NCBI GenBank assembly: GCA_943789375.1
Contig: CALSTX010000005.1
Span: 1-64,000, forward strand
Source of the DNA: an uncultured Opitutales bacterium
Lineage (GTDB): Bacteria; Verrucomicrobiota; Verrucomicrobiia; Opitutales; Seribacteraceae
Reading direction: 5' to 3'
DNA length: 64,000 bases
The stretch's first letter is position 1, and the number at the start of each line of letters is the position of its first letter. The translations under genes were made by a program, and so were the position numbers. Shown here piece by piece: positions 1-64,000 of this stretch. The notes under the pieces were generated by a model. The model saw nothing but the letters and a program-made list of their open reading frames with translations. It made no database searches and had not been told where the DNA came from.

Positions 1-844
1 GCCACACTCACAGGAGCTTTCTCTTCCCAAACCAATTCCTTCGGGTTCCCCGCTGATAAAGCGAATACCCCGCAGGAGCAGGTCTGTCCATAGGTACGGA
101 AATGAGACTTCCAACAACAACTACCACTTCCACCTGATCCATTCTGATCCAACTTGGCGGTCACTTCCGGGGCAAGCATCGATAAGGTAATAGGTGAAGC
201 AGTTGTGGAGGACTTGTTTAAGTCGGCAAGTACATCAGTGGGTAACATATTCTGGTATCGTGACGTTTTATTTAAATCGTCCCGCACATCCTGAGTAATG
301 CGGTAGTCACCTGATCACGGGTAATGGTAACAGGAGCAGATGGGCTTGCAGTTACATTAGCATCCAGTTGAGCCAGAACTTCCGAACTAAGCATGTCACG
401 AGTGATTGCTCCATTGCCCACCTTTTCGAGCAACCTTGAGCTAACTTTGCCACTCCGCAACCAAGGCACGAGGAGTAGCCGTAATCAATTGATCAGGTGC
501 AAGATGACGAAGACCTTCTCCATCTCCCATATCAACTTCCACTTTTAAATAAAGCTTATCATGTTCAGAAATAATTCCGGTGGTAATGAATTCATTCCCT
601 GTCCACCTAAGAGAACACTATACCGGCCATTACGAATCGTTACCTTAATGGTTTCTTTTGGCTGATTACCATTTCTCCAATGAGTTGTTCCATTCCCATC
701 GTGCAAAGAAAATGCAAACTGAGCCTCTCCAAAGTAATTAACTCCCCGAATATCAATCTTACCCGAATACGGTACGGGAGTGGCCGACCAAAGTGAAAGG
801 GTAAACAAAAATGGAAGTAGTAAAAAAGGCGGTATAAACTTCAT
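1..844 (-). pseudogene. Degenerate secreted kelch-type protein, 5' part, multiple frameshifts
   Basis: On the minus strand an ATG at 844 opens a clear signal peptide (MKFIPPFLLLPFLFTLSLWSA), followed by a small beta domain (VPYSGKIDIRGVNYFGEAQF). That frame stops near 545. The reading continues in other frames as EHDKLYLKVEVDMGDGEG and LAPDQLITATPRALVAE, then as ITRDMLSSEVLAQLDANVT (frame open 469-272), then ITQDVRDDLNKT and LSMLAPEVTAKLDQNGSGG, then APAGYSLYQRG and NPKELVWEEKAPVSV at the window edge. From memory, this order is typical of secreted proteins in Opitutae and related bacteria in which kelch repeats follow. At least five frame changes in about 840 bases mark it as a decayed gene or a stretch of poor sequence. 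It runs off the left edge. Alternative upstream starts at 853 and 901 would lengthen the signal region. Confidence 0.75.
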
Positions 845-1225
845 GCTTCGCATGATTGTACGATTACACTGAATTGTCAATGAATTGGGGTGGGCAGACA
901 ATCGATATATAGATTACTATAAAAGAGATTTCTGGGACAGATCGTCAGCATGCTGACTCAAATTGTCCAAAGATGGGGCAGTCTAAGCGATGAGTTAAAG
1001 AAAGCTGTTTTGAGGGTGGTGGGGTGTAAGTAAGGGCCTTACTCAACCAAATCGAATCGGTAATTACTTGTGCCTTCCTTCACCCTAACTAACTTCTTCC
1101 CGTTCACTTCAAATTTCAGATCAAGCAAGTCCTTGCAAAATATCCGAAAAGGGCCAGCTACACGGAAAATCCTTTTAATAGTGGATTTTGGACGCACATT
1201 GACGCAATCTGACGAAGATTGCGAA
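845..1225. other. Gene-poor stretch between pseudogene and tRNA-Asp
   Basis: No convincing gene is present. It holds a perfect 14-base palindrome (GTCAGCATGCTGAC, 944-957). A short plus-strand open stretch runs to the stop near 1030 and encodes IVQRWGSLSDELKKAVLRVV, which resembles the tail seen on some tyrosine recombinases. A minus-strand open frame of about 52 codons (GTG near 1197 to the stop at 1039) encodes RPKSTIKRIFRVAGPF at its start and ends TSNYRFDLVE. Both lie on the 3' side of the tRNA, where integrated elements often leave debris, but neither is long enough to call. Confidence 0.4.
944..957. repeat. Perfect 14-bp palindrome
   Basis: GTCAGCATGCTGAC reads identically on both strands with no loop. 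It lies in the intergenic region between the decayed secreted gene and tRNA-Asp. It could be an operator-like or recombinase site, or chance. No U-run follows, so it is not a terminator. Confidence 0.4.
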
Positions 1226-1302
<77 letters not shown>

Positions 1303-1427
1303 CAATTCGAAGTCTCGAAAATAAATCAATCCGGACCTCGATGACGTCAAGTTGCAAGAATAGCGAGATTCCATAAATCTTCTCATTTATCTTGGGCATC
1401 ACTGAGATTCATGCAAGATGAGGAATC

Positions 1428-2069
1428 ATGAGCTCACTAAAATTCAAAGGGATAGAGCTTGGTCCCATTGGGACAAATGCATACCTTCTTTGGAAAGAAG
1501 GCAGACAGGACTGCGTATTGATTGACGCTCCTCCCGAGTGTAAGGAGGAAATTAATTCTTTTTTACAGGAAGAAAACCTAGTTCTTCGGGAAATGTGGCT
1601 TACCCATGGCCATTGGGACCACATGGCCGGGGCAGAAAGCTTGAATGATAAAAATATTCATGTGATCGGCCACGAAGATGACAGGGTGATGTTTGAGCAA
1701 CCTGAGATAATGTCAACTTTTGCGATACCAGGGTTGAGGATGGAGCCTGTAAAAATAGATACATGGGTGGCTCACGGAGAAGAACTAAGTTTTCTGGATA
1801 GCGAGGTGGAGGTACGGCATTGCCCCGGGCATTGCCCTGGAAATATTATTTTTTGGTTCAAAAATGAAAATGTTTGTTTTGTAGGCGATGTAATTTTCAG
1901 GGAAAGTGTAGGTAGATATGATCTACCAGGTGGAGATATGGATACCTTACAGCACTCTATCCTGAAGCATATTTACACACTGCCCGATGAGACGGTTATT
2001 TGCCCAGGCCATGGGCCAACCACCACAGTGGGGTATGAGAAAATGCATAATCCATTTGTGCGACCCTGA
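1428..2069 (+). CDS. Metallo-beta-lactamase-fold hydrolase (glyoxalase II/YcbL-like)
   Basis: 213-residue single-domain MBL-fold protein. The HxHxDH zinc motif is at residues 60-65 (THGHWDHMAG). Further metal ligands follow in RHCPGHCPGN, in the Asp of VCFVGDVIF, and in the His of CPGHGPTT near the C-terminus. This size and ligand set match the short glyoxalase II-like family (YcbL type), which hydrolyses thioesters such as S-lactoylglutathione. The physiological substrate cannot be read from sequence. The ATG at 1428 is preceded by GATGAGGAA, a plausible ribosome site. It is the first gene of a rightward block, 15 bases before the helicase gene. Confidence 0.88.
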   Translation: MSSLKFKGIELGPIGTNAYLLWKEGRQDCVLIDAPPECKEEINSFLQEENLVLREMWLTHGHWDHMAGAESLNDKNIHVIGHEDDRVMFEQPEIMSTFAIPGLRMEPVKIDTWVAHGEELSFLDSEVEVRHCPGHCPGNIIFWFKNENVCFVGDVIFRESVGRYDLPGGDMDTLQHSILKHIYTLPDETVICPGHGPTTTVGYEKMHNPFVRP

Positions 2070-2084
2070 CCTATCCAGCGTTAA

Positions 2085-4142
2085 ATGATCAAGCTCATTG
2101 ACCCCCTGGAAGGTCACGAAAATACACTCGACTTAAAGCAGGTTGTAACCGAAGTGTTCAAAGAAGAGGGTTCTCTGCAAAAGATTTTAGAGTTTGAGCA
2201 CCGCCCTCAACAGGAGCAGATGGCCCATGCTGTACTGAAGTCAATTGATTCAGACGAACACCTTATTTTTGAGGCTGGCACCGGGGTGGGGAAGAGCTTG
2301 GCCTATCTTATCCCTGCTATCCTGCAAGCTAAGTACAGCAACCGACCTTGTATTGTCGCGACTAATACCATTAACCTCCAAGAACAGCTTTTACATAAAG
2401 ATATTCCTTCGATTCAAAAACTATTCTCTCAAAGCGAAGATCTACATGCTTTTGAGGATTTTCGTTGTGCTCTCCTCGTCGGTCGAGCCAATTATTTATG
2501 TACGACGCGATTAAGAAAAGCATTACTCGGGCAGGGTGAGCTCTTTGAGTCAAGGGAGCGAAAAGAGCTTCAACGAATTGCAGAGTGGGCAGATGGGGCC
2601 GCGAAAGAGGGTATACGCCAGGAACTGTCACCGCCTCCTTTGTCAACTGTATGGGATGCTGTAAATGCAGATTCTTCGATGTGTTCAAGTAAAAGGTGTA
2701 ACTCGGATCATTGCTTTTACAGGAAAGCGAGGGCCCAGGTTGAAAAAGCCCATATTGTTATCGTTAACCATAGTTTGCTTTTTTCCTTACTGGGAGCCGG
2801 GGTATCTCCGTCCAATGATGCAGATGGGGTTATTTTTCCCAATGACTTTGTGATTTTTGATGAAGCTCACGAGATGATTGATGAAGCCAGTGAGCACCTT
2901 GGTATCTCCATAAGTTCGTGGGCGTTGGAGAGCTCGCTTCGAAGAGTCTACAATCCAGCAAAAAGAAAAGGGCTACTCAAAAGGGTGGGGCGATTATCGG
3001 ATTTTGATCATGTGGAGTCTGGAATCCATGCAGTTTCAGATTTTTTCAATCACTTACACACCGCGAACCTTGGACAGAAAGACAGATTGAGACTCCTCGA
3101 ACCGAATCAGCTCCCGATGGACATCCTTCCTCCCCTAAGTAAGGTCGCCCGTGGCTTAATTGAGCTTGGTGAGAATTGTGAGGATGAAACCTTAAAAATC
3201 GAACTGCTTGATCAATCTAAAAAATTCCAAGGTTACATTCATGCGCTTTCTGAAATAATAGAGCTGAAAAACGAGGACTGTGTTTATTGGATTGAAAGAA
3301 CAGGCAAGCAAAAGCAAATCATTCACCTTAGGAGTGCTCCTTTGGATGTATCTCAGATATTGGAGGTGGAGCTCTTTGGAAAAAATTCACCGGTAATAAT
3401 GACGAGTGCAACTCTTACCCATAATGGTAAGCCCAAGCGATTCATAGAGGCTTCAGGTTGCAAAACGGGAGAGCATACTATTGTGGAATCCCCCTTTGAC
3501 TACGAATTTAATATGAACATCAGGGTATTTGAGGACTGCCCTGAACCCATGAGTCAAGACAGGACAAAGTATCTTGATTACCTCGTTCGATCGCTTGATT
3601 CTCTTGCAGGCTCGATAGAGGGAGGCACGCTTGCTTTGTTTACAAACTACCAGGATCTGAACTATTGCTACCAGCATCTGAAAAAAAGTTGGCTAAAAAA
3701 GCAACGATCTGTTTATGCCCAAGGTATTGATTATTCGAGGTCTGAACTCCGGTCTCGTATGATGGAAGAGGGCGATGTTCTCCTTCTTGGAGCCGAAAGC
3801 TTTTGGAAAGGTTTTGACGCAAAAGGGCCAGCACTATCTCAAGTGATTTTAACCCGTTTGCCATTTGAGAACCCAAATCATCCTGTAATGGAAGCAAAAA
3901 ACGAAAAGCTTCTGAAGGAGGGAAAGAAAGCCTTTTTTGAACTTACTTTGCCCAATGCGATCACGAGATTCCGGCAAGGTGTGGGGCGACTTATAAGATC
4001 GAAGACAGATCTTGGAGAACTGGTTATTTTAGATTCAAGAATTCTTCGTAAGCCATATGGTAAATTATTTTTGGCGGAGCTCCCAAAGGAGAGGTTTGAA
4101 AGGGATAGTCTTTTCGGTTCTGAGGAGGAAGATTTCAGCTGA
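2085..4142 (+). CDS. dinG: ATP-dependent DNA helicase, DinG/XPD family
   Basis: 685-residue superfamily 2 helicase. The Walker A motif EAGTGVGKS has its lysine at residue 70, and the Walker B box is DEAH at 259-262. Four cysteines at about residues 139, 200, 205 and 210 lie between these motifs with the spacing expected for the 4Fe-4S cluster of DinG/XPD helicases. The C-terminal helicase half ends with the conserved TRFRQGVGRLIRS box (motif VI). DinG-type enzymes unwind 5'-tailed duplexes, R-loops and D-loops during repair. No exonuclease domain is fused, unlike the Firmicutes DinG. The gene follows the MBL gene by 15 bases and is probably co-transcribed. Confidence 0.9.
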   Translation: MIKLIDPLEGHENTLDLKQVVTEVFKEEGSLQKILEFEHRPQQEQMAHAVLKSIDSDEHLIFEAGTGVGKSLAYLIPAILQAKYSNRPCIVATNTINLQEQLLHKDIPSIQKLFSQSEDLHAFEDFRCALLVGRANYLCTTRLRKALLGQGELFESRERKELQRIAEWADGAAKEGIRQELSPPPLSTVWDAVNADSSMCSSKRCNSDHCFYRKARAQVEKAHIVIVNHSLLFSLLGAGVSPSNDADGVIFPNDFVIFDEAHEMIDEASEHLGISISSWALESSLRRVYNPAKRKGLLKRVGRLSDFDHVESGIHAVSDFFNHLHTANLGQKDRLRLLEPNQLPMDILPPLSKVARGLIELGENCEDETLKIELLDQSKKFQGYIHALSEIIELKNEDCVYWIERTGKQKQIIHLRSAPLDVSQILEVELFGKNSPVIMTSATLTHNGKPKRFIEASGCKTGEHTIVESPFDYEFNMNIRVFEDCPEPMSQDRTKYLDYLVRSLDSLAGSIEGGTLALFTNYQDLNYCYQHLKKSWLKKQRSVYAQGIDYSRSELRSRMMEEGDVLLLGAESFWKGFDAKGPALSQVILTRLPFENPNHPVMEAKNEKLLKEGKKAFFELTLPNAITRFRQGVGRLIRSKTDLGELVILDSRILRKPYGKLFLAELPKERFERDSLFGSEEEDFS

Positions 4143-4192
4143 TATTCCATCCTTTGTCGGTTTAGATATTTTTTTGAAAATTGACTTTCAGC

Positions 4193-4209
4193 CTTTCATG
4201 CTATGAAAG
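4193..4209. repeat. Inverted repeat upstream of PP2C gene
   Basis: Arms CTTTCAT and ATGAAAG (7 bp) flank a 3-base GCT loop, 19 bases before the phosphatase ATG at 4228. There is no downstream T-run, so an operator-like site is more likely than a terminator. It may also be chance. Confidence 0.3.
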
Positions 4210-4227
4210 AAATTGTTACTTAGCCTT

Positions 4228-4941
4228 ATGCTTTTGAACTCACATGGACACAGTGATGTTGGTTTCGTTCGCGAAAACAACGAGGACTCCTTTGTTGCAG
4301 ATAACAATAAAGGAATTTTTGCGGTGGCTGATGGAGTGGGTGGTTTACCATTCGGAAATCTTGCTTCCAAGCTCGCGGTTAAATTCTTTGACTCTCTCGT
4401 TTCCTCACCAGCAGACTGCGGGAATCTCGAGCAATTTAATGCAATCACCCACAAAATTCATCAAAATATTATAGAATGCGGTGAACTCGTCGGGGGTGAG
4501 AATGGAATTGGGACCACTTTTTCTGCTGTTTCTATCCAAGGCAGTAAGGCTATGTTTGCGCATGTTGGCGACTCTTCTATCTTTCTTTTAGACAGTGACG
4601 GGTTTCGTAAAGTTTCCAAATCACACACCCTACGTGATGAATTAATTGAAAAGCACGGAGAAAACGCTGCCCTCGATATGCCAGAGCACTACAGTCATAC
4701 TTTAACTCGCTGCATGGGGCAGGATATTGACTTTGAAGTGGATCTCGGAGAATTTAAAATCTCATCAGGTACAACTCTGTTAATCTGTTCAGATGGTATT
4801 ACTAATATGGTTGATGAAGTTGAACTCGAAAAAGCGATTCAAAATCAAGAACCTGCCAATGCAGTTGCCCACCTTGTTGACTTAGCCAACCAAAATGGCG
4901 GCATTGATAATTCCACTGCAGTATGTCTCAAAATCGGATAG
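4228..4941 (+). CDS. PP2C-family serine/threonine protein phosphatase
   Basis: 237-residue metal-dependent phosphatase of the bacterial Stp/PrpC type. The family motifs appear in order: SDVGFVRENNEDSF (metal-binding Asp and start motif), FAVADGVGG (the central DG), GIGTTFSAV, FAHVGDSSIFLL, LTRCMGQD, CSDGITNMV and GGIDNSTAV (final DN). All the usual metal-ligand aspartates appear present. No transmembrane or FHA domain is fused, so it should be cytosolic and reverse Ser/Thr kinase signalling. The ATG at 4228 is preferred over an in-frame TTG at 4213 because the family begins close to the HSDVG motif. A TPR gene follows after 12 bases. Confidence 0.93.
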   Translation: MLLNSHGHSDVGFVRENNEDSFVADNNKGIFAVADGVGGLPFGNLASKLAVKFFDSLVSSPADCGNLEQFNAITHKIHQNIIECGELVGGENGIGTTFSAVSIQGSKAMFAHVGDSSIFLLDSDGFRKVSKSHTLRDELIEKHGENAALDMPEHYSHTLTRCMGQDIDFEVDLGEFKISSGTTLLICSDGITNMVDEVELEKAIQNQEPANAVAHLVDLANQNGGIDNSTAVCLKIG

Positions 4942-4953
4942 TATCTTTCATTA

Positions 4954-5271
4954 ATGGCAGATAAGATCCTTGCTTTTACGGAGAAGCTTAAAGCAAACCC
5001 AACCAACAGGTTTCATCGTTATAATTTGGCTCAGGCTTACTTTGAGCAAAATGATTTCCTTCATGCACAAAAACTTTTTACGGAATGCCTTGAAATAGCT
5101 GAGGATTGGATGATGGCTGCTCTGAGCTTAGCTAAATGTCATTTAGCTTTGGAGCATATTGATGAAGCAAAAAGTATCCTTATCAAAACTATTGATCTCG
5201 CGAGAAAGCAGGGGCATGACGACCCATTGGAAGAAGCTGAGTCTCTTTTAGAAAATTGCTCTTCTACTTGA
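4954..5271 (+). CDS. Small TPR-repeat protein
   Basis: 105 residues with about two tetratricopeptide units. Signatures include HRYNLAQAYFEQNDFLHAQ followed by a second helix pair around AALSLAKCHLALEHIDEA. There is no signal peptide or membrane segment, so it is probably a cytosolic adaptor. It sits 12 bases after the PP2C gene and 27 bases before murJ. Co-transcription is likely, but no specific partner can be inferred. Confidence 0.75.
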   Translation: MADKILAFTEKLKANPTNRFHRYNLAQAYFEQNDFLHAQKLFTECLEIAEDWMMAALSLAKCHLALEHIDEAKSILIKTIDLARKQGHDDPLEEAESLLENCSST

Positions 5272-5298
5272 GCGAGCCCCAAGTTGTATTTCTAAATT

Positions 5299-6843
5299 AT
5301 GACAGGTGTATTCAGTAATGCATTCCTGTTAAGTAGCCTGACCATATTGTCGCGACTATTGGGATTGGCTCGGGATATCTTGCTTTTTACTGCTTTTGGA
5401 ACTTCTTTTTTTGGGGAAGCTTTTATCTTGGCATTCACTCTACCAAATCTATTTAGGCGGATGCTGGGTGAGGGAACATTGAGCTCCGCATTCATACCAG
5501 TATATGCCTCAAGCTTAAGCTCAAAATCTATTCAATCTGCTTTTGAATTACTCAATAAAGTGCTTTCCCGCCTTTCAGTTTCATTGTTTTCCCTTAGTGT
5601 ACTCGTCTGCCTTGCATCCTACTACCTGAGCTCTTTGCTTACAGAATCGAAGTGGTCAACCGCCTCCCACTTGAATTCAATTTCATTTTGCTATGTGGCT
5701 TTTATATGTTGTGCAGCTATCAAAATCGGTGCATTGAATTCCCATGGTAGGTTTGCCGCAGGAGGTATATCTCCACTCATTCTAAACCTTGCCATGATTG
5801 GAACCCTCTCAATCTTTGGGGTTTGGAAAAATGTACCTCTAGATGATCTAGCAGCATATCTTTGTGGAGCTGTGGTGCTGGGTGGACTCTTTCAAATGTT
5901 GTTCCCTGCAATTGAGCTAAAAGTTAAGCTTCGATGGAAATATAAATTTGACCTTCAATCCTCACTGGAACTTGAAAAAGTTAACCAAATATTTTGGATC
6001 GGTGCGCTCGGAGCTGCTGTGACGCAAATCAATATTCTGGTTTCCAGGTTCCTTGCATTTTCACTTGATGATTCTGGTGCCTTATCCTACCTATTCCTCA
6101 GTTCCAGGTTGATTGAGTTACCCTTGGGCGTATTTGCTATTTCACTTTCAACCGTCCTTTTCCCAGAATTAGCCAAGCGTGCGAATGATGCCGATCAAAG
6201 TCGGTTTAAAGAATGCGTAACCAGAGGGGTTCGGCTTACCCTAGGTATTACTATTCCAGCTGCCTTTGGGCTTGGTTTATTAGCCACTCCCATCTTGTCC
6301 TTACTTTTCAACTGGGGAATGTTTACATCGAATAATGTGCTGTTAGCTTCAGAAATTCTTTTAATTTCTGTTTTAGCTCTGCCTTTTTACGCGGGTTCTG
6401 GTTTCTTGGTGAAAGTTTTTCATTCAAAGAAAAACATGAAGGCACCCTTGCATGCCGCGATCCTAAGTATGTCGGTGAACCTCCTTATGAGTGTGGTGCT
6501 GATGAGATTTTATGGAGTTTATGGTCTCGCTTGGGCAAATGTTTTAGCTGCCCTTGTTCAAACAGTTTTTCTTTTTCTAAAAACTCGTGAAGTTAACCTA
6601 AGCAATCTCCTCACAACCAGGCCTCTCTATATTTTGCCCGTTCTCGGCGGTTCACTGGTCATGTGCGGTGTAATTGAGATAATTGCAATCCAGCTTCCGG
6701 TTGTTTTGGGGAAATGGGGAGATTTGATAAGTTTGCTTGTCCTTATTCCTACTGGTCTGATCTGCTACCTCGGCGTTTTATACCTTTTCCAGTTTCCTGA
6801 ACTGAGAAATATCAATCAAATTCTACCAAGAAAATCAGGCTGA
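5299..6843 (+). CDS. murJ: Lipid II flippase MurJ (MviN family)
   Basis: 514-residue polytopic inner-membrane protein of the MATE-like MOP superfamily. The N-terminal region SRLLGLARDILLF and the stretch LPNLFRRMLGEGTLSSAFIP are hallmark MurJ/MviN sequences, and hydrophobic segments run throughout (about 14 predicted). The family flips the lipid-linked peptidoglycan precursor to the periplasmic face. Length matches the usual 500-530 residues. The ATG start follows an AT-rich leader with no clear Shine-Dalgarno sequence. Confidence 0.93.
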   Translation: MTGVFSNAFLLSSLTILSRLLGLARDILLFTAFGTSFFGEAFILAFTLPNLFRRMLGEGTLSSAFIPVYASSLSSKSIQSAFELLNKVLSRLSVSLFSLSVLVCLASYYLSSLLTESKWSTASHLNSISFCYVAFICCAAIKIGALNSHGRFAAGGISPLILNLAMIGTLSIFGVWKNVPLDDLAAYLCGAVVLGGLFQMLFPAIELKVKLRWKYKFDLQSSLELEKVNQIFWIGALGAAVTQINILVSRFLAFSLDDSGALSYLFLSSRLIELPLGVFAISLSTVLFPELAKRANDADQSRFKECVTRGVRLTLGITIPAAFGLGLLATPILSLLFNWGMFTSNNVLLASEILLISVLALPFYAGSGFLVKVFHSKKNMKAPLHAAILSMSVNLLMSVVLMRFYGVYGLAWANVLAALVQTVFLFLKTREVNLSNLLTTRPLYILPVLGGSLVMCGVIEIIAIQLPVVLGKWGDLISLLVLIPTGLICYLGVLYLFQFPELRNINQILPRKSG

Positions 6844-6884
6844 GATGATTTCATTGACAAAAAGAAACTCATAGGGATGGTCTA

Positions 6885-7544
6885 ATGGTTTTAATGAATT
6901 CAAAAACTATATTAATTCGTAAGGGTTTCACTCTGATTGAACTACTTGTGGTGATAACAATTATAGGGATTTTGGCTGGCATAACCTTTACCGGTGCGAA
7001 TTTCCTGTTTAGTGCCAAAGATGAAAAGAAGGCAAGTAGCGAGGTTGAAGCCCTCAAACTTGCCCTGAAGCAATATCAAGCTGAGAACGGAGACTATCCT
7101 TCTACGGACCTATTAGAAACAACAGCAGAAGTGGGAAAAAATGAGCTTTTACTCTTAGCATTGCTTGGGATTCAAGATGGCAGTGGAGTCAAGTTGAAAC
7201 CTGACGAGGTAAGTAGATCATTTCTACCTAGTGATACTTTTAGTTTTGGGTTTCCTGAAAATGACTCCGAGTATAAATTTGCGACCATGATGGGCGTAGA
7301 GACAACTTTAATTTTTGTTGACGATGAAGGCAGAGAGATCAGTGATACTGTTGCAATAATCGACCCATGGGGAAACCCCTACGTTTACGAGTACCCCAGA
7401 CGAGACGGGCATACTGGATTTCTCCTTTATAGTAAAGGACCTGACGGCCAAGCCTCTATTTTTGCCAATGAACTTACTTCAACCCCTAACAAGGAACCTA
7501 AGGACCAAGATAACATTCCCGCTACTGAGCCCGGAAAATGGTAG
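6885..7544 (+). CDS. GspG-like major pseudopilin
   Basis: 219 residues. A short basic leader is followed by the type IV pilin/pseudopilin cleavage site and hydrophobic helix (GFTLIELLVVITIIGILAG, about residues 16-34). The C-terminal part has the GspG-like block DPWGNPYVYEYP and LLYSKGPDGQ. Such proteins are processed by a prepilin peptidase and polymerise into the short pseudopilus of type II secretion or related systems. It is the first of four tandem pseudopilins. The next gene starts 7 bases before its stop, suggesting translational coupling. No secretin, ATPase or prepilin peptidase gene is in the window. Confidence 0.85.
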   Translation: MVLMNSKTILIRKGFTLIELLVVITIIGILAGITFTGANFLFSAKDEKKASSEVEALKLALKQYQAENGDYPSTDLLETTAEVGKNELLLLALLGIQDGSGVKLKPDEVSRSFLPSDTFSFGFPENDSEYKFATMMGVETTLIFVDDEGREISDTVAIIDPWGNPYVYEYPRRDGHTGFLLYSKGPDGQASIFANELTSTPNKEPKDQDNIPATEPGKW

Positions 7545-8257
7545 TCATGAAAAAAACACATAAAAACCCAAAAAATTCTGGTTTCACCCTGATTGAACTT
7601 CTCGTAGTTATTTCCATTATTGGAATTTTAATGGGAATTATAGGTCCGAAGGTTTTTGACCTTCTGAGCGGATCAAAAGGCACGAAGACGCAAGCTGTAT
7701 TTAAGTCTTGGGTTACCCAAATCTATCAATACAAGCAGCATTATAAATATTTCCCTCCCTTCCTGCTTGAGGAGGGTGAAGGAGTACCCGCAAATTTAAG
7801 TGAAGATGAAAAGCATGATGCTTTTATTGCCTCTCTTCGGGGAAAATCATGGAATGCGGATAACTTTACCTGGGAGAGTTTGAGTGGTGATTTACTTGAG
7901 CAAAACAGAAAGAGTAAAGAGTTTCATTCTTTTTCGGAGGATGAATTTGGAAATATTGACACTTTGAACGAGGCCAACAATGGGAAATATCTTTCCGATG
8001 CGTGGGGAGGAAGAAACATCTACATTGTAGTAGATCAAAATGGAGATGGCTTAATTAAACTTAACGACAGCGCTCTATCCTTGATTGTGGAAGCCCTCAA
8101 AAACGATTACGATCCAAGCGATGTTGATCAAGCAAAGGATAAACTCCGGACTATCCGAGATCAGGTAGGCATCTTTGTAATCCAAGATCCGACTGGTGAA
8201 ACAGACACGGAGAATGTATTTTCTTGGGATATTCAAAAGTACTTAGGGGAAAATTAA
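7538..8257 (+). CDS. Type II secretion-like pseudopilin with EF-hand-like loop
   Basis: 239 residues. The N-methylation leader is GFTLIELLVVISIIGILMG after a lysine-rich start. The globular part is unlike GspG but carries DQNGDGLIKLND at residues 166-177, a good match to a 12-residue EF-hand calcium loop. An SDAWGGRNIYIVVD block just before it recalls the GspG calcium-site region. It overlaps the upstream pseudopilin by 7 bases and is followed after 19 bases by the third. The subunit class (G or K) is uncertain. Confidence 0.8.
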   Translation: MVVMKKTHKNPKNSGFTLIELLVVISIIGILMGIIGPKVFDLLSGSKGTKTQAVFKSWVTQIYQYKQHYKYFPPFLLEEGEGVPANLSEDEKHDAFIASLRGKSWNADNFTWESLSGDLLEQNRKSKEFHSFSEDEFGNIDTLNEANNGKYLSDAWGGRNIYIVVDQNGDGLIKLNDSALSLIVEALKNDYDPSDVDQAKDKLRTIRDQVGIFVIQDPTGETDTENVFSWDIQKYLGEN

Positions 8258-8276
8258 CGGCAACCTCTTCCTTCTA

Positions 8277-8978
8277 GTGGCAAGCAACTATAAAAGAGCT
8301 TTTACTTTAATCGAGCTTCTCGTGGTTTTAGCGGTTATGGGGCTAATGATGGGAATCGTTGGATTTTCTCTTCTCGGAGGAGGAGGGGCAGAATTGGGTG
8401 CATCCCAACGAAATATTTTGGGAGTCCTCCACCAAGCCCGAACAATCGCTGCATCAACAGGACTAGAAACCAGAATTTTAATAAACGCAGACCCAGAGGA
8501 TGAGGACAGGTTTTTTAGGTATCTAGAAATCGCAACAAGAGACGCAAACACAACGGATACCTGGAATATTAAAAGAGAAGGAATCACCCTTAATGAAGGC
8601 GTGCATTTTGTCCCCAATAATAAATCGATTTCTAAAAGGGCAGAGGGCTGGCGGACCAATGCGTTTTGTGTTTGGAGCGGCAACGACAATGAGGATTTTA
8701 AGCTTACAGAGGCATTTAAAGGAAAAAGAAAAGAATCGTCAGGCGGTACGATATTTAAATTTATTGAATTTGATGAAGCAGGAAACCTTACATCCCCAGA
8801 AAGTATATCAGGTGGCATGCCCCAACCATTGCTTCTTGTTCTGGCAAATGGTTCACCAAACCCTGGTAGCACATCCGAGAAAATAAGATTCGATGATCCC
8901 AATAACATTGCGGGTATTTTGATGAGAAAATTTGGCGGATTTGCTGTCTTAGAAATTTCAGACTTTGAAGGGTCGTAA
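8277..8978 (+). CDS. GspH-like minor pseudopilin
   Basis: 233 residues starting at GTG (8277). The cleavage motif and helix are AFTLIELLVVLAVMGLMMG. The following region, GASQRNILGVLHQARTIAAS, matches the alpha1-C and first strand of GspH/FimT-type minor pseudopilins. The rest is divergent and cannot be classified further. The fourth pseudopilin begins at a TTG that overlaps this gene by 14 bases. A long open frame on the opposite strand across this gene is a shadow. Confidence 0.8.
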   Translation: MASNYKRAFTLIELLVVLAVMGLMMGIVGFSLLGGGGAELGASQRNILGVLHQARTIAASTGLETRILINADPEDEDRFFRYLEIATRDANTTDTWNIKREGITLNEGVHFVPNNKSISKRAEGWRTNAFCVWSGNDNEDFKLTEAFKGKRKESSGGTIFKFIEFDEAGNLTSPESISGGMPQPLLLVLANGSPNPGSTSEKIRFDDPNNIAGILMRKFGGFAVLEISDFEGS

Positions 8979-9699
8979 TACATCTCAAACACGAATCAGA
9001 TCAGGGTTTACCCTGCTTGAGGTCGTTATTGCTCTTGCCGTTTTTGGTTTTTTGATTGGCGGTCTCCTTGGCTTCCTGCCCTGGGGTATAGAAGGGGTAG
9101 GGAAGGTAAAAGACCAAAGTACAGCCTATGGCTTAGTCGATGCGATTGATGTAGAACTGGAAAGAATGGGCTTTTCTTTGGTGGAGGCAGCGACCAAGAA
9201 TTTAGACGACATGTACAACCCTACATCTCCTCCGATAGAATCCACTGAAAAATACATTCTTCTCATGGTGGCGAGAAATGCTGGAGGGTCGGTTGCATTT
9301 GAGCAAGTTGTCTCGGAGGAGGACTCCGCTTACCTCAATAACGTTGGTAATGATCAAGAAGGGAAAATTATTGATTCTTTTGATAAGGATGCTGGTGGAA
9401 CTGTGTATTTCAATAGAACAAATGAAGGCCCAGTATCTCTGCATGGTCACGAAAATGAAGATTGGAAGACTCCTCCATATTCTTTCAGTTGGATACCTGA
9501 AGATGAGCGTTATTTCTTAATAAAAGTAAGTCAATTCCCTTTCAATCACCGCCATCAGCACCATCCCAGTCATGGTTACCTTGCTTTGCAAATTGATGTT
9601 CAATGGCCTTACAAATTGCCGGTTCCACCTGAAGGTTTTCGTCGGGTACAGGAAAAATATCGCTCTCATTTTCGGTTCCCGCTTGCGATAAGCAGATAA
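8965..9699 (+). CDS. GspI/GspJ-like minor pseudopilin
   Basis: 244 residues starting at TTG (8965) inside the end of the preceding gene. The class III signal and helix are SGFTLLEVVIALAVFGFLIG, and the L-L-E-V-V form is typical of GspI/PilV-type minor pseudopilins. The globular domain is not recognised. A His-rich stretch (FNHRHQHHPSHG) lies near residue 193. The gene closes the four-gene pseudopilin set, and the menA-like gene starts 3 bases later. Confidence 0.78.
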   Translation: MKGRNTSQTRIRSGFTLLEVVIALAVFGFLIGGLLGFLPWGIEGVGKVKDQSTAYGLVDAIDVELERMGFSLVEAATKNLDDMYNPTSPPIESTEKYILLMVARNAGGSVAFEQVVSEEDSAYLNNVGNDQEGKIIDSFDKDAGGTVYFNRTNEGPVSLHGHENEDWKTPPYSFSWIPEDERYFLIKVSQFPFNHRHQHHPSHGYLALQIDVQWPYKLPVPPEGFRRVQEKYRSHFRFPLAISR

Positions 9700-9702
9700 A
9701 TT

Positions 9703-10587
9703 GTGGCTACCCCATTCACCTCATGGTTTTATGCTTCGAGACCTAAAACTCTAGTCGCAAGCATAATACCTGTTTTTCTTGGGGGTTGCCTTGCCTACAG
9801 AAGCAGTAGCGAAATAGATTTACTATTGCTTGGTTTGTGTCTGCTTTTTTCAATCTTGATACAAATTGGTACCAACTTTTCGAATGACTACTTCGATTGC
9901 CTAAAAGGAGCTGACGATAATCGTAGCCTTGCCCCTGAGAGGTTCTCTTCCAGCGGGGCTATAAGGCCAAAGTCTATCCGGAATGCTTCTTACTTGGTAT
10001 TGCTCATGGGTTTTTTTGTAGGGACCATCATCTTGCAGGTTTCCGATGGTTCCGTACATTTGCTTTGGATTGGGATTGCCAGCATTGCCTCAGCCATTCT
10101 TTACACAGGTGGACCAAAACCAATTGCATACAATGGGTTAGGTGATATTTTTGTTATTCTTTTTTATGGCTTGGTTGCGGTGGAGGTGACCCATTATGTT
10201 CTTTTGAGTGGGCAAAGTGTCGATTGGGCTTTTACTTCGCCGATTAGCTTAGGTATGGGCTGTATAATAAATACGATTTTGATCATAAATAATTATCGTG
10301 ATTATCAGGAGGATCGAAAAAATAAAAAGAAGACTTCAATCGTTCTTTTTGGTAAGCCCTTTGGTGTGTGTCTATATTTTTTTTGCCTCCTAAGCGGTAC
10401 GCTTTTATGCCCATTTTTTGACCATCGCACTCTGCCTGTTTTACTTGTTCTCCCCTTAGGTCTGTTTTGTGGCGTAAAACTTAAAAGGCTCAAGACCAAG
10501 TTTGACTATGATACTCTTTTGAAAATGGATGTTTTTGTTGTAGCAATATACGGCCTTTTGTCCTGTATAGGCGTAGTATTTTTATAG
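9703..10587 (+). CDS. menA: 1,4-dihydroxy-2-naphthoate polyprenyltransferase-like (UbiA family)
   Basis: 294-residue polytopic membrane protein of the UbiA prenyltransferase superfamily. The first Asp-rich motif appears as NDYFDCLKGADD, with the NDxxDxxxGxD form typical of MenA. The second region includes NNYRDYQEDRKNKKKT, also typical. MenA attaches the polyprenyl tail to dihydroxynaphthoate in menaquinone synthesis. Other men genes are not in the window, so a related UbiA substrate is possible. It starts at GTG just after the pseudopilin cluster. Confidence 0.85.
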   Translation: MATPFTSWFYASRPKTLVASIIPVFLGGCLAYRSSSEIDLLLLGLCLLFSILIQIGTNFSNDYFDCLKGADDNRSLAPERFSSSGAIRPKSIRNASYLVLLMGFFVGTIILQVSDGSVHLLWIGIASIASAILYTGGPKPIAYNGLGDIFVILFYGLVAVEVTHYVLLSGQSVDWAFTSPISLGMGCIINTILIINNYRDYQEDRKNKKKTSIVLFGKPFGVCLYFFCLLSGTLLCPFFDHRTLPVLLVLPLGLFCGVKLKRLKTKFDYDTLLKMDVFVVAIYGLLSCIGVVFL

Positions 10588-10693
10588 ACTGTTGCCATTA
10601 CCTCACGAAATAACACTCACAATCAGACCTATTAACGTTTTTTTTCTTTAAGAATTATTTGGCATAGAATAACAACTTTATATCATAGATCAG

Positions 10694-11884
10694 ATGTACA
10701 CACCAAAACTATCCGAATTTGAATCTTTTTCACTCAGTAGACTGTTAACTACTTGCTTTGGGAAAACAGAAGAGAAGCTCACAGCTTGCATTTTAATCGA
10801 TCTGCCCGATTTAGATTTGATGACAAACTTCTCATTCATGAAAGAAGATGGGTTTCAAGTCCAGCAGTACGCTAAAAAGTTTTTTTACGACAAACTTTTG
10901 GAAGGGACAATGCATGAGGTAGGCTATTCCTCAGTGGATTTCCTTGCATTTAAAACTACAGGAGGAAGTAATCTTGACCCCGCTGATGATGTACAGGACG
11001 AAAACGGGAACACTCTCTCCCTTGAAAGTGATGTTTGTGCCAAGTATGATATAATCCTGGCGATTACCGATTACTCTCTTACAGCACCGCTTACTGCAAT
11101 GGCTAAGAAGTACAACTTCCGTGGTGCCACACTCCACGGAGTGAACGATATAATATTGGGCTCAGGACTTGCGGTAGATTACAATGTAATAAGCAAGCAA
11201 GCAGAAGTTTTTCGACTTGTTCTGGATCAGGCTGATGCATTCGAATTAAATTTCGAAGTGCATGACAAATCTTTCTCTCTCACCATTAACTGCGACCAGC
11301 AAAGTGCACAGAAAAGTCATGGTCTTTGCCCTCCAGGCATGCCTGATGTTGCTAATTTGCCAGCGGGTGAAGTTTATTTTGTTCCATCAGGTGCAAACGG
11401 TTCTTTCCCCTTCAGGTATTCTGACGGCACCATTGCTGAAATGGTTGTTTCTGATGGGGCTATACAAGAGGCAATCTTACTCAACGGAAATGCTTCCCTA
11501 GTAGATGACAGAAACAAGCAGCTTAAAGATGATCCCGCAACTGGGATTATTGGTGAGTTGGGATTTGGTACTCAACTGCTTCCTTTTTCTGGCAAAGATA
11601 TTCAGGATGAAAAAATTCTAGGTACCTGCCATGTTGCAACGGGCAGAAGCGATCACCTTGGTGGGAATCTCACTCCGGACCTTTTTAACTCCAGATTAAA
11701 TGCTTCGCATGATGATATTCTTTTTGCTCCGCCTAAAACGCCTGAGATTACCGTCACATCGGTTGTTATGCAAAAGCAGGGGGAATCCAAGGAACTTTTT
11801 ACCAACTTTATACCAACAAGTTTTCTGCTCTCCCAACTTGACTCTGTCTACTCCGTTGATCATTTCACATCCTTAGCAAGCTAA
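10694..11884 (+). CDS. M29-like aminopeptidase (AmpS/aminopeptidase T) homologue
   Basis: 396 residues. The C-terminal half carries a pattern resembling M29 metallo-aminopeptidases. PAGEVYFVPSGANGSFP is followed by ELGFGTQ (a Glu ligand position) and DEKILGTCHVATGRSDHLGG (a His region), then SHDDILF (the HxD ligand position). The N-terminal half is an alpha/beta domain without recognisable motifs. If active it would be a cytosolic exopeptidase, but ligand conservation cannot be fully checked by eye. Distant homologues include ring-cleaving dioxygenases of the same fold. It has its own 106-base upstream gap and is followed by a 135-base gap. Confidence 0.55.
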   Translation: MYTPKLSEFESFSLSRLLTTCFGKTEEKLTACILIDLPDLDLMTNFSFMKEDGFQVQQYAKKFFYDKLLEGTMHEVGYSSVDFLAFKTTGGSNLDPADDVQDENGNTLSLESDVCAKYDIILAITDYSLTAPLTAMAKKYNFRGATLHGVNDIILGSGLAVDYNVISKQAEVFRLVLDQADAFELNFEVHDKSFSLTINCDQQSAQKSHGLCPPGMPDVANLPAGEVYFVPSGANGSFPFRYSDGTIAEMVVSDGAIQEAILLNGNASLVDDRNKQLKDDPATGIIGELGFGTQLLPFSGKDIQDEKILGTCHVATGRSDHLGGNLTPDLFNSRLNASHDDILFAPPKTPEITVTSVVMQKQGESKELFTNFIPTSFLLSQLDSVYSVDHFTSLAS

Positions 11885-12019
11885 TCTCCATTCTTATTTG
11901 CTTGGAGCATTATTTTCTCATTTTCTTGGGTTTGTACTGCTTTCATTTATCTGCGTAAAGCCTTCGTACTAAGCTCTAAAAGCTTTGCAAAAGTATTCTT
12001 CTTAGTTGATTGTATAAAT

Positions 12020-15000
12020 ATGCAATCACTGCGAAAAGTTTGTTATTCATTTAGAATAATGAATTTGTGTTTGCTTACTGTTGCCTGTGTCCCCTGTACG
12101 ATGCTTGTGCATGCACAAAGCATCTTCAAAGAGTCTTATTTTACTGTAAGCAATGGGCATTCCAGTGCCCCCTACTTTACATTCACTGATACTGAAGGTC
12201 AGGTGCCTGATTTCTCCACCCTTCCTCTTTACCGTGGCCACACCTATGTTTTTACTTCCGTAAGCGTTTCTAGCTCTCATCCGTTCATGATCGGAGAGAG
12301 CTATGGAGATATGGAATCCTCCCTTGTTGTTGGTGATCCCCTAACTGGCACCGGTGGAAAGATTACAGTAAGTATCCCATCTGATTTTGACGGTTCGCTT
12401 CATTATTTCTGTACCAGTCACACAAGTATGCTTCAGGAATTCTCCATTCTTACTGAACCATCTTCTACTTTCACGGTTTCAGGTGGGCAACCTTCCTATC
12501 CCTACTATCAATTTACTGATGGGAATGGTCAGGGAATCAACTTCTCAACTTTTAATCTTACCAGGGGTGGATTCTACGAATTTATCGCAATGGACATATC
12601 TACCTCGCACCCTTTTATGATTGGGGAGAGTTTTGGAGATGTGGGTTCATCCCTTGTGAGCGGTGCTCCCCTAACAGGTTCTGGGGAAAAAATAACAGTA
12701 AACATACCATCTGATTATAATGGTTCCCTCTATAACTTCTGTACTGAACATACTGAGATGATTCAGGGCTTTTCTGTTCTCTCTCCCGTATCACAATACC
12801 AAGTTATCAATATTGGCTGGAATGAAACAGATCAGTCTTTTTCGGTGAGCGATGAGAACTTTCCTAAAATCCAAGCTTTATCCAATTGTCATTACATTTT
12901 CAAAAATGATTCTAATGAAGAATTAGTTTTGAGTACTGAACTGGAAAGTAGGGTTTTATCGAATTCCACACTTTTTAATAATGGCAGTATTGGTCCAGAT
13001 AATTATTTACTTTTTTCTCCGAAACTTGCCGGGAGTGAAAAAGAAAGTTTTTATTATTATAACCCCGACTCAAATACACAGTATGGTCTCCTTGAAGTCA
13101 TGCCCTATGAAAGAAGTCCTCTTATTCACGCACCTGCTCCCGAATCAGACGGAAAGTTTTCTTATGCTCTTGCAGTAAATTCATCAAATCAAATTATTGC
13201 GGGCGCCTCAGGTGAGAATTCTTTGACCGGCAATGTATATGTTTACAGTCGGTCAAGTGATTTATCTTTCTCTGTGACTCAGGAAATAGCCCCTCCTGTG
13301 GAATTTCAAAATAGTCAGATGCAATTTGGTGCATCTTTATCTTGCTTCAATGATCTCCTTGCTATCTCTGCCCCCAATGACTCGAGCTTCGAAGGGTCGG
13401 TTTTTTTGTACAGCAAAGATGAGGATGGAAATTATTCTTTTATCCAAAAGATAACCAGTGAAGATCCGCAAATCCCAAATATTTTTGGTTACAGCCTTAG
13501 TATAACAAGTGACTTGCTTGCGGTGAGTTCGCTTCAGCATGGAATAGGCAGCGGTGAGGTTTCGTTGTATGATATAGATGAGACAGATGATTCGCTTTCT
13601 TTTAGGGAAACAATTAGATCGAGTGATGGAGTAAGTGGTGATTATTTTGGGTACGATCTCGACCTCAATGAGAGTTTACTCGTTATCGGAGCACCTAATG
13701 CTGGGGATAGTGTTAACGGGGAAGATTCTGGCGCTGTTTATATCTTTGAAATAAATGACTCCGGGACATGGATTGAATCGCAAAAGATCACCCCAAGTTC
13801 ACTTTCAGTAGACGATCAATTTGGTCATACCGTGTGTATATCTGACAATTTCATCTTCATCGGGGCATTGAGGGGTGATGGTGGTGGTGTAGATACTGGG
13901 GCTGTCTATATCTTTGAAAACCTCGATGGGATCTGGACTGAGGTTGCGTTAATCTCCCCTCCCGACGATGGTACGAATCAACTTTTTTCAACTGACCTTC
14001 AATCAATAGGTGATTTTTTAATCACGAGCTCGCCGGGTTCAGGCACACACGGACTGGTATACATCTACGATAACTCAGGGGAATCATCCGCCTGGAATTT
14101 ATTTTCCACTCTCGACTTAAACCAATCAAGCGTCCTTGCGGGAAACACTACCTTTGCGCCTGTTGCCTCAAGTGATGGTATGATCATTGCTGGTTCACCT
14201 GAAGAGAGTGCATCGGGATCTGCAAGTGGTGGCCTTCAAGCTTTTTTCAACCCGGCTTGGACAAGCTCCTCGGAAACTCCCACCCTTTTACCCCTATTTG
14301 ATGGTAATACACCAACCTCCTTTACGATTTCAGAAGATTCAGGGCAATTGATCTATGATTTTAACGCCAGTCATCCATTTGGTTATGCACTTACTTGGAG
14401 CATCGTAACAGAATCAGAGGTTTTAGGGGATGTCTCAGTAGATGAAAGTACAGGAGTTTTTCAGTTCTCTCCCCACCTAGATCGTCATGGTACCCAAAAC
14501 TTTTTGCTTACTTTAAGTAGTGAGAACTTATCTGTAAGCCAAGAGGTTGAAGTTATCATTACATCTATCAATGATGCCCCCACATTCCTTAATATAACTT
14601 CTGTACCCCAAGTGCTGCCGCATTCGATGGTAGGTGAACCATTTAAAATTTCCATAGAAGCGGAGGATAGCGACGGCGATTCGCTTGTCCTTGAAATTAA
14701 GGAAGGTGACCAACTCCCCATCGGCTTGGATCTATTGCTTAATCATGAAACTGGGTTTTACGAGATAATTGGAACTCCAAGTGATGAGGTAGTGAGTGAA
14801 GCAGATGACATAAGTACTCACACTTTCACTATCATTTGTAATGATAACTCAGGTAGTTCACCCATTGAGCAAACTTTCTCTCTCACTGTATACAAGCGTA
14901 ATAATGCTCCAAAATTTCTTGTTAATGGCGTAGAGTCTACGAGTGTAAGCTTGTCGCTGACTGAAGACTTTGACCGTAACAATTGGCTCGAATCCATGCA

Positions 15001-18000
15001 AAATGTGGAGGTCGTTGATCCAGATAATGACTACATCAGCTTCTCTCTTATTCAAGCACCCTCAGATGGAACTGTGGATTTTGAGAACCAAGCGGCGAAT
15101 TCCAATGAATTTATTATCTTTACTCCCGCAATCCATTCTACTGGATCAAGAACGTTTCAAGTTCGGATTTCTGATGACGATATAAACTTCCCTAAATCCA
15201 CGGACTTTACCGTATCCATTGTTATGGAGAGTGTTAATGATCCCCCGCAATTTCTATCTCCTGCCCTTCAAGAAGAAGCAAGCGAAGGCATTTTATATTC
15301 TCACACTTTTGAAATTTATGATCCTGATCAAGATGACCTCTTAAGTTTTGAAGTTGGAGTTCTACCGGATTGGCTAGTCTTGTCTGATGACAATAGAACC
15401 ATAACAGGTACCCCATCATGGCAAGATTATAACGATGGTACCGCCAGCACCATATATGTATCGCTGGAAGACTTGAGCGGGGCCAAAGTAGAACAATCCT
15501 ATTTCATTGCTGTCGTTCCGGAAAACCTTCCTCCTGTAATTGATGGAAATGCCAACCGGATCTATTACATGGATGAAGATCAATTCCCAACTGCTTGGGC
15601 AGATGTTACTCTTGTAGCTACTGATACTGACGAGAGTGCTACCAACTTTAATTGGTCTGTCTCTGAAATTCCATCCAATGGGCAAGTAAATATTGTCAAT
15701 GAGGCGGACTCCACCACGGTAACTTATGTACCCGATGGTAATTTCTCCGGAATTGATCTTTTTTCGGTTAAAGTTGTTGAAGAGAATGATACCAATGCAA
15801 GTGATACTGTTTCATTTACGGTTGTGGTAAATGAAATAGAGGATACACCGGTGTTCAAAAGTTATCCTCATTATAATGATGCCATTGTTGAATATCCGTG
15901 GGAGTATCAAATAAATGTTGTCGATGGGGATGTGGGGCAAACCCTAAGCCTTAGCACTGTAGGCAATATTCCCCCATGGTTATCTTTTGTGAATACTCAA
16001 AACGAAGAAGCTATCTTAAGGGGGATCCCACCCATTGGCCAAGAAGGCGAGTATTCCATTGTGTTAGATGTGGTGGATATTTTCGGTAACCGTTCAACTC
16101 AATCTTTTACCATCCGGGTACTAAATGAAAATACCGCCCCCTTATTTTCTTTCCCAGATGAAAACATCTTTACCATCGAAGAGGACGAGGTCTGGGAAAG
16201 TGAAAATGCATTTATAATCGATCCTGAAAATCAAAAAATAACGAGTTTAATAAATTCAGCACCCAAACATGGGAGCTTAGCTGTATCAATAAATGTAGAA
16301 AAAGAAATTGTTATCCAATACACGCCTGAAGGGAATTACACGGGATCTGACGATTTCTCATTACTTTTCACAGATGGAATCAATTCAGATAGTTCTTCTT
16401 TTCAGGTAACGATAGAACCTGTTGATGATAAACCATCATTTGCTGATTTCCCTGCTTCCATAACACTTTCCGACGATGAAGACCTCAACGAGACAATAAT
16501 CATCCATGATGGGGATTCTCTTTCGGATCTCCAATTCATGGTGGAGAATAAGCCTGATTGGGTCAAAATTGATGACTCTATGTTGCAAATTTCTGGTATC
16601 GTTCTCCTAAGCGGCAGTCCTTCCTATTTAGATGAAGGGCCAGTAGATATTACCTTTACCGTTGTAGATGAAATGCAACTTAGTAGCTCGAAGGTTTTAT
16701 CAGTCAATGTCATTGTGTACAATTATCCCCCAGATATTGAGCAGGACCAGTTTTCAGTTGTAATGACAGAAGACGAGCAAAGTTCCTGGGTTTCCCCCTC
16801 CTTTTCTGCAACTGATGATCATACACTTCCAGAGGATTTGCATTGGGGTATCTCACAGCACGCTTCTCATGGGACTGCGGTATTGGAAGCAGACGGAACC
16901 AACCTTGTCTATCAACCTAATTCCAATTTCTCAGGTGTTGATTTTTTTACAATTGAAGTTAGCGACGATGGAGGAGTTGAGAATGCTGGGACAAAGAGCT
17001 CACTTATCGAAATAAGTGTAACTGTGAATAATATATATGACGCACCAATTTTTACATCCGTCCCTCCCAGCCTCCGCTCTGATTTCATTACCTGGAACGA
17101 TGAAAGCGAATATTATTATGTGGTTGAAGCTTCTACTCCAGATAGCACTGCTCTAGAGATTAACTGCACGAGTAACTTGCCGCCCTGGTTGAAGTTTACA
17201 GCTGAGCAAGCAACAGGGAAAGGGATTCTTTCTGGGCTTGCACAGCCAAGCGACATTGGCAGGTATAAGTTGGAATTTGAAGCTACAGATGGAGTGACTA
17301 CCATAGAGCAATCTTTTGATCTCACGATACATGTAGACAATTATCCCCCTGTTTTTCACTCCACATCCAGTGATATCCCCATCAAGAAAGTGCGGGTATT
17401 CATGGACGAAGATGGAATTGGAGGAAGAGGGTGGGTCCCCCCTCAAAATTTTATGTGCTACGATCCTGATCCTGAAAAATCAAACCAAGAAATCATTTGG
17501 TCTGTAAGTAAAGAGCCGCAAAGTGGCAGTGCGTTAGTTGCCGAGGGCAAAGGTATTCGACCTGCCGTATTTGATTATTCTCCCTTAGCAAATCTCAATG
17601 GTTATGATGAATTTTACCTCAGGGCATCGGATGGCATAAGGAATTCTGACTTAAAGGTTGAAGTGTACCTGCGTGCTATTCCAGATGCACCGTACTTTGT
17701 CGAGCCCACTGCCAATATTTTTCAATTTCAAGGAGGGACCCAATTTAATATCCCGATTTTAGCAAAAGATGAAGATTCGAGCGATTTATTCTATAAGTTT
17801 TTTGTGCCTGAATGGGCCAAGAAAAGTTCTTACAATTTTCAAATGGTAGAGGCAGAAGAAGGGGTGGTCCTATCTGGTTCACTTCCTGAGGGCGCAGCCA
17901 GTAGGTCTATTCCGATTACTATATCTGTACTGGATGAGAGCGGGGCGTTTGCAACCACTGACCTCATGCTAGAAAGCAATGGGACAAACCAGTCTCCTGT

Positions 18001-21000
18001 TATACAATCTGGGAATGAAATCACTATGGTCTTTTCTCAAAAGGGATCACTTATCTCAGCTAACCTAGACCAATTAATTGCAAGCGACCCTGAAGGCGAC
18101 TTTCTTACCTGGGAGATAAATAGCCAAAAAGCACCCAATCTTGGGCAAATCATATTGGAGTCGAACAACGAAACGATCGACAATTTGCTTTACCTTCCAA
18201 ACTTCACAGGCAGCGGAACTGACTCCTTCGCCCTTCGTGTAACAGATGGTAAAAAGTATGACGAAATCCTGATTAATGTGATTATCCTTGAAGATAATAG
18301 TGCCCCAATAATTACCGGTTATGACCTTATCCAGGGTAATCAAAATGAGTTGTTAGCTGTTGATTTTCAGGTTTTACATTCTGGCAGTTATTTCGACAGT
18401 TACATGACGAAGGGGCCCGACTGGTTAAAACTAGAGAAAATTTCTACTACTAAAATTCGTGTCACTGGGACTGTACCTAAAACATTAATTGGTTCAACCG
18501 ATGTAAGTTTTATTGTGGCATCATCAAATGCAAGGCAAACTACGAAAACTTTTACAGTGGAGATAATTGATAGTATCCCACCTTTTATTCAACTCGTTGG
18601 TGACAAGTTTGTTTCAATTAATAAGGGAGGCGAATTTCAAGAAACTGGGTATTTTGCATCAAGTCATCAAGGTGCAGACCTGACAGGAAGGGTTAGCGTT
18701 TCCCCTCAAATAGATTACAATAAGACAGGTGCATTCAAGCTAACCTATCAGGTGACTGATGACCAAGGTAATACAGCGGAAGATTTTAGGATTGTTCAGA
18801 TTTACGATAAATCCCCCCTCAATTTTTCTCACGCAACTTACCTGCATTCCACAAGCTCTCTTCATGCTCTTATATCTGACTCAGAAACTTTCTTTATTGG
18901 AGGAACATTGGTCGATGATCTTAAAACTTCCAATTCATCTTTAGTTGCTGAACAAATCCAAGTTCAATCCAACGAGTTATTTATTGGTGAGCTAGATACA
19001 AAATTAAAAAACTGGAATTGGATAATAGAGTTAAGCGGTAGCGATGTGAAACTTGGCAAAATAATTCATCGAGGTGAACATCTTTATCTAGTTGGTACAT
19101 TTTCTGAAAAGCTTACCATCGGAAATAAATTAATATACAGCCAATACCCTCGTTCCTTATTTTTGAGCAAAATAACTACGGATGGGGATTTGCTATGGAC
19201 GAAAACCTTTCATTCAAACCATACTATAGAGCAACTCCAAATTGAAGTAACAAAAGATGATCAAATACTGTTGGGAGGAAGTTTTCGGGGAGATATTTAC
19301 TTTACTGATATTGAATCAGTTGAGTCCTATGACGAAAGCCTCGACATTTTTCTTCTTAAATTGAATGAGAGAGGACAGGTACAAAATTATGCTAAGTTTG
19401 GTAAAAGTGGGGATAACCTTCTCAGTGGGGTTGCATGCGATGAGTTCGGAGTCACCCTAGCCACAAATGTGGCTAAATCAGGTGCCAGTTCGTATGGGTT
19501 ATTACTTCTCCTTGATCAACTTTTACAGATAAAGTCTTATGTCAGCTTTGAATCAGATAATTTTAGTAAATGCGAATTCTTGAAAATTGCGGAGAATGAG
19601 ATCTATCTAAGTTGTAATTATACTGATTCATTAAAGATGAATACGGGTGGAGATGGAGTTGCCCCTAAGAATGAGGTTATCAGCTTCTCCGACGGCAACT
19701 CATCTGTAATCATGAAATTGTCATCCGGTTTAGAGTTAGAGTGGTTGCATGAAATGGAATCTGGGAAAGATTTTGCTATTGAATCGATGGAACTGAGTCC
19801 CTTTGGTAATGTTATATCGCTGATTAGCTTCACTCAAAGCACGAATAGTTTGAGCCAGAATGAGGGAAGTAATTTAAGAGATCTTTCGATTCTCAAATTG
19901 CAAGGAATGAATGGTAAAATAATTTGGGAAGAACTGATTATTGGAGATGGAAATGAAGGGAATTCTTCACTTGCTGTAAATAAATATGGTTCTATCGGGA
20001 TCATGTTAAATTCTGATGAAGGAGTGATCTTAGACTCTTCATTTAATCTTGATAAAACAGAATCTGGCGAATTAATGCTTATTAAATTTCAAAGCGATGC
20101 TCCCATTGTATTTAAAGAAATGGAAGACCTTATGTTAATGGGGGGACAGTTTTTCAGCCAAGAAATTATTTTGGAAAATCGAAACTTTGCAGAATTCTCT
20201 CTTTTACAGGCACCGAATTTTATAACGATCCAAAGCACTGGCACGGGGAGAGCGACTCTTTCAGGTTTAGCTCCCAATACTGCTGCCATTGGCGAAATAA
20301 TTATTCGTTCATATGATACGGATGGAGCCAAATCAGACTTAATTATTAATTACCAAATTCAAAGAAATTTCAATTTGGTTTCCGCTGACAGTCTTCCTTT
20401 TTTTCATTCAGAGAGAACTATTCAGGGAAAAGGTAAAATTAATCGTATTATAGAATTAGAAAATCAAAAAAAGCTTGTTGTCGGAAATGCACTTACCGAT
20501 ATCACTTATCAGGAAAATACCATAAATAAACTTGGTTTGCGTTATGGTTTCATTTTACTGACCGACTCAAATCTACACTTGGAGGAAAAGGTCCAAATTA
20601 AATCTTCTAATGAAGTCGTCATCAGTGATGTAACCCAAGATCAAACAGGGAAAATATTTGTTCTCGGAACATTTAAAGAAGATCTTTTTATGGGTGGCAA
20701 AAAGTATTTTGCTTCAAATAGCCATAATGTTTTCATCGCGGAATTAACCAGTAATGGAAGTATTAGTTTGGTTAAAATTCTTGGATCAGATCGAGACCTT
20801 TTTTCTTCAGGACTTAGCTCCAATGACGGCTTGATAACAATCTCTGGTCAACTCTGGGGGAGATATTTCGATAATAATTTAGGCTCTTTCCCTTCCAATG
20901 GGATTCAGGACGGGTTTTTGGCACTACTCCAAGATCAGGAGCTGAAAAGCTTTCACACTATAGGCGGAATAGCACTGGATGAAATCATTGGGCATACTTC

Positions 21001-22534
21001 ACTAGGTAATGATACAATAGTCGCCGGTAACTTTGATGGTAGTTTTAATTGGGCTAATGATATTTACAGCGGGGAAGGGCATTCATCTTTTATCTCGAAA
21101 ATGAAAGGAAGTGTGAATGAGGAAAGCATTTCGATAATAGACAGTAGTGGTTCTGTAAAAAGTAAATATTTAAGATATAACAACACTGAAAATTCTTTTT
21201 TCCTATCTGGTGAATATGAGGGAACGATCACAGTCCAAGACCATCAAGTCTCATCATTTTCAGGCTTAGATATTTTCATCGGTAAATTTAATGAAAACCT
21301 AGAATGTATTTCCCTGGTAAGTTTTGGAGGCGAGGGAACAGACAGGCTTACAGACTTTAAAATAGATAGCGAAGGAGACTTACTTTTCTCTGCAACTTAC
21401 ACGAAACCTATATACCTAGCGGATCGTAAAGTGAGTGATGGCTATTCTCCAGGTACATATATCGCGAAACTTGATCCTGTTACTTTGGGTATCAAAGATT
21501 TTTTTAATCCTGATGAGCAAGGTATTGCAAAAATTGAAACCATAAGCCCGATCCGTCAGAACAATGTTTTGTTCACTTACTCCGGCCAAGACCCGGAGGG
21601 TAATTCTGAAATGTACATTGGTAGCCTTGGTTCACCTAGAAATAGCCCAGGTATTTCTCAAAATTTACCGAATTCAATCTCTTCAAACTCTTTTTTCACT
21701 TTTAATTTCTTAACTGGACCATGGACCGATGACAGTGTTTTACTTGAAAGAAACTCGAGCATCCCCGACTGGTTGCATGTAGACATTCAAACTGATGGAA
21801 CAGGGGAGTTATCAGGTCAACCACCTAAAAGTGACGAGGATATTAGTTATGAGATCAGCTTTGATCTTTCAAATTCACAAGGTGAAATCTTCACTTTTGA
21901 TCAAAGTCTGCTCGTTAAAGATATTTCGAGATATAAACCTCGAATCCTTATTGCAGAGGAATACACATTCAAACAATTTGAGGAAGTTGAGATTTTAATT
22001 CACTTATTCGATCTAGATAACGAGCCATTTGTAGTTCACCCCACATTACCAGATTGGCTATCCTCCAAGTTTACGGAAAATAATAAATTAGAAATTTCAG
22101 GAATTGTACCCGAAAATAAAACTGGCTCTCATAACTTTTCAATCTTAGCCACGGATAGCTCAGGTCTTATAACCCATGCGGCTTCTAAAATCATTATTAT
22201 ACCAAACCTTGGTGGTGACTCCACTGGTACCAACGATTTACCCAAAAGATGGAATCGAGAATGGATTGGTGTTTATGCTTTTACATCATCTGGTTGGTCA
22301 TTTCACACGGTCTGGGGATGGTCATGGTTTTCCCCAAATCCAGAAACCCCAGAACTTTGGTTCTTTAGCGAAAATGGAAATTGGTATTGGACGAGATCAC
22401 AATATTGGAATGGTGAAAAAAATGAAGGTTACCTTTATGAGTCTGAAAGTGGAACATGGATTTTTTGCAGACTTGAAGAGGGTGAAGCCATTAAGTATGA
22501 CTACAACTTACAAAGATGGAGTGCTTTTCCCTAG
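12020..22534 (+). CDS. Giant secreted cupredoxin/beta-propeller/cadherin-like surface protein
   Basis: 3504 residues. A signal peptide follows the second in-frame ATG (12059; MNLCLLTVACVPCTMLVHAQ). Two tandem cupredoxin-like domains come next (about 41-150 and 151-258), each with a full type-1 copper ligand set at H87/C131/H134/M137 and H197/C241/H244/M247. The C-x2-H-x2-M spacing is that of amicyanin. A third, ligand-less copy may follow (about 259-370). Then come an FG-GAP-type beta-propeller (about 377-750), some ten alternating cadherin-like and putative-Ig (He_PIG) domains (about 760-2190), an HYR/DUF5011-like domain (about 2190-2265), two further propeller regions separated and followed by Ig-like units, and a Trp/Tyr-rich C-terminal domain (about 3407-3504; GWSFHTVWGWSWFSPNP). 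It is probably a cell-surface or exported adhesin. No neighbour explains its role. Confidence 0.85.
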   Translation: MQSLRKVCYSFRIMNLCLLTVACVPCTMLVHAQSIFKESYFTVSNGHSSAPYFTFTDTEGQVPDFSTLPLYRGHTYVFTSVSVSSSHPFMIGESYGDMESSLVVGDPLTGTGGKITVSIPSDFDGSLHYFCTSHTSMLQEFSILTEPSSTFTVSGGQPSYPYYQFTDGNGQGINFSTFNLTRGGFYEFIAMDISTSHPFMIGESFGDVGSSLVSGAPLTGSGEKITVNIPSDYNGSLYNFCTEHTEMIQGFSVLSPVSQYQVINIGWNETDQSFSVSDENFPKIQALSNCHYIFKNDSNEELVLSTELESRVLSNSTLFNNGSIGPDNYLLFSPKLAGSEKESFYYYNPDSNTQYGLLEVMPYERSPLIHAPAPESDGKFSYALAVNSSNQIIAGASGENSLTGNVYVYSRSSDLSFSVTQEIAPPVEFQNSQMQFGASLSCFNDLLAISAPNDSSFEGSVFLYSKDEDGNYSFIQKITSEDPQIPNIFGYSLSITSDLLAVSSLQHGIGSGEVSLYDIDETDDSLSFRETIRSSDGVSGDYFGYDLDLNESLLVIGAPNAGDSVNGEDSGAVYIFEINDSGTWIESQKITPSSLSVDDQFGHTVCISDNFIFIGALRGDGGGVDTGAVYIFENLDGIWTEVALISPPDDGTNQLFSTDLQSIGDFLITSSPGSGTHGLVYIYDNSGESSAWNLFSTLDLNQSSVLAGNTTFAPVASSDGMIIAGSPEESASGSASGGLQAFFNPAWTSSSETPTLLPLFDGNTPTSFTISEDSGQLIYDFNASHPFGYALTWSIVTESEVLGDVSVDESTGVFQFSPHLDRHGTQNFLLTLSSENLSVSQEVEVIITSINDAPTFLNITSVPQVLPHSMVGEPFKISIEAEDSDGDSLVLEIKEGDQLPIGLDLLLNHETGFYEIIGTPSDEVVSEADDISTHTFTIICNDNSGSSPIEQTFSLTVYKRNNAPKFLVNGVESTSVSLSLTEDFDRNNWLESMQNVEVVDPDNDYISFSLIQAPSDGTVDFENQAANSNEFIIFTPAIHSTGSRTFQVRISDDDINFPKSTDFTVSIVMESVNDPPQFLSPALQEEASEGILYSHTFEIYDPDQDDLLSFEVGVLPDWLVLSDDNRTITGTPSWQDYNDGTASTIYVSLEDLSGAKVEQSYFIAVVPENLPPVIDGNANRIYYMDEDQFPTAWADVTLVATDTDESATNFNWSVSEIPSNGQVNIVNEADSTTVTYVPDGNFSGIDLFSVKVVEENDTNASDTVSFTVVVNEIEDTPVFKSYPHYNDAIVEYPWEYQINVVDGDVGQTLSLSTVGNIPPWLSFVNTQNEEAILRGIPPIGQEGEYSIVLDVVDIFGNRSTQSFTIRVLNENTAPLFSFPDENIFTIEEDEVWESENAFIIDPENQKITSLINSAPKHGSLAVSINVEKEIVIQYTPEGNYTGSDDFSLLFTDGINSDSSSFQVTIEPVDDKPSFADFPASITLSDDEDLNETIIIHDGDSLSDLQFMVENKPDWVKIDDSMLQISGIVLLSGSPSYLDEGPVDITFTVVDEMQLSSSKVLSVNVIVYNYPPDIEQDQFSVVMTEDEQSSWVSPSFSATDDHTLPEDLHWGISQHASHGTAVLEADGTNLVYQPNSNFSGVDFFTIEVSDDGGVENAGTKSSLIEISVTVNNIYDAPIFTSVPPSLRSDFITWNDESEYYYVVEASTPDSTALEINCTSNLPPWLKFTAEQATGKGILSGLAQPSDIGRYKLEFEATDGVTTIEQSFDLTIHVDNYPPVFHSTSSDIPIKKVRVFMDEDGIGGRGWVPPQNFMCYDPDPEKSNQEIIWSVSKEPQSGSALVAEGKGIRPAVFDYSPLANLNGYDEFYLRASDGIRNSDLKVEVYLRAIPDAPYFVEPTANIFQFQGGTQFNIPILAKDEDSSDLFYKFFVPEWAKKSSYNFQMVEAEEGVVLSGSLPEGAASRSIPITISVLDESGAFATTDLMLESNGTNQSPVIQSGNEITMVFSQKGSLISANLDQLIASDPEGDFLTWEINSQKAPNLGQIILESNNETIDNLLYLPNFTGSGTDSFALRVTDGKKYDEILINVIILEDNSAPIITGYDLIQGNQNELLAVDFQVLHSGSYFDSYMTKGPDWLKLEKISTTKIRVTGTVPKTLIGSTDVSFIVASSNARQTTKTFTVEIIDSIPPFIQLVGDKFVSINKGGEFQETGYFASSHQGADLTGRVSVSPQIDYNKTGAFKLTYQVTDDQGNTAEDFRIVQIYDKSPLNFSHATYLHSTSSLHALISDSETFFIGGTLVDDLKTSNSSLVAEQIQVQSNELFIGELDTKLKNWNWIIELSGSDVKLGKIIHRGEHLYLVGTFSEKLTIGNKLIYSQYPRSLFLSKITTDGDLLWTKTFHSNHTIEQLQIEVTKDDQILLGGSFRGDIYFTDIESVESYDESLDIFLLKLNERGQVQNYAKFGKSGDNLLSGVACDEFGVTLATNVAKSGASSYGLLLLLDQLLQIKSYVSFESDNFSKCEFLKIAENEIYLSCNYTDSLKMNTGGDGVAPKNEVISFSDGNSSVIMKLSSGLELEWLHEMESGKDFAIESMELSPFGNVISLISFTQSTNSLSQNEGSNLRDLSILKLQGMNGKIIWEELIIGDGNEGNSSLAVNKYGSIGIMLNSDEGVILDSSFNLDKTESGELMLIKFQSDAPIVFKEMEDLMLMGGQFFSQEIILENRNFAEFSLLQAPNFITIQSTGTGRATLSGLAPNTAAIGEIIIRSYDTDGAKSDLIINYQIQRNFNLVSADSLPFFHSERTIQGKGKINRIIELENQKKLVVGNALTDITYQENTINKLGLRYGFILLTDSNLHLEEKVQIKSSNEVVISDVTQDQTGKIFVLGTFKEDLFMGGKKYFASNSHNVFIAELTSNGSISLVKILGSDRDLFSSGLSSNDGLITISGQLWGRYFDNNLGSFPSNGIQDGFLALLQDQELKSFHTIGGIALDEIIGHTSLGNDTIVAGNFDGSFNWANDIYSGEGHSSFISKMKGSVNEESISIIDSSGSVKSKYLRYNNTENSFFLSGEYEGTITVQDHQVSSFSGLDIFIGKFNENLECISLVSFGGEGTDRLTDFKIDSEGDLLFSATYTKPIYLADRKVSDGYSPGTYIAKLDPVTLGIKDFFNPDEQGIAKIETISPIRQNNVLFTYSGQDPEGNSEMYIGSLGSPRNSPGISQNLPNSISSNSFFTFNFLTGPWTDDSVLLERNSSIPDWLHVDIQTDGTGELSGQPPKSDEDISYEISFDLSNSQGEIFTFDQSLLVKDISRYKPRILIAEEYTFKQFEEVEILIHLFDLDNEPFVVHPTLPDWLSSKFTENNKLEISGIVPENKTGSHNFSILATDSSGLITHAASKIIIIPNLGGDSTGTNDLPKRWNREWIGVYAFTSSGWSFHTVWGWSWFSPNPETPELWFFSENGNWYWTRSQYWNGEKNEGYLYESESGTWIFCRLEEGEAIKYDYNLQRWSAFP

Positions 22535-22535
22535 A

Positions 22536-24455
22536 CTAGGAAACTAACTGTTTTTCCATATTTAGCTTGTAAGATATATCCTGACTAATTTTTTGAAAAA
22601 TTGTGAGGGTGTCCAAGTGGTGCTGCTTCCTCAGTTGTGACACAGAACTCCCATGAGAAATGAATTCGTCAGGCCATCCAAACCTTCTTACCTTTGGATT
22701 TAGATTGTTATCATTCAAAAGTTCCGAAATGGATGAGCCCAAGCCCCCTTTGAGCACTCCGTCTTCAATACTGACAATAAGGTCAAATTCCTTGCCGTGT
22801 TTGAGGAGTAAAGAAGAGTCTAGGGGCTTGATAAATCTTGCATTTACAATGGTAAATTTTGATCCAAACTTATCAAAAAACATTTGATTAATCGATAATG
22901 CTTCTTGGACAAAATCTCCGATCGCCCAAATAGAGCCAAGTGTGCCTTCCTCCATAATCTCGGCTTTACCAATATCTAATTTAACGGGTGATGATGAAAT
23001 CGGTACTCCTAAAGCAGTTCCCCTTGGATAACGAATAAAGGCAGGCCCTCCATGATTAATTGAGGTGTATAGCATATTCTGCAATTCATCTTCATGCCTG
23101 GGTTGCATTATAACAGCGTTGGGAATACAGCTAAGGTACGAAATGTCGAAAAGGCCGTGATGTGTGGGGCCGTCATTAGGGGAAAGCCCAGCTCGGTCGA
23201 GACAAAAAGTTACAGGTAAATCCTGCAGGCAGACATCGTGGACAATGGGATCAAAAGCACGTTGCAGGAAAGTTGAATAAATCGCACATACTGGACGAAG
23301 GCCTTTGCAGGCCATGCCAGCAGCAAGAAGAACAGCATGCTCTTCCGCAATACCAACATCAAAAAAACGCCCGGGGAAATTCTCTTGAAAAGAATCTAAT
23401 CCGGTCCCACTAGGCATCGCGGCTGTTATCCCCACTACTCGGTCATCAGATTTTGCGATTAAAGAAAGAGAGTCTCCAAACACATCTTGGTACTTCGGTG
23501 GAGAATCCACAGGAGAGCTAGCCATTAAACCAGTTTCTTTATTAAATGGACCAGAACCATGCCACTTCTCTGGTTCTTTGAGGGCAACCGGATAACCTCT
23601 TCCTTTTTCAGTCAGAATATGCAAAACGATTGGCTCATCTGACTCTTTTGCAAATTCGAAAAAATGAACAAGTGAATCTATATCATGACCATCAATGGGA
23701 CCTAAGTACCTAATTCCAAGTTTCTCAAAAATACTCGATGGGGCAAGAAGCTCCTTGGTGTCACGTTTAGCTTTTGAGACAAACTTCATCAATGACTTTC
23801 CACCGGGCATTGCGGACAGAAAAGCTTCTGCATCTTTGTGGAACTTATTGTAAACGGGGTTAGCGATCAGCTCATTGAAGTACTTGGAGAAAGCACCTAC
23901 ATTCTTAGCAATCGACCACTCATTATCATTAAGCACGAGAATGAATTTTTTGGTAGAGCAAGCGATATTGTTAAGAGCTTCGAGTGTAATACCGCAGGTA
24001 AATGCAGCATCTCCTGCAATAGCAACAACATGTTCGTCACTACCTTTAAGGTCTCTCGCCATACACATACCAAGGGCAGCGGATAAGGCCGTGCCAGCGT
24101 GACCCGCCCCATAGGAATCATGCTCACTTTCATCTCGTGAAAGAAATCCACTGTATCCATCCGAATTCCTTATTTTATCGAAGCGTTCATCAGTCCTTCC
24201 AGTGAGTAATTTATGGACATACCCTTGATGAGAAACATCCCAGCAAAATGAATCACGAGGAGAATTAAATGCTATATGCAAGGCAATTGTCAGTTCAACC
24301 ACGCCTAGATTTGGACCTACATGACCACCATTAATTGAAGTAGAATGAATAATCCGATCTCTAATTTCAGTGGAAAGCAATTGAATGTCTGAAGAAGATA
24401 ACTCCTTCAGTTCAGTAGGGGATTTTATTCCTTCCAAAATAGGGCTATTTGTCAT
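22536..24455 (-). CDS. dxs: 1-deoxy-D-xylulose-5-phosphate synthase
   Basis: About 639 residues from the ATG at 24455, where GATGACAAATAG lets it overlap the end of xseB. An upstream start at 24491 would add 12 residues. It makes DXP from pyruvate and glyceraldehyde 3-phosphate, the first step of the MEP isoprenoid pathway, using thiamine diphosphate. The ThDP motif is GDAAFTCG...LNDNEWSI, with GDA in place of the usual GDG. The pyrimidine domain has DVGIAEEHAV, and a third family block is DRAGLSPNDGPTHHG. The gene converges on the giant surface-protein gene with their stops 1 base apart. It probably forms an operon with xseB, as in many bacteria. Confidence 0.92.
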   Translation of the reverse strand: MTNSPILEGIKSPTELKELSSSDIQLLSTEIRDRIIHSTSINGGHVGPNLGVVELTIALHIAFNSPRDSFCWDVSHQGYVHKLLTGRTDERFDKIRNSDGYSGFLSRDESEHDSYGAGHAGTALSAALGMCMARDLKGSDEHVVAIAGDAAFTCGITLEALNNIACSTKKFILVLNDNEWSIAKNVGAFSKYFNELIANPVYNKFHKDAEAFLSAMPGGKSLMKFVSKAKRDTKELLAPSSIFEKLGIRYLGPIDGHDIDSLVHFFEFAKESDEPIVLHILTEKGRGYPVALKEPEKWHGSGPFNKETGLMASSPVDSPPKYQDVFGDSLSLIAKSDDRVVGITAAMPSGTGLDSFQENFPGRFFDVGIAEEHAVLLAAGMACKGLRPVCAIYSTFLQRAFDPIVHDVCLQDLPVTFCLDRAGLSPNDGPTHHGLFDISYLSCIPNAVIMQPRHEDELQNMLYTSINHGGPAFIRYPRGTALGVPISSSPVKLDIGKAEIMEEGTLGSIWAIGDFVQEALSINQMFFDKFGSKFTIVNARFIKPLDSSLLLKHGKEFDLIVSIEDGVLKGGLGSSISELLNDNNLNPKVRRFGWPDEFISHGSSVSQLRKQHHLDTLTIFQKISQDISYKLNMEKQLVS

Positions 24456-24696
24456 CAGAAATATTTTCGGTGCTGGTTGGTTTTGGTTCACTGACTTCTT
24501 TAAGTATGACCTCTGCAGACTGCACTTTTGATCGGCAGTATTTTAAGAGGGTCACCCCTTTTTTGTATTCGGTAACTAAAGAGTCCAATTCAACCTCACC
24601 TTCCTCTAAGCCCAAAACAATGTCTTCTAAGGATTTTATTGCCTCTTCAAAAGATAAAGGGTTGCTTCCCTCACTAGGATGATCAGATTGAGCCAT
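24445..24696 (-). CDS. xseB: Exodeoxyribonuclease VII small subunit
   Basis: 83 residues with the XseB signature: LSFEEAIKSLEDIVLGLEEG, then a second helix with ELDSLVTEYKKGVTLLKYC. It forms a helical hairpin that assembles with XseA into the single-strand nuclease. The C-terminal tail is acidic and variable. It overlaps the dxs start by 11 bases, so the two are translationally coupled. xseA is not in the window. Confidence 0.92.
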   Translation of the reverse strand: MAQSDHPSEGSNPLSFEEAIKSLEDIVLGLEEGEVELDSLVTEYKKGVTLLKYCRSKVQSAEVILKEVSEPKPTSTENISDDK

Positions 24697-24790
24697 TGTT
24701 TTTTATACTAGCGTTCTTTCTGGTTAAATCAATCTTGGAAACTAACCTAATCCATTCGACAAAATAACAACATTGTTAATAATTCAAAAA

Positions 24791-26047
24791 ATGTCAGCCT
24801 TTCAAATTTTCATTATAACAGCCGCTTTTTTACAGCTTCTATGTCAACTCATACTTAAGTGGAAGAACCAGAGTAAAATCAAACATTTACAGCCCAATCC
24901 CCCAGAAGGAATAAATAGTATAATGGATGTTGAAACTTGGAATAAAACTTCAAACTATGCGACTGAGAAATCCCGTCTCTCGAATTTTGAGGAAATTTTT
25001 AGCTTTTTGATCTTCCTCCCCGTTTTCTTGGTCCTTATGCCATGGTATTTTCAGGAATTCAGTACTTCTAATCAAGTCGGAGTATGGGAGAGTGCGTTGA
25101 TTACCTGTTTATTTTTATTTTTGCTGCAAATTCCTCAAATACCAGTGGATTGGTACAATCAATTTGTGCTGGAAGAAAAGTATGGCTTCAATAAATCGAC
25201 AAAAAAACTGTGGGTATCAGATAAAATAAAGGGGGTTGGGATTGGTCTACTTCTGGGTTGCTCAATGCTTTCTCTGCTTATTTTTCTGTACCGAGAATGC
25301 TCTATTCTATTTCCCAACTTTTGGTGGATCATTTCGTTTTGCGTATTTTTCAGTATTCAACTTGTTATGATGGTTTTGTGGCCAAAGCTTATCCTCCCAT
25401 TATTTAATAAACTTAGCCCTCTTGAGGATGGGGAACTGAAGCAGAGACTAATTGCTCTTGCTGAAAAAAGTGGTTTTCATGCTAAGACCATCGAAATCAT
25501 TGATGGAAGTAAAAGATCTGGGCATTCTAACGCTTTCTTTACAGGCTTTGGTAAATTTCGCAGGATTGTACTATACGACACACTTATCAAGCAAATGGAA
25601 CCCGAAGAGATTGAGGCTGTTTTAGCCCACGAAGTAGGACACTATATAAAAGGGCACATTCCCAAAAAACTGCTTATCTCTTTTATTACAGGTTTGTGTA
25701 TGTTTGGCGTCATTGCTTTTGCGTTATCTAGCACATGGATTTACAAATCGGCCCAATTTCCAAGTGAACTTCATGGTTCTCTATGCTCAGTACTGGTGCT
25801 GCTATCATTAACCCTAGGTTATATTACCTATTGGTTTAGCCCGATCAGTAACATGTTGTCCAGGAAGCATGAATATGAAGCAGACAACTTTGCGAAGGAA
25901 ATGATGGGGGGACCTATGCCCTTAGTCCTAGCCTTACGAAAACTTTATAAAGAAAATTTAACCTACCCGCTTCCTCATAAGTGGATTTCTGCTTTCCATT
26001 ACTCACACCCTACTATTATGGAACGAGAAAATGCCCTGAACTCTTAG
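24791..26047 (+). CDS. M48 CAAX-type membrane metalloprotease (Ste24/HtpX-like)
   Basis: 418 residues from the ATG at 24791; an in-frame TTG lies at 24773. It is an integral membrane protein with several hydrophobic segments. The zinc motif HEVGH is at residues 280-284 (LAHEVGHYIKGH), and the third ligand Glu lies in RKHEYEADNFAKEM. The upstream EEKYGFNKST and the domain order match eukaryotic and bacterial Ste24-type CAAX prenyl proteases rather than the shorter HtpX. In bacteria the natural substrates are mostly unknown; membrane-protein quality control is likely. The 3' end overlaps the convergent VanZ-like gene by 4 bases. Confidence 0.88.
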   Translation: MSAFQIFIITAAFLQLLCQLILKWKNQSKIKHLQPNPPEGINSIMDVETWNKTSNYATEKSRLSNFEEIFSFLIFLPVFLVLMPWYFQEFSTSNQVGVWESALITCLFLFLLQIPQIPVDWYNQFVLEEKYGFNKSTKKLWVSDKIKGVGIGLLLGCSMLSLLIFLYRECSILFPNFWWIISFCVFFSIQLVMMVLWPKLILPLFNKLSPLEDGELKQRLIALAEKSGFHAKTIEIIDGSKRSGHSNAFFTGFGKFRRIVLYDTLIKQMEPEEIEAVLAHEVGHYIKGHIPKKLLISFITGLCMFGVIAFALSSTWIYKSAQFPSELHGSLCSVLVLLSLTLGYITYWFSPISNMLSRKHEYEADNFAKEMMGGPMPLVLALRKLYKENLTYPLPHKWISAFHYSHPTIMERENALNS

Positions 26048-26510
26048 CTTTCACTGGGCTTAAATTGAATAAATCTTAAGCAATAAAGCCTGTGAAAATA
26101 AAGGCTAGTTACAGTGCCAAGTAAGTTCATGAACAAGTCTCCTGGAGAGGGGAAACGATTTGGAATAAAGAACTGGGTCATTTCGTTAGCTATAGCATAC
26201 CCTACGCAAATTATTACAAGGCAGGCACTAGGTTTCCAGTATGCTCTTTTAATCGGGCCCAAGCATCTTGCCCAAAGCCAAGAAAATAAAAAAAATAAGG
26301 GGAAATGGCTCAAGTCTTGAAGCCAAAAAGGGTAATCAAAAACCTCCTTCGCGAAAAGTACAAGTATTTCGTGAGCGTTTACTTTTTCCAGATACGCCGG
26401 TTGGGGTATACCAGTGAGTCCCTGTAGAATAAAAGTGAAAAAGATGGCAATAAGGTAATCGAGCTGATTCCTTGAGATTGCGATCTTGACCGAAAAGGAT
26501 TTGTTGCCAT
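26044..26510 (-). pseudogene. VanZ-like membrane protein, single-base frameshift near the start
   Basis: An open frame from 26526 to 26044 encodes a VanZ-like protein. The sequence QLDYLIAIFFTFILQGLTG begins it, and hydrophobic helices and the family block NEMTQFFIPNRFPSPGDLF follow. The frame has no ATG, GTG or TTG before an internal TTG at 26313. A properly placed start does exist in another frame: ATG at 26510, 8 bases after GAGGG. Adding one T in the short T-run (26493-26496 on the plus strand) would join it as MATNPFSVKIAISRNQLDY..., giving 155 residues. The gene is therefore one base short, by mutation or sequencing error. VanZ-like proteins are small membrane proteins of uncertain function. 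Confidence 0.65.
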
Positions 26511-26558
26511 TTATGATACCCTCTATTTAGCAGAGATTTTACTGAACAGACAATTCTA

Positions 26559-27123
26559 ATGCCAATTTACGAGTTTTATTCCCCATCCACCGGTAAGATT
26601 TATTCTTTTTTTGCTAGATCCATTTCATATGCTGACAAAATTCCGCTTTGCCCAGATGGTAATGGTAATAAAATGAAAAAGCTGTTGTCTGCTTTTTCCA
26701 TTACCGGCAATTCTAGTGATGCAGATGAAGAGTTACCGGAACCCACGCAATCTGACCAAGGGAACCCTTTTGACGGATTAGACCCAAAGCAGGGCCAATG
26801 TGGTAATGAAAGAACTTGAGAACTCAATGGCAGGCATGGATGATGAAAACCCTGACCCAAAGCAAATGGGTTCCTTAATGAGAAAAATGTGCGATTTGAC
26901 TGGTGAAAAAATGGATAATCAGATGGAAGAAGTCGTAAGAAAGCTTGAGGAGGGAATGGATCCCAATGCATTGGAGGATCAGATGGGAGACTTGGATAAC
27001 GAACAAGGTGCTCCTACGGAAGAAGTTGATTCCACAACTGGCATCAAGGTAAAAAAATCTTCATCCAGAAAGGTAACCCGAGACCCCAAGCTATACGAGT
27101 TTGTGGATTTTATTCAAAAGTGA
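26559..27123 (+). pseudogene. FmdB-like (zinc-ribbon family) protein, single frameshift
   Basis: The first frame (26559-26819) starts MPIYEFYSPSTGKIYSFFAR, the characteristic FmdB N-terminus. Most of the zinc-ribbon cysteines are replaced (YSPST, and LCPDGNG with a single Cys). The second frame (from about 26800 to 27123) continues with VMKELENSMAGMDDENPDPK and a long acidic helical tail ending YEFVDFIQK. Removing one G from the GGG at 26792-26794 fuses the two as DPKQANVVMKELEN, a protein of 187 residues. A coupled pair of genes is possible, but one frameshifted gene fits better. Function is unknown; FmdB proteins are often called putative regulators. Confidence 0.65.
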
Positions 27124-27548
27124 TAACTTTAGACATCCGTCTTTTTATTCTAAGTTTTCTCTTTTTTCTGGTGCATTGTGGAATCGAAGAAGGCAGAGAT
27201 AACCAAGACCCATATCCTGCTACATGGGAGGGATCAGATGAGGAATTTGAAGATCAGTTTGAACTGGAGACGGAAGAGGATTACTCGACGATTTTAATTA
27301 ATAGTGTCACCAAAAACAGATTTGAGGGAATACTGGAAACTCACGAATTTAATGCTTCCAAGATTAAAAAATATAAAAACGGTAAACTTAATGGATTGAG
27401 TGTTTTAAAATCCAAGGATGGGTCTAGGGTTGAGGCCCACTACAAGGAGGGCATTCTTCATGGTGAAATGATACTATATGATGACCAAAATAAAATTCGC
27501 TCAGTCATTCATTATCAGGATGGGGAAGTAGTTCCAGGTAAGGATTGA
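27120..27548 (+). CDS. Small lipoprotein with MORN-like repeats
   Basis: 142 residues from a GTG that overlaps the previous stop by 4 bases. An N-terminal hydrophobic stretch ends in LVHCGIEEG, a plausible lipobox with Cys as the lipidated residue. The C-terminal part holds YKNGKLNGLS and YKEGILHGEMILYDDQ, the short beta-strand units of MORN/YwqK-like repeats. The middle is very acidic. It is probably anchored to a membrane on the periplasmic side, with an unknown role. Coupling to the FmdB-like gene suggests one transcript. Confidence 0.65.
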   Translation: MITLDIRLFILSFLFFLVHCGIEEGRDNQDPYPATWEGSDEEFEDQFELETEEDYSTILINSVTKNRFEGILETHEFNASKIKKYKNGKLNGLSVLKSKDGSRVEAHYKEGILHGEMILYDDQNKIRSVIHYQDGEVVPGKD

Positions 27549-27556
27549 ATTCTACC

Positions 27557-29136
27557 TTATTTCCTTTTTTTAGAAAATTCTCGAGTAGCTCGTTTTGCAG
27601 TCTTCCCTTGTATCTCCTCATCCTCATCTTCATCAACCAAGGCGAAAGGGATAAACAGGTAGAAGACAGAACCATGCCCAGGAGTTGATGTAAAACTGAT
27701 CTCGCCATTATGATCCTCGATAAAAAGCTTTGAGTTATAAAGGCCAAAGCCTGAGCCACTTGAAGACTCTTTAGTTGTGAAGAAAGGATCAAATAAATAT
27801 TCCGCAATTTCTGCTGAAATGCCTCCTCCATTATCACTAAATGAAATCTCCGCCCCCCTCCCTGGTGCAACGCGGTCACCTCCCCAGGCGTTTTTCATCA
27901 TTACATCTCCCTGTTTAACCATTCGGGCATTAATCTTAATTTTTCCATTTCTCGGGATTGCATCGCGAGCATTAATTGCAAGATTGAGGACGACTTGCCT
28001 AAATCCCGTCTCTTCCAGAAAGGCGGGGAGAGGTTTTTTCCCAAAATCAGTTTTAATTTTCGCACTTCTCGGAATAATGATCTGAATCAAATCCATCTGA
28101 TCTTTAAGTAATAAGCGAATGTCATGGATCGCCCGCGTGGCAGGTTTATCACGATGTAAGTCAATAATTCTCCTCACTAATTTCTGTGCTTGCATCGTAC
28201 TTTTTCGAATTTGCCCAAGACCGTTAGCCATGGGGTCATCTTTTTCAACCATCCCATGGTACAATTCTGATATTGAATAAATGCCCGCCATCAAATTACT
28301 GAAGTCATGTACAAGTCCATTGGTTAATGTGGCAAGGCCCTCCCTCCAGACAGAATTTGAAACTCGATGCTCTGCGATAGCTTGACGGGTAATATCGATA
28401 AAAACACCATCATAACCGAGTAACCGCTTGGTTGCAGTTAATATCGGTGTGCGTACATCCAATAAATAAATAAGCTGCCAGATGGAGGCAACTCAACTCG
28501 ATAACTGAAGCTAAAAGTTTCAGCTTTTTTAGAGTTTGTGGATAGCATGTGATGGAAGTGCTCCCGATCCTGCTCAAATATCTTACTGACAAACAAACCA
28601 CCGTTTCTTGAAAATTCTCTGTATTCTTTTGGGAAAAGCTTTTGGATTCCTCGAGAAAGATAACTGAAGGTTAAATCAATTCTTTGGGTAAAAAAAATGC
28701 CAGGAAAATTACTTATGTAGTCTGATAAACGACTCTCTGCTTTTTGTAATCGAATCAGAGTATTTGCGAGGGCACGGGGATCATTCATTAGGTCTCCCAT
28801 GAATGCTTTTTTTAAGTCCTCGTGTGGAGCAAGGGCAGGGGATAGTGACAGAATGGTATAGTCAGGGGAACTCAAGCATGTTAAATGAACTCCCAATGAA
28901 GAACTGCTATCATTGTCATTAAAAGGTAAAAAGCACTCGAAGTTTTCTCGCTGAAATCCTTTTTTTAAAAGAACACCCCATGACCGGTTAAAAGATGTCA
29001 TCAAGGTTCGAAATGATTGCATTAATAATTCCTGAGTACTCCGCCCAACCCAAGATGAAAAAGACTCTGAGCAATTCAAAATATTTCCCTTTGGGCATAA
29101 CCAGATTTGGCAATTTTCAAAATTTGGAGATTTCAT
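27557..29136 (-). pseudogene. PAS-domain sensor histidine kinase (NtrB/FlgS-like), single frameshift
   Basis: The N-terminal frame (29136-28438) holds PAS-like sequence, with no membrane segment. The C-terminal frame (28462-27557) finishes the PAS domain and carries the HisKA H-box GLVHDFSNLM (His near 28308), the N-box LNLAINARDAIP, the G1 box FSDNGGGIS and the G2 box SGSGFGLYNSK. A missing base in the AT-rich run at about 28459-28473 separates the two; restoring it gives 526 residues reading GSLFIYLLDVRTPIL or similar. The kinase is soluble, and its type matches NtrB, FlgS and FlrB partners of sigma-54 activators. It is transcribed divergently from flgB, which has a sigma-54 promoter. Its response regulator is not in the window. 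Confidence 0.75.
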
Positions 29137-29290
29137 GTGAGAAAATTACATCATTCATCAAAAAAAAAATCAGACAATAAAATTAGGCTCTGAAGGGGGA
29201 AAAAATTACCTAGTTGGTTAAAATCAGGCCACATCCAACCAAATGTGCCTTGTGAAATACTAATTTTGTCCAAATTGTAGCTCTTTTATT

Positions 29291-29306
29291 TGGCGCAATC
29301 CTTGCA
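29291..29306 (+). promoter_or_regulatory. Sigma-54 promoter upstream of flgB
   Basis: TGGCGCAATCCTTGCA matches the -24/-12 consensus TGGCAC-N5-TTGCA with a single difference in the -24 box. The GG and GC pairs are exactly 10 bases apart. The start of transcription should fall near 29317, three bases before the flgB ATG at 29320, leaving almost no leader. An RpoN-dependent class II flagellar operon would begin here. Confidence 0.75.
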
Positions 29307-29319
29307 TTGTTTTTCTCAA

Positions 29320-29709
29320 ATGGCCGTAATTCTAGACAATTTATACTCCCAAGAAAACTATTTGGTTTCTAAAAAACTACTGGACGCCACCCATTTGCGT
29401 CATGAAGCATTGTCGAATAATTTAGCAAATGTTGAAACACCAGGTTTCAAAAGGAGGGATTTGCCAAAGACTTTTTCCGTTGAACTTAGAAGGGCAGTAG
29501 ATCGTAAAGATTTTGGCAAAGTAAAGTCACTTTTACCTCGAAGCCAAGAAGACCAACAAGCCAAGCCTGTTCGAATGGATGGAAATACTGTCCAACTTGA
29601 TGAAGAAATGCTCGCCATGAATCGTAATGCCTTGAATTATGAATACCTCAGCGGAGCCGTTGGGGGTTCTATTAAAGAACTTAATCTAGCTATCAGGGGG
29701 AGGGTTTAA
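29320..29709 (+). CDS. flgB: Flagellar basal-body rod protein FlgB
   Basis: 129 residues from the ATG at 29320. An upstream TTG at 29290 would read through the sigma-54 promoter and is rejected. The rod-protein N-terminal motif is LSNNLANVETPGFKRRD, and the C-terminal helix of the D0 domain is present. It forms the proximal rod with FlgC and FliE. It is the first gene of the flagellar supercluster, 3 bases before the flgC region. Confidence 0.93.
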   Translation: MAVILDNLYSQENYLVSKKLLDATHLRHEALSNNLANVETPGFKRRDLPKTFSVELRRAVDRKDFGKVKSLLPRSQEDQQAKPVRMDGNTVQLDEEMLAMNRNALNYEYLSGAVGGSIKELNLAIRGRV

Positions 29710-29718
29710 TTTATGACC

Positions 29719-30154
29719 ATGAATCTTAATACCAGGCATTGAATCTACCGGCAGTGCATTGTCTGCTGAAAAAATTCGCCTAGAAATTATTGCCCAAAAT
29801 ATTGCCAATTCTAACACCACCCAAGATGCAGATGGGAATGTTTACCAAAGAAAAGAAGTGGCATTTGAGGAATTCATCAAGACACCGGAGAGAAGAGTTG
29901 CGGGGTATGTTGACGAGAATTTATACCAGGGGGTTCGAGTGACTGATGTTTATGATGATCAGACACCCGGGCGCATGATTTATAACCCAGGTCACCCGCA
30001 TGCGAATGAAGACGGGATGGTTGAAATGCCTAATGTTGATGTCTCCAGGGAAATGATCGACTTGATCAGCGCTTCGAGAGCCTACGAGGCTAATTTAACC
30101 GTTGTCAAAACATCCCGCAGAATGGCGCAACAAGCACTAGCCATCGGTAAATAA
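29719..30154 (+). pseudogene. flgC: Flagellar basal-body rod protein FlgC, single-base frameshift at the start
   Basis: The body (29759 on) is a complete FlgC: SAEKIRLEIIAQNIANSNTT, the central RMIYNPGHPHANEDG, and the C-terminal VSREMIDLISASRAYEANL. The start ATG at 29719 reads MNLNTRH and stops. One extra A in AATA at 29728-29731 puts it out of frame with PGIESTGSALSAEKIR. Without that base the protein is 144 residues and starts MNLIPGIESTGSAL, the normal FlgC N-terminus. Because every neighbour is intact, a sequencing error is likely. Alternatively translation could begin at the TTG near 29759, which would lose part of the D0 helix. Confidence 0.8.
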
Positions 30155-30165
30155 ATTTTATAATT

Positions 30166-30582
30166 ATGGACGCAATCACAAGTTTACCAAGTTTGACCGA
30201 TCTGCTCAGTCAAAATCCAAACCTGCAACCTAATGCACGAGCCAACCGCTTTGCACAGAATTCTGAACTTTCTCAGATAAATAATTTAGCAGGCCAATCT
30301 ATTTCCAATGGAGTCTCTCCCATTGCAATTGACAAAACATCTTCGACCGAAAGGGTTACGGCTCCCGGTTTTGCACAGATGTTTGAAGATTTTGTCAAAG
30401 GTGTAGATCAAAAGAAAAAGATATCGAAGCAAGAAACCCAAGATTTAATTTTGGGTCGCTCAGACAACATCCACGAAGCAGTTGTAAAATCACAGGAAGC
30501 TGGCGTGGCATTTAACCTCATGATTGAAGTTAGAAATAAGCTCGTTGATTCATACAAAGAATTGATGAGAATGCAAGTGTAG
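30166..30582 (+). CDS. fliE: Flagellar hook-basal body complex protein FliE
   Basis: 138 residues, a little longer than the usual 100-110. The C-terminal half has the FliE core FAQMFEDFVKGVDQ, and the end EVRNKLVDSYKELMRMQV is the family signature. FliE joins the MS ring to the rod. It sits 11 bases after flgC and 9 before fliF. The N-terminal extension is low in recognisable motifs. Confidence 0.9.
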   Translation: MDAITSLPSLTDLLSQNPNLQPNARANRFAQNSELSQINNLAGQSISNGVSPIAIDKTSSTERVTAPGFAQMFEDFVKGVDQKKKISKQETQDLILGRSDNIHEAVVKSQEAGVAFNLMIEVRNKLVDSYKELMRMQV

Positions 30583-30591
30583 GGCTTTTGA

Positions 30592-32151
30592 ATGAAAGAA
30601 AGATTTGATAAACTAAGCGAGTTGTGGGTACAACTCCCTGCCTCTAGAAAGCTAGGGTTAGGTGTAGCCATAATCGGTGTTATAGGTCTAAGTATTGGTA
30701 TTTTGTCATGGTCCGGGGGTAGCTCTGACATGCGGGTCCTTGTGAGTGGTGCAGATGCTAAAGATCTTGGTGAGGTTGTTGATGTTCTCAAATCTAACCA
30801 GGTGCCTTTTGAATACAGCGAATCTGGTGACACCATCCTTGTACCTGAGGACAAAAGGGCGGCCATGCGAATGGAATTAGCCATGAAAGGATTACCTAAG
30901 AGTGGTGATGTAGGGTTTGAAATTTTTGATGAAGGAAATTTTGGAATCAGTGACTTCGTGCAAAGGACTAATCATACGCGTGCCATCCAAGGCGAATTAG
31001 CCCGAACCATCTCAATGATGGACGCAATTCGTTCGGCCAAAGTATTTGTCGTTAAACCAGAAAACAACCTGCTTCTTAGTGAGGATCCTAATGACCGTCC
31101 CAGTGCATCAGTTTATGTCGATACTGGCGGTAGTACCCTTGATAAGTCTAATGTTAATGCCATTCAGTTTCTTGTCGCGAGAGCTGTTAAGGGAGTTAAT
31201 AAATCTAATGTAGCAGTGATGGATAACCAGGGAAATCTTCTCTCTGACGAAGCTGATACTGACGGAGTTGCTGGAGTTGCTGGACAGATGATGAAAGCCT
31301 ACCAAGCACAGGAACGAAGACTTGAGCAGAAGATTGAAACGATGCTTGCCCGTATTGTTGGTAAGGATCAAGTAGTCGCCCGAGTATCTGTAAATTTGGA
31401 CACAAAGTCTTCCACTCTTCTGGATGAAAAATTTGACCCTGAGGGTCAGGTGCCTAGAACTCAAACTTCAGATAAAGACTCAGCAACCACTGTTGAAACA
31501 CAACCACAGAATACCGCAACTGGTATGGGTGCAAATGTTCCTAATGTTAGCCAAGATGCCTCCGCAGATGATCCTATCATGGCCCAAAGTGATGAAAAAA
31601 GAGAGTCGAAGACCACCGATTTTGAGATTAGCCGTACTCTTAACGAAACAGTTCAGGAACCTGGTGCGATTATAGGCCGAAGTGCTGCTGTTCTCATTGC
31701 AAAAGGCGATGCACCCCGGACTCCCGCTGAAATTGACAGTATTCACGGTGCAGTTGTAAACGCAATTGGTGCTCGTTTTGATCAGTCTGATTTGGCAACT
31801 CATGTGACGGTTCATGAAGTTGAATTTCAGCCTTCCTTTGCCGGTCCAACCGGAGAAACATTGAACCAATTTCAGCATCTTTTGGATACCTATGGACCCC
31901 ACCTAAAAAACCTTCTTGGCATTATTTTAGCTCTTGTAATCTTTTTCGTATTTCTACGAATGCTTAAAAAATTCAAACCAAGTGAAGCGGAAGTACAAGT
32001 TTTAGATGAAGACGATCAACAAATGTTGGCAGGAACCCGGAGTTTAGGAAGTGGATTAACTCCCGAGCTTCTTAATGACCTTATTCAGGAAAAACCAGAT
32101 AATGTGAGTACTGCTCTCAGGAAATACCTGGAGACTGGGTCATCATCCTAA
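30592..32151 (+). CDS. fliF: Flagellar MS-ring protein FliF
   Basis: 519 residues. An N-terminal membrane segment (LGLGVAIIGVIGLSIGILSW, about 19-39) precedes the ring-building motif domains. Family blocks include GNFGISDFVQRTNHTRA and ELARTIS. A second membrane segment (about 440-460, LGIILALVIFFVFLRML) is followed by the cytoplasmic tail that binds FliG. Length is close to the usual 520-560. It nucleates flagellar assembly in the inner membrane. Confidence 0.95.
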   Translation: MKERFDKLSELWVQLPASRKLGLGVAIIGVIGLSIGILSWSGGSSDMRVLVSGADAKDLGEVVDVLKSNQVPFEYSESGDTILVPEDKRAAMRMELAMKGLPKSGDVGFEIFDEGNFGISDFVQRTNHTRAIQGELARTISMMDAIRSAKVFVVKPENNLLLSEDPNDRPSASVYVDTGGSTLDKSNVNAIQFLVARAVKGVNKSNVAVMDNQGNLLSDEADTDGVAGVAGQMMKAYQAQERRLEQKIETMLARIVGKDQVVARVSVNLDTKSSTLLDEKFDPEGQVPRTQTSDKDSATTVETQPQNTATGMGANVPNVSQDASADDPIMAQSDEKRESKTTDFEISRTLNETVQEPGAIIGRSAAVLIAKGDAPRTPAEIDSIHGAVVNAIGARFDQSDLATHVTVHEVEFQPSFAGPTGETLNQFQHLLDTYGPHLKNLLGIILALVIFFVFLRMLKKFKPSEAEVQVLDEDDQQMLAGTRSLGSGLTPELLNDLIQEKPDNVSTALRKYLETGSSS

Positions 32152-32189
32152 CTTCATCAATAATGTAGCCAACTAACAACCCCGAGGCG

Positions 32190-33236
32190 ATGCAAGAAGT
32201 CGAAGAAGAAGAAGAAAGCGTTGAAGAGCGCTATGAAAAAATGTCGAAGCATGAGAAGCTTGCCTTGCTCATGATAGCATTAGGGGAAGACGCGGCATCC
32301 ACTTTACTGAAAAGGTTTGATTCAAAAGACTCAGAGAGCATCTGTAAAAGAATAGGTGACTTTGCGATCGTCGACCAAGAACTAAAGGATTGTGTTTTGG
32401 ATGAATTTTCTGAAATTATCGAATCGTCCGTTAATTCAAATCTAGGTGGTCTGTCTTTTGCCCAAAAGACACTCGAGTTGGCACATGGTGATTACAAAGC
32501 CAATAACATGATGAACCGAATCGCCCCCGTCCGAGACTCCCTAGACTTCATGGACGACATCAAAGAGATGGATCCGGGCCAAATATATAATGTTTTAAGA
32601 TTTGAACAGCCACAGACCATTGCCTTTGTTTTAGCTAATGTAGATGCCGACAAAGGATCAGAAGTTCTTCAAATGATGCCTCCAAACATACAGGAACAAG
32701 TCATTGAGCGAGTCGGATCGATGGAAACCACTCCAATGGACCAAATCGAGGTAGTGGCTAACACACTCGGCAGCAGAATGGGCAAAAAAGGTCAATCTCC
32801 CCGTGTCAAGACAGGAGGGGTCAAATCAGCCGCAGAACTCTTGAATTGGTTTGAAAAAGACGAGGGTAAGGAATTGTTGAAAAGTATCGAGAAAAGGAAT
32901 CCAAAGCTTGGTGGTTCAATCAGGCAAAGAATGTTTCGCTTCGAAGATCTTGTTAGACTCAGTGCAGGAGATATTTCAAAGATTACCAAGGAAGTTGATC
33001 AGGATGACTTGGTGATTGCTATGAAAAACGCTTCCGCTGAACTAAAGAAAGTAATTTATTCGACGATGTCGAAAAGAGCAGTGGAAGCTCTTGAAGAGCA
33101 ACTGGGTTTTCTTGGTCCAAAAAGACTTTCTGAAATTGAGTCTGCACAAGACAGAGTTATTCAAATCGTTCGAGAACTCGAAGAGGACGAAGAAATTATC
33201 CTCGATACTGGAGGAAGCGACGTTGTCGTACAGTAA
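32190..33236 (+). CDS. fliG: Flagellar motor switch protein FliG
   Basis: 348 residues. The middle-domain signature EQPQTIAFVLANVD and the C-terminal motor domain are present, including the charged helix before LGFLGPKRLSEIESAQDR. It binds FliF, FliM and the MotA stator to generate torque. An acidic N-terminal tail (EVEEEEESVEERYE) is unusual in its charge. GAGG lies 2 bases upstream of the ATG spacer. The 3' end overlaps the likely TTG start of fliH by 14 bases. Confidence 0.95.
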   Translation: MQEVEEEEESVEERYEKMSKHEKLALLMIALGEDAASTLLKRFDSKDSESICKRIGDFAIVDQELKDCVLDEFSEIIESSVNSNLGGLSFAQKTLELAHGDYKANNMMNRIAPVRDSLDFMDDIKEMDPGQIYNVLRFEQPQTIAFVLANVDADKGSEVLQMMPPNIQEQVIERVGSMETTPMDQIEVVANTLGSRMGKKGQSPRVKTGGVKSAAELLNWFEKDEGKELLKSIEKRNPKLGGSIRQRMFRFEDLVRLSAGDISKITKEVDQDDLVIAMKNASAELKKVIYSTMSKRAVEALEEQLGFLGPKRLSEIESAQDRVIQIVRELEEDEEIILDTGGSDVVVQ

Positions 33237-33897
33237 AACAATTTCATTTCCCCGCACCCCTAAAGGGTTTACGGTAAGCTCCATTGCCCAAGCACCAGTT
33301 TCGATTTCTGTTGCAGAAGAAGACCGGGTAAAATCTTACGAACAAGGCAAGCAAGAAGCTGCCGCTTTTTACCAGCAAGAAATAAAAAAACTTCGGGAAG
33401 AATATTCTCTCCGGCAAGAAACCTTGCTTGGGTTACTTCAAGATAAAATTGATGGTGTACTGAATGAATTAAGTGCTCGATTACCGACCTTAGTCGTGAA
33501 CACCACTGAGCGCGTACTCGGAAATATCCAGCTCGATGCTGAAATGATCAAGTCATTAGTAACGTCGATGATCGAAGATTTTACTGATGATCAGGAAACC
33601 CTTGAGGTCTTTTTATCTCCTGATGATCTTCGTCTTCTGAAATCACTTTCGGATAAAGATAAAGAACCAACACAGGCGGATACTGGACAAGATGAAGGGT
33701 TTGCCAGTGCGATAGCTGGAATTTTTGATGGTATCGACGGCGATGATGCCTTGCTTGATGGTTACCCCAATGTAAAGTTTTTTGAAGATTCATCTCTTAT
33801 TTCCGGGGATTGCCAAGTTAAAAGCAGGTTTGGTCTGCTTGACGGAAGAATTGCAACAAAACTTCGTAGAGTAGAAGAGGAGATTCAGGGTGATTGA
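33223..33897 (+). CDS. fliH: Flagellar export stator FliH
   Basis: 224 residues. The frame is open from 33091 inside fliG, but TTG at 33223 is chosen because GAGGAAG (33211-33217) lies 5 bases before it. That gives a protein starting SYSKTISFP. The central coiled coil (YEQGKQEAAAFYQQEIKKLR) and the C-terminal FliH/HrpE-like domain, with TTERVLGNIQLDAEMIKSLV, match the family. FliH holds the ATPase FliI at the export gate. It overlaps fliI by 8 bases. Confidence 0.85.
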   Translation: MSYSKTISFPRTPKGFTVSSIAQAPVSISVAEEDRVKSYEQGKQEAAAFYQQEIKKLREEYSLRQETLLGLLQDKIDGVLNELSARLPTLVVNTTERVLGNIQLDAEMIKSLVTSMIEDFTDDQETLEVFLSPDDLRLLKSLSDKDKEPTQADTGQDEGFASAIAGIFDGIDGDDALLDGYPNVKFFEDSSLISGDCQVKSRFGLLDGRIATKLRRVEEEIQGD

Positions 33898-35212
33898 TTC
33901 ATTACATGAGCGCTTTTCCTTTATTGAGAAAGGTATAAAGGGAGCTCGCACCCATGACAAAATAGGTACAGTGCGAAAAGTAACAGGACTGATCATTGAA
34001 TCAGAAGGACCTGAGGTTTGTATCGGGCAAGTTTGCTCGATTACATCTGATCGGCATCAGGAAACCTCTGAGGCACAGGTCGTTGGCTTTCTAGAAAACA
34101 AGGTGCTCTTAATGCCTCTTGATAGTATTCACCTTATTCACCCCGGTTGTAATGTTATTTCTCAGAAAAATTCTAATTCTGTACCCTTTGGTAACGCTTT
34201 ATTAGGCAGAGTAATTGATGGTATGGGTAGACCCATCGACAACAAGGGACCATTAATGGCCGGTGCAAGAGATGGTTTTTACTCAGAGCCTCCTAGTCCG
34301 CTGGACCGTAAACTCATATCTGAATCTTTTAGCACTGGCATCAAGTCCATTGACACCTTCACGCCACTAGGCAAAGGGCAAAGGGTCGGGATTTTTTCTG
34401 GTAGTGGTGTGGGAAAGTCAGTTCTTCTTGGCATGATTGGGCGTGGGTCTGAATCAGATGTTAATGTTATTTCTTTAGTCGGTGAAAGAGGAAGAGAGCT
34501 TAAAGAATTTATCGAAAATGATCTTGGTCCAGAGGGAATGGCGAAATCGATCATCGTTGTCTCTACTTCAGATCAACCTGCTCCGATGAGAATTCGTGCA
34601 TCAACTCTTGCCACCGCGATAGCTGAAGGTTTCCGGGACCAAGGAAGTAAAGTTTTACTTTTAATGGATTCATTGACGCGCTTCGCCATGGCACAGCGAG
34701 AAATTGGATTAGCTGCCGGAGAACCACCTGCTAGTCGAGGGTATGTCCCCTCTGTTTTCTCTGTTCTTCCAAGACTTTTAGAGCGCACCGGTTCTACTGA
34801 CAAAGGATCAATAACAGCTATCTACACCGTTTTAGTTGAAGGTGATGACATGAACGAACCAGTTGCAGATGCAGTTAGAGGCTTTCTTGATGGTCACATA
34901 GTTCTCGATAGGCAACTTGCAAACGCCAATCATTTTCCAGCTGTTGATGTCCTTAAAAGTGTGAGTCGTTTAGATCGTGCTGTTTGTACCAAGGATGAGA
35001 TCGCCCAAATATCAAAAGCGAGGGATCTACTCTCCACTTACAAGCAAAATGAAGACCTCATTAATGTTGGTGCATATGTTAAAAATAGTAATCCAAAAAT
35101 TGATGAAGCTATAGCCAAATACGATATGATTACTTCTTTTTTAAAGCAATCATATGATGAGCTTTACCCAAGAGCTCACAGCTTTGAAATCCTCAAGTCC
35201 ATCTCATCATGA
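33890..35212 (+). CDS. fliI: Flagellum-specific ATPase FliI
   Basis: 440 residues, an AAA-like F1-beta homologue. Walker A is SGSGVGKSVLLG with its lysine at residue 176. The family blocks GERGRELKEF, DSLTRFAMAQREIGLAAGEP and RGYVPSVF are present. It powers or primes type III export with FliH and FliJ. It is linked to fliJ by an ATGA overlap (35209-35212). Confidence 0.96.
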   Translation: MIDSLHERFSFIEKGIKGARTHDKIGTVRKVTGLIIESEGPEVCIGQVCSITSDRHQETSEAQVVGFLENKVLLMPLDSIHLIHPGCNVISQKNSNSVPFGNALLGRVIDGMGRPIDNKGPLMAGARDGFYSEPPSPLDRKLISESFSTGIKSIDTFTPLGKGQRVGIFSGSGVGKSVLLGMIGRGSESDVNVISLVGERGRELKEFIENDLGPEGMAKSIIVVSTSDQPAPMRIRASTLATAIAEGFRDQGSKVLLLMDSLTRFAMAQREIGLAAGEPPASRGYVPSVFSVLPRLLERTGSTDKGSITAIYTVLVEGDDMNEPVADAVRGFLDGHIVLDRQLANANHFPAVDVLKSVSRLDRAVCTKDEIAQISKARDLLSTYKQNEDLINVGAYVKNSNPKIDEAIAKYDMITSFLKQSYDELYPRAHSFEILKSISS

Positions 35213-35667
35213 AAGCCTTTACCTTCAGACTTCAAACCTTGTTGCACTTGAGAGAATTAGCCCGAGATCAAAGCCTCGAATCTTACGGAAAGTCAATTGA
35301 GGAATTTAATCGACTTGGGGAATCTCTTCATGCTCAGGAAAAGCAACTTCAAGAATTACAAAGCTATATTAAGCATAAAAGATCTTCAGGTTTTTATGGT
35401 CAAGATGAGCAAAACCATCAGCGTACTGTGGTTGACTCGAAAAATAAGATTATAGAACTTCATGGAGAACTCCAGAATGCCAAGAAAATTCAAGAAGCAA
35501 AACGTACTATATTTCTCAAATCAGACGCTGATTTTAAAAGTTTAGAAAAACTTAAAGGTAAGCAGCAAAAAGAACATTCGTACAACGAACAAAAAAAAGA
35601 GGAAAATGAAATCGATGATATTATTACTAGCCGATTTGCCTATAACTTAAATTCTCAATTATCATGA
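35209..35667 (+). CDS. fliJ: Flagellar export chaperone FliJ
   Basis: 152 residues, almost wholly coiled coil, starting FTFRLQTLLHLRELARDQ, the typical FliJ opening. It acts as the central stalk under FlhA with the FliI ring. Position directly after fliI supports the call. It overlaps both neighbours by ATGA. Confidence 0.85.
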   Translation: MKAFTFRLQTLLHLRELARDQSLESYGKSIEEFNRLGESLHAQEKQLQELQSYIKHKRSSGFYGQDEQNHQRTVVDSKNKIIELHGELQNAKKIQEAKRTIFLKSDADFKSLEKLKGKQQKEHSYNEQKKEENEIDDIITSRFAYNLNSQLS

Positions 35668-36332
35668 AAATATCACCCTCTCTTATTGTTGTGGCTGCCG
35701 TCATTTTATCAGTGGCGAGCGCAGGCATCATGCTAACCATTAATTACGATGCCTTATTCAAGCCTAAGCCAGTAATTAAAGCAGAATTTACCAGTGTCGA
35801 ATTTGATGCTGATGATACCAGTTATTCTCCAGCCGAAACTCACTCCATGAACCAACTTTCTAAAGAATTAGCAGCTCTAAAGGAAAGGCTAATTGAAAGA
35901 GAGAATGAACTGGACGCTAGAGAGTCAGCTATTTCCATGGACATGGAGTCGCTTGAAAAGCAAAAACGTGAACTTAACCAGATCCGTAAAGATCTAGAAG
36001 ATCGACTTGCCGATTTTGAGTCAAAGCAAGGGCAAGACTTGAGCGATGAAAAGTTAAAAGAGTATAAGGACACCTCCAAAAGGTGGGTCGAAATGGGACC
36101 CGAAGTCGCAAGTGTTGAGATACAAAACTGGAGGCAAAAGAGAAAATTCGAACAAGCCCTCACAATTTTCGAACTTCTCAAAGCTGAAGACAAGGCTCCC
36201 ATTATTGCCTTTATGCTAAATAGCGATGATGACGCAATGATTGAACTTGCGGATGCACTTGCAATGCGAGACCGGGGATTACTACCCAGTTTAGACATTA
36301 ATGGTAATGCACCTGCATCCCTTCAGAATTGA
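35664..36332 (+). CDS. Membrane-anchored coiled-coil protein, MotE-like
   Basis: 222 residues. An N-terminal membrane anchor (LIVVAAVILSVASAGIMLTI) is followed by a periplasmic coiled coil (about 60-125, rich in ERENELDARESA-type heptads). The C-terminal helical part (FELLKAEDKAPIIAFMLN) resembles the MgtE-N-like domain of MotE and YlxF-type proteins. Such proteins help chaperone stator proteins or link to the rod. It begins at the fliJ stop (ATGA), the usual place for this gene next to fliJ and fliK. Confidence 0.65.
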   Translation: MKISPSLIVVAAVILSVASAGIMLTINYDALFKPKPVIKAEFTSVEFDADDTSYSPAETHSMNQLSKELAALKERLIERENELDARESAISMDMESLEKQKRELNQIRKDLEDRLADFESKQGQDLSDEKLKEYKDTSKRWVEMGPEVASVEIQNWRQKRKFEQALTIFELLKAEDKAPIIAFMLNSDDDAMIELADALAMRDRGLLPSLDINGNAPASLQN

Positions 36333-36338
36333 TTTCAA

Positions 36339-37274
36339 ATGGATCAAGTTGCCCAAGTTAACCCTTCGCCTAAGACTTTGGTAGCAACGCAACCGAATCA
36401 TCAATCTATCGGCAAGAATGGTTCTTTTTGGCTTCCGCCTAAATCAAGCTCAACCTTTGCATCCAATTTAAGCCACCATTCGACCAAGCATAAAAATCAA
36501 TCGGTAACGCCAGCGAAGTCAGGTAATCATGTAGTCAAAACTGTCATAACTAAGGCAAAACCCACAGCGAATGATTTGCGATCCACGATCAAACCAACCC
36601 CATCATTTGTTACCGCAAAGACGGGTGCAGTATTGTCATCAGCAAAGCAAATTCCTCTTGTCTCCTCAAGTTTGGCGAAGCAAAGCCCAAGTATAAATCA
36701 ACCTATCGTTCATCGGGGGAGCCCATCTTTTCTTGATCGGGTTGCAACTCAACTCCCATCGAAAGAACCCAAAATTCTTAAGGAATCTGCGGGGAACAAG
36801 CTGGCTAAGGATTTATTTTCCAATAGCCAAGATACAGAGGCGAAAGACGAACAAAAAAAGAAAAGAGGTGGTGGCGCAAAAAATGCTTTAAATAAAACCA
36901 GCATGAACTCCGTTGAAACGATCTCAAACTCTTCCGTATCGATAGACCCCAAGGTTGTGCTAAACCCTAATCACTCTAAGCAGGAACTTAAAAGGTTTTT
37001 TCAGGATTCTATATCTCCTCGAATTGCTTACGTATCAAAATTTGATAAGAAAATAATTAGATTTGCGCTTGATTTACCCGATGGAGGGAAACTTGGCGTT
37101 CGGTTGCAGAAACAAGGCAAAGCACTTTCTCTATCGTTAATTTGTCCTGATTCTAATTCCAAAGCACAAATTTCATTTCTAAACAAAGAATCATTTCCTG
37201 AATCAGAAAACCTTAAAATTGCCATCTACAGTTCTTATCAAGAAATGGATAATTTTAACTCCCTTGCCGCTTAA
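36339..37274 (+). CDS. fliK: Flagellar hook-length control protein FliK-like
   Basis: 311 residues. The long N-terminal region is rich in Ser, Thr, Lys and Gln, as in FliK rulers. The C-terminal domain has the pattern LDLPDGGKLGVRLQKQGKAL, matching the FliK C-terminal core, which contacts FlhB to switch export from hook to filament substrates. Sequence conservation is weak, so the call rests on the C-terminal domain and the position between the fliJ block and flgD. Confidence 0.7.
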   Translation: MDQVAQVNPSPKTLVATQPNHQSIGKNGSFWLPPKSSSTFASNLSHHSTKHKNQSVTPAKSGNHVVKTVITKAKPTANDLRSTIKPTPSFVTAKTGAVLSSAKQIPLVSSSLAKQSPSINQPIVHRGSPSFLDRVATQLPSKEPKILKESAGNKLAKDLFSNSQDTEAKDEQKKKRGGGAKNALNKTSMNSVETISNSSVSIDPKVVLNPNHSKQELKRFFQDSISPRIAYVSKFDKKIIRFALDLPDGGKLGVRLQKQGKALSLSLICPDSNSKAQISFLNKESFPESENLKIAIYSSYQEMDNFNSLAA

Positions 37275-37286
37275 CTTACAAAATTT

Positions 37287-37721
37287 ATGATCGACACAAT
37301 CGCCTCAGCACAAAATCTAAGTAACAACCCAAGAACTGCACCTGAAGCTAACGCTGGCACTAAGAGTTCTGCCACATTACAGATGGAAGATTTCCTGCAA
37401 CTCCTCACAAGTCAAATCAGCAACCAGGATCCTTTGGAACCGATGAAAGATACAGAGTTTATCTCTCAAATGGCTAACATAGCATCCTTGGAGCAAATGG
37501 AACAATTTTCAAAAGGCTTTGAAACCTTTGCTGACTCGCAAAAAGATATGGTGGCCCAAGCTTATCTTGGTAAAATGGTCATCATAAAGAACCAAGGTGA
37601 AGAGATTAGTGGAATGGTTAAGTCTGTTGAAAAGTCTGATCAAGGTCAAATTTCAGTCATTGTTGACGGAAAAGACTATGACCCCTCAACTATAGTCAAA
37701 GTGAGTTTGCCTAACCAATAA
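37287..37721 (+). CDS. flgD: Flagellar hook cap FlgD
   Basis: 144 residues, a short FlgD containing mainly the N-terminal scaffold and the small beta domain. The signature MEDFLQLLTSQISNQDPLEP is followed by DTEFISQMANIASLEQM. It caps the growing hook. The usual FlgD is 220-250 residues, so the FlgD Ig-like domain is missing or reduced, which parallels the short FlgE next door. Confidence 0.88.
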   Translation: MIDTIASAQNLSNNPRTAPEANAGTKSSATLQMEDFLQLLTSQISNQDPLEPMKDTEFISQMANIASLEQMEQFSKGFETFADSQKDMVAQAYLGKMVIIKNQGEEISGMVKSVEKSDQGQISVIVDGKDYDPSTIVKVSLPNQ

Positions 37722-37727
37722 AAGGTT

Positions 37728-38582
37728 ATGATTCCTTCCTTACATACTGGGGTGTCGTCCTTGAAAAGCTTAACCGAAGGCTTGCAGGTTCTAGGTAATA
37801 ATATAGCCAATGTTAATTCCCTGGGTTACAAATCTTCGCGGGCCAATTTTTCTGACAACTTTTACATGCATGTCAATGATGCAGAATCTGGTGCGGATGG
37901 GGTTCCAAGCAACAATATCCAGCAGCACGGTACAGGCGTTCATGTCAGTTCACTTTCATCTGATTTCAATCAAGGTACAATTGAGGTAACTGGTCTCGAT
38001 TTAGATATCGCGATTCAAGGGGAGGCGCTACCCAATGCTGGTGGTTTTTTTGAGTTACAGGATCCTACCACTGGTGACTTTTTCTACACACGAGCAGGGG
38101 CATTCGAGTCAACAGTAGAAGGCTTGGTTGTTACCCGTGACCAATATCGGTTTCAGTTGCTTGATGTTGACGGCAAACCAATGACGGTTGGGCTTGAAGA
38201 TGGCGAAACTCTCTTAACCAGGAGGATCGAAGAAGATGGGGTTGTAAATCTTGTAGTAAGCCGTGAAGGCGAAGATATTATACGGAAATCAGGCCAGCTC
38301 AAAATTGCTAATTTTCAATCCCCTCAATACCTTAGAAGAGTAGGGAACGGTTTTTACTCCAATGGGCAGGAAGGTCAAAACCTAGCCGGAGTCCTTGACA
38401 ACTCCATCCCAGCTGTTGGATCGAATGGTAAGATTAAGCAATACGCACTCGAGCTTTCCAATGTTGATTTAACCAACGAATTCGCGGCCATGATTTCATA
38501 CCAAAGATCTTTCCAGGCAGGTTCTAGGGTTATTACAACATCAGATGCGATTTTAACCGAAGCAGTAAACCTCAAACGATAG
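37728..38582 (+). CDS. flgE: Flagellar hook protein FlgE, short form
   Basis: 284 residues. N-terminal rod/hook motif LQVLGNNIANVNSLGYKSSR, and a C-terminal D0 helix EFAAMISYQRSFQAGSRVITTSD. Typical FlgE is 400 or more residues; this protein has little beyond the D0/D1 core, only slightly larger than the FlgG rod protein (260) in the same cluster. The ATG at 37728 follows flgD after 6 bases. Position after flgD supports hook rather than rod identity. Confidence 0.85.
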   Translation: MIPSLHTGVSSLKSLTEGLQVLGNNIANVNSLGYKSSRANFSDNFYMHVNDAESGADGVPSNNIQQHGTGVHVSSLSSDFNQGTIEVTGLDLDIAIQGEALPNAGGFFELQDPTTGDFFYTRAGAFESTVEGLVVTRDQYRFQLLDVDGKPMTVGLEDGETLLTRRIEEDGVVNLVVSREGEDIIRKSGQLKIANFQSPQYLRRVGNGFYSNGQEGQNLAGVLDNSIPAVGSNGKIKQYALELSNVDLTNEFAAMISYQRSFQAGSRVITTSDAILTEAVNLKR

Positions 38583-38608
38583 TTTTTTTCACTCAACTTA
38601 CTTTAGAT

Positions 38609-39148
38609 ATGTGTGCAGCTCAATTAGACGAACTACCTGAAAACAATCCTTCCACTGATACCAAGCCAAGTGGTGGCAATCTTGTACCCGCTTTGATTGC
38701 TATCGTTCTGGCACCGGCACTTACAGTTGGTGCGATGTTTTTCCTCATCAAGATGAATAAACCTGAGGAGACGATCAAACCTCAAATAATTGAAGGTGGT
38801 CAACCTCTTGATATGGAACCTTCCGGGGAAGAGAAATATTATGAGCTTACTTCATTAATTACAAACCTTGGAGGACCTATCAAATCAAGGTACATCAATC
38901 TTGAGTTGAAGTTGGAGGGCTTGGCAGGTGATTTTGAAAAAGTTCTAGAAATGAATGAACACCGCATTCGTGACAAAGCTCTCGCCATCATGGGGGCTTA
39001 CAGTTACGAAGATGCTCAATTAGATGGCTTTCAGGAAAGAGTCCGTGTGGATTTAAAAAAAGGATTTGCTTCAGTTCTCCGCAAGTACAGAGATGGTGAA
39101 AGTGATCTGATTCGGCAAATATACTTCACCCAGTTTGTAGTCCAATAA
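38609..39148 (+). CDS. fliL: Flagellar basal body-associated protein FliL
   Basis: 179 residues. One membrane segment (LVPALIAIVLAPALTVGAMFFLI) near the N-terminus is followed by a periplasmic domain with YINLELKLEGLA. FliL surrounds the stator and supports torque. Position between flgE and fliM is the standard one. Confidence 0.85.
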   Translation: MCAAQLDELPENNPSTDTKPSGGNLVPALIAIVLAPALTVGAMFFLIKMNKPEETIKPQIIEGGQPLDMEPSGEEKYYELTSLITNLGGPIKSRYINLELKLEGLAGDFEKVLEMNEHRIRDKALAIMGAYSYEDAQLDGFQERVRVDLKKGFASVLRKYRDGESDLIRQIYFTQFVVQ

Positions 39149-39160
39149 CAACAAATTCCG

Positions 39161-40171
39161 ATGGCAGCTGACTCCAATTTTGAAGATGAAAGCTTCGACT
39201 TATCAGAGATCGAAGGTTCCTCCGAACAACCAATATTCCTTCATGATGGGACGAAGGTTTCAGGAAACTCAGGCTTAAGTTGCAAAAAATACGATTTTAC
39301 CAATCCAATCGTTCTGTCTGATGCCGATTTAAGTAAACTCCGAACTAAATCTGAGCAGTTTGCCTATTACCTCGCAGGGCATTTATCGATGTTTTTGCGT
39401 ACTGAATTTAATCTGGAATTAGAAGATTTAACAGCTGATCTTTACTCTAACTTCACCCAGTCTATCAAAACTCCATCGTGCGTCACGATGTTTAAGATGC
39501 AGGAACTCAATGGAGTTTGTCTTCTTGATGTTAACTCTCACCTCTCCGCAACTGTTGTAGACCGAATACTTGGTGGAAGAGGTTCCACTAATCCGGAAGA
39601 AAGAGGTTTAACTGACATTGAAAAAGCACTCGTCGAGGACTTCAATCAAATCATACTCCAAGAGTGGTGCAAGCAATGGGAGTCTACCATGTCACTTACC
39701 CCAAGTATTATTGGTTCTGAAAGTACTGGTAAATTCTTACAAACTTCTCCTTCGGACGCTATGGTGTTGATTATGAGTATGGAGGCATCCTTTGGTGATG
39801 TTTCTGGCCCAATGAGAATTGCAGTGCCTTATTACACAATGGAACCTGTTTTGAGTCGCCTACTTGCTGCAGCAACAAGTGAAGAAAAAAAGGCTCCAAA
39901 GCCGCCGAGATGGCATGAAGTGTATGATAATATTCCTGTTCAAGTCTCAGCTGAGTGGGATGCTTTTGAACTTTCACTTCGAGACTTAACCAATTTAGAT
40001 GTTGATGATGTGATCGAGATGGACTCTTCGCTCATCGAAAAAACAAAATTAAGAATTGAAAATAGAACCTGCTTCACGGGTGAAGTCGGACTGGAAGGTG
40101 AGAAAGTTGCCTTCCAAGTAAACGAAAGTATTGCAGACGCAGTTAAGTTGATTGGAAAAAATCATGGATAG
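39161..40171 (+). CDS. fliM: Flagellar motor switch protein FliM
   Basis: 336 residues. The middle domain includes ADLYSNFTQSIKTPSC and VDRILGGRGST, and the C-terminal SpoA domain follows LTNLDVDDVIEM. It forms the C ring with FliN and binds phospho-CheY in other bacteria. Its end overlaps the fliN start by 8 bases. Confidence 0.9.
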   Translation: MAADSNFEDESFDLSEIEGSSEQPIFLHDGTKVSGNSGLSCKKYDFTNPIVLSDADLSKLRTKSEQFAYYLAGHLSMFLRTEFNLELEDLTADLYSNFTQSIKTPSCVTMFKMQELNGVCLLDVNSHLSATVVDRILGGRGSTNPEERGLTDIEKALVEDFNQIILQEWCKQWESTMSLTPSIIGSESTGKFLQTSPSDAMVLIMSMEASFGDVSGPMRIAVPYYTMEPVLSRLLAAATSEEKKAPKPPRWHEVYDNIPVQVSAEWDAFELSLRDLTNLDVDDVIEMDSSLIEKTKLRIENRTCFTGEVGLEGEKVAFQVNESIADAVKLIGKNHG

Positions 40172-40412
40172 TAAAAAAATGGATATTGTTATGGACGTTA
40201 AGGTTAGTGTTACCGTCCAGTTGGGCACGGCAGAACTACCAATGAAGGAAGTTGTCGAATTGAGCCCAGGTGCTCAAATACAACTGAAGCAGAACGCCAA
40301 AGACCCTGTTGGCTTACTTGTTAACGGAAAACTAATCGCTCATGGTGAAGTGGTTGTGATTGATGATCGGTTTGGGCTTAAAATAACCGAAATCATAGAC
40401 TCTCCAGTTTGA
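40164..40412 (+). CDS. fliN: Flagellar motor switch protein FliN
   Basis: 82 residues from the ATG at 40164; a TTG at 40152 would add four. It is essentially one SpoA/SPOA domain: VSVTVQLGTAELPMKEVVEL, then VNGKLIAHGEVVVIDD. It builds the lower C ring. It starts inside fliM, suggesting coupled translation. Confidence 0.92.
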   Translation: MDSKKMDIVMDVKVSVTVQLGTAELPMKEVVELSPGAQIQLKQNAKDPVGLLVNGKLIAHGEVVVIDDRFGLKITEIIDSPV

Positions 40413-40459
40413 GTCTAATCGTAACTTTAACTGTAGCTCTAATTCAATAAGGTCATAAA

Positions 40460-40810
40460 TTGTTTTCATGGCTCGCAACAACTTTTTCGTCTGCTGATAC
40501 GATACCTGACACTTCTTGGATGTGGGTTAGGGTCGTTGCTTTTTTAGGTTTGCTTGCTGCCTGCGCCTATTTCATTACGCAATACAATCGGAAAAAACAG
40601 TTTCGCTCTTTTAGTCAAACTAAAGGCAAGATCTTAATTGCCGATACATGTCCACTTGGTAACAGACAGTATCTTGTGGTAGCCCAGTACGGATCAGAAA
40701 AACACCTACTAGGAATCAACCCAAACGCGATTAGTCATTTGTCCAAGATTGAAGAAACTGACTCAATCACAGATTTTCAATCTTCAAATAAAGATGAAAG
40801 CTTATCTTAG
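40460..40810 (+). CDS. fliO: Flagellar biosynthesis protein FliO
   Basis: 116 residues from a TTG. One membrane helix (WVRVVAFLGLLAACAYFITQ) followed by a small cytoplasmic domain with LIADTCPLGNRQYLVVA, the FliO-type core. It assists assembly of the FliP ring. It overlaps the fliP start and sits in the standard fliN-O-P-Q-R order, which supports this otherwise weakly conserved call. Confidence 0.8.
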   Translation: MFSWLATTFSSADTIPDTSWMWVRVVAFLGLLAACAYFITQYNRKKQFRSFSQTKGKILIADTCPLGNRQYLVVAQYGSEKHLLGINPNAISHLSKIEETDSITDFQSSNKDESLS

Positions 40811-41558
40811 AATCCTGACCCTCTTGCTTTTCTTGAGCTGGTTCCAAATAGGAGACCTACAAGGGCAAACTACTGGAACAGGTGCACCTGGACTAAGGAT
40901 TGATGTGACCGGATCGAATGATGAGGGGGACTTTGGCGTAGCCATCCAATTGGTTATTGCTATGACGATTCTTACTTTAGGCCCGTCAATCATTATGATG
41001 ATGACTTGCTTTACTAGAATGGTAATTGTTTTAGGATTTGTCAGAAACGCAATTGGGGTGAATGCCGCTCCATCGAGTCAAATTATCGTCGGATTGTCTT
41101 TGTTTCTTACTTTTTTTGTGATGGGCCCTGTCTGGGATAAAATTTATGACGATGCGGTAACGCCTTACATGTCGAATTCGATGAAGTCAGGGGATGCATT
41201 AATGGTTGCGACTGCTCACATGAAAAATTTTATGCTTAATCAGACTCGCCAAGAAGATGCCCAGTTTTTTCTTGAGATTTCTAAGCAAGGTGCGATGACA
41301 CGCGATGAGTTACCCTTGAGCATTGTGGTTCCTTCGTTTGTTTTGAGTGAACTTAGAACTGCTTTTCAAATGGGTTTTCTCATATTTATTCCATTTATTA
41401 TCGTGGATTTTATTGTAGCCTCATCTTTGATGTCGATGGGTATGATGATGATGCCACCAGTTGTAATTTCAATGCCATTCAAGTTACTTTTATTTGTTTT
41501 GGTTGATGGTTGGTATTTGGTTATTCAATCGTTGGTGAACAGCTTTAATATTTCCTAA
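40794..41558 (+). CDS. fliP: Flagellar export gate protein FliP
   Basis: 254 residues from the ATG at 40794, which gives a signal peptide (ILTLLLFLSWFQIGDLQGQ). The export-gate signatures ITILTLGPSIIMMMTCFTRMVIV and GMMMMPPVVISMPFKLLLF are present in parts of these stretches (the first around residues 55-77). FliP forms the core of the export channel with FliQ and FliR. The start overlaps fliO by 17 bases. Confidence 0.95.
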   Translation: MKAYLRILTLLLFLSWFQIGDLQGQTTGTGAPGLRIDVTGSNDEGDFGVAIQLVIAMTILTLGPSIIMMMTCFTRMVIVLGFVRNAIGVNAAPSSQIIVGLSLFLTFFVMGPVWDKIYDDAVTPYMSNSMKSGDALMVATAHMKNFMLNQTRQEDAQFFLEISKQGAMTRDELPLSIVVPSFVLSELRTAFQMGFLIFIPFIIVDFIVASSLMSMGMMMMPPVVISMPFKLLLFVLVDGWYLVIQSLVNSFNIS

Positions 41559-41561
41559 AAC

Positions 41562-41569
41562 AAGGAGGA
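41562..41569 (+). promoter_or_regulatory. Strong Shine-Dalgarno site of fliQ
   Basis: AAGGAGGA lies 7 bases before the fliQ ATG (41577). It is the only near-perfect Shine-Dalgarno sequence I noticed in the flagellar cluster, where most starts follow plain AT-rich leaders. It may set the high FliQ:FliR ratio in the export gate. Confidence 0.7.
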
Positions 41570-41576
41570 TAAGATT

Positions 41577-41846
41577 ATGACAATGGAACTTGCTGTAGAT
41601 ATCATGAGAAACCTTTTGCAAACGGGATTACTTATATCAGTACCCATTCTTGGTACGGCTCTAGTCGTGGGTCTTGTGATTAGCTTTGTGCAATCTATTA
41701 CCAGCTTGCAAGAGCAGACCCTAACCTTTGTCCCAAAGCTTGTTTGCGTGTCGCTGGCTATTGTGCTTTCAGCAAATTTCATCTTAAAAACAATGACTGA
41801 ATTTTGTATATCGATGTTTAATCTGATTCCAACAATGGCACAATGA
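41577..41846 (+). CDS. fliQ: Flagellar export gate protein FliQ
   Basis: 89 residues with two membrane helices and the family block VGLVISFVQSITSLQEQTLT. The C-terminal half continues FVPKLVCVSLAIVL. It forms part of the helical export gate. It joins fliR by an ATGA overlap. Confidence 0.95.
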   Translation: MTMELAVDIMRNLLQTGLLISVPILGTALVVGLVISFVQSITSLQEQTLTFVPKLVCVSLAIVLSANFILKTMTEFCISMFNLIPTMAQ

Positions 41847-42607
41847 CCATTGAGGCTGGGGAAATCGTTGTATGGGTACTCGTTTTCCTCAGGACGGGAG
41901 CTTTTTTTCTCGGAATTCCTCTTTTTGCGGGAAAATTAATACCCGTTAAAATTAGAACAGCTTTTGGTCTGTTACTGTCCATTCTTATAAATCCCCTAGT
42001 TCCCGCAAATCTCGAAATTGCCAACCACTTTGCGGGTGCCATACTTCTCTCATTAAATGAAATTTGTATTGGGCTTCTCTTAGCAATGACTGTGCGTATG
42101 ATTTTTTTTGCTGTTGAACTTGCCGGACACCTCATTTCCTATGAGATCGGTCTTATGGCGAGCAGCAGTGTTAATCCCTTGCTCGGATCCACTGATGCGA
42201 CTATCACAACTCTCTTATACTACTTTAGTCTTCTTATATTTTTTGTAGCAGGCATACATTACGACATACTCAAGGCCTTTACCTTAAGCTTTGAAATATT
42301 GCCTATCGGGAGTTATTTCTTGTCCGCTAGCCCCATGGTGGAATTTGCTCGGGAAATTTCTAATGTTTTCGTGATCGGCACCTTAATAGCTGCCCCTTTT
42401 ATTGCCCTTAATTTTATGATTAATATTTCTTTTGCTGTTTTGGGGAAAGCCGTCCCCAAAATGAATGTATTTATGACAAGTTTTTCAATCCGAATCCTCT
42501 CAGGTTTGGTCTTACTTGTATCTTCCATTCTACTCATTACTTCTTACATTCTCGATGGCAGTAAACGATCAGTCTCTATCATGTTGGATATTATTCAAAA
42601 CGGATAA
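41843..42607 (+). CDS. fliR: Flagellar export gate protein FliR
   Basis: 254 residues, polytopic, with family motifs FLRTGAFFLGIPLFAG and FFAVELAGHLISYEIGLMAS. The length is standard. FliR closes the FliPQR gate helix. It is followed after 12 bases by flhB, the usual order. Confidence 0.93.
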   Translation: MTIEAGEIVVWVLVFLRTGAFFLGIPLFAGKLIPVKIRTAFGLLLSILINPLVPANLEIANHFAGAILLSLNEICIGLLLAMTVRMIFFAVELAGHLISYEIGLMASSSVNPLLGSTDATITTLLYYFSLLIFFVAGIHYDILKAFTLSFEILPIGSYFLSASPMVEFAREISNVFVIGTLIAAPFIALNFMINISFAVLGKAVPKMNVFMTSFSIRILSGLVLLVSSILLITSYILDGSKRSVSIMLDIIQNG

Positions 42608-42619
42608 TTAATTATTGAT

Positions 42620-43744
42620 ATGGCCGATGTTGATAAGAGTTCCAAGACTGAGCCTCCAACCGAGAAAAGACTGTCTGAATCCAGATCAAAAGGACAGTTT
42701 GCGAAAGCGCCAGAGATCGCGATGACCTTTACAATGCTTGCGGGGTTGCTAGTGATTGTATTTTTAGCACCCGCAAAAGCCTCTGAATTACTCGTCTTTA
42801 CAAGGTCAATGCTTGAGAATATAAATTCGATACAGGCGAGTCAGGAAGGCGTTGCTCATACTCTAACATCCTCATACTTCTCTCTGTCTCTAATTGTCAT
42901 CCCAATGCTTGCAAGTTGTTTTTTAGCAGCCTTAATTGCGGAGGGTCTTCAGACTGGCTTTAGGTTCACTCCCAAAGCGATAGAGCCAAAATTTAATAAA
43001 CTAAACCCAATCACGGGAACGCAAAGAATTTTTGGGCTGAAAGCACTAAAAACATTTTTCATTGATTTAATGAAATTTTTGGCGATTGGGACAGTTGTTT
43101 GGATTACCCTTCTAATTTTTCTGGATGACCCAATATTTTATGCTCCTGTACCCATCCAGCATCTACCGCAATTTATATATAAATTATTCCTCGTTATGTT
43201 CACTATTCTGCTATTAATGCTGACAATAATAGCAATCATCAACTACTTCATTAAAAAGAAAGAGCATGATGATGAGATGAAAATGACCAAGCAAGAAGTA
43301 AAAGAAGAAAGGAAAAGTAAAGAAGTCTCCTCAGAGGTAAAAACAGCTCAAAGAAAAAAAGCGATGGAACTCTTGGGCGGGCAGGGAGTAGCTGATGTTT
43401 CAACTGCGGATGTTGTTGTGACCAACCCAACTCACTATGCGGTTGCATTAAAATATGAAAAAGGCACGGATAATGCTCCTATTGTTGTCGCGAAAGGAGA
43501 TAATCTATTGGCCAGAAGAATAAAAATAATAGCAAAGGAGCATGAAGTTCCTATGATTGAGAACAAACCAGTTGCTCAAACTCTTTTTGCATTGGGACGT
43601 GTAGGTGAACCAATTCCTCTTCAAATGTATCAAGTTGTAGCGTCTATTTTAGCGGATGTTTACAAAAAACACGCTTATTATTTTCATCGACTTAAAGCGA
43701 GAAGGCTGCTGGCTAAACTGCCAACTGCTAAAGCATTTTCATGA
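42620..43744 (+). CDS. flhB: Flagellar export specificity switch FlhB
   Basis: 374 residues. The opening KTEPPTEKRLSESRSKGQ is typical, four membrane helices follow, and the cytoplasmic domain has the autocleavage motif NPTH at residues 269-272 (TNPTHYAVALKYE). Cleavage after Asn269 switches export from hook to filament substrates, working with FliK. It overlaps flhA by ATGA. Confidence 0.95.
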   Translation: MADVDKSSKTEPPTEKRLSESRSKGQFAKAPEIAMTFTMLAGLLVIVFLAPAKASELLVFTRSMLENINSIQASQEGVAHTLTSSYFSLSLIVIPMLASCFLAALIAEGLQTGFRFTPKAIEPKFNKLNPITGTQRIFGLKALKTFFIDLMKFLAIGTVVWITLLIFLDDPIFYAPVPIQHLPQFIYKLFLVMFTILLLMLTIIAIINYFIKKKEHDDEMKMTKQEVKEERKSKEVSSEVKTAQRKKAMELLGGQGVADVSTADVVVTNPTHYAVALKYEKGTDNAPIVVAKGDNLLARRIKIIAKEHEVPMIENKPVAQTLFALGRVGEPIPLQMYQVVASILADVYKKHAYYFHRLKARRLLAKLPTAKAFS

Positions 43745-45967
43745 GCGAAACATGGCAAAATATTCGCTCTTTTTTTTCCCGTTTTGGGGGGAATTCAGAC
43801 TTGGGCTTCGTTTTTGGTCTTTTCGGTGCCGTTCTTCTACTCGTCCTTCCAGTTCACAAGGATTTGCTTAGCATTCTTCTGGTCTTCAGTATTGCTATAT
43901 CTTTGCTCATTCTGCTGACAGTAATTTATGTCAAAGACCCTCCTGAGTTTTCAGTATTCCCCACCTTACTTCTCGCGGTTACACTCTATCGGCTTGGACT
44001 CAATGTTGCCTCAACCCGCTTGATACTTTTGGACGGAGATGCAGGCTCAGTCATCTATTCTTTTGGAACTTTTGTGGTGGGAGGCAATTATGTCGTGGGT
44101 GCAGTCATATTTTTAATTTTGGTAATCATCAATTTTGTTGTCATCACAAAGGGTGCTGGGAGAATTGCTGAAGTGACAGCTAGGTTCACATTGGATGCGA
44201 TGCCCGGAAAGCAAATGTCTATTGATGCTGAAATGAATTCTGGTGTTATCACGGAGGCACAAGCCTTGGAAAGGCGAGAGAAAATCCAAAAAGATGCAGA
44301 CTTTTATGGATCCATGGATGGTGCGAGTAAATTTGTACGTGGGGATGCAGTCGCAGGTATTTTTATTACCGTGGTAAATATTATTGGCGGTATTTTGATT
44401 GGATATTTTCAACGAGATATGACTATGTCTGATTCCCTTCAAACTTACACTATACTTTCAATTGGAGATGGTTTAGTTACTCAGATCCCGGCAATCATTG
44501 TATCCATTGCAGCCGGTATTCTTGTTACCCGTTCATCCGAGGAGTCCAACCTTGGTGAGTTTGTAGGCAAGCAACTAACTGTATACCCTAAAGCAATTGG
44601 CATAGCAGGAGCGATGCTCTTAATGTTTGCTTTCTTTCTTTCCGAAACATTCTGGCCATTTCTTCTTGTTGTCTATCGCTTGCTTTGGGGCCGCTTATTA
44701 TTTCTCTCAAAAATCCAAAGATGCCACTCTCGAGGACATTTCTTCGGGTAACCCACAGATTGCAAACCATGGAGCCACCCCTCCTAAAGGTTTACCTTCT
44801 CCGCAAAGTGGAGATAGCGCTATGCAGGCTCCAGACGCCTCACAACTCTCCCCCATGGAAAGTGCGATTGAGCAAGAAGTTTTTGGTCTTGAAATGGGTT
44901 ATGGTCTTTTGGTTCTCGCCGACAAAAAGAAAGGTGGTGACTTGCTTGAAAGAATTACTGGTGCCAGAACTAATTTTGCCAAAGAAATGGGGATGCTCTT
45001 ACCCACTATTGGTGTGCGCGACAATATTGAACTTGAACCAAATGAATACAGGTTCTTACTTCGCGGCAAAGAGATCACACGAGCAAGCGTGATACCAGAC
45101 CGAGCGCTTGCTATGAGTATGGGCGGGGGAGATGCAGGCAAACTCAACGGTATACCCACCACTGAACCTGTATTTGGGATTAGTGCCATGTGGATTCCCG
45201 AAGATGAAAAGCGCCATGCTGAAGTCGAAGGGTGCACCGTGGTTGATCCGTCTTCTGTCTTGGTTACACATTTATCTGATGTGCTTAAAAGAACCGCTCA
45301 CCTCATTCTTGAAAGAGAAGGTACGCAGAGATTACTGGACCTGATAAAAGACAAAAACCCAACTTTGGTTAGTGAACTACTTCCCGACTTGGTAAATGTT
45401 GGTGTCATCCAAAGAACCCTGCAAAATTTACTTAGAGAACGTATACCTATAAAAAATTTAACCCTGATTCTTGAAACGATTGCAGATATGGCAAGTCTCA
45501 CCAAGAACCCTGATGACTTATCTGAACAAACGAGAAAAAGATTGGGGATGTATTTCATAAAAGAATTTGAATCGGATACAAATAAACTTGTGGCGATGAC
45601 TTTTGAGCCAACGCTTGAGCAAACATTAATTTCTCGGGTCAAACGAAGTCAATTTGACATCGGGTTAGTTATGGACCCTCAACTCACCGAAGGCATCATC
45701 AAAGAGATTGAACCAAAAATCAAAGAAATGAGCGAAAGTGGTATCACTCCAGTTATTGTTACTACTGCTGAATTGAGATTAGCTTTCAGAAGATTTATGG
45801 AACCCTCCTATCCACAGCTTGTTGTGTTGGCATACCAGGAATTGCCTGCGGAGACTCAAATTGAACCATTTGGTGCCATAGCTCTTGCTGATCAAAGCCT
45901 GCCGGAAGAAATTATTAATGCCATGGAAAAACAGCAAGCGCCTGGAGATGTCCCGGTTGCTGCCTAA
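43741..45967 (+). pseudogene. flhA: Flagellar export protein FlhA, one single-base frameshift
   Basis: Frame one (43741-44751) carries the membrane domain: KDPPEFSVFPTLLLAVTLYR, then the FHIPEP-like region AGRIAEVTARFTLDAMPGKQ and the switch segment EAQALERREKIQKDADFYGS. Frame two (open from 44627 to 45967) carries the last membrane helix and the whole cytoplasmic domain with VRDNIELEPNEYRFLLRG and the C-terminal block LTEGIIKEIEPKIKE. They overlap at the T-rich run 44629-44641. Removing one T gives AFFFPKH and a continuous protein of 741 residues, close to the usual 690-710. All other export-gate genes are intact, so a sequencing error or a programmed shift is likelier than inactivation. Confidence 0.85.
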
Positions 45968-45977
45968 TTAATTTACT

Positions 45978-47138
45978 ATGGAAGTCGTAAAAGAAAAGCA
46001 AAGTGAGCAAAACGCTGGAAAGCGTTACAAGCTTATTGTCCGGTCTGCTGAAGAAGCGGTTCGGGTAATTAGGGAGAAACTTGGCGATAACGCTAAAGTT
46101 CTTTCAGTTAGGCAAGTTGGAGGCGAAGGCCTGAAGCGTTTTATATCTTCGCCTAAATTAGAAGTTATTGCTGAAATTCAACCTCCCGTCGAAGATACAA
46201 AAGAAGAAATCGAGTCTACTTTGCCTGAATCATTACTTGAAGAAAAAGCAGCACCCACAGCTATTGTCTCCACAAATAACAATGCAAGTGATGCTCGCGC
46301 CCCGGGAGGTAAAGATACTCCTCTTGAAGACCCCCTCAATCCTGCACCCGGAACTCTTATTGAAAATGATACCCTGTCGCTTCTTCAAAAAACAGGGTTT
46401 GATCAAACATTACTTCGAGATATTCAATCTTGGTCTAATTGGAATGATTTTAAAGACCTTCCTCTGGCTGATGCACTCAAGCACATTACGGTTGGTTTGT
46501 CGGATCGATACAGGTCATCAACTGAATTAAAAACAACTAATAAAGTAGCACTTATTGGATCGCCTGGAGTTGGTAAAACCACTACCTTGTGCAAATTCCT
46601 CGCTCATGAAGTTTTCATGAACAAGACATGCCCCATGGTATTAAAGGTGGAAAGTGGAGTGCCAAACCCAGATGACGCTCTGAGGATCTTCTGTGAAGTA
46701 GTTGGGGTCACTTTATTTAGGCAGGCTGAGTCTGTTCCTGAAGCGACCGATCAAGCTCCATTGTATTTAGACTTCCCTGGTCTATCTTTGTCTAACTTAG
46801 AAGATTGGTCTACAACCAAAGCTACATTAGACAAACTGGAGGTTGGTACCCGAGTTTTGGTGATTAATGGTGCCTATGACAAAGATGTTTTATTTAAGAA
46901 TATAAATACAGCGAATCACCTTGGAGCTACCCACCTAGCTATTACCCATTTTGATGAAATTGCAAATTCCACCAAACTTTGGCCTTTGATTATCAGAAGT
47001 AACCTTACTCCTTTGTGCATATGTAACGGCCAGAATGTCACCGGAGATTTTACTACAGGTGTACTCAACCAGATGATTTCACGAACTTTTCCTGAAGAGC
47101 TTTACGCAAAAGGCTTTTCCTCATACCAACACCTATAA
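45978..47138 (+). CDS. flhF: Flagellar SRP-like GTPase FlhF
   Basis: 386 residues. The N-terminal region begins KRYKLIVRSAEEAVRVIREK, followed by a Pro/Asp-rich linker. The SRP-GTPase NG domain has the P-loop IGSPGVGKTTTLCKF with its lysine at residue 200, and the late G element THFDEIANS. FlhF places the flagellum, often at a pole. The usual partner FlhG is not next to it. Confidence 0.9.
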   Translation: MEVVKEKQSEQNAGKRYKLIVRSAEEAVRVIREKLGDNAKVLSVRQVGGEGLKRFISSPKLEVIAEIQPPVEDTKEEIESTLPESLLEEKAAPTAIVSTNNNASDARAPGGKDTPLEDPLNPAPGTLIENDTLSLLQKTGFDQTLLRDIQSWSNWNDFKDLPLADALKHITVGLSDRYRSSTELKTTNKVALIGSPGVGKTTTLCKFLAHEVFMNKTCPMVLKVESGVPNPDDALRIFCEVVGVTLFRQAESVPEATDQAPLYLDFPGLSLSNLEDWSTTKATLDKLEVGTRVLVINGAYDKDVLFKNINTANHLGATHLAITHFDEIANSTKLWPLIIRSNLTPLCICNGQNVTGDFTTGVLNQMISRTFPEELYAKGFSSYQHL

Positions 47139-47141
47139 ATT

Positions 47142-47483
47142 ATGATAAAAGATGACGCTAAGTTCTTTTTTTGCCTATCTGGGTTTGCTGGTTTTATCAT
47201 CTTTTTCCTTTTCTCCACTTTTCTCCAAAAAGACACCATTACAGCCCTTGTATATGGAACAGCGGGGTGCTTGATCTTTTCAATATTTGGTAGATTCCTT
47301 CTTGGTTTCGCCTTAAACGGAATCATGAAGGCACCAAATACCGAATTAAAAGACTCCCTTTCCCCTGAGGCCACTGACCGTAGCCGACAAGTGAAAACAC
47401 CTGCTAACCCTAGCAAAAAGATTAATCAAAAGGTTAAGAATTCCACCAATAAATCCTTAGCTAATTCAGGTTTATCTTCATGA
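47142..47483 (+). CDS. Small membrane protein of unknown function
   Basis: 113 residues. Two strongly hydrophobic segments (FFFCLSGFAGFIIFFLFST and ALVYGTAGCLIFSIFGRFLL) are joined by a short loop, and a Lys/Ser/Asn-rich tail is predicted cytosolic. It sits 3 bases after flhF, where flhG normally lies, and 40 bases before fliA. No homologue recognised. It could be a topology or stator-related accessory, but this is a guess. Confidence 0.65.
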   Translation: MIKDDAKFFFCLSGFAGFIIFFLFSTFLQKDTITALVYGTAGCLIFSIFGRFLLGFALNGIMKAPNTELKDSLSPEATDRSRQVKTPANPSKKINQKVKNSTNKSLANSGLSS

Positions 47484-47523
47484 TTGCGATTCCATTCACC
47501 TCAACCAAAAATCTAAGAGTTCA

Positions 47524-48330
47524 ATGACTACTCAAGCTCAAGCAGACTATGGTTATTCCTTGAAAGGAATGGAAAAAGCAGCCGAGAAATATCGGCAGGC
47601 AATGAAGGACGATAAAACCCGCAACGAATGGATTGAAAACTACCTTCCCCTTGTAAAGTCTATCGTTTCAAGACTAAGACACCACTTTCCTGAAAGTTAC
47701 GACACAGAAGACATGTACGGAATTGGAGCCAGAGCTCTTGTCGTTGCTGTTAATAAATTCGACTCCACTAAAGGTAAAGCTTTCGGTAATTATGCAACTT
47801 TGCGAATTAAAGGTGCCTTGCTTGACGAATTGAGGCGCATTGATTCGCTTCCAAGGTCTAATCGAGCCAAAGCTAGATCCTTACAAGCTACGATTTCAGC
47901 TTTTGAGTCTAAACACAACCGGGCACCATCTATATCAGAAATCAAAAATGAATTGGGCTTATCTCAACCTGAGTACGAGAAATTGCTTAAACAGACACAG
48001 CCAGTAACTTTCATTCCAATTGATGGTGGTTCCTCGGATGCGCAGGGAGGTAACGATGATAGTTTACCTTTATCCGAAACTCTTTCAGACCCCACGGAAG
48101 TTTCCGCTCCCGAGCGAGCCGAAAAGAAAGAAAAAGTGAAAATTTTACGCGAACTTATCAAAAACCTTCCAGATCAAAGCAAAAAAATTCTAATGCTTTA
48201 TTACTATGAAGAATTAAAGTTGTCAGAAATTGCGCAAATCTTTAGCTTGACCGAAGGGCGAATCAGTCAAATTCTATCACATTCTTTATTATGTCTCCGT
48301 TCAAACTTTCAAACATTAGACTCTAAATAA
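47524..48330 (+). CDS. fliA: Flagellar RNA polymerase sigma factor FliA (sigma-28)
   Basis: 268 residues, sigma-70 group 3. Region 2 includes NYLPLVKSIVSRLRHHFP and GARALVVAVNKFDSTKGKAF, region 3 has the ELRRIDSLPRSNRAKARSLQ segment, and region 4 ends with LSEIAQIFSLTEGRISQIL. It drives late flagellar genes such as flagellin. No convincing sigma-28 promoter or anti-sigma FlgM gene was found in the window. Confidence 0.92.
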   Translation: MTTQAQADYGYSLKGMEKAAEKYRQAMKDDKTRNEWIENYLPLVKSIVSRLRHHFPESYDTEDMYGIGARALVVAVNKFDSTKGKAFGNYATLRIKGALLDELRRIDSLPRSNRAKARSLQATISAFESKHNRAPSISEIKNELGLSQPEYEKLLKQTQPVTFIPIDGGSSDAQGGNDDSLPLSETLSDPTEVSAPERAEKKEKVKILRELIKNLPDQSKKILMLYYYEELKLSEIAQIFSLTEGRISQILSHSLLCLRSNFQTLDSK

Positions 48331-48339
48331 TTTCTTAAT

Positions 48340-49200
48340 ATGTTACTAGCTGTTGGTATGGTCATCGTTTTCGTCTCCTGTATAGGAGGGTTCGTAACTG
48401 CTGGAGGAAATCCGATTTCTCTTATACACCCTGGGGAGATCATGATTATCTGTGGGATTGGACTGGGCATCCTCGTAGTCTCCAGTCCGAAGAGTGTTCT
48501 CATGAGCTTAAAGTCTGATCTTATAAAGGCTTTTAAAGGAGGTATTGCTAACCAGGGTAAATTTATTGACCTCCTCGTTTTACTATACGAACTTTTTATG
48601 CTTGGTCGTCGAAAGGGCACACCAGCACTCGATGAACATGTGAGTGACCCGCAAAATAGTTCTATTTTTACAAAATATCCATCCTTTTTAAATGATGCTG
48701 GACTAGTAGAATTTTTATGCAACTCACTCAGACCTATTGTAGATGGAAGATGTAAGCCTGGTGAAATTGGGGGAATCTTAAATGCCGAATTACAGAGTAG
48801 GGAAGCGGAAGCAACCCGGTCAGTTAAAGCAATTGAAATGATCTCTGATGCTTTACCAGGTGTTGGTATTGTGGCAGCGGTTCTTGGCATTATCAACACG
48901 ATGTCTAATCTGGAAGATCCAGAATCAGTTGGTTACAAAGTTGCGGCTGCTCTTAGTGGAACATTTCTAGGTATTTTCCTTGCTTATGGTATTGGTATTC
49001 CTTTGGGGCGTCTTGTTTCACTTAACCAAACTCAAGAGTTCTTGTATTACAGGATAGTCGAAAGATCTGTTTCCGGATTTGCAACCGGTCTATCCCCGAT
49101 CATGGCAGTTGAAATTGGACGGCGTTCATTGGACAAGCAAATCCAACCTACCGCTGACGATCTAGAAGAGAAATGTAAAGAGGCCGCGAAAGGAGCCTAA
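48340..49200 (+). CDS. motA: Flagellar stator protein MotA
   Basis: 286 residues. Four membrane helices, with an N-terminal MLLAVGMVIVFVSCIGGF segment and the central block SDALPGVGIVAAVLGIINTM. The cytoplasmic loop between helices 2 and 3 holds the charged region that contacts FliG. It forms the A5 ring around MotB and is followed by motB after 27 bases. Confidence 0.92.
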   Translation: MLLAVGMVIVFVSCIGGFVTAGGNPISLIHPGEIMIICGIGLGILVVSSPKSVLMSLKSDLIKAFKGGIANQGKFIDLLVLLYELFMLGRRKGTPALDEHVSDPQNSSIFTKYPSFLNDAGLVEFLCNSLRPIVDGRCKPGEIGGILNAELQSREAEATRSVKAIEMISDALPGVGIVAAVLGIINTMSNLEDPESVGYKVAAALSGTFLGIFLAYGIGIPLGRLVSLNQTQEFLYYRIVERSVSGFATGLSPIMAVEIGRRSLDKQIQPTADDLEEKCKEAAKGA

Positions 49201-49227
49201 TTCCTCACCCCCCCTCTATTTCCAATT

Positions 49228-50037
49228 ATGCCCTTCACCCTTAAGAGTAAGGTCTTTTCGAAAAAAAGATTTTTTGCCCACGGTGGGGCATGGAAAGTTG
49301 CCTATGCCGACTTTGTCACTGGAATGATGTCTTTATTTCTTGTTCTTTGGATTCTATCTCAAGATGAAGAAGTAATCATTGCAACTACGCGCTTCTTTCG
49401 AGATCCCTACAAAGCTGGTGTCCCAAAATCGACTCCCATTGAGCAAAAAGATGCTAGACCAGGAAGCATGGTCGACCAAATCGTTGGGCGTTCCGATACC
49501 ACGATGAGAAATACAAACGATACTACATCGATAGACATTGATGTTTTACACCGTATTGCTCAAGACTGGTATACTCGCCTTAAACTCCATGAGATTGATG
49601 ACTCGGTCATACAAATAGATGCAACCTCAGAAGGACTAAAAGTCGTCCTTTTTCACGGTGATGATAAACCGCTTTTCGAAAACTCTTCCGCAAGTCTAAC
49701 TCCCCACGGTAAAAAGGTTATACTAAGAATGTCATGGCTTTTATCCCAGCATGTTCTTGTCTATCGTGTTGATTCTCATACTAATCACCTTAATTCCAGC
49801 AAGGGAAAAAATGGCGAGGGAGCTTGGGAAATGTCCTTGCTTCAAGCCAAGGAAGTGGTGGACGCTTTAAATTATTACTCCGCTGGGGATTTAGAAGAGA
49901 AACTCGAAAGGATAACCGGGCATGGTCACACTAAACCTAATGATACCCGCTATCCCAACCAGCACGACAAAAACCGCAGGGTTGAATTGAGCCTTGTCTT
50001 GGATATGAGCAAGGAAGACCTTGCTCAATTTAAATAA
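49228..50037 (+). CDS. motB: Flagellar stator protein MotB
   Basis: 269 residues. One membrane helix with the ion-binding Asp (AYADFVTGMMSLFLVLWIL), a plug region, and a C-terminal OmpA-like peptidoglycan-binding domain (around LTPHGKKVILRMSWLL and DKNRRVELSLVL). The GGAWKVAYADF lead is typical of MotB. The ion used (proton or sodium) cannot be told from the sequence. Confidence 0.92.
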   Translation: MPFTLKSKVFSKKRFFAHGGAWKVAYADFVTGMMSLFLVLWILSQDEEVIIATTRFFRDPYKAGVPKSTPIEQKDARPGSMVDQIVGRSDTTMRNTNDTTSIDIDVLHRIAQDWYTRLKLHEIDDSVIQIDATSEGLKVVLFHGDDKPLFENSSASLTPHGKKVILRMSWLLSQHVLVYRVDSHTNHLNSSKGKNGEGAWEMSLLQAKEVVDALNYYSAGDLEEKLERITGHGHTKPNDTRYPNQHDKNRRVELSLVLDMSKEDLAQFK

Positions 50038-50069
50038 TTTTCGGTACGGGAACTGCTTTTACCAACATC

Positions 50070-50339
50070 ATGCAAGGTTATCTTTCAGGTAGAGGAGTGA
50101 AATCAGATTCAAAAGGTGGTATTAAACCATCTTTTAGACCATTTCTTGAAAAGAATACCAATGAACATGCTAGTTTGAAAAATCAAGATGATGATTCCTC
50201 TCTTGATCAGAAAACAGAAGTTATTTACGACCAGGCCAATTGCCCTAAAGTGGAGGTTGTCACCGAGAACGATATTCCCCAAAAGATTGTCATTCACCTA
50301 GAGGACGGGCGTCTTCTAACCATTGGTTGCGAATATTAA
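50070..50339 (+). CDS. Small conserved-looking protein of unknown function between motB and flgF
   Basis: 89 residues, hydrophilic, with no signal peptide. The first 45 residues are polar and probably disordered. The last 35 (VEVVTENDIPQKIVIHLEDG and then RLLTIGCEY) look like a compact beta unit. Not recognised. It lies 32 bases after motB and is followed by a 98-base gap holding the flgF promoter, so it is probably the last gene of the upstream transcript. Confidence 0.55.
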   Translation: MQGYLSGRGVKSDSKGGIKPSFRPFLEKNTNEHASLKNQDDDSSLDQKTEVIYDQANCPKVEVVTENDIPQKIVIHLEDGRLLTIGCEY

Positions 50340-50365
50340 CAGTTCCGCCATCTTGTAATTTCCGT

Positions 50366-50380
50366 AGCTAACTTTTAGCT
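50366..50380. repeat. Inverted repeat between orf50070 and flgF
   Basis: AGCTAA-CTT-TTAGCT, 6-bp arms with a 3-base loop, 27 bases after the stop of the small gene at 50070. There is no clear T-run. It may be a weak terminator or transcript end for the upstream block, placed just before the sigma-54 promoter of flgF. Confidence 0.3.
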
Positions 50381-50410
50381 CCGCCATTTCTGCCCTAATC
50401 ATTGAAAGAA

Positions 50411-50426
50411 TGGCATGCATTTTGCT
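50411..50426 (+). promoter_or_regulatory. Sigma-54 promoter upstream of flgF
   Basis: TGGCATGCATTTTGCT matches the -24/-12 consensus, with GG and GC exactly 10 bases apart, the same spacing as the flgB promoter. The predicted start is near 50437, one base before the flgF GTG (50438). It would drive flgF to csrA as a second operon. Confidence 0.78.
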
Positions 50427-50437
50427 TATCATGATGC

Positions 50438-51199
50438 GTGAACTTGTCATTATACGAAAACGCATCAGCATTAAGAGGTCTCGAGCAGTACCAAAATGTA
50501 ATTGCTAACAACATAGCAGCCAGTCATGTATCTGGTTTTAAAAAAGTTGCGGTTAGTTTTGAGGCAGTTGAAGGCGGAGAAATTGCTCGAAGTACGCATG
50601 ACAGGCTTCGTAATGAAATGCCTGGGTCTTTTCCGGTTATGAAAAATCAAGTTGATTTTAATGAGGGTGAAATGAGGGAAACAAATAACCCAATGGATAT
50701 GGCTCTCCGCGGAGACGGATTCTTTGCCTTAATGAACGCCAATGGTGACCCTGTTTACACCCGTGATGGTCAATTTTATGTTAATGCCAACGGCAATATG
50801 GTAAATAGTATGGGGCATGAGTTTTCAGATGTTGGGGGATCTTCTATCCAAACAGTTCCAGGTGGTGGTGACTTAAGTATTGATAAAGAAGGCCTAATAT
50901 ACCAAGACGGTCAAAACATTGGCCAAGTTGGGGTTTTTGTTTTTGAGGATCCTCTTACAGATCTGCAAAAAGTGGGTGGAGGCTTTGTGGCCAAGGAAGA
51001 AGGCGTTACTCCCGAATCAGCAGAACCGGAGCAATTCACTATCATGCAGGGCTACCTTGAAAGTAGCAACGTATCTGCAATTGAGGAGATGATTGGCCTT
51101 ATCGAAGTTTCTAGAGCTCACGAAGCCAATCAAAAAATGATCCAGACTTTTGATCAAAACATCGGAAAAGCCATCGGAACTTTAGGACAAACCCAATAA
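50438..51199 (+). CDS. flgF: Flagellar proximal rod protein FlgF
   Basis: 253 residues from GTG. The N-terminal motif is YENASALRGLEQYQNVIANN, with the rod-protein C-terminal block ESSNVSAIEEMIGLIEVSR. The start is fixed by alignment with FlgG (both begin MNLSLY) and by the adjacent sigma-54 promoter. With FlgG it builds the rod that spans to the rings. Confidence 0.9.
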   Translation: MNLSLYENASALRGLEQYQNVIANNIAASHVSGFKKVAVSFEAVEGGEIARSTHDRLRNEMPGSFPVMKNQVDFNEGEMRETNNPMDMALRGDGFFALMNANGDPVYTRDGQFYVNANGNMVNSMGHEFSDVGGSSIQTVPGGGDLSIDKEGLIYQDGQNIGQVGVFVFEDPLTDLQKVGGGFVAKEEGVTPESAEPEQFTIMQGYLESSNVSAIEEMIGLIEVSRAHEANQKMIQTFDQNIGKAIGTLGQTQ

Positions 51200-51209
51200 C
51201 TTTTAAACT

Positions 51210-51992
51210 ATGAACTTATCACTTTATTCTGGAGCAACAGGCATGCAGGCCCAACAACTTAATCTCAATGTTATTTCCAACAACATTGCCAATGTGAACA
51301 CCACGGGTTACAAAAAGAATAAAATTGAATTTCAAGATCTTCTCTACCAAAATCCTCGTCAAGCCGGTGGGCAGACAGGTGCAGGAAATGTGATTCCTAC
51401 AGGAGTGGAAATGGGTAACGGTACCAAAGTTGTATCTACTGCTAAAATTTTCACCCAAGGTCAGCTTACTCAGACCAGCGAAAAAATGGATGTTGCCATT
51501 GACGGGGTAGGGTTTTTCCAGGTTGAAAAACCAGACGGCACTGAAGCTTACACAAGGGATGGTGCATTTAAGATTGGTCCTGATGGTCAAATTACTACCG
51601 CTGATGCCTTACCTTTAGCTGCGGGTCTGCAAATTGACCCTGAGGTTACCAATGTTTTTGTATCACCGACGGGTGAAGTTTCTGTGGAAACTGCTGATGG
51701 TAGCCAAATTATTGGACAGCTAGAGCTTGTTCGTTTCCCAAACCCTGCTGGTATGAAAGCACAGGGTGGCAATTTATTCACCGAAACAGAAGCTAGTGGT
51801 GCTCCAGAAATCGGAGCTCCTGGAGAAAATGGTTTTGGTGTTCTACAACAAGGCTACCTAGAAATGTCTAATGTTAATGTTGTAGAGGAGATGGTGAATA
51901 TGATTATCGCTCAACGTGCTTACGAAATTAATTCTAAGTCGATTCAGACATCGGACGACATGCTTGCCCGAGTCAATCAACTTAAAAGATAA
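51210..51992 (+). CDS. flgG: Flagellar distal rod protein FlgG
   Basis: 260 residues, standard length. The motif LNLNVISNNIANVNTTGYKK and the end VVEEMVNMIIAQRAYEINSK match FlgG closely. It forms the distal rod and lies 10 bases after flgF. Confidence 0.95.
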   Translation: MNLSLYSGATGMQAQQLNLNVISNNIANVNTTGYKKNKIEFQDLLYQNPRQAGGQTGAGNVIPTGVEMGNGTKVVSTAKIFTQGQLTQTSEKMDVAIDGVGFFQVEKPDGTEAYTRDGAFKIGPDGQITTADALPLAAGLQIDPEVTNVFVSPTGEVSVETADGSQIIGQLELVRFPNPAGMKAQGGNLFTETEASGAPEIGAPGENGFGVLQQGYLEMSNVNVVEEMVNMIIAQRAYEINSKSIQTSDDMLARVNQLKR

Positions 51993-51994
51993 AG

Positions 51995-52822
51995 ATGAGG
52001 AGTAACTTTACACTCATTTTTTCTCTCATTGCATCGTCATTCATGCACGGTGAAGTTGGTAGATTCCTTGAGCCCATTACATTTGGTCACAATAAAGTAA
52101 TAAAAGAAGAATTTGTTAAAGCCTCGGGATTCGTCGTTCCTGTTCAGAACTCAAAATTACGTGAAGTGCAGTATATTCCTGCAAGCCAAGTTACTATTGA
52201 TCGTCTTCTAGTTGAAAAAAAGCTTAGTGAAGTTCTTGCTCACAGATATCAAGCATCTGGTAAAGTATCTGTTTTTCTTACGAGAGATTGGCAATCATTT
52301 GAAGTCGGTTCTAATTTTATTATCAAAATTAATGACTGTATGCCTGACGAATTAGTCTCAAGCACTTTTGTTCGCTTCAGTGTTTGGGATCAAGGTAAGT
52401 TATTGGGTGATTTTGCTGAACCCGTGCGATTGGCTCATTATGTTGATGTATTTTTTAGCGATAAGCAATTTTCCCGTGGTGCCCGCCTTGATGGTTCTAT
52501 GTTTACCGCCCGCCCAGTTGACGTACTCAAGCAATTTGCAGGTGCTGTCCCTGCAAGTTCGAAACTTACCGGTTATCAGTTATCGTCCAATGTAAAACCA
52601 AATGCAGCCATTCGTTGGAATCAACTTTCAAAAGTCACTCTTGTTCAAAAAGGAAAAGTCGTTGATGTGTTTGCTTCGGGTAATGGTATTTATGTGACAA
52701 TGAAAGGGATGGCCCTTGAGAGCGGAGTGGAAGGTGGTCTGGTAAAAATTAAAAACCTATCCTCTGACAAAATTTTTCACGCCAAAGTGCTCAATGAGAA
52801 TAGCGTAAAAGTTCACCTATGA
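51995..52822 (+). CDS. flgA: Flagellar P-ring chaperone FlgA
   Basis: 275 residues. A signal peptide (LIFSLIASSFMHG) is followed by a domain ending in the SAF-like segment VKPNAAIRWNQLSKVTLV and the C-terminal VKIKNLSSDKIFHAKVL, typical of FlgA. It aids P-ring assembly by FlgI in the periplasm. It joins flgH by ATGA. Confidence 0.82.
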   Translation: MRSNFTLIFSLIASSFMHGEVGRFLEPITFGHNKVIKEEFVKASGFVVPVQNSKLREVQYIPASQVTIDRLLVEKKLSEVLAHRYQASGKVSVFLTRDWQSFEVGSNFIIKINDCMPDELVSSTFVRFSVWDQGKLLGDFAEPVRLAHYVDVFFSDKQFSRGARLDGSMFTARPVDVLKQFAGAVPASSKLTGYQLSSNVKPNAAIRWNQLSKVTLVQKGKVVDVFASGNGIYVTMKGMALESGVEGGLVKIKNLSSDKIFHAKVLNENSVKVHL

Positions 52823-53466
52823 TCCTTTCAATATCAAAACTTTCCTTTTGGCTATCTTTAGCATTATTGCTTTGCTGCAATACGAACGCCACATCGCTTT
52901 GGAATAAGAGCACCAATACCCATCGTAGTATATTTGCAGGTAAACGGGCTCACGCCGTTGGCGACTTAATTACGATTGATGTTGCCGAAAGCTCTTCTCT
53001 TGCTGCATCTCAAAATTCAGTACGCAACCGACAGTCACAAATTGAAAATGCAGTGAACCAATTCCTTTTTGCCAACAGTAAAATGGGGACTCACAACGGT
53101 GGCTTGCCCGGTACTGAAATCGAGTCTAAATCCTCCAATCAAGGAGGTGGGTCAATTGCTAACACGCAAGACCTCAAAGGGCGGGTAAGCGTGGTGGTTA
53201 TTGATGTTCTTCCAAACGGTAACCTTATTCTTGAAGGTGCCAGGATGGTTACCTTTTCGGGTGAAAGTTATTATGCAGTGCTGAAGGGTATCGTCCGACA
53301 GGAGGACATTGGGTTTGGCTTTAAAGACGGTCTTCGTTATCGTAATATTGTTGCTTCTCAGTACATAGCTGACGCACAAATAGAATTTGTATCCAAAGGT
53401 AGTCTGAATGATGCACAGAAGGAGAGTTGGTACCAAAAACTAGCTGCAATCGTCAACCCATTCTAA
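52819..53466 (+). CDS. flgH: Flagellar L-ring protein FlgH
   Basis: 215 residues. The signal ends in LALLLCCNTN, a plausible lipobox, as FlgH is a lipoprotein. Family segments GDLITIDVAESSSLAAS and GNLILEGARMV are present, and the end FVSKGSLNDAQKESW follows RYRNIVASQY. It forms the outer-membrane bushing and confirms a two-membrane envelope. Confidence 0.9.
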   Translation: MILSISKLSFWLSLALLLCCNTNATSLWNKSTNTHRSIFAGKRAHAVGDLITIDVAESSSLAASQNSVRNRQSQIENAVNQFLFANSKMGTHNGGLPGTEIESKSSNQGGGSIANTQDLKGRVSVVVIDVLPNGNLILEGARMVTFSGESYYAVLKGIVRQEDIGFGFKDGLRYRNIVASQYIADAQIEFVSKGSLNDAQKESWYQKLAAIVNPF

Positions 53467-53471
53467 GCGTA

Positions 53472-54587
53472 GTGAATTTTGTAACATCATTTTTTCGCAC
53501 AACTTTTTTCCTCGTATTTCTGTTCGGGGTTTTCTCAGTAAATGGTGCACAGATCAAAGATCTCACCGACATTCGTGGTGCTCGAAGTAATCAACTTTTT
53601 GGTTATGGTATTGTGACTGGATTGGCAGGGCAGGGGGATTCAAGAATCGAATACACTGAGCTGGGTATACTTAATTCTTTAGAAAGACTCGGAATCCGGG
53701 CGGACAAGGCAGATAAATCAAGAAACATTGCTGCTGTCATGGTTACCGCAAATATCGGCCCGTTTGCCAAAGAGGGCTCCAGGATGGATGTCACTGTATC
53801 ATCCATTGGTAATGCCGACTCCTTACAAGGCGGAATTTTGCTTCAAACTCCTTTACAAGGAGCGGATGGCAAGGTCTATTCCGTTGCACAAGGTGCTGTT
53901 TCAATTGGTGGTCTATCGGCCGGAAACGCGGGTGGTGCAAATGTACAAGTTAACCATCCTACAGTTGGTATTGTGTCAAATGGTGCTTTAGTTGAGAAAG
54001 AAATTGAAAGTAACGTATTGCGGGCAGGTGCACTTGACCTTCTCCTTCGTGCACCCAATCATTTAACCGCTGTTAAAATCGCAGATGCAATCAACAAATT
54101 CTACCCAGGTACTTCCATCGCAGAAGACGGGGGCGTGGTTAATGTTCGCCTCCCTCAAAATTTCAGAGGACAATCTACAAATTTTATTGCTGCAATCGGT
54201 GGTATCGATGTGAAGCCTGATATCCCAGCCCGCGTGATTATTAACGAGCGGACTGGCACAATTGTTGCGACTCAGAATGTGCGCATATCTCCAGTTGCTG
54301 TAAGTAGCAGTAATATAACTCTTTTCCTTAATCCTACAACAGGTGTAAGCCAGCCGCTTCCATTTTCCCAAGGTGCCACACAAGTTTTACAAGGAGAAAA
54401 CGCTGAACTCATAGAAGAAGTCGGACGATTTGAATCACTTGATGAGTTGGATCCTCCAGGTGCGTCAACTGTTAATGAATTAGCCTCAGCACTTAATAAG
54501 TTAGGTCTCACCACGAGGGAGATGACTTCCATTCTTCAATCCATTAAAAATGCCGGGGCATTGCAGGCTGAACTCATTATCAACTAG
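53472..54587 (+). CDS. flgI: Flagellar P-ring protein FlgI
   Basis: 371 residues from the GTG at 53472, chosen to give a clean signal peptide (TSFFRTTFFLVFLFGVFSVN) just after flgH. The frame is open from 53427, but that start would run into flgH. The family block KDLTDIRGARSNQLFGYGIV and the C-terminal SILQSIKNAGALQAELI are clear. It forms the periplasmic ring. Confidence 0.93.
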   Translation: MNFVTSFFRTTFFLVFLFGVFSVNGAQIKDLTDIRGARSNQLFGYGIVTGLAGQGDSRIEYTELGILNSLERLGIRADKADKSRNIAAVMVTANIGPFAKEGSRMDVTVSSIGNADSLQGGILLQTPLQGADGKVYSVAQGAVSIGGLSAGNAGGANVQVNHPTVGIVSNGALVEKEIESNVLRAGALDLLLRAPNHLTAVKIADAINKFYPGTSIAEDGGVVNVRLPQNFRGQSTNFIAAIGGIDVKPDIPARVIINERTGTIVATQNVRISPVAVSSSNITLFLNPTTGVSQPLPFSQGATQVLQGENAELIEEVGRFESLDELDPPGASTVNELASALNKLGLTTREMTSILQSIKNAGALQAELIIN

Positions 54588-54588
54588 C

Positions 54589-54927
54589 ATGGAAATAAAC
54601 GACACAGGGAATAAATATGTGGGGATGGATACTTCCATGCTCATGGAGATGGCTCATTCAAAAAATGCCTCTGAAAACCAAAAAATAGCAGCAGTCAGTC
54701 AACAATTTGAATCTGTGCTCGTAAAACAATTTCTTAAAGAAGCCCTCAAGCCCATGTTCAAGGGAGTTTTTAATGAAGATGGAGGAGCCCACCGTATGTA
54801 TCGCCACTTTTTCACAGATGCTATATCCGAAAGCGTCGCAAGTGGTGGCGGGTTTGGGGTTTCTAACATCCTTCAACAACAACTTACAAAACCTGAGTTA
54901 CCCTCGCAGGACTCTAAAAAGGACTAA
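54589..54927 (+). CDS. flgJ: Rod-binding protein, FlgJ N-terminal domain only
   Basis: 112 residues from the ATG at 54589, immediately after the flgI stop. It has the rod-binding core (AAVSQQFESVLVKQFLKEAL), ending at GGFGVSNILQQQL. The C-terminal muramidase domain of enterobacterial FlgJ is absent, so another enzyme must open the peptidoglycan. Confidence 0.82.
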   Translation: MEINDTGNKYVGMDTSMLMEMAHSKNASENQKIAAVSQQFESVLVKQFLKEALKPMFKGVFNEDGGAHRMYRHFFTDAISESVASGGGFGVSNILQQQLTKPELPSQDSKKD

Positions 54928-54942
54928 ACTTCACCATCTGTT

Positions 54943-55470
54943 ATGCCATCAGTCACACAACATACTGCTCCTATCTCCTCTTTCAAATGGGAAGATCTAC
55001 TCGGTTTACTTCGTGATGAACTTCAGGAATACGGAGGGCTGATTGGTTTGCTTTCTGCTCAACAGCAAAACATTTTAGAACGCAGACCCGAAAGTCTCCT
55101 CGAAATCAATCAGTCTGTTCAAACTCAAATGGAAGCAAGCCAAATGCTGCAAAGAAGAAGGCAAGGATTTGTAACTAGCTTAGCCCATTCATTTGGAGCA
55201 CCTGCTGAATCAAATTTATCGGAACTTATTCCTCACTTTCCCGATGTTACTCGGCCTATGTTTGAAAGTTTGGTTGAAGAAATTAATAACTTAATCAGCA
55301 AGATTCGATCAAAGATTGAGCAAAACCAACGCCTCCTCAGCCGCTTATCCGAGGTTACAGAACAGATACTCAGCGTCACTAATCCCAGTGCCCATTCCAA
55401 AACCTACAGCCGTAGCGGTAATGTACAAAATCTTGCTCATAACCGGTCGAGTATTAACGAGTCTGCATAA
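54943..55470 (+). CDS. flgN: FlgN-like chaperone for hook-associated proteins
   Basis: 175 residues, helical, with the FlgN/FlaF-like pattern LLRDELQEYGGLIGLLSAQQ and a second long helix around EEINNLISKIRSKIEQNQR. FlgN binds the C-termini of FlgK and FlgL before export. It lies directly before flgK, as expected. Sequence conservation is low. Confidence 0.72.
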   Translation: MPSVTQHTAPISSFKWEDLLGLLRDELQEYGGLIGLLSAQQQNILERRPESLLEINQSVQTQMEASQMLQRRRQGFVTSLAHSFGAPAESNLSELIPHFPDVTRPMFESLVEEINNLISKIRSKIEQNQRLLSRLSEVTEQILSVTNPSAHSKTYSRSGNVQNLAHNRSSINESA

Positions 55471-55486
55471 TTTTTGATATTTTAAG

Positions 55487-58400
55487 ATGTCTTTACTTGG
55501 AGAAATAAGCAAAAACAGCGAAGCCTTACGCTATCACGCGAAGACTGCGGAAATTGCTGGCCAAAATTTAGCCCATGTAAATGATGAAACATATGCCCGC
55601 CAAAAGGTTTTGGCTCGGGAAGGTGTAATGTATGGTAGTTTTGGTGAACTACAAACATCTGGTCTTGAGGCGGCGGGCTTGGAGCATGCGAGATCTGAAT
55701 TGTTGGACAAACGTGTTGTCAATGAACTGTCAGAAACTGCTAGCTTAGAAGCACAAAAAGAAATATTAGATCTTCTTCAGGGAGCATTGGGTGAAACCAT
55801 CACCCGTAATGGTATTAATGTTGGTCTTGATGACCTTCATGATAGTGACCTTGCTCCAGGCAGCCTTACTCGGGCACTCAATGACTTTTTTAATGCATTT
55901 CAAGAGCTATCTGCTTCTCCAGATGAGCCAACCATCAAACAGGAACTTTTTAATAAAACTCAAACCTTAGTTAAAAGGTTTAACGATGCAGGAAGTAGTC
56001 TGGACTCCATTGAGGAAGATCTTTCCGAAACAGTCAAAAGATCAGTCGATGATGTAAACCGGGTGCTTGCTCAACTGCATGAAACCAACAAGCAAGTACG
56101 CCGCTTTGAACTTCAGGATAAAGGTAAAGCGGTAACTTACCGTGATAAACGGCAAGCTCTCCTTGAAGAGTTGTCTCAATTGATGGATTTCAAAGTCGAA
56201 GAAGATGTAGTGGATGGAAAACCGTCTGGCTTCCTTAATCTGTATGTCCAGGGGACCGCGAATGAGAAGGTAAATCTCCTTGATCCTATGGGACCCAAAA
56301 ATATCACCAACGACTGGGGCCAGGAATTTGCAATTGCATCACCCTCTGACCCCAATGGTAAAACTGCAAAAGTAAGAGCTAAGGTTGATGCCAATGGCAA
56401 TCTGGGTCGCTTTGAAGTATTGGATGGAGGTTCATTGTATAATGACTCTGAAGGACCGATCTTAGTTTCTTTACTTCCCCCAAAGCCCACATCTAATCTT
56501 ATCGAGACAGATACTGGCGAGGTTGTTTCTGCTCCGAAAGGTGGGACCATTAATGAGGTTTTTGTCCAGGAGGGGGATAAAGTTCAGCAAGGTGATGCAC
56601 TTGTAAATGTCGATGTTACTGCTAATGATGCAGTTGCAAATGCAGAAGGAGTCATTGGCGGAGAAGGAGGCATTAATGCCCCGGTTGATGATGGAGGAGA
56701 AATCTCGAATGTAACGGGTGGACAAAGGTCTAACACAGTTCCCGTTTTAACTGAGATTGCTCGCAAAGAAGGTGATGTCTTTTATCAGGGAGATTCTTAC
56801 TACCAAGCTCTTACAAATAGTCAAAAAGGTGACGATGTCAGTGACACTCGCAAGTTTATGAAAATTTCCACTTGGCCAAACGGACAGGTACAGGAAATTA
56901 AAAAAAGACATTCAGATATTGAAACCTTTCAGCAAGGTGACCAAATTTACTACGAAGGAAAGTTTCTTCAAGCAACGGAAGAAGTTGCCCCAATTTCTGA
57001 AGAACTGGGAACAGATGGTACAGCTAGTCGTACTTATTTAGCTGGTGAAGTTATTTTATATCAAGGTACCTATTACCAAGCCTTTCAGAATCTGAATAAA
57101 GGAACTGATTTATCTGGAATTCTTACTAGTACTAGTGAAGATGGCACAGAATCATCCAAGGCGACAGGTGACCAGACTCTAGACAGTTTATGGGTTATCG
57201 GAGAAAACCTGGCTTCAATTGCTAATTCCAAACCTGAGGGTGTAGACGAAAATGGTGAGGTTTCTTTCACTAAGGGTGATATTATCTCGAGCCTTAATAC
57301 CAGTAATGAAATTCTTTATTATCTGACCATAAAAGATGTGCCTGATGGAGATATCCCCAACTTCGAAGAATCTGATTCTTTTGTCAGAATGAATTCTTTT
57401 GTGGATACGGTTAAAAAACTAGATCTTAGTCAGGGGTCGCTTCAATTTTTTGATAACGAAATTTACTATGACGAAGGGAGTGACCAACACTTCATTGTAG
57501 ACTCTTCTCCGAATATCATAACTGACCAGGAAGTTCTTGCTTCGTTTGATCCCTCTGCTGCTGAATGGTCCAAAAACTTTCATGTTTTTAAGCCAAAAAT
57601 AATTGATGCGGAACCCACGAGCATTATCCGTAAAATTTCTTCATCCGGACACAACCTCTCAAATGGTGTCCTTCAAGAAGTGAATATAGGTATCGCCGAA
57701 GCCGTAGTCAAAAATGGGGAGATTACAACATTCAACCTTCTCAATGCGGGTAATTCTTTCCCCTCCTCCGATGCAATTTTTTCGGACGGCATAGAATTAG
57801 ACTTGAATGCGGGCTCTATCCATGGATATCAATCAGCAAGATCTGAAGAGATGGAAAGATTCCGAACGAGCCTTAATGATCTCGTTTCAGATTTTGCCAC
57901 ACAAGTTAACAGTATCTACAACCCAGATGACGAGCAGGGTGGATATTTATTTGGATTCGATGCTTTCCTTACCCGTGCGGTTGCTGGAAATAATCTCATT
58001 ATGGAAGAAGAGTATGGGCTTTATGGGGTTGAGGGAACCGGAGAATTACAACTATTTAGGGATGAAGTGAATATGACTTTGCCTACGGCAGAATCTGATA
58101 CATTTACTATCGTTAATACTACTCCTATTTTTCCAGAACAAGTCCCTAATCAAGCTTTGGTGAGAGAAAGTGATGACCTGAAGTTATTCCTGGATGACCC
58201 GAATAATTCAGACATTTACCAATTCTATGCTTCTGCACGAAGAATGCAGCATGTTACTTTAGAGGTAGATGAAACTTATCCTGGCAATGACAAACTAGTT
58301 GGAACGGCCGACGACGGTAGATCACTCCTGCTTGGTTACGAAACCATTCCATTCAGGATAGAACAAGGAGAAAAAGCATTTATTATTGGCGATAACTTTT

Positions 58401-58804
58401 CCTTTGATGCAGTTTTACAAAATGACTGGAATCTTGCCACCAGTCTTAGGATTGATAACGACCTCACAGTTGATAATCTTAAGTCGACCCATGATTTTGC
58501 TGAAGGTGCCAACGAGATTGCTTTTAAAATCGGCGATTTAGCCAATGATGGAGAATTTACCTCTCACATTTCAACAATGAATGCTGACATTGGTAACTCC
58601 TTGTCAGATCTTAATGATAACCTTGATCATCAAAAATCACTCGAGACTCTGCTTTTGGATCAGCGCCGGGCGGTAAGCTCAGTATCTGTAGACGAAGAGG
58701 TATCGGATTTGATGCAATTCCAACGCTCCTTTCAGGCATCTGCCCGCGTATTGAATACTCTCGACAAAATGCTCGAACTTGTTGTGCTTGGCTTAGTTAA
58801 ATAA
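55487..58804 (+). CDS. flgK: Giant hook-filament junction protein FlgK with lectin-like inserts
   Basis: 1105 residues, about twice the usual 450-650. The N-terminal D0/D1 region (ALRYHAKTAEIAGQNLAHVN) and C-terminal D0 region (SDLMQFQRSFQASARVLNTL) are typical FlgK. The large middle carries extra modules. An NG...GG motif (about 293-328, repeated about 732-775) comes first, then a lipoyl/biotinyl-like segment (about 341-424; GGTINEVFVQEGDKVQQGD). Several chitin-binding type-3-like units follow (about 428-455, 481-501, 516-543; YQGDSYYQALTNSQKGDD and AGEVILYQGTYYQAFQNLNK). It is exported and incorporated with FlgL. Binding of polysaccharides is inferred only from these motifs. Confidence 0.88.
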   Translation: MSLLGEISKNSEALRYHAKTAEIAGQNLAHVNDETYARQKVLAREGVMYGSFGELQTSGLEAAGLEHARSELLDKRVVNELSETASLEAQKEILDLLQGALGETITRNGINVGLDDLHDSDLAPGSLTRALNDFFNAFQELSASPDEPTIKQELFNKTQTLVKRFNDAGSSLDSIEEDLSETVKRSVDDVNRVLAQLHETNKQVRRFELQDKGKAVTYRDKRQALLEELSQLMDFKVEEDVVDGKPSGFLNLYVQGTANEKVNLLDPMGPKNITNDWGQEFAIASPSDPNGKTAKVRAKVDANGNLGRFEVLDGGSLYNDSEGPILVSLLPPKPTSNLIETDTGEVVSAPKGGTINEVFVQEGDKVQQGDALVNVDVTANDAVANAEGVIGGEGGINAPVDDGGEISNVTGGQRSNTVPVLTEIARKEGDVFYQGDSYYQALTNSQKGDDVSDTRKFMKISTWPNGQVQEIKKRHSDIETFQQGDQIYYEGKFLQATEEVAPISEELGTDGTASRTYLAGEVILYQGTYYQAFQNLNKGTDLSGILTSTSEDGTESSKATGDQTLDSLWVIGENLASIANSKPEGVDENGEVSFTKGDIISSLNTSNEILYYLTIKDVPDGDIPNFEESDSFVRMNSFVDTVKKLDLSQGSLQFFDNEIYYDEGSDQHFIVDSSPNIITDQEVLASFDPSAAEWSKNFHVFKPKIIDAEPTSIIRKISSSGHNLSNGVLQEVNIGIAEAVVKNGEITTFNLLNAGNSFPSSDAIFSDGIELDLNAGSIHGYQSARSEEMERFRTSLNDLVSDFATQVNSIYNPDDEQGGYLFGFDAFLTRAVAGNNLIMEEEYGLYGVEGTGELQLFRDEVNMTLPTAESDTFTIVNTTPIFPEQVPNQALVRESDDLKLFLDDPNNSDIYQFYASARRMQHVTLEVDETYPGNDKLVGTADDGRSLLLGYETIPFRIEQGEKAFIIGDNFSFDAVLQNDWNLATSLRIDNDLTVDNLKSTHDFAEGANEIAFKIGDLANDGEFTSHISTMNADIGNSLSDLNDNLDHQKSLETLLLDQRRAVSSVSVDEEVSDLMQFQRSFQASARVLNTLDKMLELVVLGLVK

Positions 58805-58813
58805 TTTACTTAA

Positions 58814-61800
58814 ATGCGATTACCAAATCTTAGCGTCTCCGACTCCATCACGAATACTATTCGTGATCTGGATATGCAGCGTTACAAGTTGGATAAACAA
58901 ATATCTAGCGGCCAAAAGATTACTTTACCTGAAGATGATGGTATGCGTTTGGGTCGTGTTATTGACATCGATACTGAAAAGGGAAAGCTTGCCCAGTACC
59001 AAAGAAATGCCTCTTACGCTTCGGAATTTATAAATGCGGGGCACCTAAACCTTGATAATCTGAGGGAACTAAACCAACGAGCTCAAGAGATTTCAAGAGT
59101 TGCAGGCTCGAGCCTAAATGGTCCTGCAATGGAAACCTATGGTAATGAAATTAACCAACTTATTGAAGAGGCACTCAATCGCATAAATGCAACGCACAGA
59201 GGGCGGGCTCTTTTTGCAGGAACACAACTCAAACCTGAGTTCAGTAATTCCGAGATTCAACTTGGTAAAGAACAGAATTCTATCATTTCCCTGAACTCCA
59301 GTTTTGTTGGTGAGGTTGGAGCCGATGGTTTGAGGCAAATAAAAGCAGGAGAGGAAGTAGTCATACACCTAAACGGCAGAGAATATGTTATCAAAGCAAC
59401 CGCCGATGGACTGTCTACGGAAAAAATTACAGAACTTGCAAATGAACTGGTAAATTCTGATCCAGAAATTCTTGCTGACTTTACCCCACTCAATGGGGAA
59501 AACTATAATGCATTTATCCGTGGTTCAGTAGGCTCAGATACCCCGAGAAACAGTAGCGTTAAACTTTATTCCGAAATTTCTACTAATGGTGATTTACTAG
59601 TTTATGGAACTGCAGGTAAAACCTACAACGCCAAGGCAGAGTATTTAACCCAGTGGGACCCAAACCATTATTACCCAAATCAAATTGAGGCCAAAAGGGT
59701 AAGCCAGACTGAAGCATTGTACCCAGGTTCTTCCTATGAAAACTTGACCTCTTCGGAGAAAAAAGCTGTTGATGATGCAGTTTTTGAGTCGCCAAACGGT
59801 TCATTTTCGCTCTGGAGTGACAAACTTTCTTTCAAAGCAGGAGATCGTGTGTATGACGATATCTCCGACCCTGAAGCACCTCGATTCCTTCAATTTAAGG
59901 CTCCAGTTAAAGGGAATTGGGGACCTGATGAGTATACTCAGAATGATTTTGTTTTTCATGATGGTGCATGGCACAAGGTCTTAGACCCCAACGGTACCCA
60001 GAGCAATGATGTACCCCATAACCCTGCAGGGCTTGTTTCTTTCAACCCTAACTTAGCCTATTCTGCCGGTGAGGTTCTTCAGGCAGACAATAAACAGGTT
60101 GTGGTTGCCGGAGAGATTATGAAAGGTCAATTTGACTCCTTTGCCAATTATTCGGCTGGTGATGTTGTTCAAGATGGCGGAGCGTTCTATTCCCTTGACG
60201 CTGATGCTGCAATTTCTCTCTCCACTGAGTGGAATGTTTCTAATTACCCACAGGGTTCTGTGGTCAGGCATAACGGAGTTTATTACGAAGCTTCTGTTGC
60301 CGTAAGTAGTGATACTGACTCTACGGACTATGATATTACAAATCCGGGTAACTCATCGAAATGGTCTAGCCTTGGATCATCTATCGCTTCTATCTCAACC
60401 AAAATAAATGGTATTTTAACTGATGTAAGTGTTGCCGTTGAGAATCAAGCCACAACAGCAAACATTGACTTTGCTGCCCCTGTTGACGGTGTTCCTGTTT
60501 ATTTTACAGGATCTGCCTTTCAGTCAATTGATTTAGCTGACCTCAACAGTTTTAGTCCCATAACAGTTAATGCTGATAACGAGGGTATCACATTTGAGGA
60601 AATTCCCAAAGATTCTATCGATCCGACATGGACGCAAGAGATTATTGTGGGTACTTCTTCTACCGATGGTACAACAAATCTCTCTGTCACGCATTCAGAT
60701 CCCTGGAAGAGACTTCAAACCTATGAACTCGGTAGCATTATTGAGTTTGAAGGCAAACTTTGGGAGTCCCAAATTAATGATAATTTCAATCACAAGCCAA
60801 CCTTAGCTAGTTCGAATTATTGGAAAGAATTACCATCAGGTTACAGTGTTGATCGAGAGGATTGGAGTGTGGAAGCTTCAGGCATGTCGCTCAAAGAATT
60901 TCATGTTTCACTGGATGGAAGGTTGTTTAATGAATTCTCAGAAGCCAAGAGCCACAACAGTGATATTCTACTTTTTTCCAAAGATGCCTTACCTGTAGGT
61001 GCAACTCCTGAAGATTTAGATTTACTTGCGGAAGAAAAGGTCAAAACGATTTCTTATCCAGTGGCAACTTTTGATGTTAAGGGTTCAGAGTCTGAGGGAA
61101 CTGTTTACTTCGACCATCAAACTCAGGCATATAGATTGGCCGCTGCTGCTGAAGGAAGTCAGGTCATATCTAGCCAGATGATTACTTTTGAGCAACCTGT
61201 TGAACAATTCGAAGGACAGTATTTCATACCAACCGACGATGCTTTAGTAACTGACAGTTCGTTGTGGCTTTCCATTCAAGATGAATTCCCGCCAAATGTT
61301 GTACAGATCACTGAAGGCGAACCTTTTAATTTATTAAAAGGTGAGTATATCTATGACGAATCTCTTGATAAATACTTTATTGCGACTGCTAATTCAAATA
61401 CAGATACTACTGTGGATGGATTTGACCCCAGCAACCCGTCCGCATCTGTAGCCAATATTCGTGAGGCTTCAGCCCGAAGCGACGGTACAGTATTTAAGCT
61501 CACGACCCTCCCTAAAGAGGGACAAGAAAAAGTTTTTTCTAGTGCAGCGGACAATACTCAACTTGCTCTAGATACTGGTGATTACATCTACCACCAGGAA
61601 GAAAAAGCTTACTATGTTGCAACAGATGCGGCTACTATAGATAGTAATGAAGCTTTCGAAGCACTTTTAGCTGAAAACAAAATGTTAAAAGTTCCTGCTG
61701 AAGTTCGCACCCAAGGCACAGAGTGGGCTTCAAACAAAACATACCAATCAGGAGATATTGTCCTGTATGATGGCCAATATTATAGAAGCCTTCGTGATAA

Positions 61801-62797
61801 CTTTAATAACTTCTTGCCATCTGCTGATTTTCTTGGGTCCACAGAAATGATTTTGCCAGATTCCGAGCTGATTCCGAGCGTAGATGGACAGTCACAAGTT
61901 GCGAATTATATATGGGAGGTTGTTGACAACCCTCTTCAGCATGTTCTGCAATTTGATGCCACCCGCAAAGATGCGCCGAAAGTTACAGTTCCTACAGCTG
62001 GTGCTGCGGGTTCAGATGCATTAGCCAAGGCTGTTGTTGATGCAAATGGAAATGTAGTTGGACTCAAAGTGGAAGACGCGGGTCAATACTTTTTTCAAGA
62101 TGGCAACATCCCTCAAGACTTCCAAAAAGTTACAGTCCAAGTGGGGCAAGAAACACTAGAGGCAACGATATTATGGCAAGAAAACCCTAATGATCCGGGT
62201 CCATACCGTATTGCGGGTTTTGAACTAATCGAGCCAGAAGAGCCAATTACAAGTCTTGCACCTACAGGACCCCGTGTCGGTGACACATTCTCATTTGCTA
62301 CTGGATCTAAAACCTTTCTTGATCACCGCAACGAAAAAGGTGAGATTGTAAGTGTTTCTTACACGGGATCAGAAAATAATTCCAAATTTTATGTGGGTAA
62401 AGAAAGTGCAATCACTTCATTTTTAAATTCTGCTGATGGTGGCACTGCTGAACTTGGAGATGTGGTCAATACTTTAGTTGAACTTCGAGATGGTTTAGCT
62501 GAAGCTACGCCATCTTTCTATTCCCAAGAAGTTGAAGATTCTGAGAAAAAGCTCATCGAGCTTGAAGACAACATTATCGATAAGATGGGTGAACTTACCG
62601 CTAGTATGGTTCGTATGGAAACAGTCAAAGCTCATGATGAAGATTACTTCATGCAACTCGATCAAAGAATATCACGTGACTTAGATATTGATCTTTCCGA
62701 GACGATCATGAGGCTTTCTCGTGTGTCCACAGCTTATCAAGCAGCTATGCAAGTAGGAGCACAACTGCTTAATACATCCTTACTGAATTACCTGTAA
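58814..62797 (+). CDS. flgL: Giant hook-filament junction protein FlgL with lectin-like inserts
   Basis: 1327 residues, against about 300-550 in most bacteria. The N-terminal third starts as a normal FlgL (QRYKLDKQISSGQKITLPED; HRGRALFAGTQLKPEF), and the C-terminal helix (SRVSTAYQAAMQVGAQLLN) closes it. The central roughly 1000 residues hold repeated CBM5/12-like motifs at about 369-395, 410-432, 443-462, 473-497, 630-662 and 970-1006, for example YPQGSVVRHNGVYYEAS and YQSGDIVLYDGQYYRSL. Other repeats read EYIYDESLDKYFIAT, and an NG...GG motif lies at about 1069-1116. It is 9 bases after flgK. Confidence 0.88.
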   Translation: MRLPNLSVSDSITNTIRDLDMQRYKLDKQISSGQKITLPEDDGMRLGRVIDIDTEKGKLAQYQRNASYASEFINAGHLNLDNLRELNQRAQEISRVAGSSLNGPAMETYGNEINQLIEEALNRINATHRGRALFAGTQLKPEFSNSEIQLGKEQNSIISLNSSFVGEVGADGLRQIKAGEEVVIHLNGREYVIKATADGLSTEKITELANELVNSDPEILADFTPLNGENYNAFIRGSVGSDTPRNSSVKLYSEISTNGDLLVYGTAGKTYNAKAEYLTQWDPNHYYPNQIEAKRVSQTEALYPGSSYENLTSSEKKAVDDAVFESPNGSFSLWSDKLSFKAGDRVYDDISDPEAPRFLQFKAPVKGNWGPDEYTQNDFVFHDGAWHKVLDPNGTQSNDVPHNPAGLVSFNPNLAYSAGEVLQADNKQVVVAGEIMKGQFDSFANYSAGDVVQDGGAFYSLDADAAISLSTEWNVSNYPQGSVVRHNGVYYEASVAVSSDTDSTDYDITNPGNSSKWSSLGSSIASISTKINGILTDVSVAVENQATTANIDFAAPVDGVPVYFTGSAFQSIDLADLNSFSPITVNADNEGITFEEIPKDSIDPTWTQEIIVGTSSTDGTTNLSVTHSDPWKRLQTYELGSIIEFEGKLWESQINDNFNHKPTLASSNYWKELPSGYSVDREDWSVEASGMSLKEFHVSLDGRLFNEFSEAKSHNSDILLFSKDALPVGATPEDLDLLAEEKVKTISYPVATFDVKGSESEGTVYFDHQTQAYRLAAAAEGSQVISSQMITFEQPVEQFEGQYFIPTDDALVTDSSLWLSIQDEFPPNVVQITEGEPFNLLKGEYIYDESLDKYFIATANSNTDTTVDGFDPSNPSASVANIREASARSDGTVFKLTTLPKEGQEKVFSSAADNTQLALDTGDYIYHQEEKAYYVATDAATIDSNEAFEALLAENKMLKVPAEVRTQGTEWASNKTYQSGDIVLYDGQYYRSLRDNFNNFLPSADFLGSTEMILPDSELIPSVDGQSQVANYIWEVVDNPLQHVLQFDATRKDAPKVTVPTAGAAGSDALAKAVVDANGNVVGLKVEDAGQYFFQDGNIPQDFQKVTVQVGQETLEATILWQENPNDPGPYRIAGFELIEPEEPITSLAPTGPRVGDTFSFATGSKTFLDHRNEKGEIVSVSYTGSENNSKFYVGKESAITSFLNSADGGTAELGDVVNTLVELRDGLAEATPSFYSQEVEDSEKKLIELEDNIIDKMGELTASMVRMETVKAHDEDYFMQLDQRISRDLDIDLSETIMRLSRVSTAYQAAMQVGAQLLNTSLLNYL

Positions 62798-62809
62798 GTT
62801 ATTTAGCCT

Positions 62810-63265
62810 ATGAAACTTAACCTAGGGGAAGATTCCAATAATCCGGAGATTGATGCTTCTATAAGTCAAAACAAGATTTCCTTACCGCAAGGACTGTTTG
62901 GTTTTTCTCAGATCCGAGCAATGGAACTCATGTTTGATAAGGAAGAGTTACCTTTTATGTGGTTGAGGGAAGAAAAAGAAGATGGTTTGGCTTTTGTTGT
63001 CCTTGAACCTGGCGGAGTTCTTCCTGATTACTCTGTCGAAATTGCAGATACAGACATTAAGATACTTGGAATCACTGGACCTGAGGATACGATGATTTTA
63101 AACATCGTCACCTTGCTTCCTGAGCAAGCTAATAAAATTTCCCTTAATCTTGTCGGTCCCATTATTGTCAATCGTAAGACATTAACCGGCAAACAATGTA
63201 TCATCAATAATCATGAAGATTATTCTGCCCGCCACATCCTAGATGTTGGCGGTGAAGGTCTCTAA
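62810..63265 (+). CDS. fliW: Flagellar assembly factor FliW
   Basis: 151 residues with the FliW core [18 protein letters not shown] and [20 protein letters not shown], ending with the [18 protein letters not shown] segment. FliW binds CsrA and flagellin and thereby ties flagellin translation to export. It directly precedes csrA. Confidence 0.92.
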
Positions 63266-63282
63266 TTTTAAAAATTGAGACC

Positions 63283-63585
63283 ATGTTGATTTTATCTCGA
63301 AAAGTAGAGCAAGGTATAAAAATTGGTGATGAAATTGAAATTTCTATCACCAAAATTGAGGGGGATTCCGTTAAGATTGGGATTTCAGCCCCCCGATCCA
63401 TTTCAATCTTTCGGAGAGAGATTTTAGAGGAGATGCAATCATCCAACCAGGAGGCAGCTGTTTCGGGTATACCGAAGCAAAGTGGTCTCCTTAAAAGCAC
63501 CCTGGCTGCTGGTTCCGCTAAGAAACTGATCGAGCAATTTAAAGCCAAAAAGGTTGCTTCTAACGAAAAAAAAATTGAAAAGTAA
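63283..63585 (+). CDS. csrA: Carbon storage/translational regulator CsrA, C-terminally extended
   Basis: 100 residues; most CsrA are 60-75. The canonical core is complete: [38 protein letters not shown], with the Arg of FRREI in the RNA-binding position. The C-terminal 30 residues ([19 protein letters not shown]) are an extra, lysine-rich helix. It represses target mRNAs, with FliW as antagonist. Linked to fliW with 17 bases between. Confidence 0.93.
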
Positions 63586-63624
63586 GGCTTAGTTTTTCTA
63601 TTTTATTACTTCCTTCCTAGCACC

Positions 63625-64000
63625 ATGGCCATTTTTAAACCTTTTAGAGCATTACGCCCAGATCCAAAATACGCAAAAGATGTCGCATCGCGTCCCTATG
63701 ACGTATTGAATGCCCGAGAGGCAAGAGAGGAAGCAGACGGTAACAAGTATTCTTTTCTACGGGTCATAAAACCTGAACTGGAATTATCAGACGATATCGA
63801 CCCATATGGGGCTGATGTTTATGAGCAAGGTTTAAAGAATTTAAATCTTTTGCGTTCAGAAAACATTCTTCAGCGAGATGATAAACCTTCGTTTTACATC
63901 TACAGGCTGACGATGAATGACCGGGAGCAGACAGGCATAGTGGGATGCTGTAATTATCAAGAATACTTTGATGGTCATATAAAAAAGCATGAACTTACCC
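63625..64000 (+). CDS. DUF1015-family protein, truncated at window end
   Basis: The open frame from the ATG at 63625 is continuous to the edge. It reads MAIFKPFRALRPDPKYAKDV, then SRPYDVLNAREAREEADGN and SFLRVIKPELELS, characteristic of the DUF1015 family (some members are free-serine kinases, SerK). This is the N-terminal 125 residues. The biochemical role is uncertain here. It lies 39 bases after csrA but is not a flagellar gene. Confidence 0.8.
   Translation, partial: MAIFKPFRALRPDPKYAKDVASRPYDVLNAREAREEADGNKYSFLRVIKPELELSDDIDPYGADVYEQGLKNLNLLRSENILQRDDKPSFYIYRLTMNDREQTGIVGCCNYQEYFDGHIKKHELT

Follow-up and report, generated by a model that had tools for sequence, protein, structure and literature searches.

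Why would a giant, adhesin-like protein carry at its very front two small domains that each resemble a copper site? The gene that raises this question (12020-22534, forward strand) lies in the window, by which we mean the whole 64,000-nucleotide stretch that was analysed; it starts with ATG and encodes 3504 residues. The frame agrees with what a sequence-only reading had reported, with two tandem domains in front, and continues into FG-GAP repeats, Ig/cadherin-like arrays and a tryptophan-rich C-terminal module. Judged from the translation, residues 1-32 (12020-12115) have a basic start, a hydrophobic stretch and the residues VHA before a Q, and are likely to form a signal peptide. Together with the adhesin-type repeats, this signal-like N-terminus suggests that the protein is secreted and probably located at the cell surface.

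Behind the N-terminal domains, FG-GAP_2 repeats (PF14312, E 9.8e-37) that probably fold as a beta-propeller occupy approximately 13100-14300, limits that we estimated; the family matches five stretches within 12800-14300. An Ig/cadherin-like array, its limits estimated from the best stretches, follows on the same strand at approximately 14460-18800 and includes the families Big_9, He_PIG, Cadherin_5 and Bact_surface_Ig-like. The Trp-rich module closes the protein (22199-22534, forward strand). It is found at five places in the genome, namely the window copy and four others, and in the only other copy that was read (L097) it is again C-terminal. A Pfam scan of the whole 3504-residue protein listed no family at this module, which is a candidate anchoring or sorting domain.

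The two N-terminal domains, both cupredoxin-like, span residues 39-145 (12134-12454, forward strand) and 149-255 (12464-12784, forward strand) and are 61% identical over 107 aligned residues without a gap. The ligands that had been named for them, with C-x2-H-x2-M spacing, are found exactly in the translation. In domain 1 these are H87, within an HPF motif (12278-12280), C131 (12410-12412), H134 (12419-12421) and M137 (12428-12430), and in domain 2 H197, again within an HPF motif (12608-12610), C241 (12740-12742), H244 (12749-12751) and M247 (12758-12760), all on the forward strand. The C-x2-H-x2-M pattern occurs just twice in the 3504 residues, where composition predicts 0.003 occurrences. 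Each domain contains one cysteine, and residues 26-290 hold no other.

AlphaFold2 modelled the domain pair with a mean pLDDT of 91.9 and domain 1 alone, from 29 aligned rows, with a pLDDT of 96.1 and a pTM of 0.87. The usual cupredoxin layout has a histidine before a strand, a cysteine at a strand end, and a histidine and a methionine in the next loop. In the model of domain 1, a strand (residues 53-56 of the model) begins two residues after H87, the strand 92-95 ends with C131, and the loop that precedes the final strands holds both H134 and M137. The modelled ligands are therefore predicted at the canonical topological positions, and at this level of topology no separation of the four residues appeared. 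Foldseek searches with the domain pair gave 208 chains at E <= 0.001; the top match is a nitrite reductase whose loop reads CTPHPFM (E 1.4e-6), and multicopper oxidases, nitrite reductases and laccases come next. The single domain had five matches at E <= 0.001, all of them mutants of SO1698, a protein deposited as an aspartic peptidase under a title that is not that of a copper protein; multicopper oxidases, plastocyanin (7pcy, 5.1e-3) and azurin rank after these, at a TM of about 0.5. In VIA-align the CuA domain of cytochrome oxidase scored Z 7.0 over 98 residues at 2.9 A, SO1698 6.9, two-domain laccases and NirK 6.7, and the purple cupredoxin of Nitrosopumilus 6.5 over 91 residues at 2.9 A. 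We read the predicted fold as cupredoxin-like, with the reservation that all Z values are below 8 and that the TM of the single domain is about 0.5.

By sequence, the domain belongs to an unnamed family and is not an amicyanin. The window domains score below the cut-off of every Pfam and NCBIfam model. The closest approach of Copper-bind (PF00127), to the domain pair, is 14.1 bits (E 0.063), below its cut-off of 21.2, and the NCBIfam amicyanin model TIGR02657 gives no match at E <= 1. The label ‘amicyanin-type’ of the sequence-only reading accordingly holds for the spacing of the loop, which is present in both domains, and fails as a statement of family membership. Other links were considered and set aside. 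A profile-profile link to PF00127 through azurins of related genomes came down to one comparison (E 0.0026, probability 4.7%) and was too weak, and a YHS match (PF04945, E 0.002) covered 14 residues around the second Cys-x2-His below the cut-off and was treated as chance. Sequence searches of the PDB returned no significant relative (best E 0.26 and 0.19). In contrast, the cyanophage gp9 group PHROG 677 matches the window domain with E 1.2e-17 across PHROG positions 318-409. The At5g54830-like model PF25489 is matched over most of its length by short relatives (copies L132, L135 and L147), with a best E of 6.9e-5, although at 23.3 bits the best of these stays below the cut-off of 27; the window domain itself has no match to this model. 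From these sequence matches, PF25489 is possibly a eukaryotic branch of the same family.

The way in which the four residues are kept or lost bears directly on whether they form a site. A 56-copy non-redundant alignment (37 bacterial, 19 phage) was assembled after dropping rows with E > 1e-5, duplicates and rows with X; with H-x1-M and H-x3-M variants counted as having Met, all four ligands are present in 51 copies. The ligand columns all fall within the six most conserved of 108, and the residues adjoining them are likewise among the most conserved. The five other rows comprise one truncation at a contig edge, one joint loss of three ligands and three phage stretches that align across the C-terminal half only. 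A further alignment (A2) held 17 copies chosen for the full motif, leaving out copies with a lost or altered motif and some intact near-duplicates; the invariant columns of this set were given no weight.

An unselected set was taken from all places found by profile search in 32 related genomes, giving 82 copies, 79 of them complete at the four columns. All four ligands are kept in 47 of the 79, three in 1, two in 5, one in 12 and none in 14. Were the ligands independent, 16.1 four-ligand copies would be expected, and none of 10,000 shuffles reached the observed 47; shared ancestry inflates these counts, as the copies are not independent events, and the profile, built mainly from intact copies, is biased towards detecting such copies. 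The site is intact in 34 of 35 copies in the strong group (E < 1e-20) and in 13 of the remaining 44. Exact C-x2-H-x2-M spacing is seen in 44 of the 47 four-ligand copies, and the loop variants among relatives are two shortened H-x1-M and one lengthened H-x3-M. The C-x2-H-x1-M form is found in two tandem arrays (L104, L105), each time in the third copy, and C-x2-H-x3-M in another protein (L121). When 3321 column pairs were ranked by mutual information, the first and second histidines came 2nd, Cys and the second histidine 4th, the first histidine and Met 7th, and the second histidine and Met 10th; the first histidine with Cys ranked 29th and Cys with Met 64th.

The near absence of three-ligand copies is the pattern expected of a metal site lost as a unit, and the nearly all-or-none set argues that the site is real. 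Copies with no ligands also occur, one of them as a third copy of the domain in the genome of the window itself. In this copy (L159) the residues EGSA replace HCHM, and the frame to which it belongs (L099 7315-12474, on G000:C4) is 1720 codons long and contains 17 InlB B-repeat-like stretches. The existence of such copies indicates that the fold does not need the ligand residues. From the predicted fold, the placement of the ligands and their joint conservation, we conclude that both window domains very probably hold an intact cupredoxin-type metal site. The earlier claim of an intact copper site is thus sustained as regards a metal site. The metal itself, judged from the ligand set and the loop spacing, is likely to be copper of type 1, methionine as fourth ligand with a C-x2-H-x2-M loop being a copper pattern.

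The same reading had called the joining of electron-transfer domains to adhesin arrays unexpected and had proposed a search for similar architectures. The joining is real, but it is no isolated case. A profile that included phage rows matched 32 of 42 genomes in the family and 44 of 372 in the order, and relatives lie both in giant adhesin-like proteins of marine Opitutales and, with the same ligands, in virion proteins of cyanophages. The window pair itself matches 22 of 92 bacterial genomes searched, its own included, and a bacterial-only profile matches 8 of 387 genomes drawn from across the phylum; in GTDB genomes, eleven named loci come without exception from Opitutales, Opitutia or Verrucomicrobia. 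The host proteins of relatives contain cadherin, Ig-like, laminin-G, C-type lectin, fn3, M12 peptidase or FGE-sulfatase domains. Two domain-bearing open frames (on G027:C150 and G041:C56) are 12,157 and 10,840 codons long, the former with four copies of the domain in tandem, and if real they would rank among the largest bacterial proteins.

Among 50,697 phage records, tblastn with the window domains gave 231 matches, all cyanophages by name, and a cyanophage query gave 349, mostly cyanophages with a few other marine phages that include two Pelagibacter phages. IMG/VR returned no relatives to window-type queries and 16 loci to a phage query, and a search of the PLSDB plasmids gave no match. In cyanophages the domain is found in virion genes, namely the gp9 baseplate connector, a proximal tail fibre and a podovirus gene, and the first histidine and C-x2-H-x2-M are intact in these copies (L044 4098-5279, L066, L043, L064 and L045-L059). 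Pfam recognises the T4 gp9/10 N-terminal part of gp9 and has no match to its C-terminal domain. A gene of phage S-SCSM2R (PQ898602) annotated as ‘PetE’ (L061 3794-4300) also belongs to the family; it adjoins genes named FhaB and peptidase S8, matches no plastocyanin model and is probably not a photosynthetic plastocyanin. In excerpts from two cyanophage genome papers, plastocyanin appears only as the photosynthesis gene petE (PMC3037559, PMC2984593).

The window gene has a syntenic ortholog in a metagenome-assembled genome labelled ‘Opitutales bacterium’ (L032), with 73% protein identity along the whole length and all eight ligands identical. As in the window, a UbiA gene and an M29-like gene come before it and DXS after it. 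Measured against this ortholog, dN/dS is 0.18 for the whole protein and 0.21 for domain 2, which is therefore no more constrained than the rest; the value of 0.07 for domain 1 was not used because its dS of 2.3 is near saturation. The ten neighbouring genes scanned encode a helicase, a PP2C phosphatase, MurJ, four proteins with prepilin-type N-termini, UbiA, a weak match to M29 peptidases and DXS; none of the ten has a redox or copper function or encodes a copper transporter or regulator or a methylamine dehydrogenase. The four genes with prepilin-type N-terminal methylation motifs are consecutive between MurJ and UbiA (6885-9699), and a long antisense frame (8288-8992) lies within this run. 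Elsewhere in the genome PF00127 is matched at four places, one an azurin-like frame of 153 codons and three in frames of 928-1535 codons, and a COX2 domain is present. These copper proteins indicate that copper redox chemistry is available to the organism.

With moderate confidence we see in the domain a structural or adhesive module braced by metal rather than an electron relay, because its hosts are attachment-type proteins in bacteria and virion proteins in phages, no redox partner is encoded among the scanned neighbours, and similar giant proteins contain copies that lack the ligands. The domain would be a mobile beta-sandwich module of attachment structures, shared by adhesin-like giant proteins of bacteria and the baseplates and tail fibres of phages. 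Copper would be taken up after export of the protein and would brace the loop-rich end of the sandwich or shape a binding face there, so that the domain would act as a metal-stabilised structural or adhesive head and not as a link in an electron-transfer chain. As a whole explanation, a secreted and probably surface-attached protein with two copper-site domains as its structural or adhesive head stands in our judgement at even chances; the role is read from the proteins in which the domain is found, and a surface redox domain could keep the same company.

Such a redox domain is the first alternative, in line with the suggestion of the sequence-only reading that the domains might link redox or copper sensing to the cell surface. 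Two type 1 sites would exchange electrons with extracellular partners, either other copper proteins or small molecules, and the giant protein would carry redox capacity outside the cell. A ligand set of this kind, which is complete here, usually marks an electron-transfer site, and the genome holds the azurin-like frame, the three large PF00127 frames and the COX2 domain. Furthermore, the nearest Pfam model for the short relatives, PF25489, is named after At5g54830, which we take to be a plant protein with DOMON and cytochrome b561 domains; however, those matches fall below the cut-off and the window domain has none. The ten scanned neighbours lack redox functions, the domain is exchanged among adhesin-like proteins and structural proteins of phages, and copies without ligands are retained in similar proteins. 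We therefore regard surface electron exchange as unlikely.

Capture or sensing of copper, scarce or toxic, outside the cell would suit intact sites that come first in the mature protein, and the arrays in which as many as four domains stand in tandem. A type 1 site, however, binds one ion, neither transporter nor regulator of copper is found among the ten neighbours, and copper storage is of no obvious use to phage tails, all of which makes this role improbable. A different metal in vivo, for example zinc, or Cu(I) in a purely structural role, is no more probable. The ligand set could bind other soft metals and the loops with altered histidine-methionine spacing show some tolerance, but the methionine in its C-x2-H-x2-M loop is a copper pattern and the residues adjacent to the ligands are conserved as well. 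That no metal is bound at all, the four residues being structural or a relic, is suggested by the fold of ligand-free copies such as L159, and is very improbable given that merely structural residues predict common partial sets and no fold in ligand-free copies, whereas the sets are all-or-none (47 with four, 1 with three) and those of the L032 ortholog identical.

Neither cupredoxins nor large proteins to which copper domains are fused are new, and electron transfer is the textbook function of type 1 copper sites. In the literature searched, we found no description of the window-domain family or of a cupredoxin link to these proteins, nor any account of phage baseplate or tail proteins that have type 1 ligand sets. 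A family with a type 1 ligand set, for which neither Pfam nor NCBIfam has a model, lives here in attachment structures. A broader proposal is that this one family, in giant bacterial adhesins and in cyanophage baseplates and tail fibres, is a copper-dependent attachment module in which a type 1 site would stabilise or gate surface binding, and we hold it to be rather unlikely. Were the proposal true, the copper of sea water and its redox state would tune the attachment of both cells and virions. As a site is retained or lost whole, with both kinds of copy in one genome, the natural copies allow the role of copper to be tested. Should copper be bound, the supply of metal becomes a factor in marine adhesion and in infection by phages; if it is not, the four residues are co-conserved for another reason worth finding.

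Compared with known type 1 copper proteins (PF00127, Cupredoxin_1 PF13473, NirK and the CuA domain of COX2), the window domains are alike in their modelled beta-sandwich and in having the same histidine, the cysteine at a strand end and then the histidine and methionine in a loop, and most of their structural matches belong to this class. They differ in the HPF[MY]I motif at the first histidine and in lying in adhesin-like giant proteins without partner genes nearby. With amicyanin (TIGR02657) they have the spacing of the C-x2-H-x2-M loop in common; the amicyanin model finds the S-SCSM2R phage relative with E 2.9e-4, at 21.2 bits against a cut-off of 110.2, and unlike amicyanin the window gene has no methylamine dehydrogenase gene among its ten scanned neighbours. 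The purple cupredoxin of Nitrosopumilus maritimus (PDB 5fc9) is 16% identical to the window domain over 91 residues; it is a small stand-alone protein, unlike the window domains, and its copper site is open where theirs have methionine. Cyanophage gp9 (PHROG 677, the baseplate wedge tail fibre connector) begins, in phage ACG-2014d, with the T4 gp9/10 N-terminal domain PF07880, which is absent from the window protein, whereas its C-terminal domain is the same as the window domain and carries the same four ligands.

Follow-up and report, generated by a model that had tools for sequence, protein, structure and literature searches.

Flagellar junction, filament and cap proteins enlarged by modules of CBM5/12 fold in an uncultured Opitutales family

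In an uncultured Opitutales family, the flagellar junction, filament-building and cap proteins are enlarged two to four times by added small domains. This is probably a lineage-specific expansion of the outer domains along the whole filament side of the flagellar axis, drawn from a recycled CBM5/12 fold and with a structural coat as its main role; a thick, coordinated filament surface is more likely here than a chitin glue. Enlarged flagellins and foreign domains within flagellin are already known, and what appears to be new is that four axial proteins share one module family. The open-access literature searched contained no description of FlgK, FlgL, FliD, and flagellin expanding together through a common module family, and no relevant paper on carbohydrate-binding modules in FlgK or FlgL.

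Giant FlgK and FlgL and the modules in their inserts

The window, i.e., the whole 64,000-nucleotide stretch of DNA analyzed here, ends in a flagellar gene run that includes two neighboring and complete open reading frames on the plus strand: flgK, encoding hook-filament junction protein 1 (55487-58804; 1105 aa), and flgL, encoding hook-filament junction protein 3 (58814-62797; 1327 aa). The ends of FlgK matched TIGR02492 (flgK_ends; E = 6.5e-51, 174 bits) narrowly above the curated cut-off of 170.75, and those of FlgL matched TIGR02550 (flgL; E = 3.1e-37, 128.8 bits) narrowly above that of 127.2, in the order flgK-flgL. FlgK_D1 covered FlgK residues 126-254 (E = 5e-28, 98.7 bits), and FlgK matched solved FlgK chains in the PDB at 8.9e-13. 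For FlgL, Flagellin_N was above its cut-off, Flagellin_C by itself was weak (E = 0.85), and the ends matched solved FlgK/FlgL chains in the PDB. The N-terminal D0/D1 parts span FlgK residues 1-254 (55487-56248; FlgK_D1 and TIGR02492) and FlgL residues 1-199 (58814-59410; profile matches), and the C-terminal parts span FlgK residues 1027-1105 (D0/D1; 58565-58801; profile and PDB chain matches) and FlgL residues 1191-1327 (D1/D0; 62384-62794; TIGR02550, in a region also common to relatives). Between these standard ends, each protein carries an insert of ~700-1000 residues, so that an earlier note on this DNA was right about the location of both genes (55487-62797), their normal termini and their hundreds of extra residues.

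The same note had described an aromatic motif recurring at least three times in FlgK and six times in FlgL, and a module profile seeded with 14 hand-picked copies bore this out with 3 copies in FlgK and 7 in FlgL (24.7-38.5 bits), against a maximum of 1.7 bits among 100 shuffled proteins. The FlgK copies are CBM5/12-like modules at residues 423-453 (56753-56845), 478-503 (56918-56995), and 515-544 (57029-57118). Those of FlgL lie at residues 369-404 (59918-60025), 442-464 (60137-60205), 473-505 (60230-60328), 631-672 (60704-60829), and 971-1005 (61724-61828), together with two divergent ones at 837-869 (61322-61420) and 916-948 (61559-61657). Since the copies found were the profile's own seeds, we repeated the search in leave-one-out runs from which the closest homologue was removed too: 9 of the 14 copies were recovered, several of them weakly, and the FlgL copies at 369, 631, ~836, and ~915 were not. 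The copy at 631-672 (WKR..Y..G.....GKLWES....N.NH.P...YWKEL) is kept in FlgL family-wide, with aromatic positions invariant across 7 FlgLs. Upstream of the FlgK modules, residues 346-375 (56522-56611) form a lipoyl/HlyD-like barrel-sandwich half-motif (Biotin_lipoyl_2, 1.3e-5), judged by eye to be without a modifiable lysine and confined to the window's nearest relatives.

Pfam CBM_5_12 (PF02839) matched whole FlgL at E = 1.1e-11 and 45.0 bits, over a cut-off of 26.2, with module 971-1005 as its top match (29.0 bits) and module 631-672 under the cut-off (13.3 bits), the latter score still lending that copy some independent support. On FlgK, it did not reach the cut-off (E = 2.3, 8.7 bits), and of the two proteins only FlgL passed the Pfam side of the profile check proposed in the earlier note; the predicted modules of FlgK are supported by our module profile, by their conservation, and by the predicted fold. 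When searched against the PDB, a full-length-module profile, which also includes flagellin and FliD modules and is thus a test of the module family at large and not of FlgL in particular, matched a Vibrio chitin deacetylase (4.6e-6), the Anabaena contractile-injection protein All3316 (1e-5), and a chitinase chitin-binding domain (2rts; 4.1e-5), with weaker matches to phage and pyocin fibres. The two AlphaFold2 models were of low confidence overall (mean pLDDT 54.6 and 46.9), the underlying alignments having 6 rows for FlgK and 7 for FlgL. Using these low-confidence models, Foldseek retrieved chitin deacetylases for FlgK (best E = 7e-3, prob 0.97) and again for FlgL, plus, for the latter, the chitin-binding domain of S. 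griseus ChiC (2D49; prob 1.00, TM 0.70, 2.0 A, 54 columns, E = 0.14). When viral models were compared, phage proteins of the CBM5/12 and ChiC_BD types ranked high, in long alignments with low TM-scores that are supportive only.

A chance recurrence of the motif is excluded by the shuffled proteins, the Pfam match to FlgL, the PDB profile search, and the Foldseek match at prob 1.00. The PDB profile and Foldseek matches to CBM5/12 domains likewise rule out that the inserts are ordinary D2/D3 domains only, the outcome that would have spoken against the earlier note; Pfam agrees, as does the structure prediction that the note had proposed, through matches to chitin-binding domains. Profile and model comparisons thus confirm that the FlgK and FlgL inserts contain predicted modules of the CBM5/12 (ChtBD3-like) fold.

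Spread, exchange and selection of the modules

FlgL was matched in 36 of 42 genomes of the family, whose named records are Opitutales/Verrucomicrobiota assemblies, and most frames reaching both ends measured 880-1500 aa. Across a class sample of 385 genomes, FlgL and FlgK were each found in 105, with FlgL frames of ~300-350 aa almost throughout and FlgK usually at 470-570 aa, compared to 1105 aa in the window; as frames were counted stop to stop, some of these gene lengths are overstated. The length survey suggested in the earlier note therefore places giant FlgL family-wide, against a class norm of ordinary size. Of the long FlgL frames in other families of the class (846-1019 aa), the readable ones proved to be ordinary ~300-aa genes within long open frames (307 aa in G276, 326 aa in G265) and were rejected as relatives; L050, L051, and L053 were assessed at frame level only. 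One further genome of the class encodes a real FlgK of 875 aa.

Contrary to what the earlier note had proposed, the enlargement extends beyond the hook-filament junction: in this family, FliD and the giant flagellin share the modules. The FlgL search also matched a second gene, a flagellin of ~1000 aa adjoining fliD; in the family this flagellin is enlarged (~640-1010 aa) and usually carries the same module, and the giant flagellins score under the Pfam CBM_5_12 cut-off. FliD is enlarged too, with frames of 769-1951 aa, and modules were found in some FliDs even though the seed set contained none from FliD. Among 422 ORFs of the fetched loci, no module match fell outside FlgL, FlgK, flagellin, and FliD, two matches tagged as other proteins being cut FlgK pieces. 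Of 51 flagellin ORFs, some of them cut at locus ends, modules were present in 22, each of at least 522 aa; of the remaining 29, 28 measured ≤485 aa and one 2065 aa. The profile detected nothing in this 2065-aa flagellin or in some FliDs. Rod and hook proteins carried no modules, and FlgE/F/G-type proteins were ordinary in six genomes. In the window, two plus-strand genes serve as internal controls of ordinary size: a FlgG-type rod protein without modules (51210-51992; 260 aa) and a FlgE-type protein (37728-38582; 284 aa), which is probably FlgE itself.

The window's own assembly (92% complete) contained no giant flagellin, no FliD, and no DNA matching the 9.4-kb locus of a sibling; elsewhere in it, a separate contig encodes a divergent flagellin of 539 aa. 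Because a sibling with a 91% identical FlgL has the fliD/giant-flagellin locus, we read this absence as a probable assembly gap, and the co-expansion is accordingly inferred from relatives.

FlgL residues 334-584 (59813-60565) form a module block that siblings also have in their giant flagellin (~38-42% identity). In a tree of this block, FlgL sequences of the window's lineage cluster with flagellins from four relatives (100/100); the other FlgL blocks form a separate set with a long branch. Placing all FlgL blocks in one clade was rejected with a p-AU of 0.028, a value to be taken as indicative since the test was chosen after an earlier tree was known. More distant FlgLs are without the block at this position, and this absence, together with the nesting of the block among flagellins, suggests a flagellin-to-FlgL transfer, the direction of which is not proven. 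Modules were also gained and lost between relatives.

Purifying selection is strong on both FlgK and FlgL and extends to their modules. Between window and sibling, dN/dS was 0.025 for FlgK and 0.045 for FlgL, values that are approximate as dS is ~1 or above in most segments. FlgL segments 626-680 and 965-1015, i.e., modules 631-672 and 971-1005, gave 0.022 and 0.012, similar to the structural ends; the modules overall ranged from 0.01 to 0.07 between siblings, and the linker at 531-625 was the fastest segment at 0.156. No positive selection on the modules was seen in this comparison.

Chitin-contact residues and the role of the modules

We evaluated the putative binding residues in an alignment of 126 non-redundant modules and seven reference domains. 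The fold-core columns are still aromatic, i.e., column 41 (Tyr) in 75% of modules, another Tyr in 89%, and column 106 (the terminal Trp) in 81% (n = 58). We take CBM12 to bind chitin through the exposed Trp687 of ChiA1 (W-x-P). In CBM5, chitin is contacted by two adjacent exposed aromatics (the Y/W-W pair) together with a third Tyr, and Y265 and W299 make up the core (CjCBM5; PMC8449059). The Y/W-W pair was aromatic in 0 of the 126 aligned modules. The position of the third Tyr, three residues ahead of the terminal Trp, was aromatic in 0 of 33, and the W687 position (column 84) in ~2% (n = 104). A loop search, in a region where the alignment is less certain than in the core, found an aromatic-x-Pro ([WYF]xP) in 13 modules, with Trp in one of these. 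As aligned, essentially all 126 modules are without the chitin-gripping residues of CBM5 and CBM12. With core aromatics kept and contact aromatics gone, the motif of the earlier note reflects the fold and not a binding site: its "chitin-binding-like" modules hold as CBM5/12 folds, and binding to chitin through them is not supported. A CBM_5_12 annotation in such flagellar proteins is thus not to be taken as chitin binding.

A chitin-binding collar restricted to the hook-filament junction is highly improbable given these absent residues and the same modules in flagellin and FliD, even though FlgK and FlgL do carry modules whose name in Pfam, like their nearest solved structures, points to chitin-binding domains. 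More room is left, if doubtfully, for an adhesive organelle in which the modules are true carbohydrate binders, of a polysaccharide that need not be chitin, through a different aromatic face. Column 60, directly before the core Tyr, is aromatic in 74% of modules and T/N/R/V in the four tabulated reference CBMs, and could be either a packing face or a new ligand face. The CBM5/12 fold itself, the strong constraint on the modules, and the similar folds of phage proteins annotated as carbohydrate-binding fit such a binder; the loss of every tested chitin-contact position and a glycan specificity that is unreadable from sequence argue against it, as does, weakly, the fact that the window's assembly encodes no GH18 chitinase, an enzyme seen in 2 of 6 genomes of the family. 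Its extension to the whole flagellum, with junction, filament segment, and tip cap displaying re-purposed CBM5/12 modules that bind a non-chitin polysaccharide via a new aromatic face, is rather unlikely; if true, the flagellum would propel the cell and also anchor it on algal or detrital glycans.

The turnover of modules can also be read as an antigenic or phage-evasion coat, in which a mobile module kit diversifies the outer domains to escape flagellotropic phages or grazers. In its favor, phages are described as using D2/D3 domains as attachment substrates (PMC7018530), relatives differ by gains and losses of modules, flagellin and FlgL have modules in common, and the linker 531-625 evolves fastest. 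However, we consider this improbable: the modules are strongly constrained between siblings, and positive selection was not seen.

Under the preferred reading of a structural coat, the FlgK and FlgL arrays, which take the place of the small outer domains, would presumably face outward like D2/D3 domains. The D2 domains of FlgK and FlgL are surface-exposed, and in Campylobacter the outer domains of FliD abut a bulky FlgL D2 (PMC12221982). Specifically, flagellin may have gained a bulky coat first, upon which the junction and cap proteins would have enlarged with the same module kit, keeping the hook-proximal base, filament, and tip sterically matched. The main role would be structural, making the filament, or a segment of it, thicker and decorated; contact with a ligand or surface by way of residues outside the canonical chitin platform is possible as a secondary role. 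Giant flagellins form thick filaments in other bacteria (PMC6248924); as short flagellins are also encoded in many relatives, the giant flagellin may be a minor subunit here, and a filament that is thick along its entire length does not necessarily follow. Nor is matched enlargement obligatory, since Bermanella and Oleibacter have a giant flagellin alongside shorter FlgL-like proteins (PMC6248924). The coordinated expansion makes it testable whether junction and cap proteins have to be as bulky as the filament they adjoin, and in what way modules move between them.

Comparison with known systems

The flagellar modules have in common with CBM5/CBM12 domains (ChtBD3; PF02839; 1ED7, 2D49, 6Z40, Vibrio chitin-oligosaccharide deacetylases) the core Y..G(D)-V-Y-x-G-x-Y-x-A and the terminal Trp. 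In contrast to these domains, they lack the Y/W-W pair, the third Tyr, and a W687 equivalent, and they sit inside flagellar axial proteins instead of enzymes. Tail proteins of phages, pyocins, and eCIS have a similar fold (All3316 7B5H, the F2-pyocin fibre, and fibres of the Agrobacterium phages 7-7-1 and Milano), where it serves extracellular fibrous or baseplate machines, whereas here it belongs to flagellar proteins in an ordinary flagellar gene run.

Among flagellar systems, FlgK, FlgL, and FliD of Campylobacter jejuni likewise have extra or bulky outer domains, smaller than those described here (PMC5691160, PMC12221982), and the word "carbohydrate" is absent from the text of both papers. 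The giant flagellins of Bermanella and Oleibacter similarly reach ~1000 aa through an enlarged outer region, for which a text search of PMC6248924 gave no carbohydrate-related domain; their second, FlgL-like protein is shorter, while in the Opitutales family FlgK, FlgL, and FliD are enlarged too. Finally, flagellinolysin also places a foreign domain within the outer region of flagellin (PMC5595980), but that domain is an enzyme and confined to flagellin, whereas here a non-enzymatic module kit is spread over four axial proteins.

A lipoyl/HlyD-like segment in FlgK

Residues 346-375 of the giant hook-filament junction protein FlgK (56522-56611 in the window) form a lipoyl/HlyD-like barrel-sandwich half-motif, which is restricted to the window's closest relatives. 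Judged by eye from the sequence, residues ~393-425 are a possible candidate for the second half of this motif.

Flagellins and extreme members across the family

FlgL aside, the sole Flagellin_N match in the window's own assembly was a divergent flagellin of 539 aa without CBM5/12-like modules, encoded on contig C14 (locus L042, 4338-5957). Flagellin N-domain matches numbered 10-27 per genome in several relatives and 33 in the whole genome of relative G031. A 2065-aa flagellin of relative G040 (locus L109, 791-6985) likewise carried no detectable modules. Extreme members of the family's enlarged proteins included a filament cap protein FliD of 1951 aa (G022, locus L105, 1423-7275) and a FlgK-like ORF of at least 1660 aa (G008, locus L063, 828-5807).

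Other genes in the window

Near 44700, a one-base difference breaks the window's flhA (43741-45967) into two overlapping frames, one of 336 aa and the other of 446 aa; this difference may represent either an assembly error or a true frameshift. The gene is intact in relatives G032 and G018 (741 and 744 aa, respectively). The protein encoded at 12020-22534 is 3504 aa long, contains Big_9, He_PIG, cadherin-like, and FG-GAP domains, and is probably a large surface adhesin.
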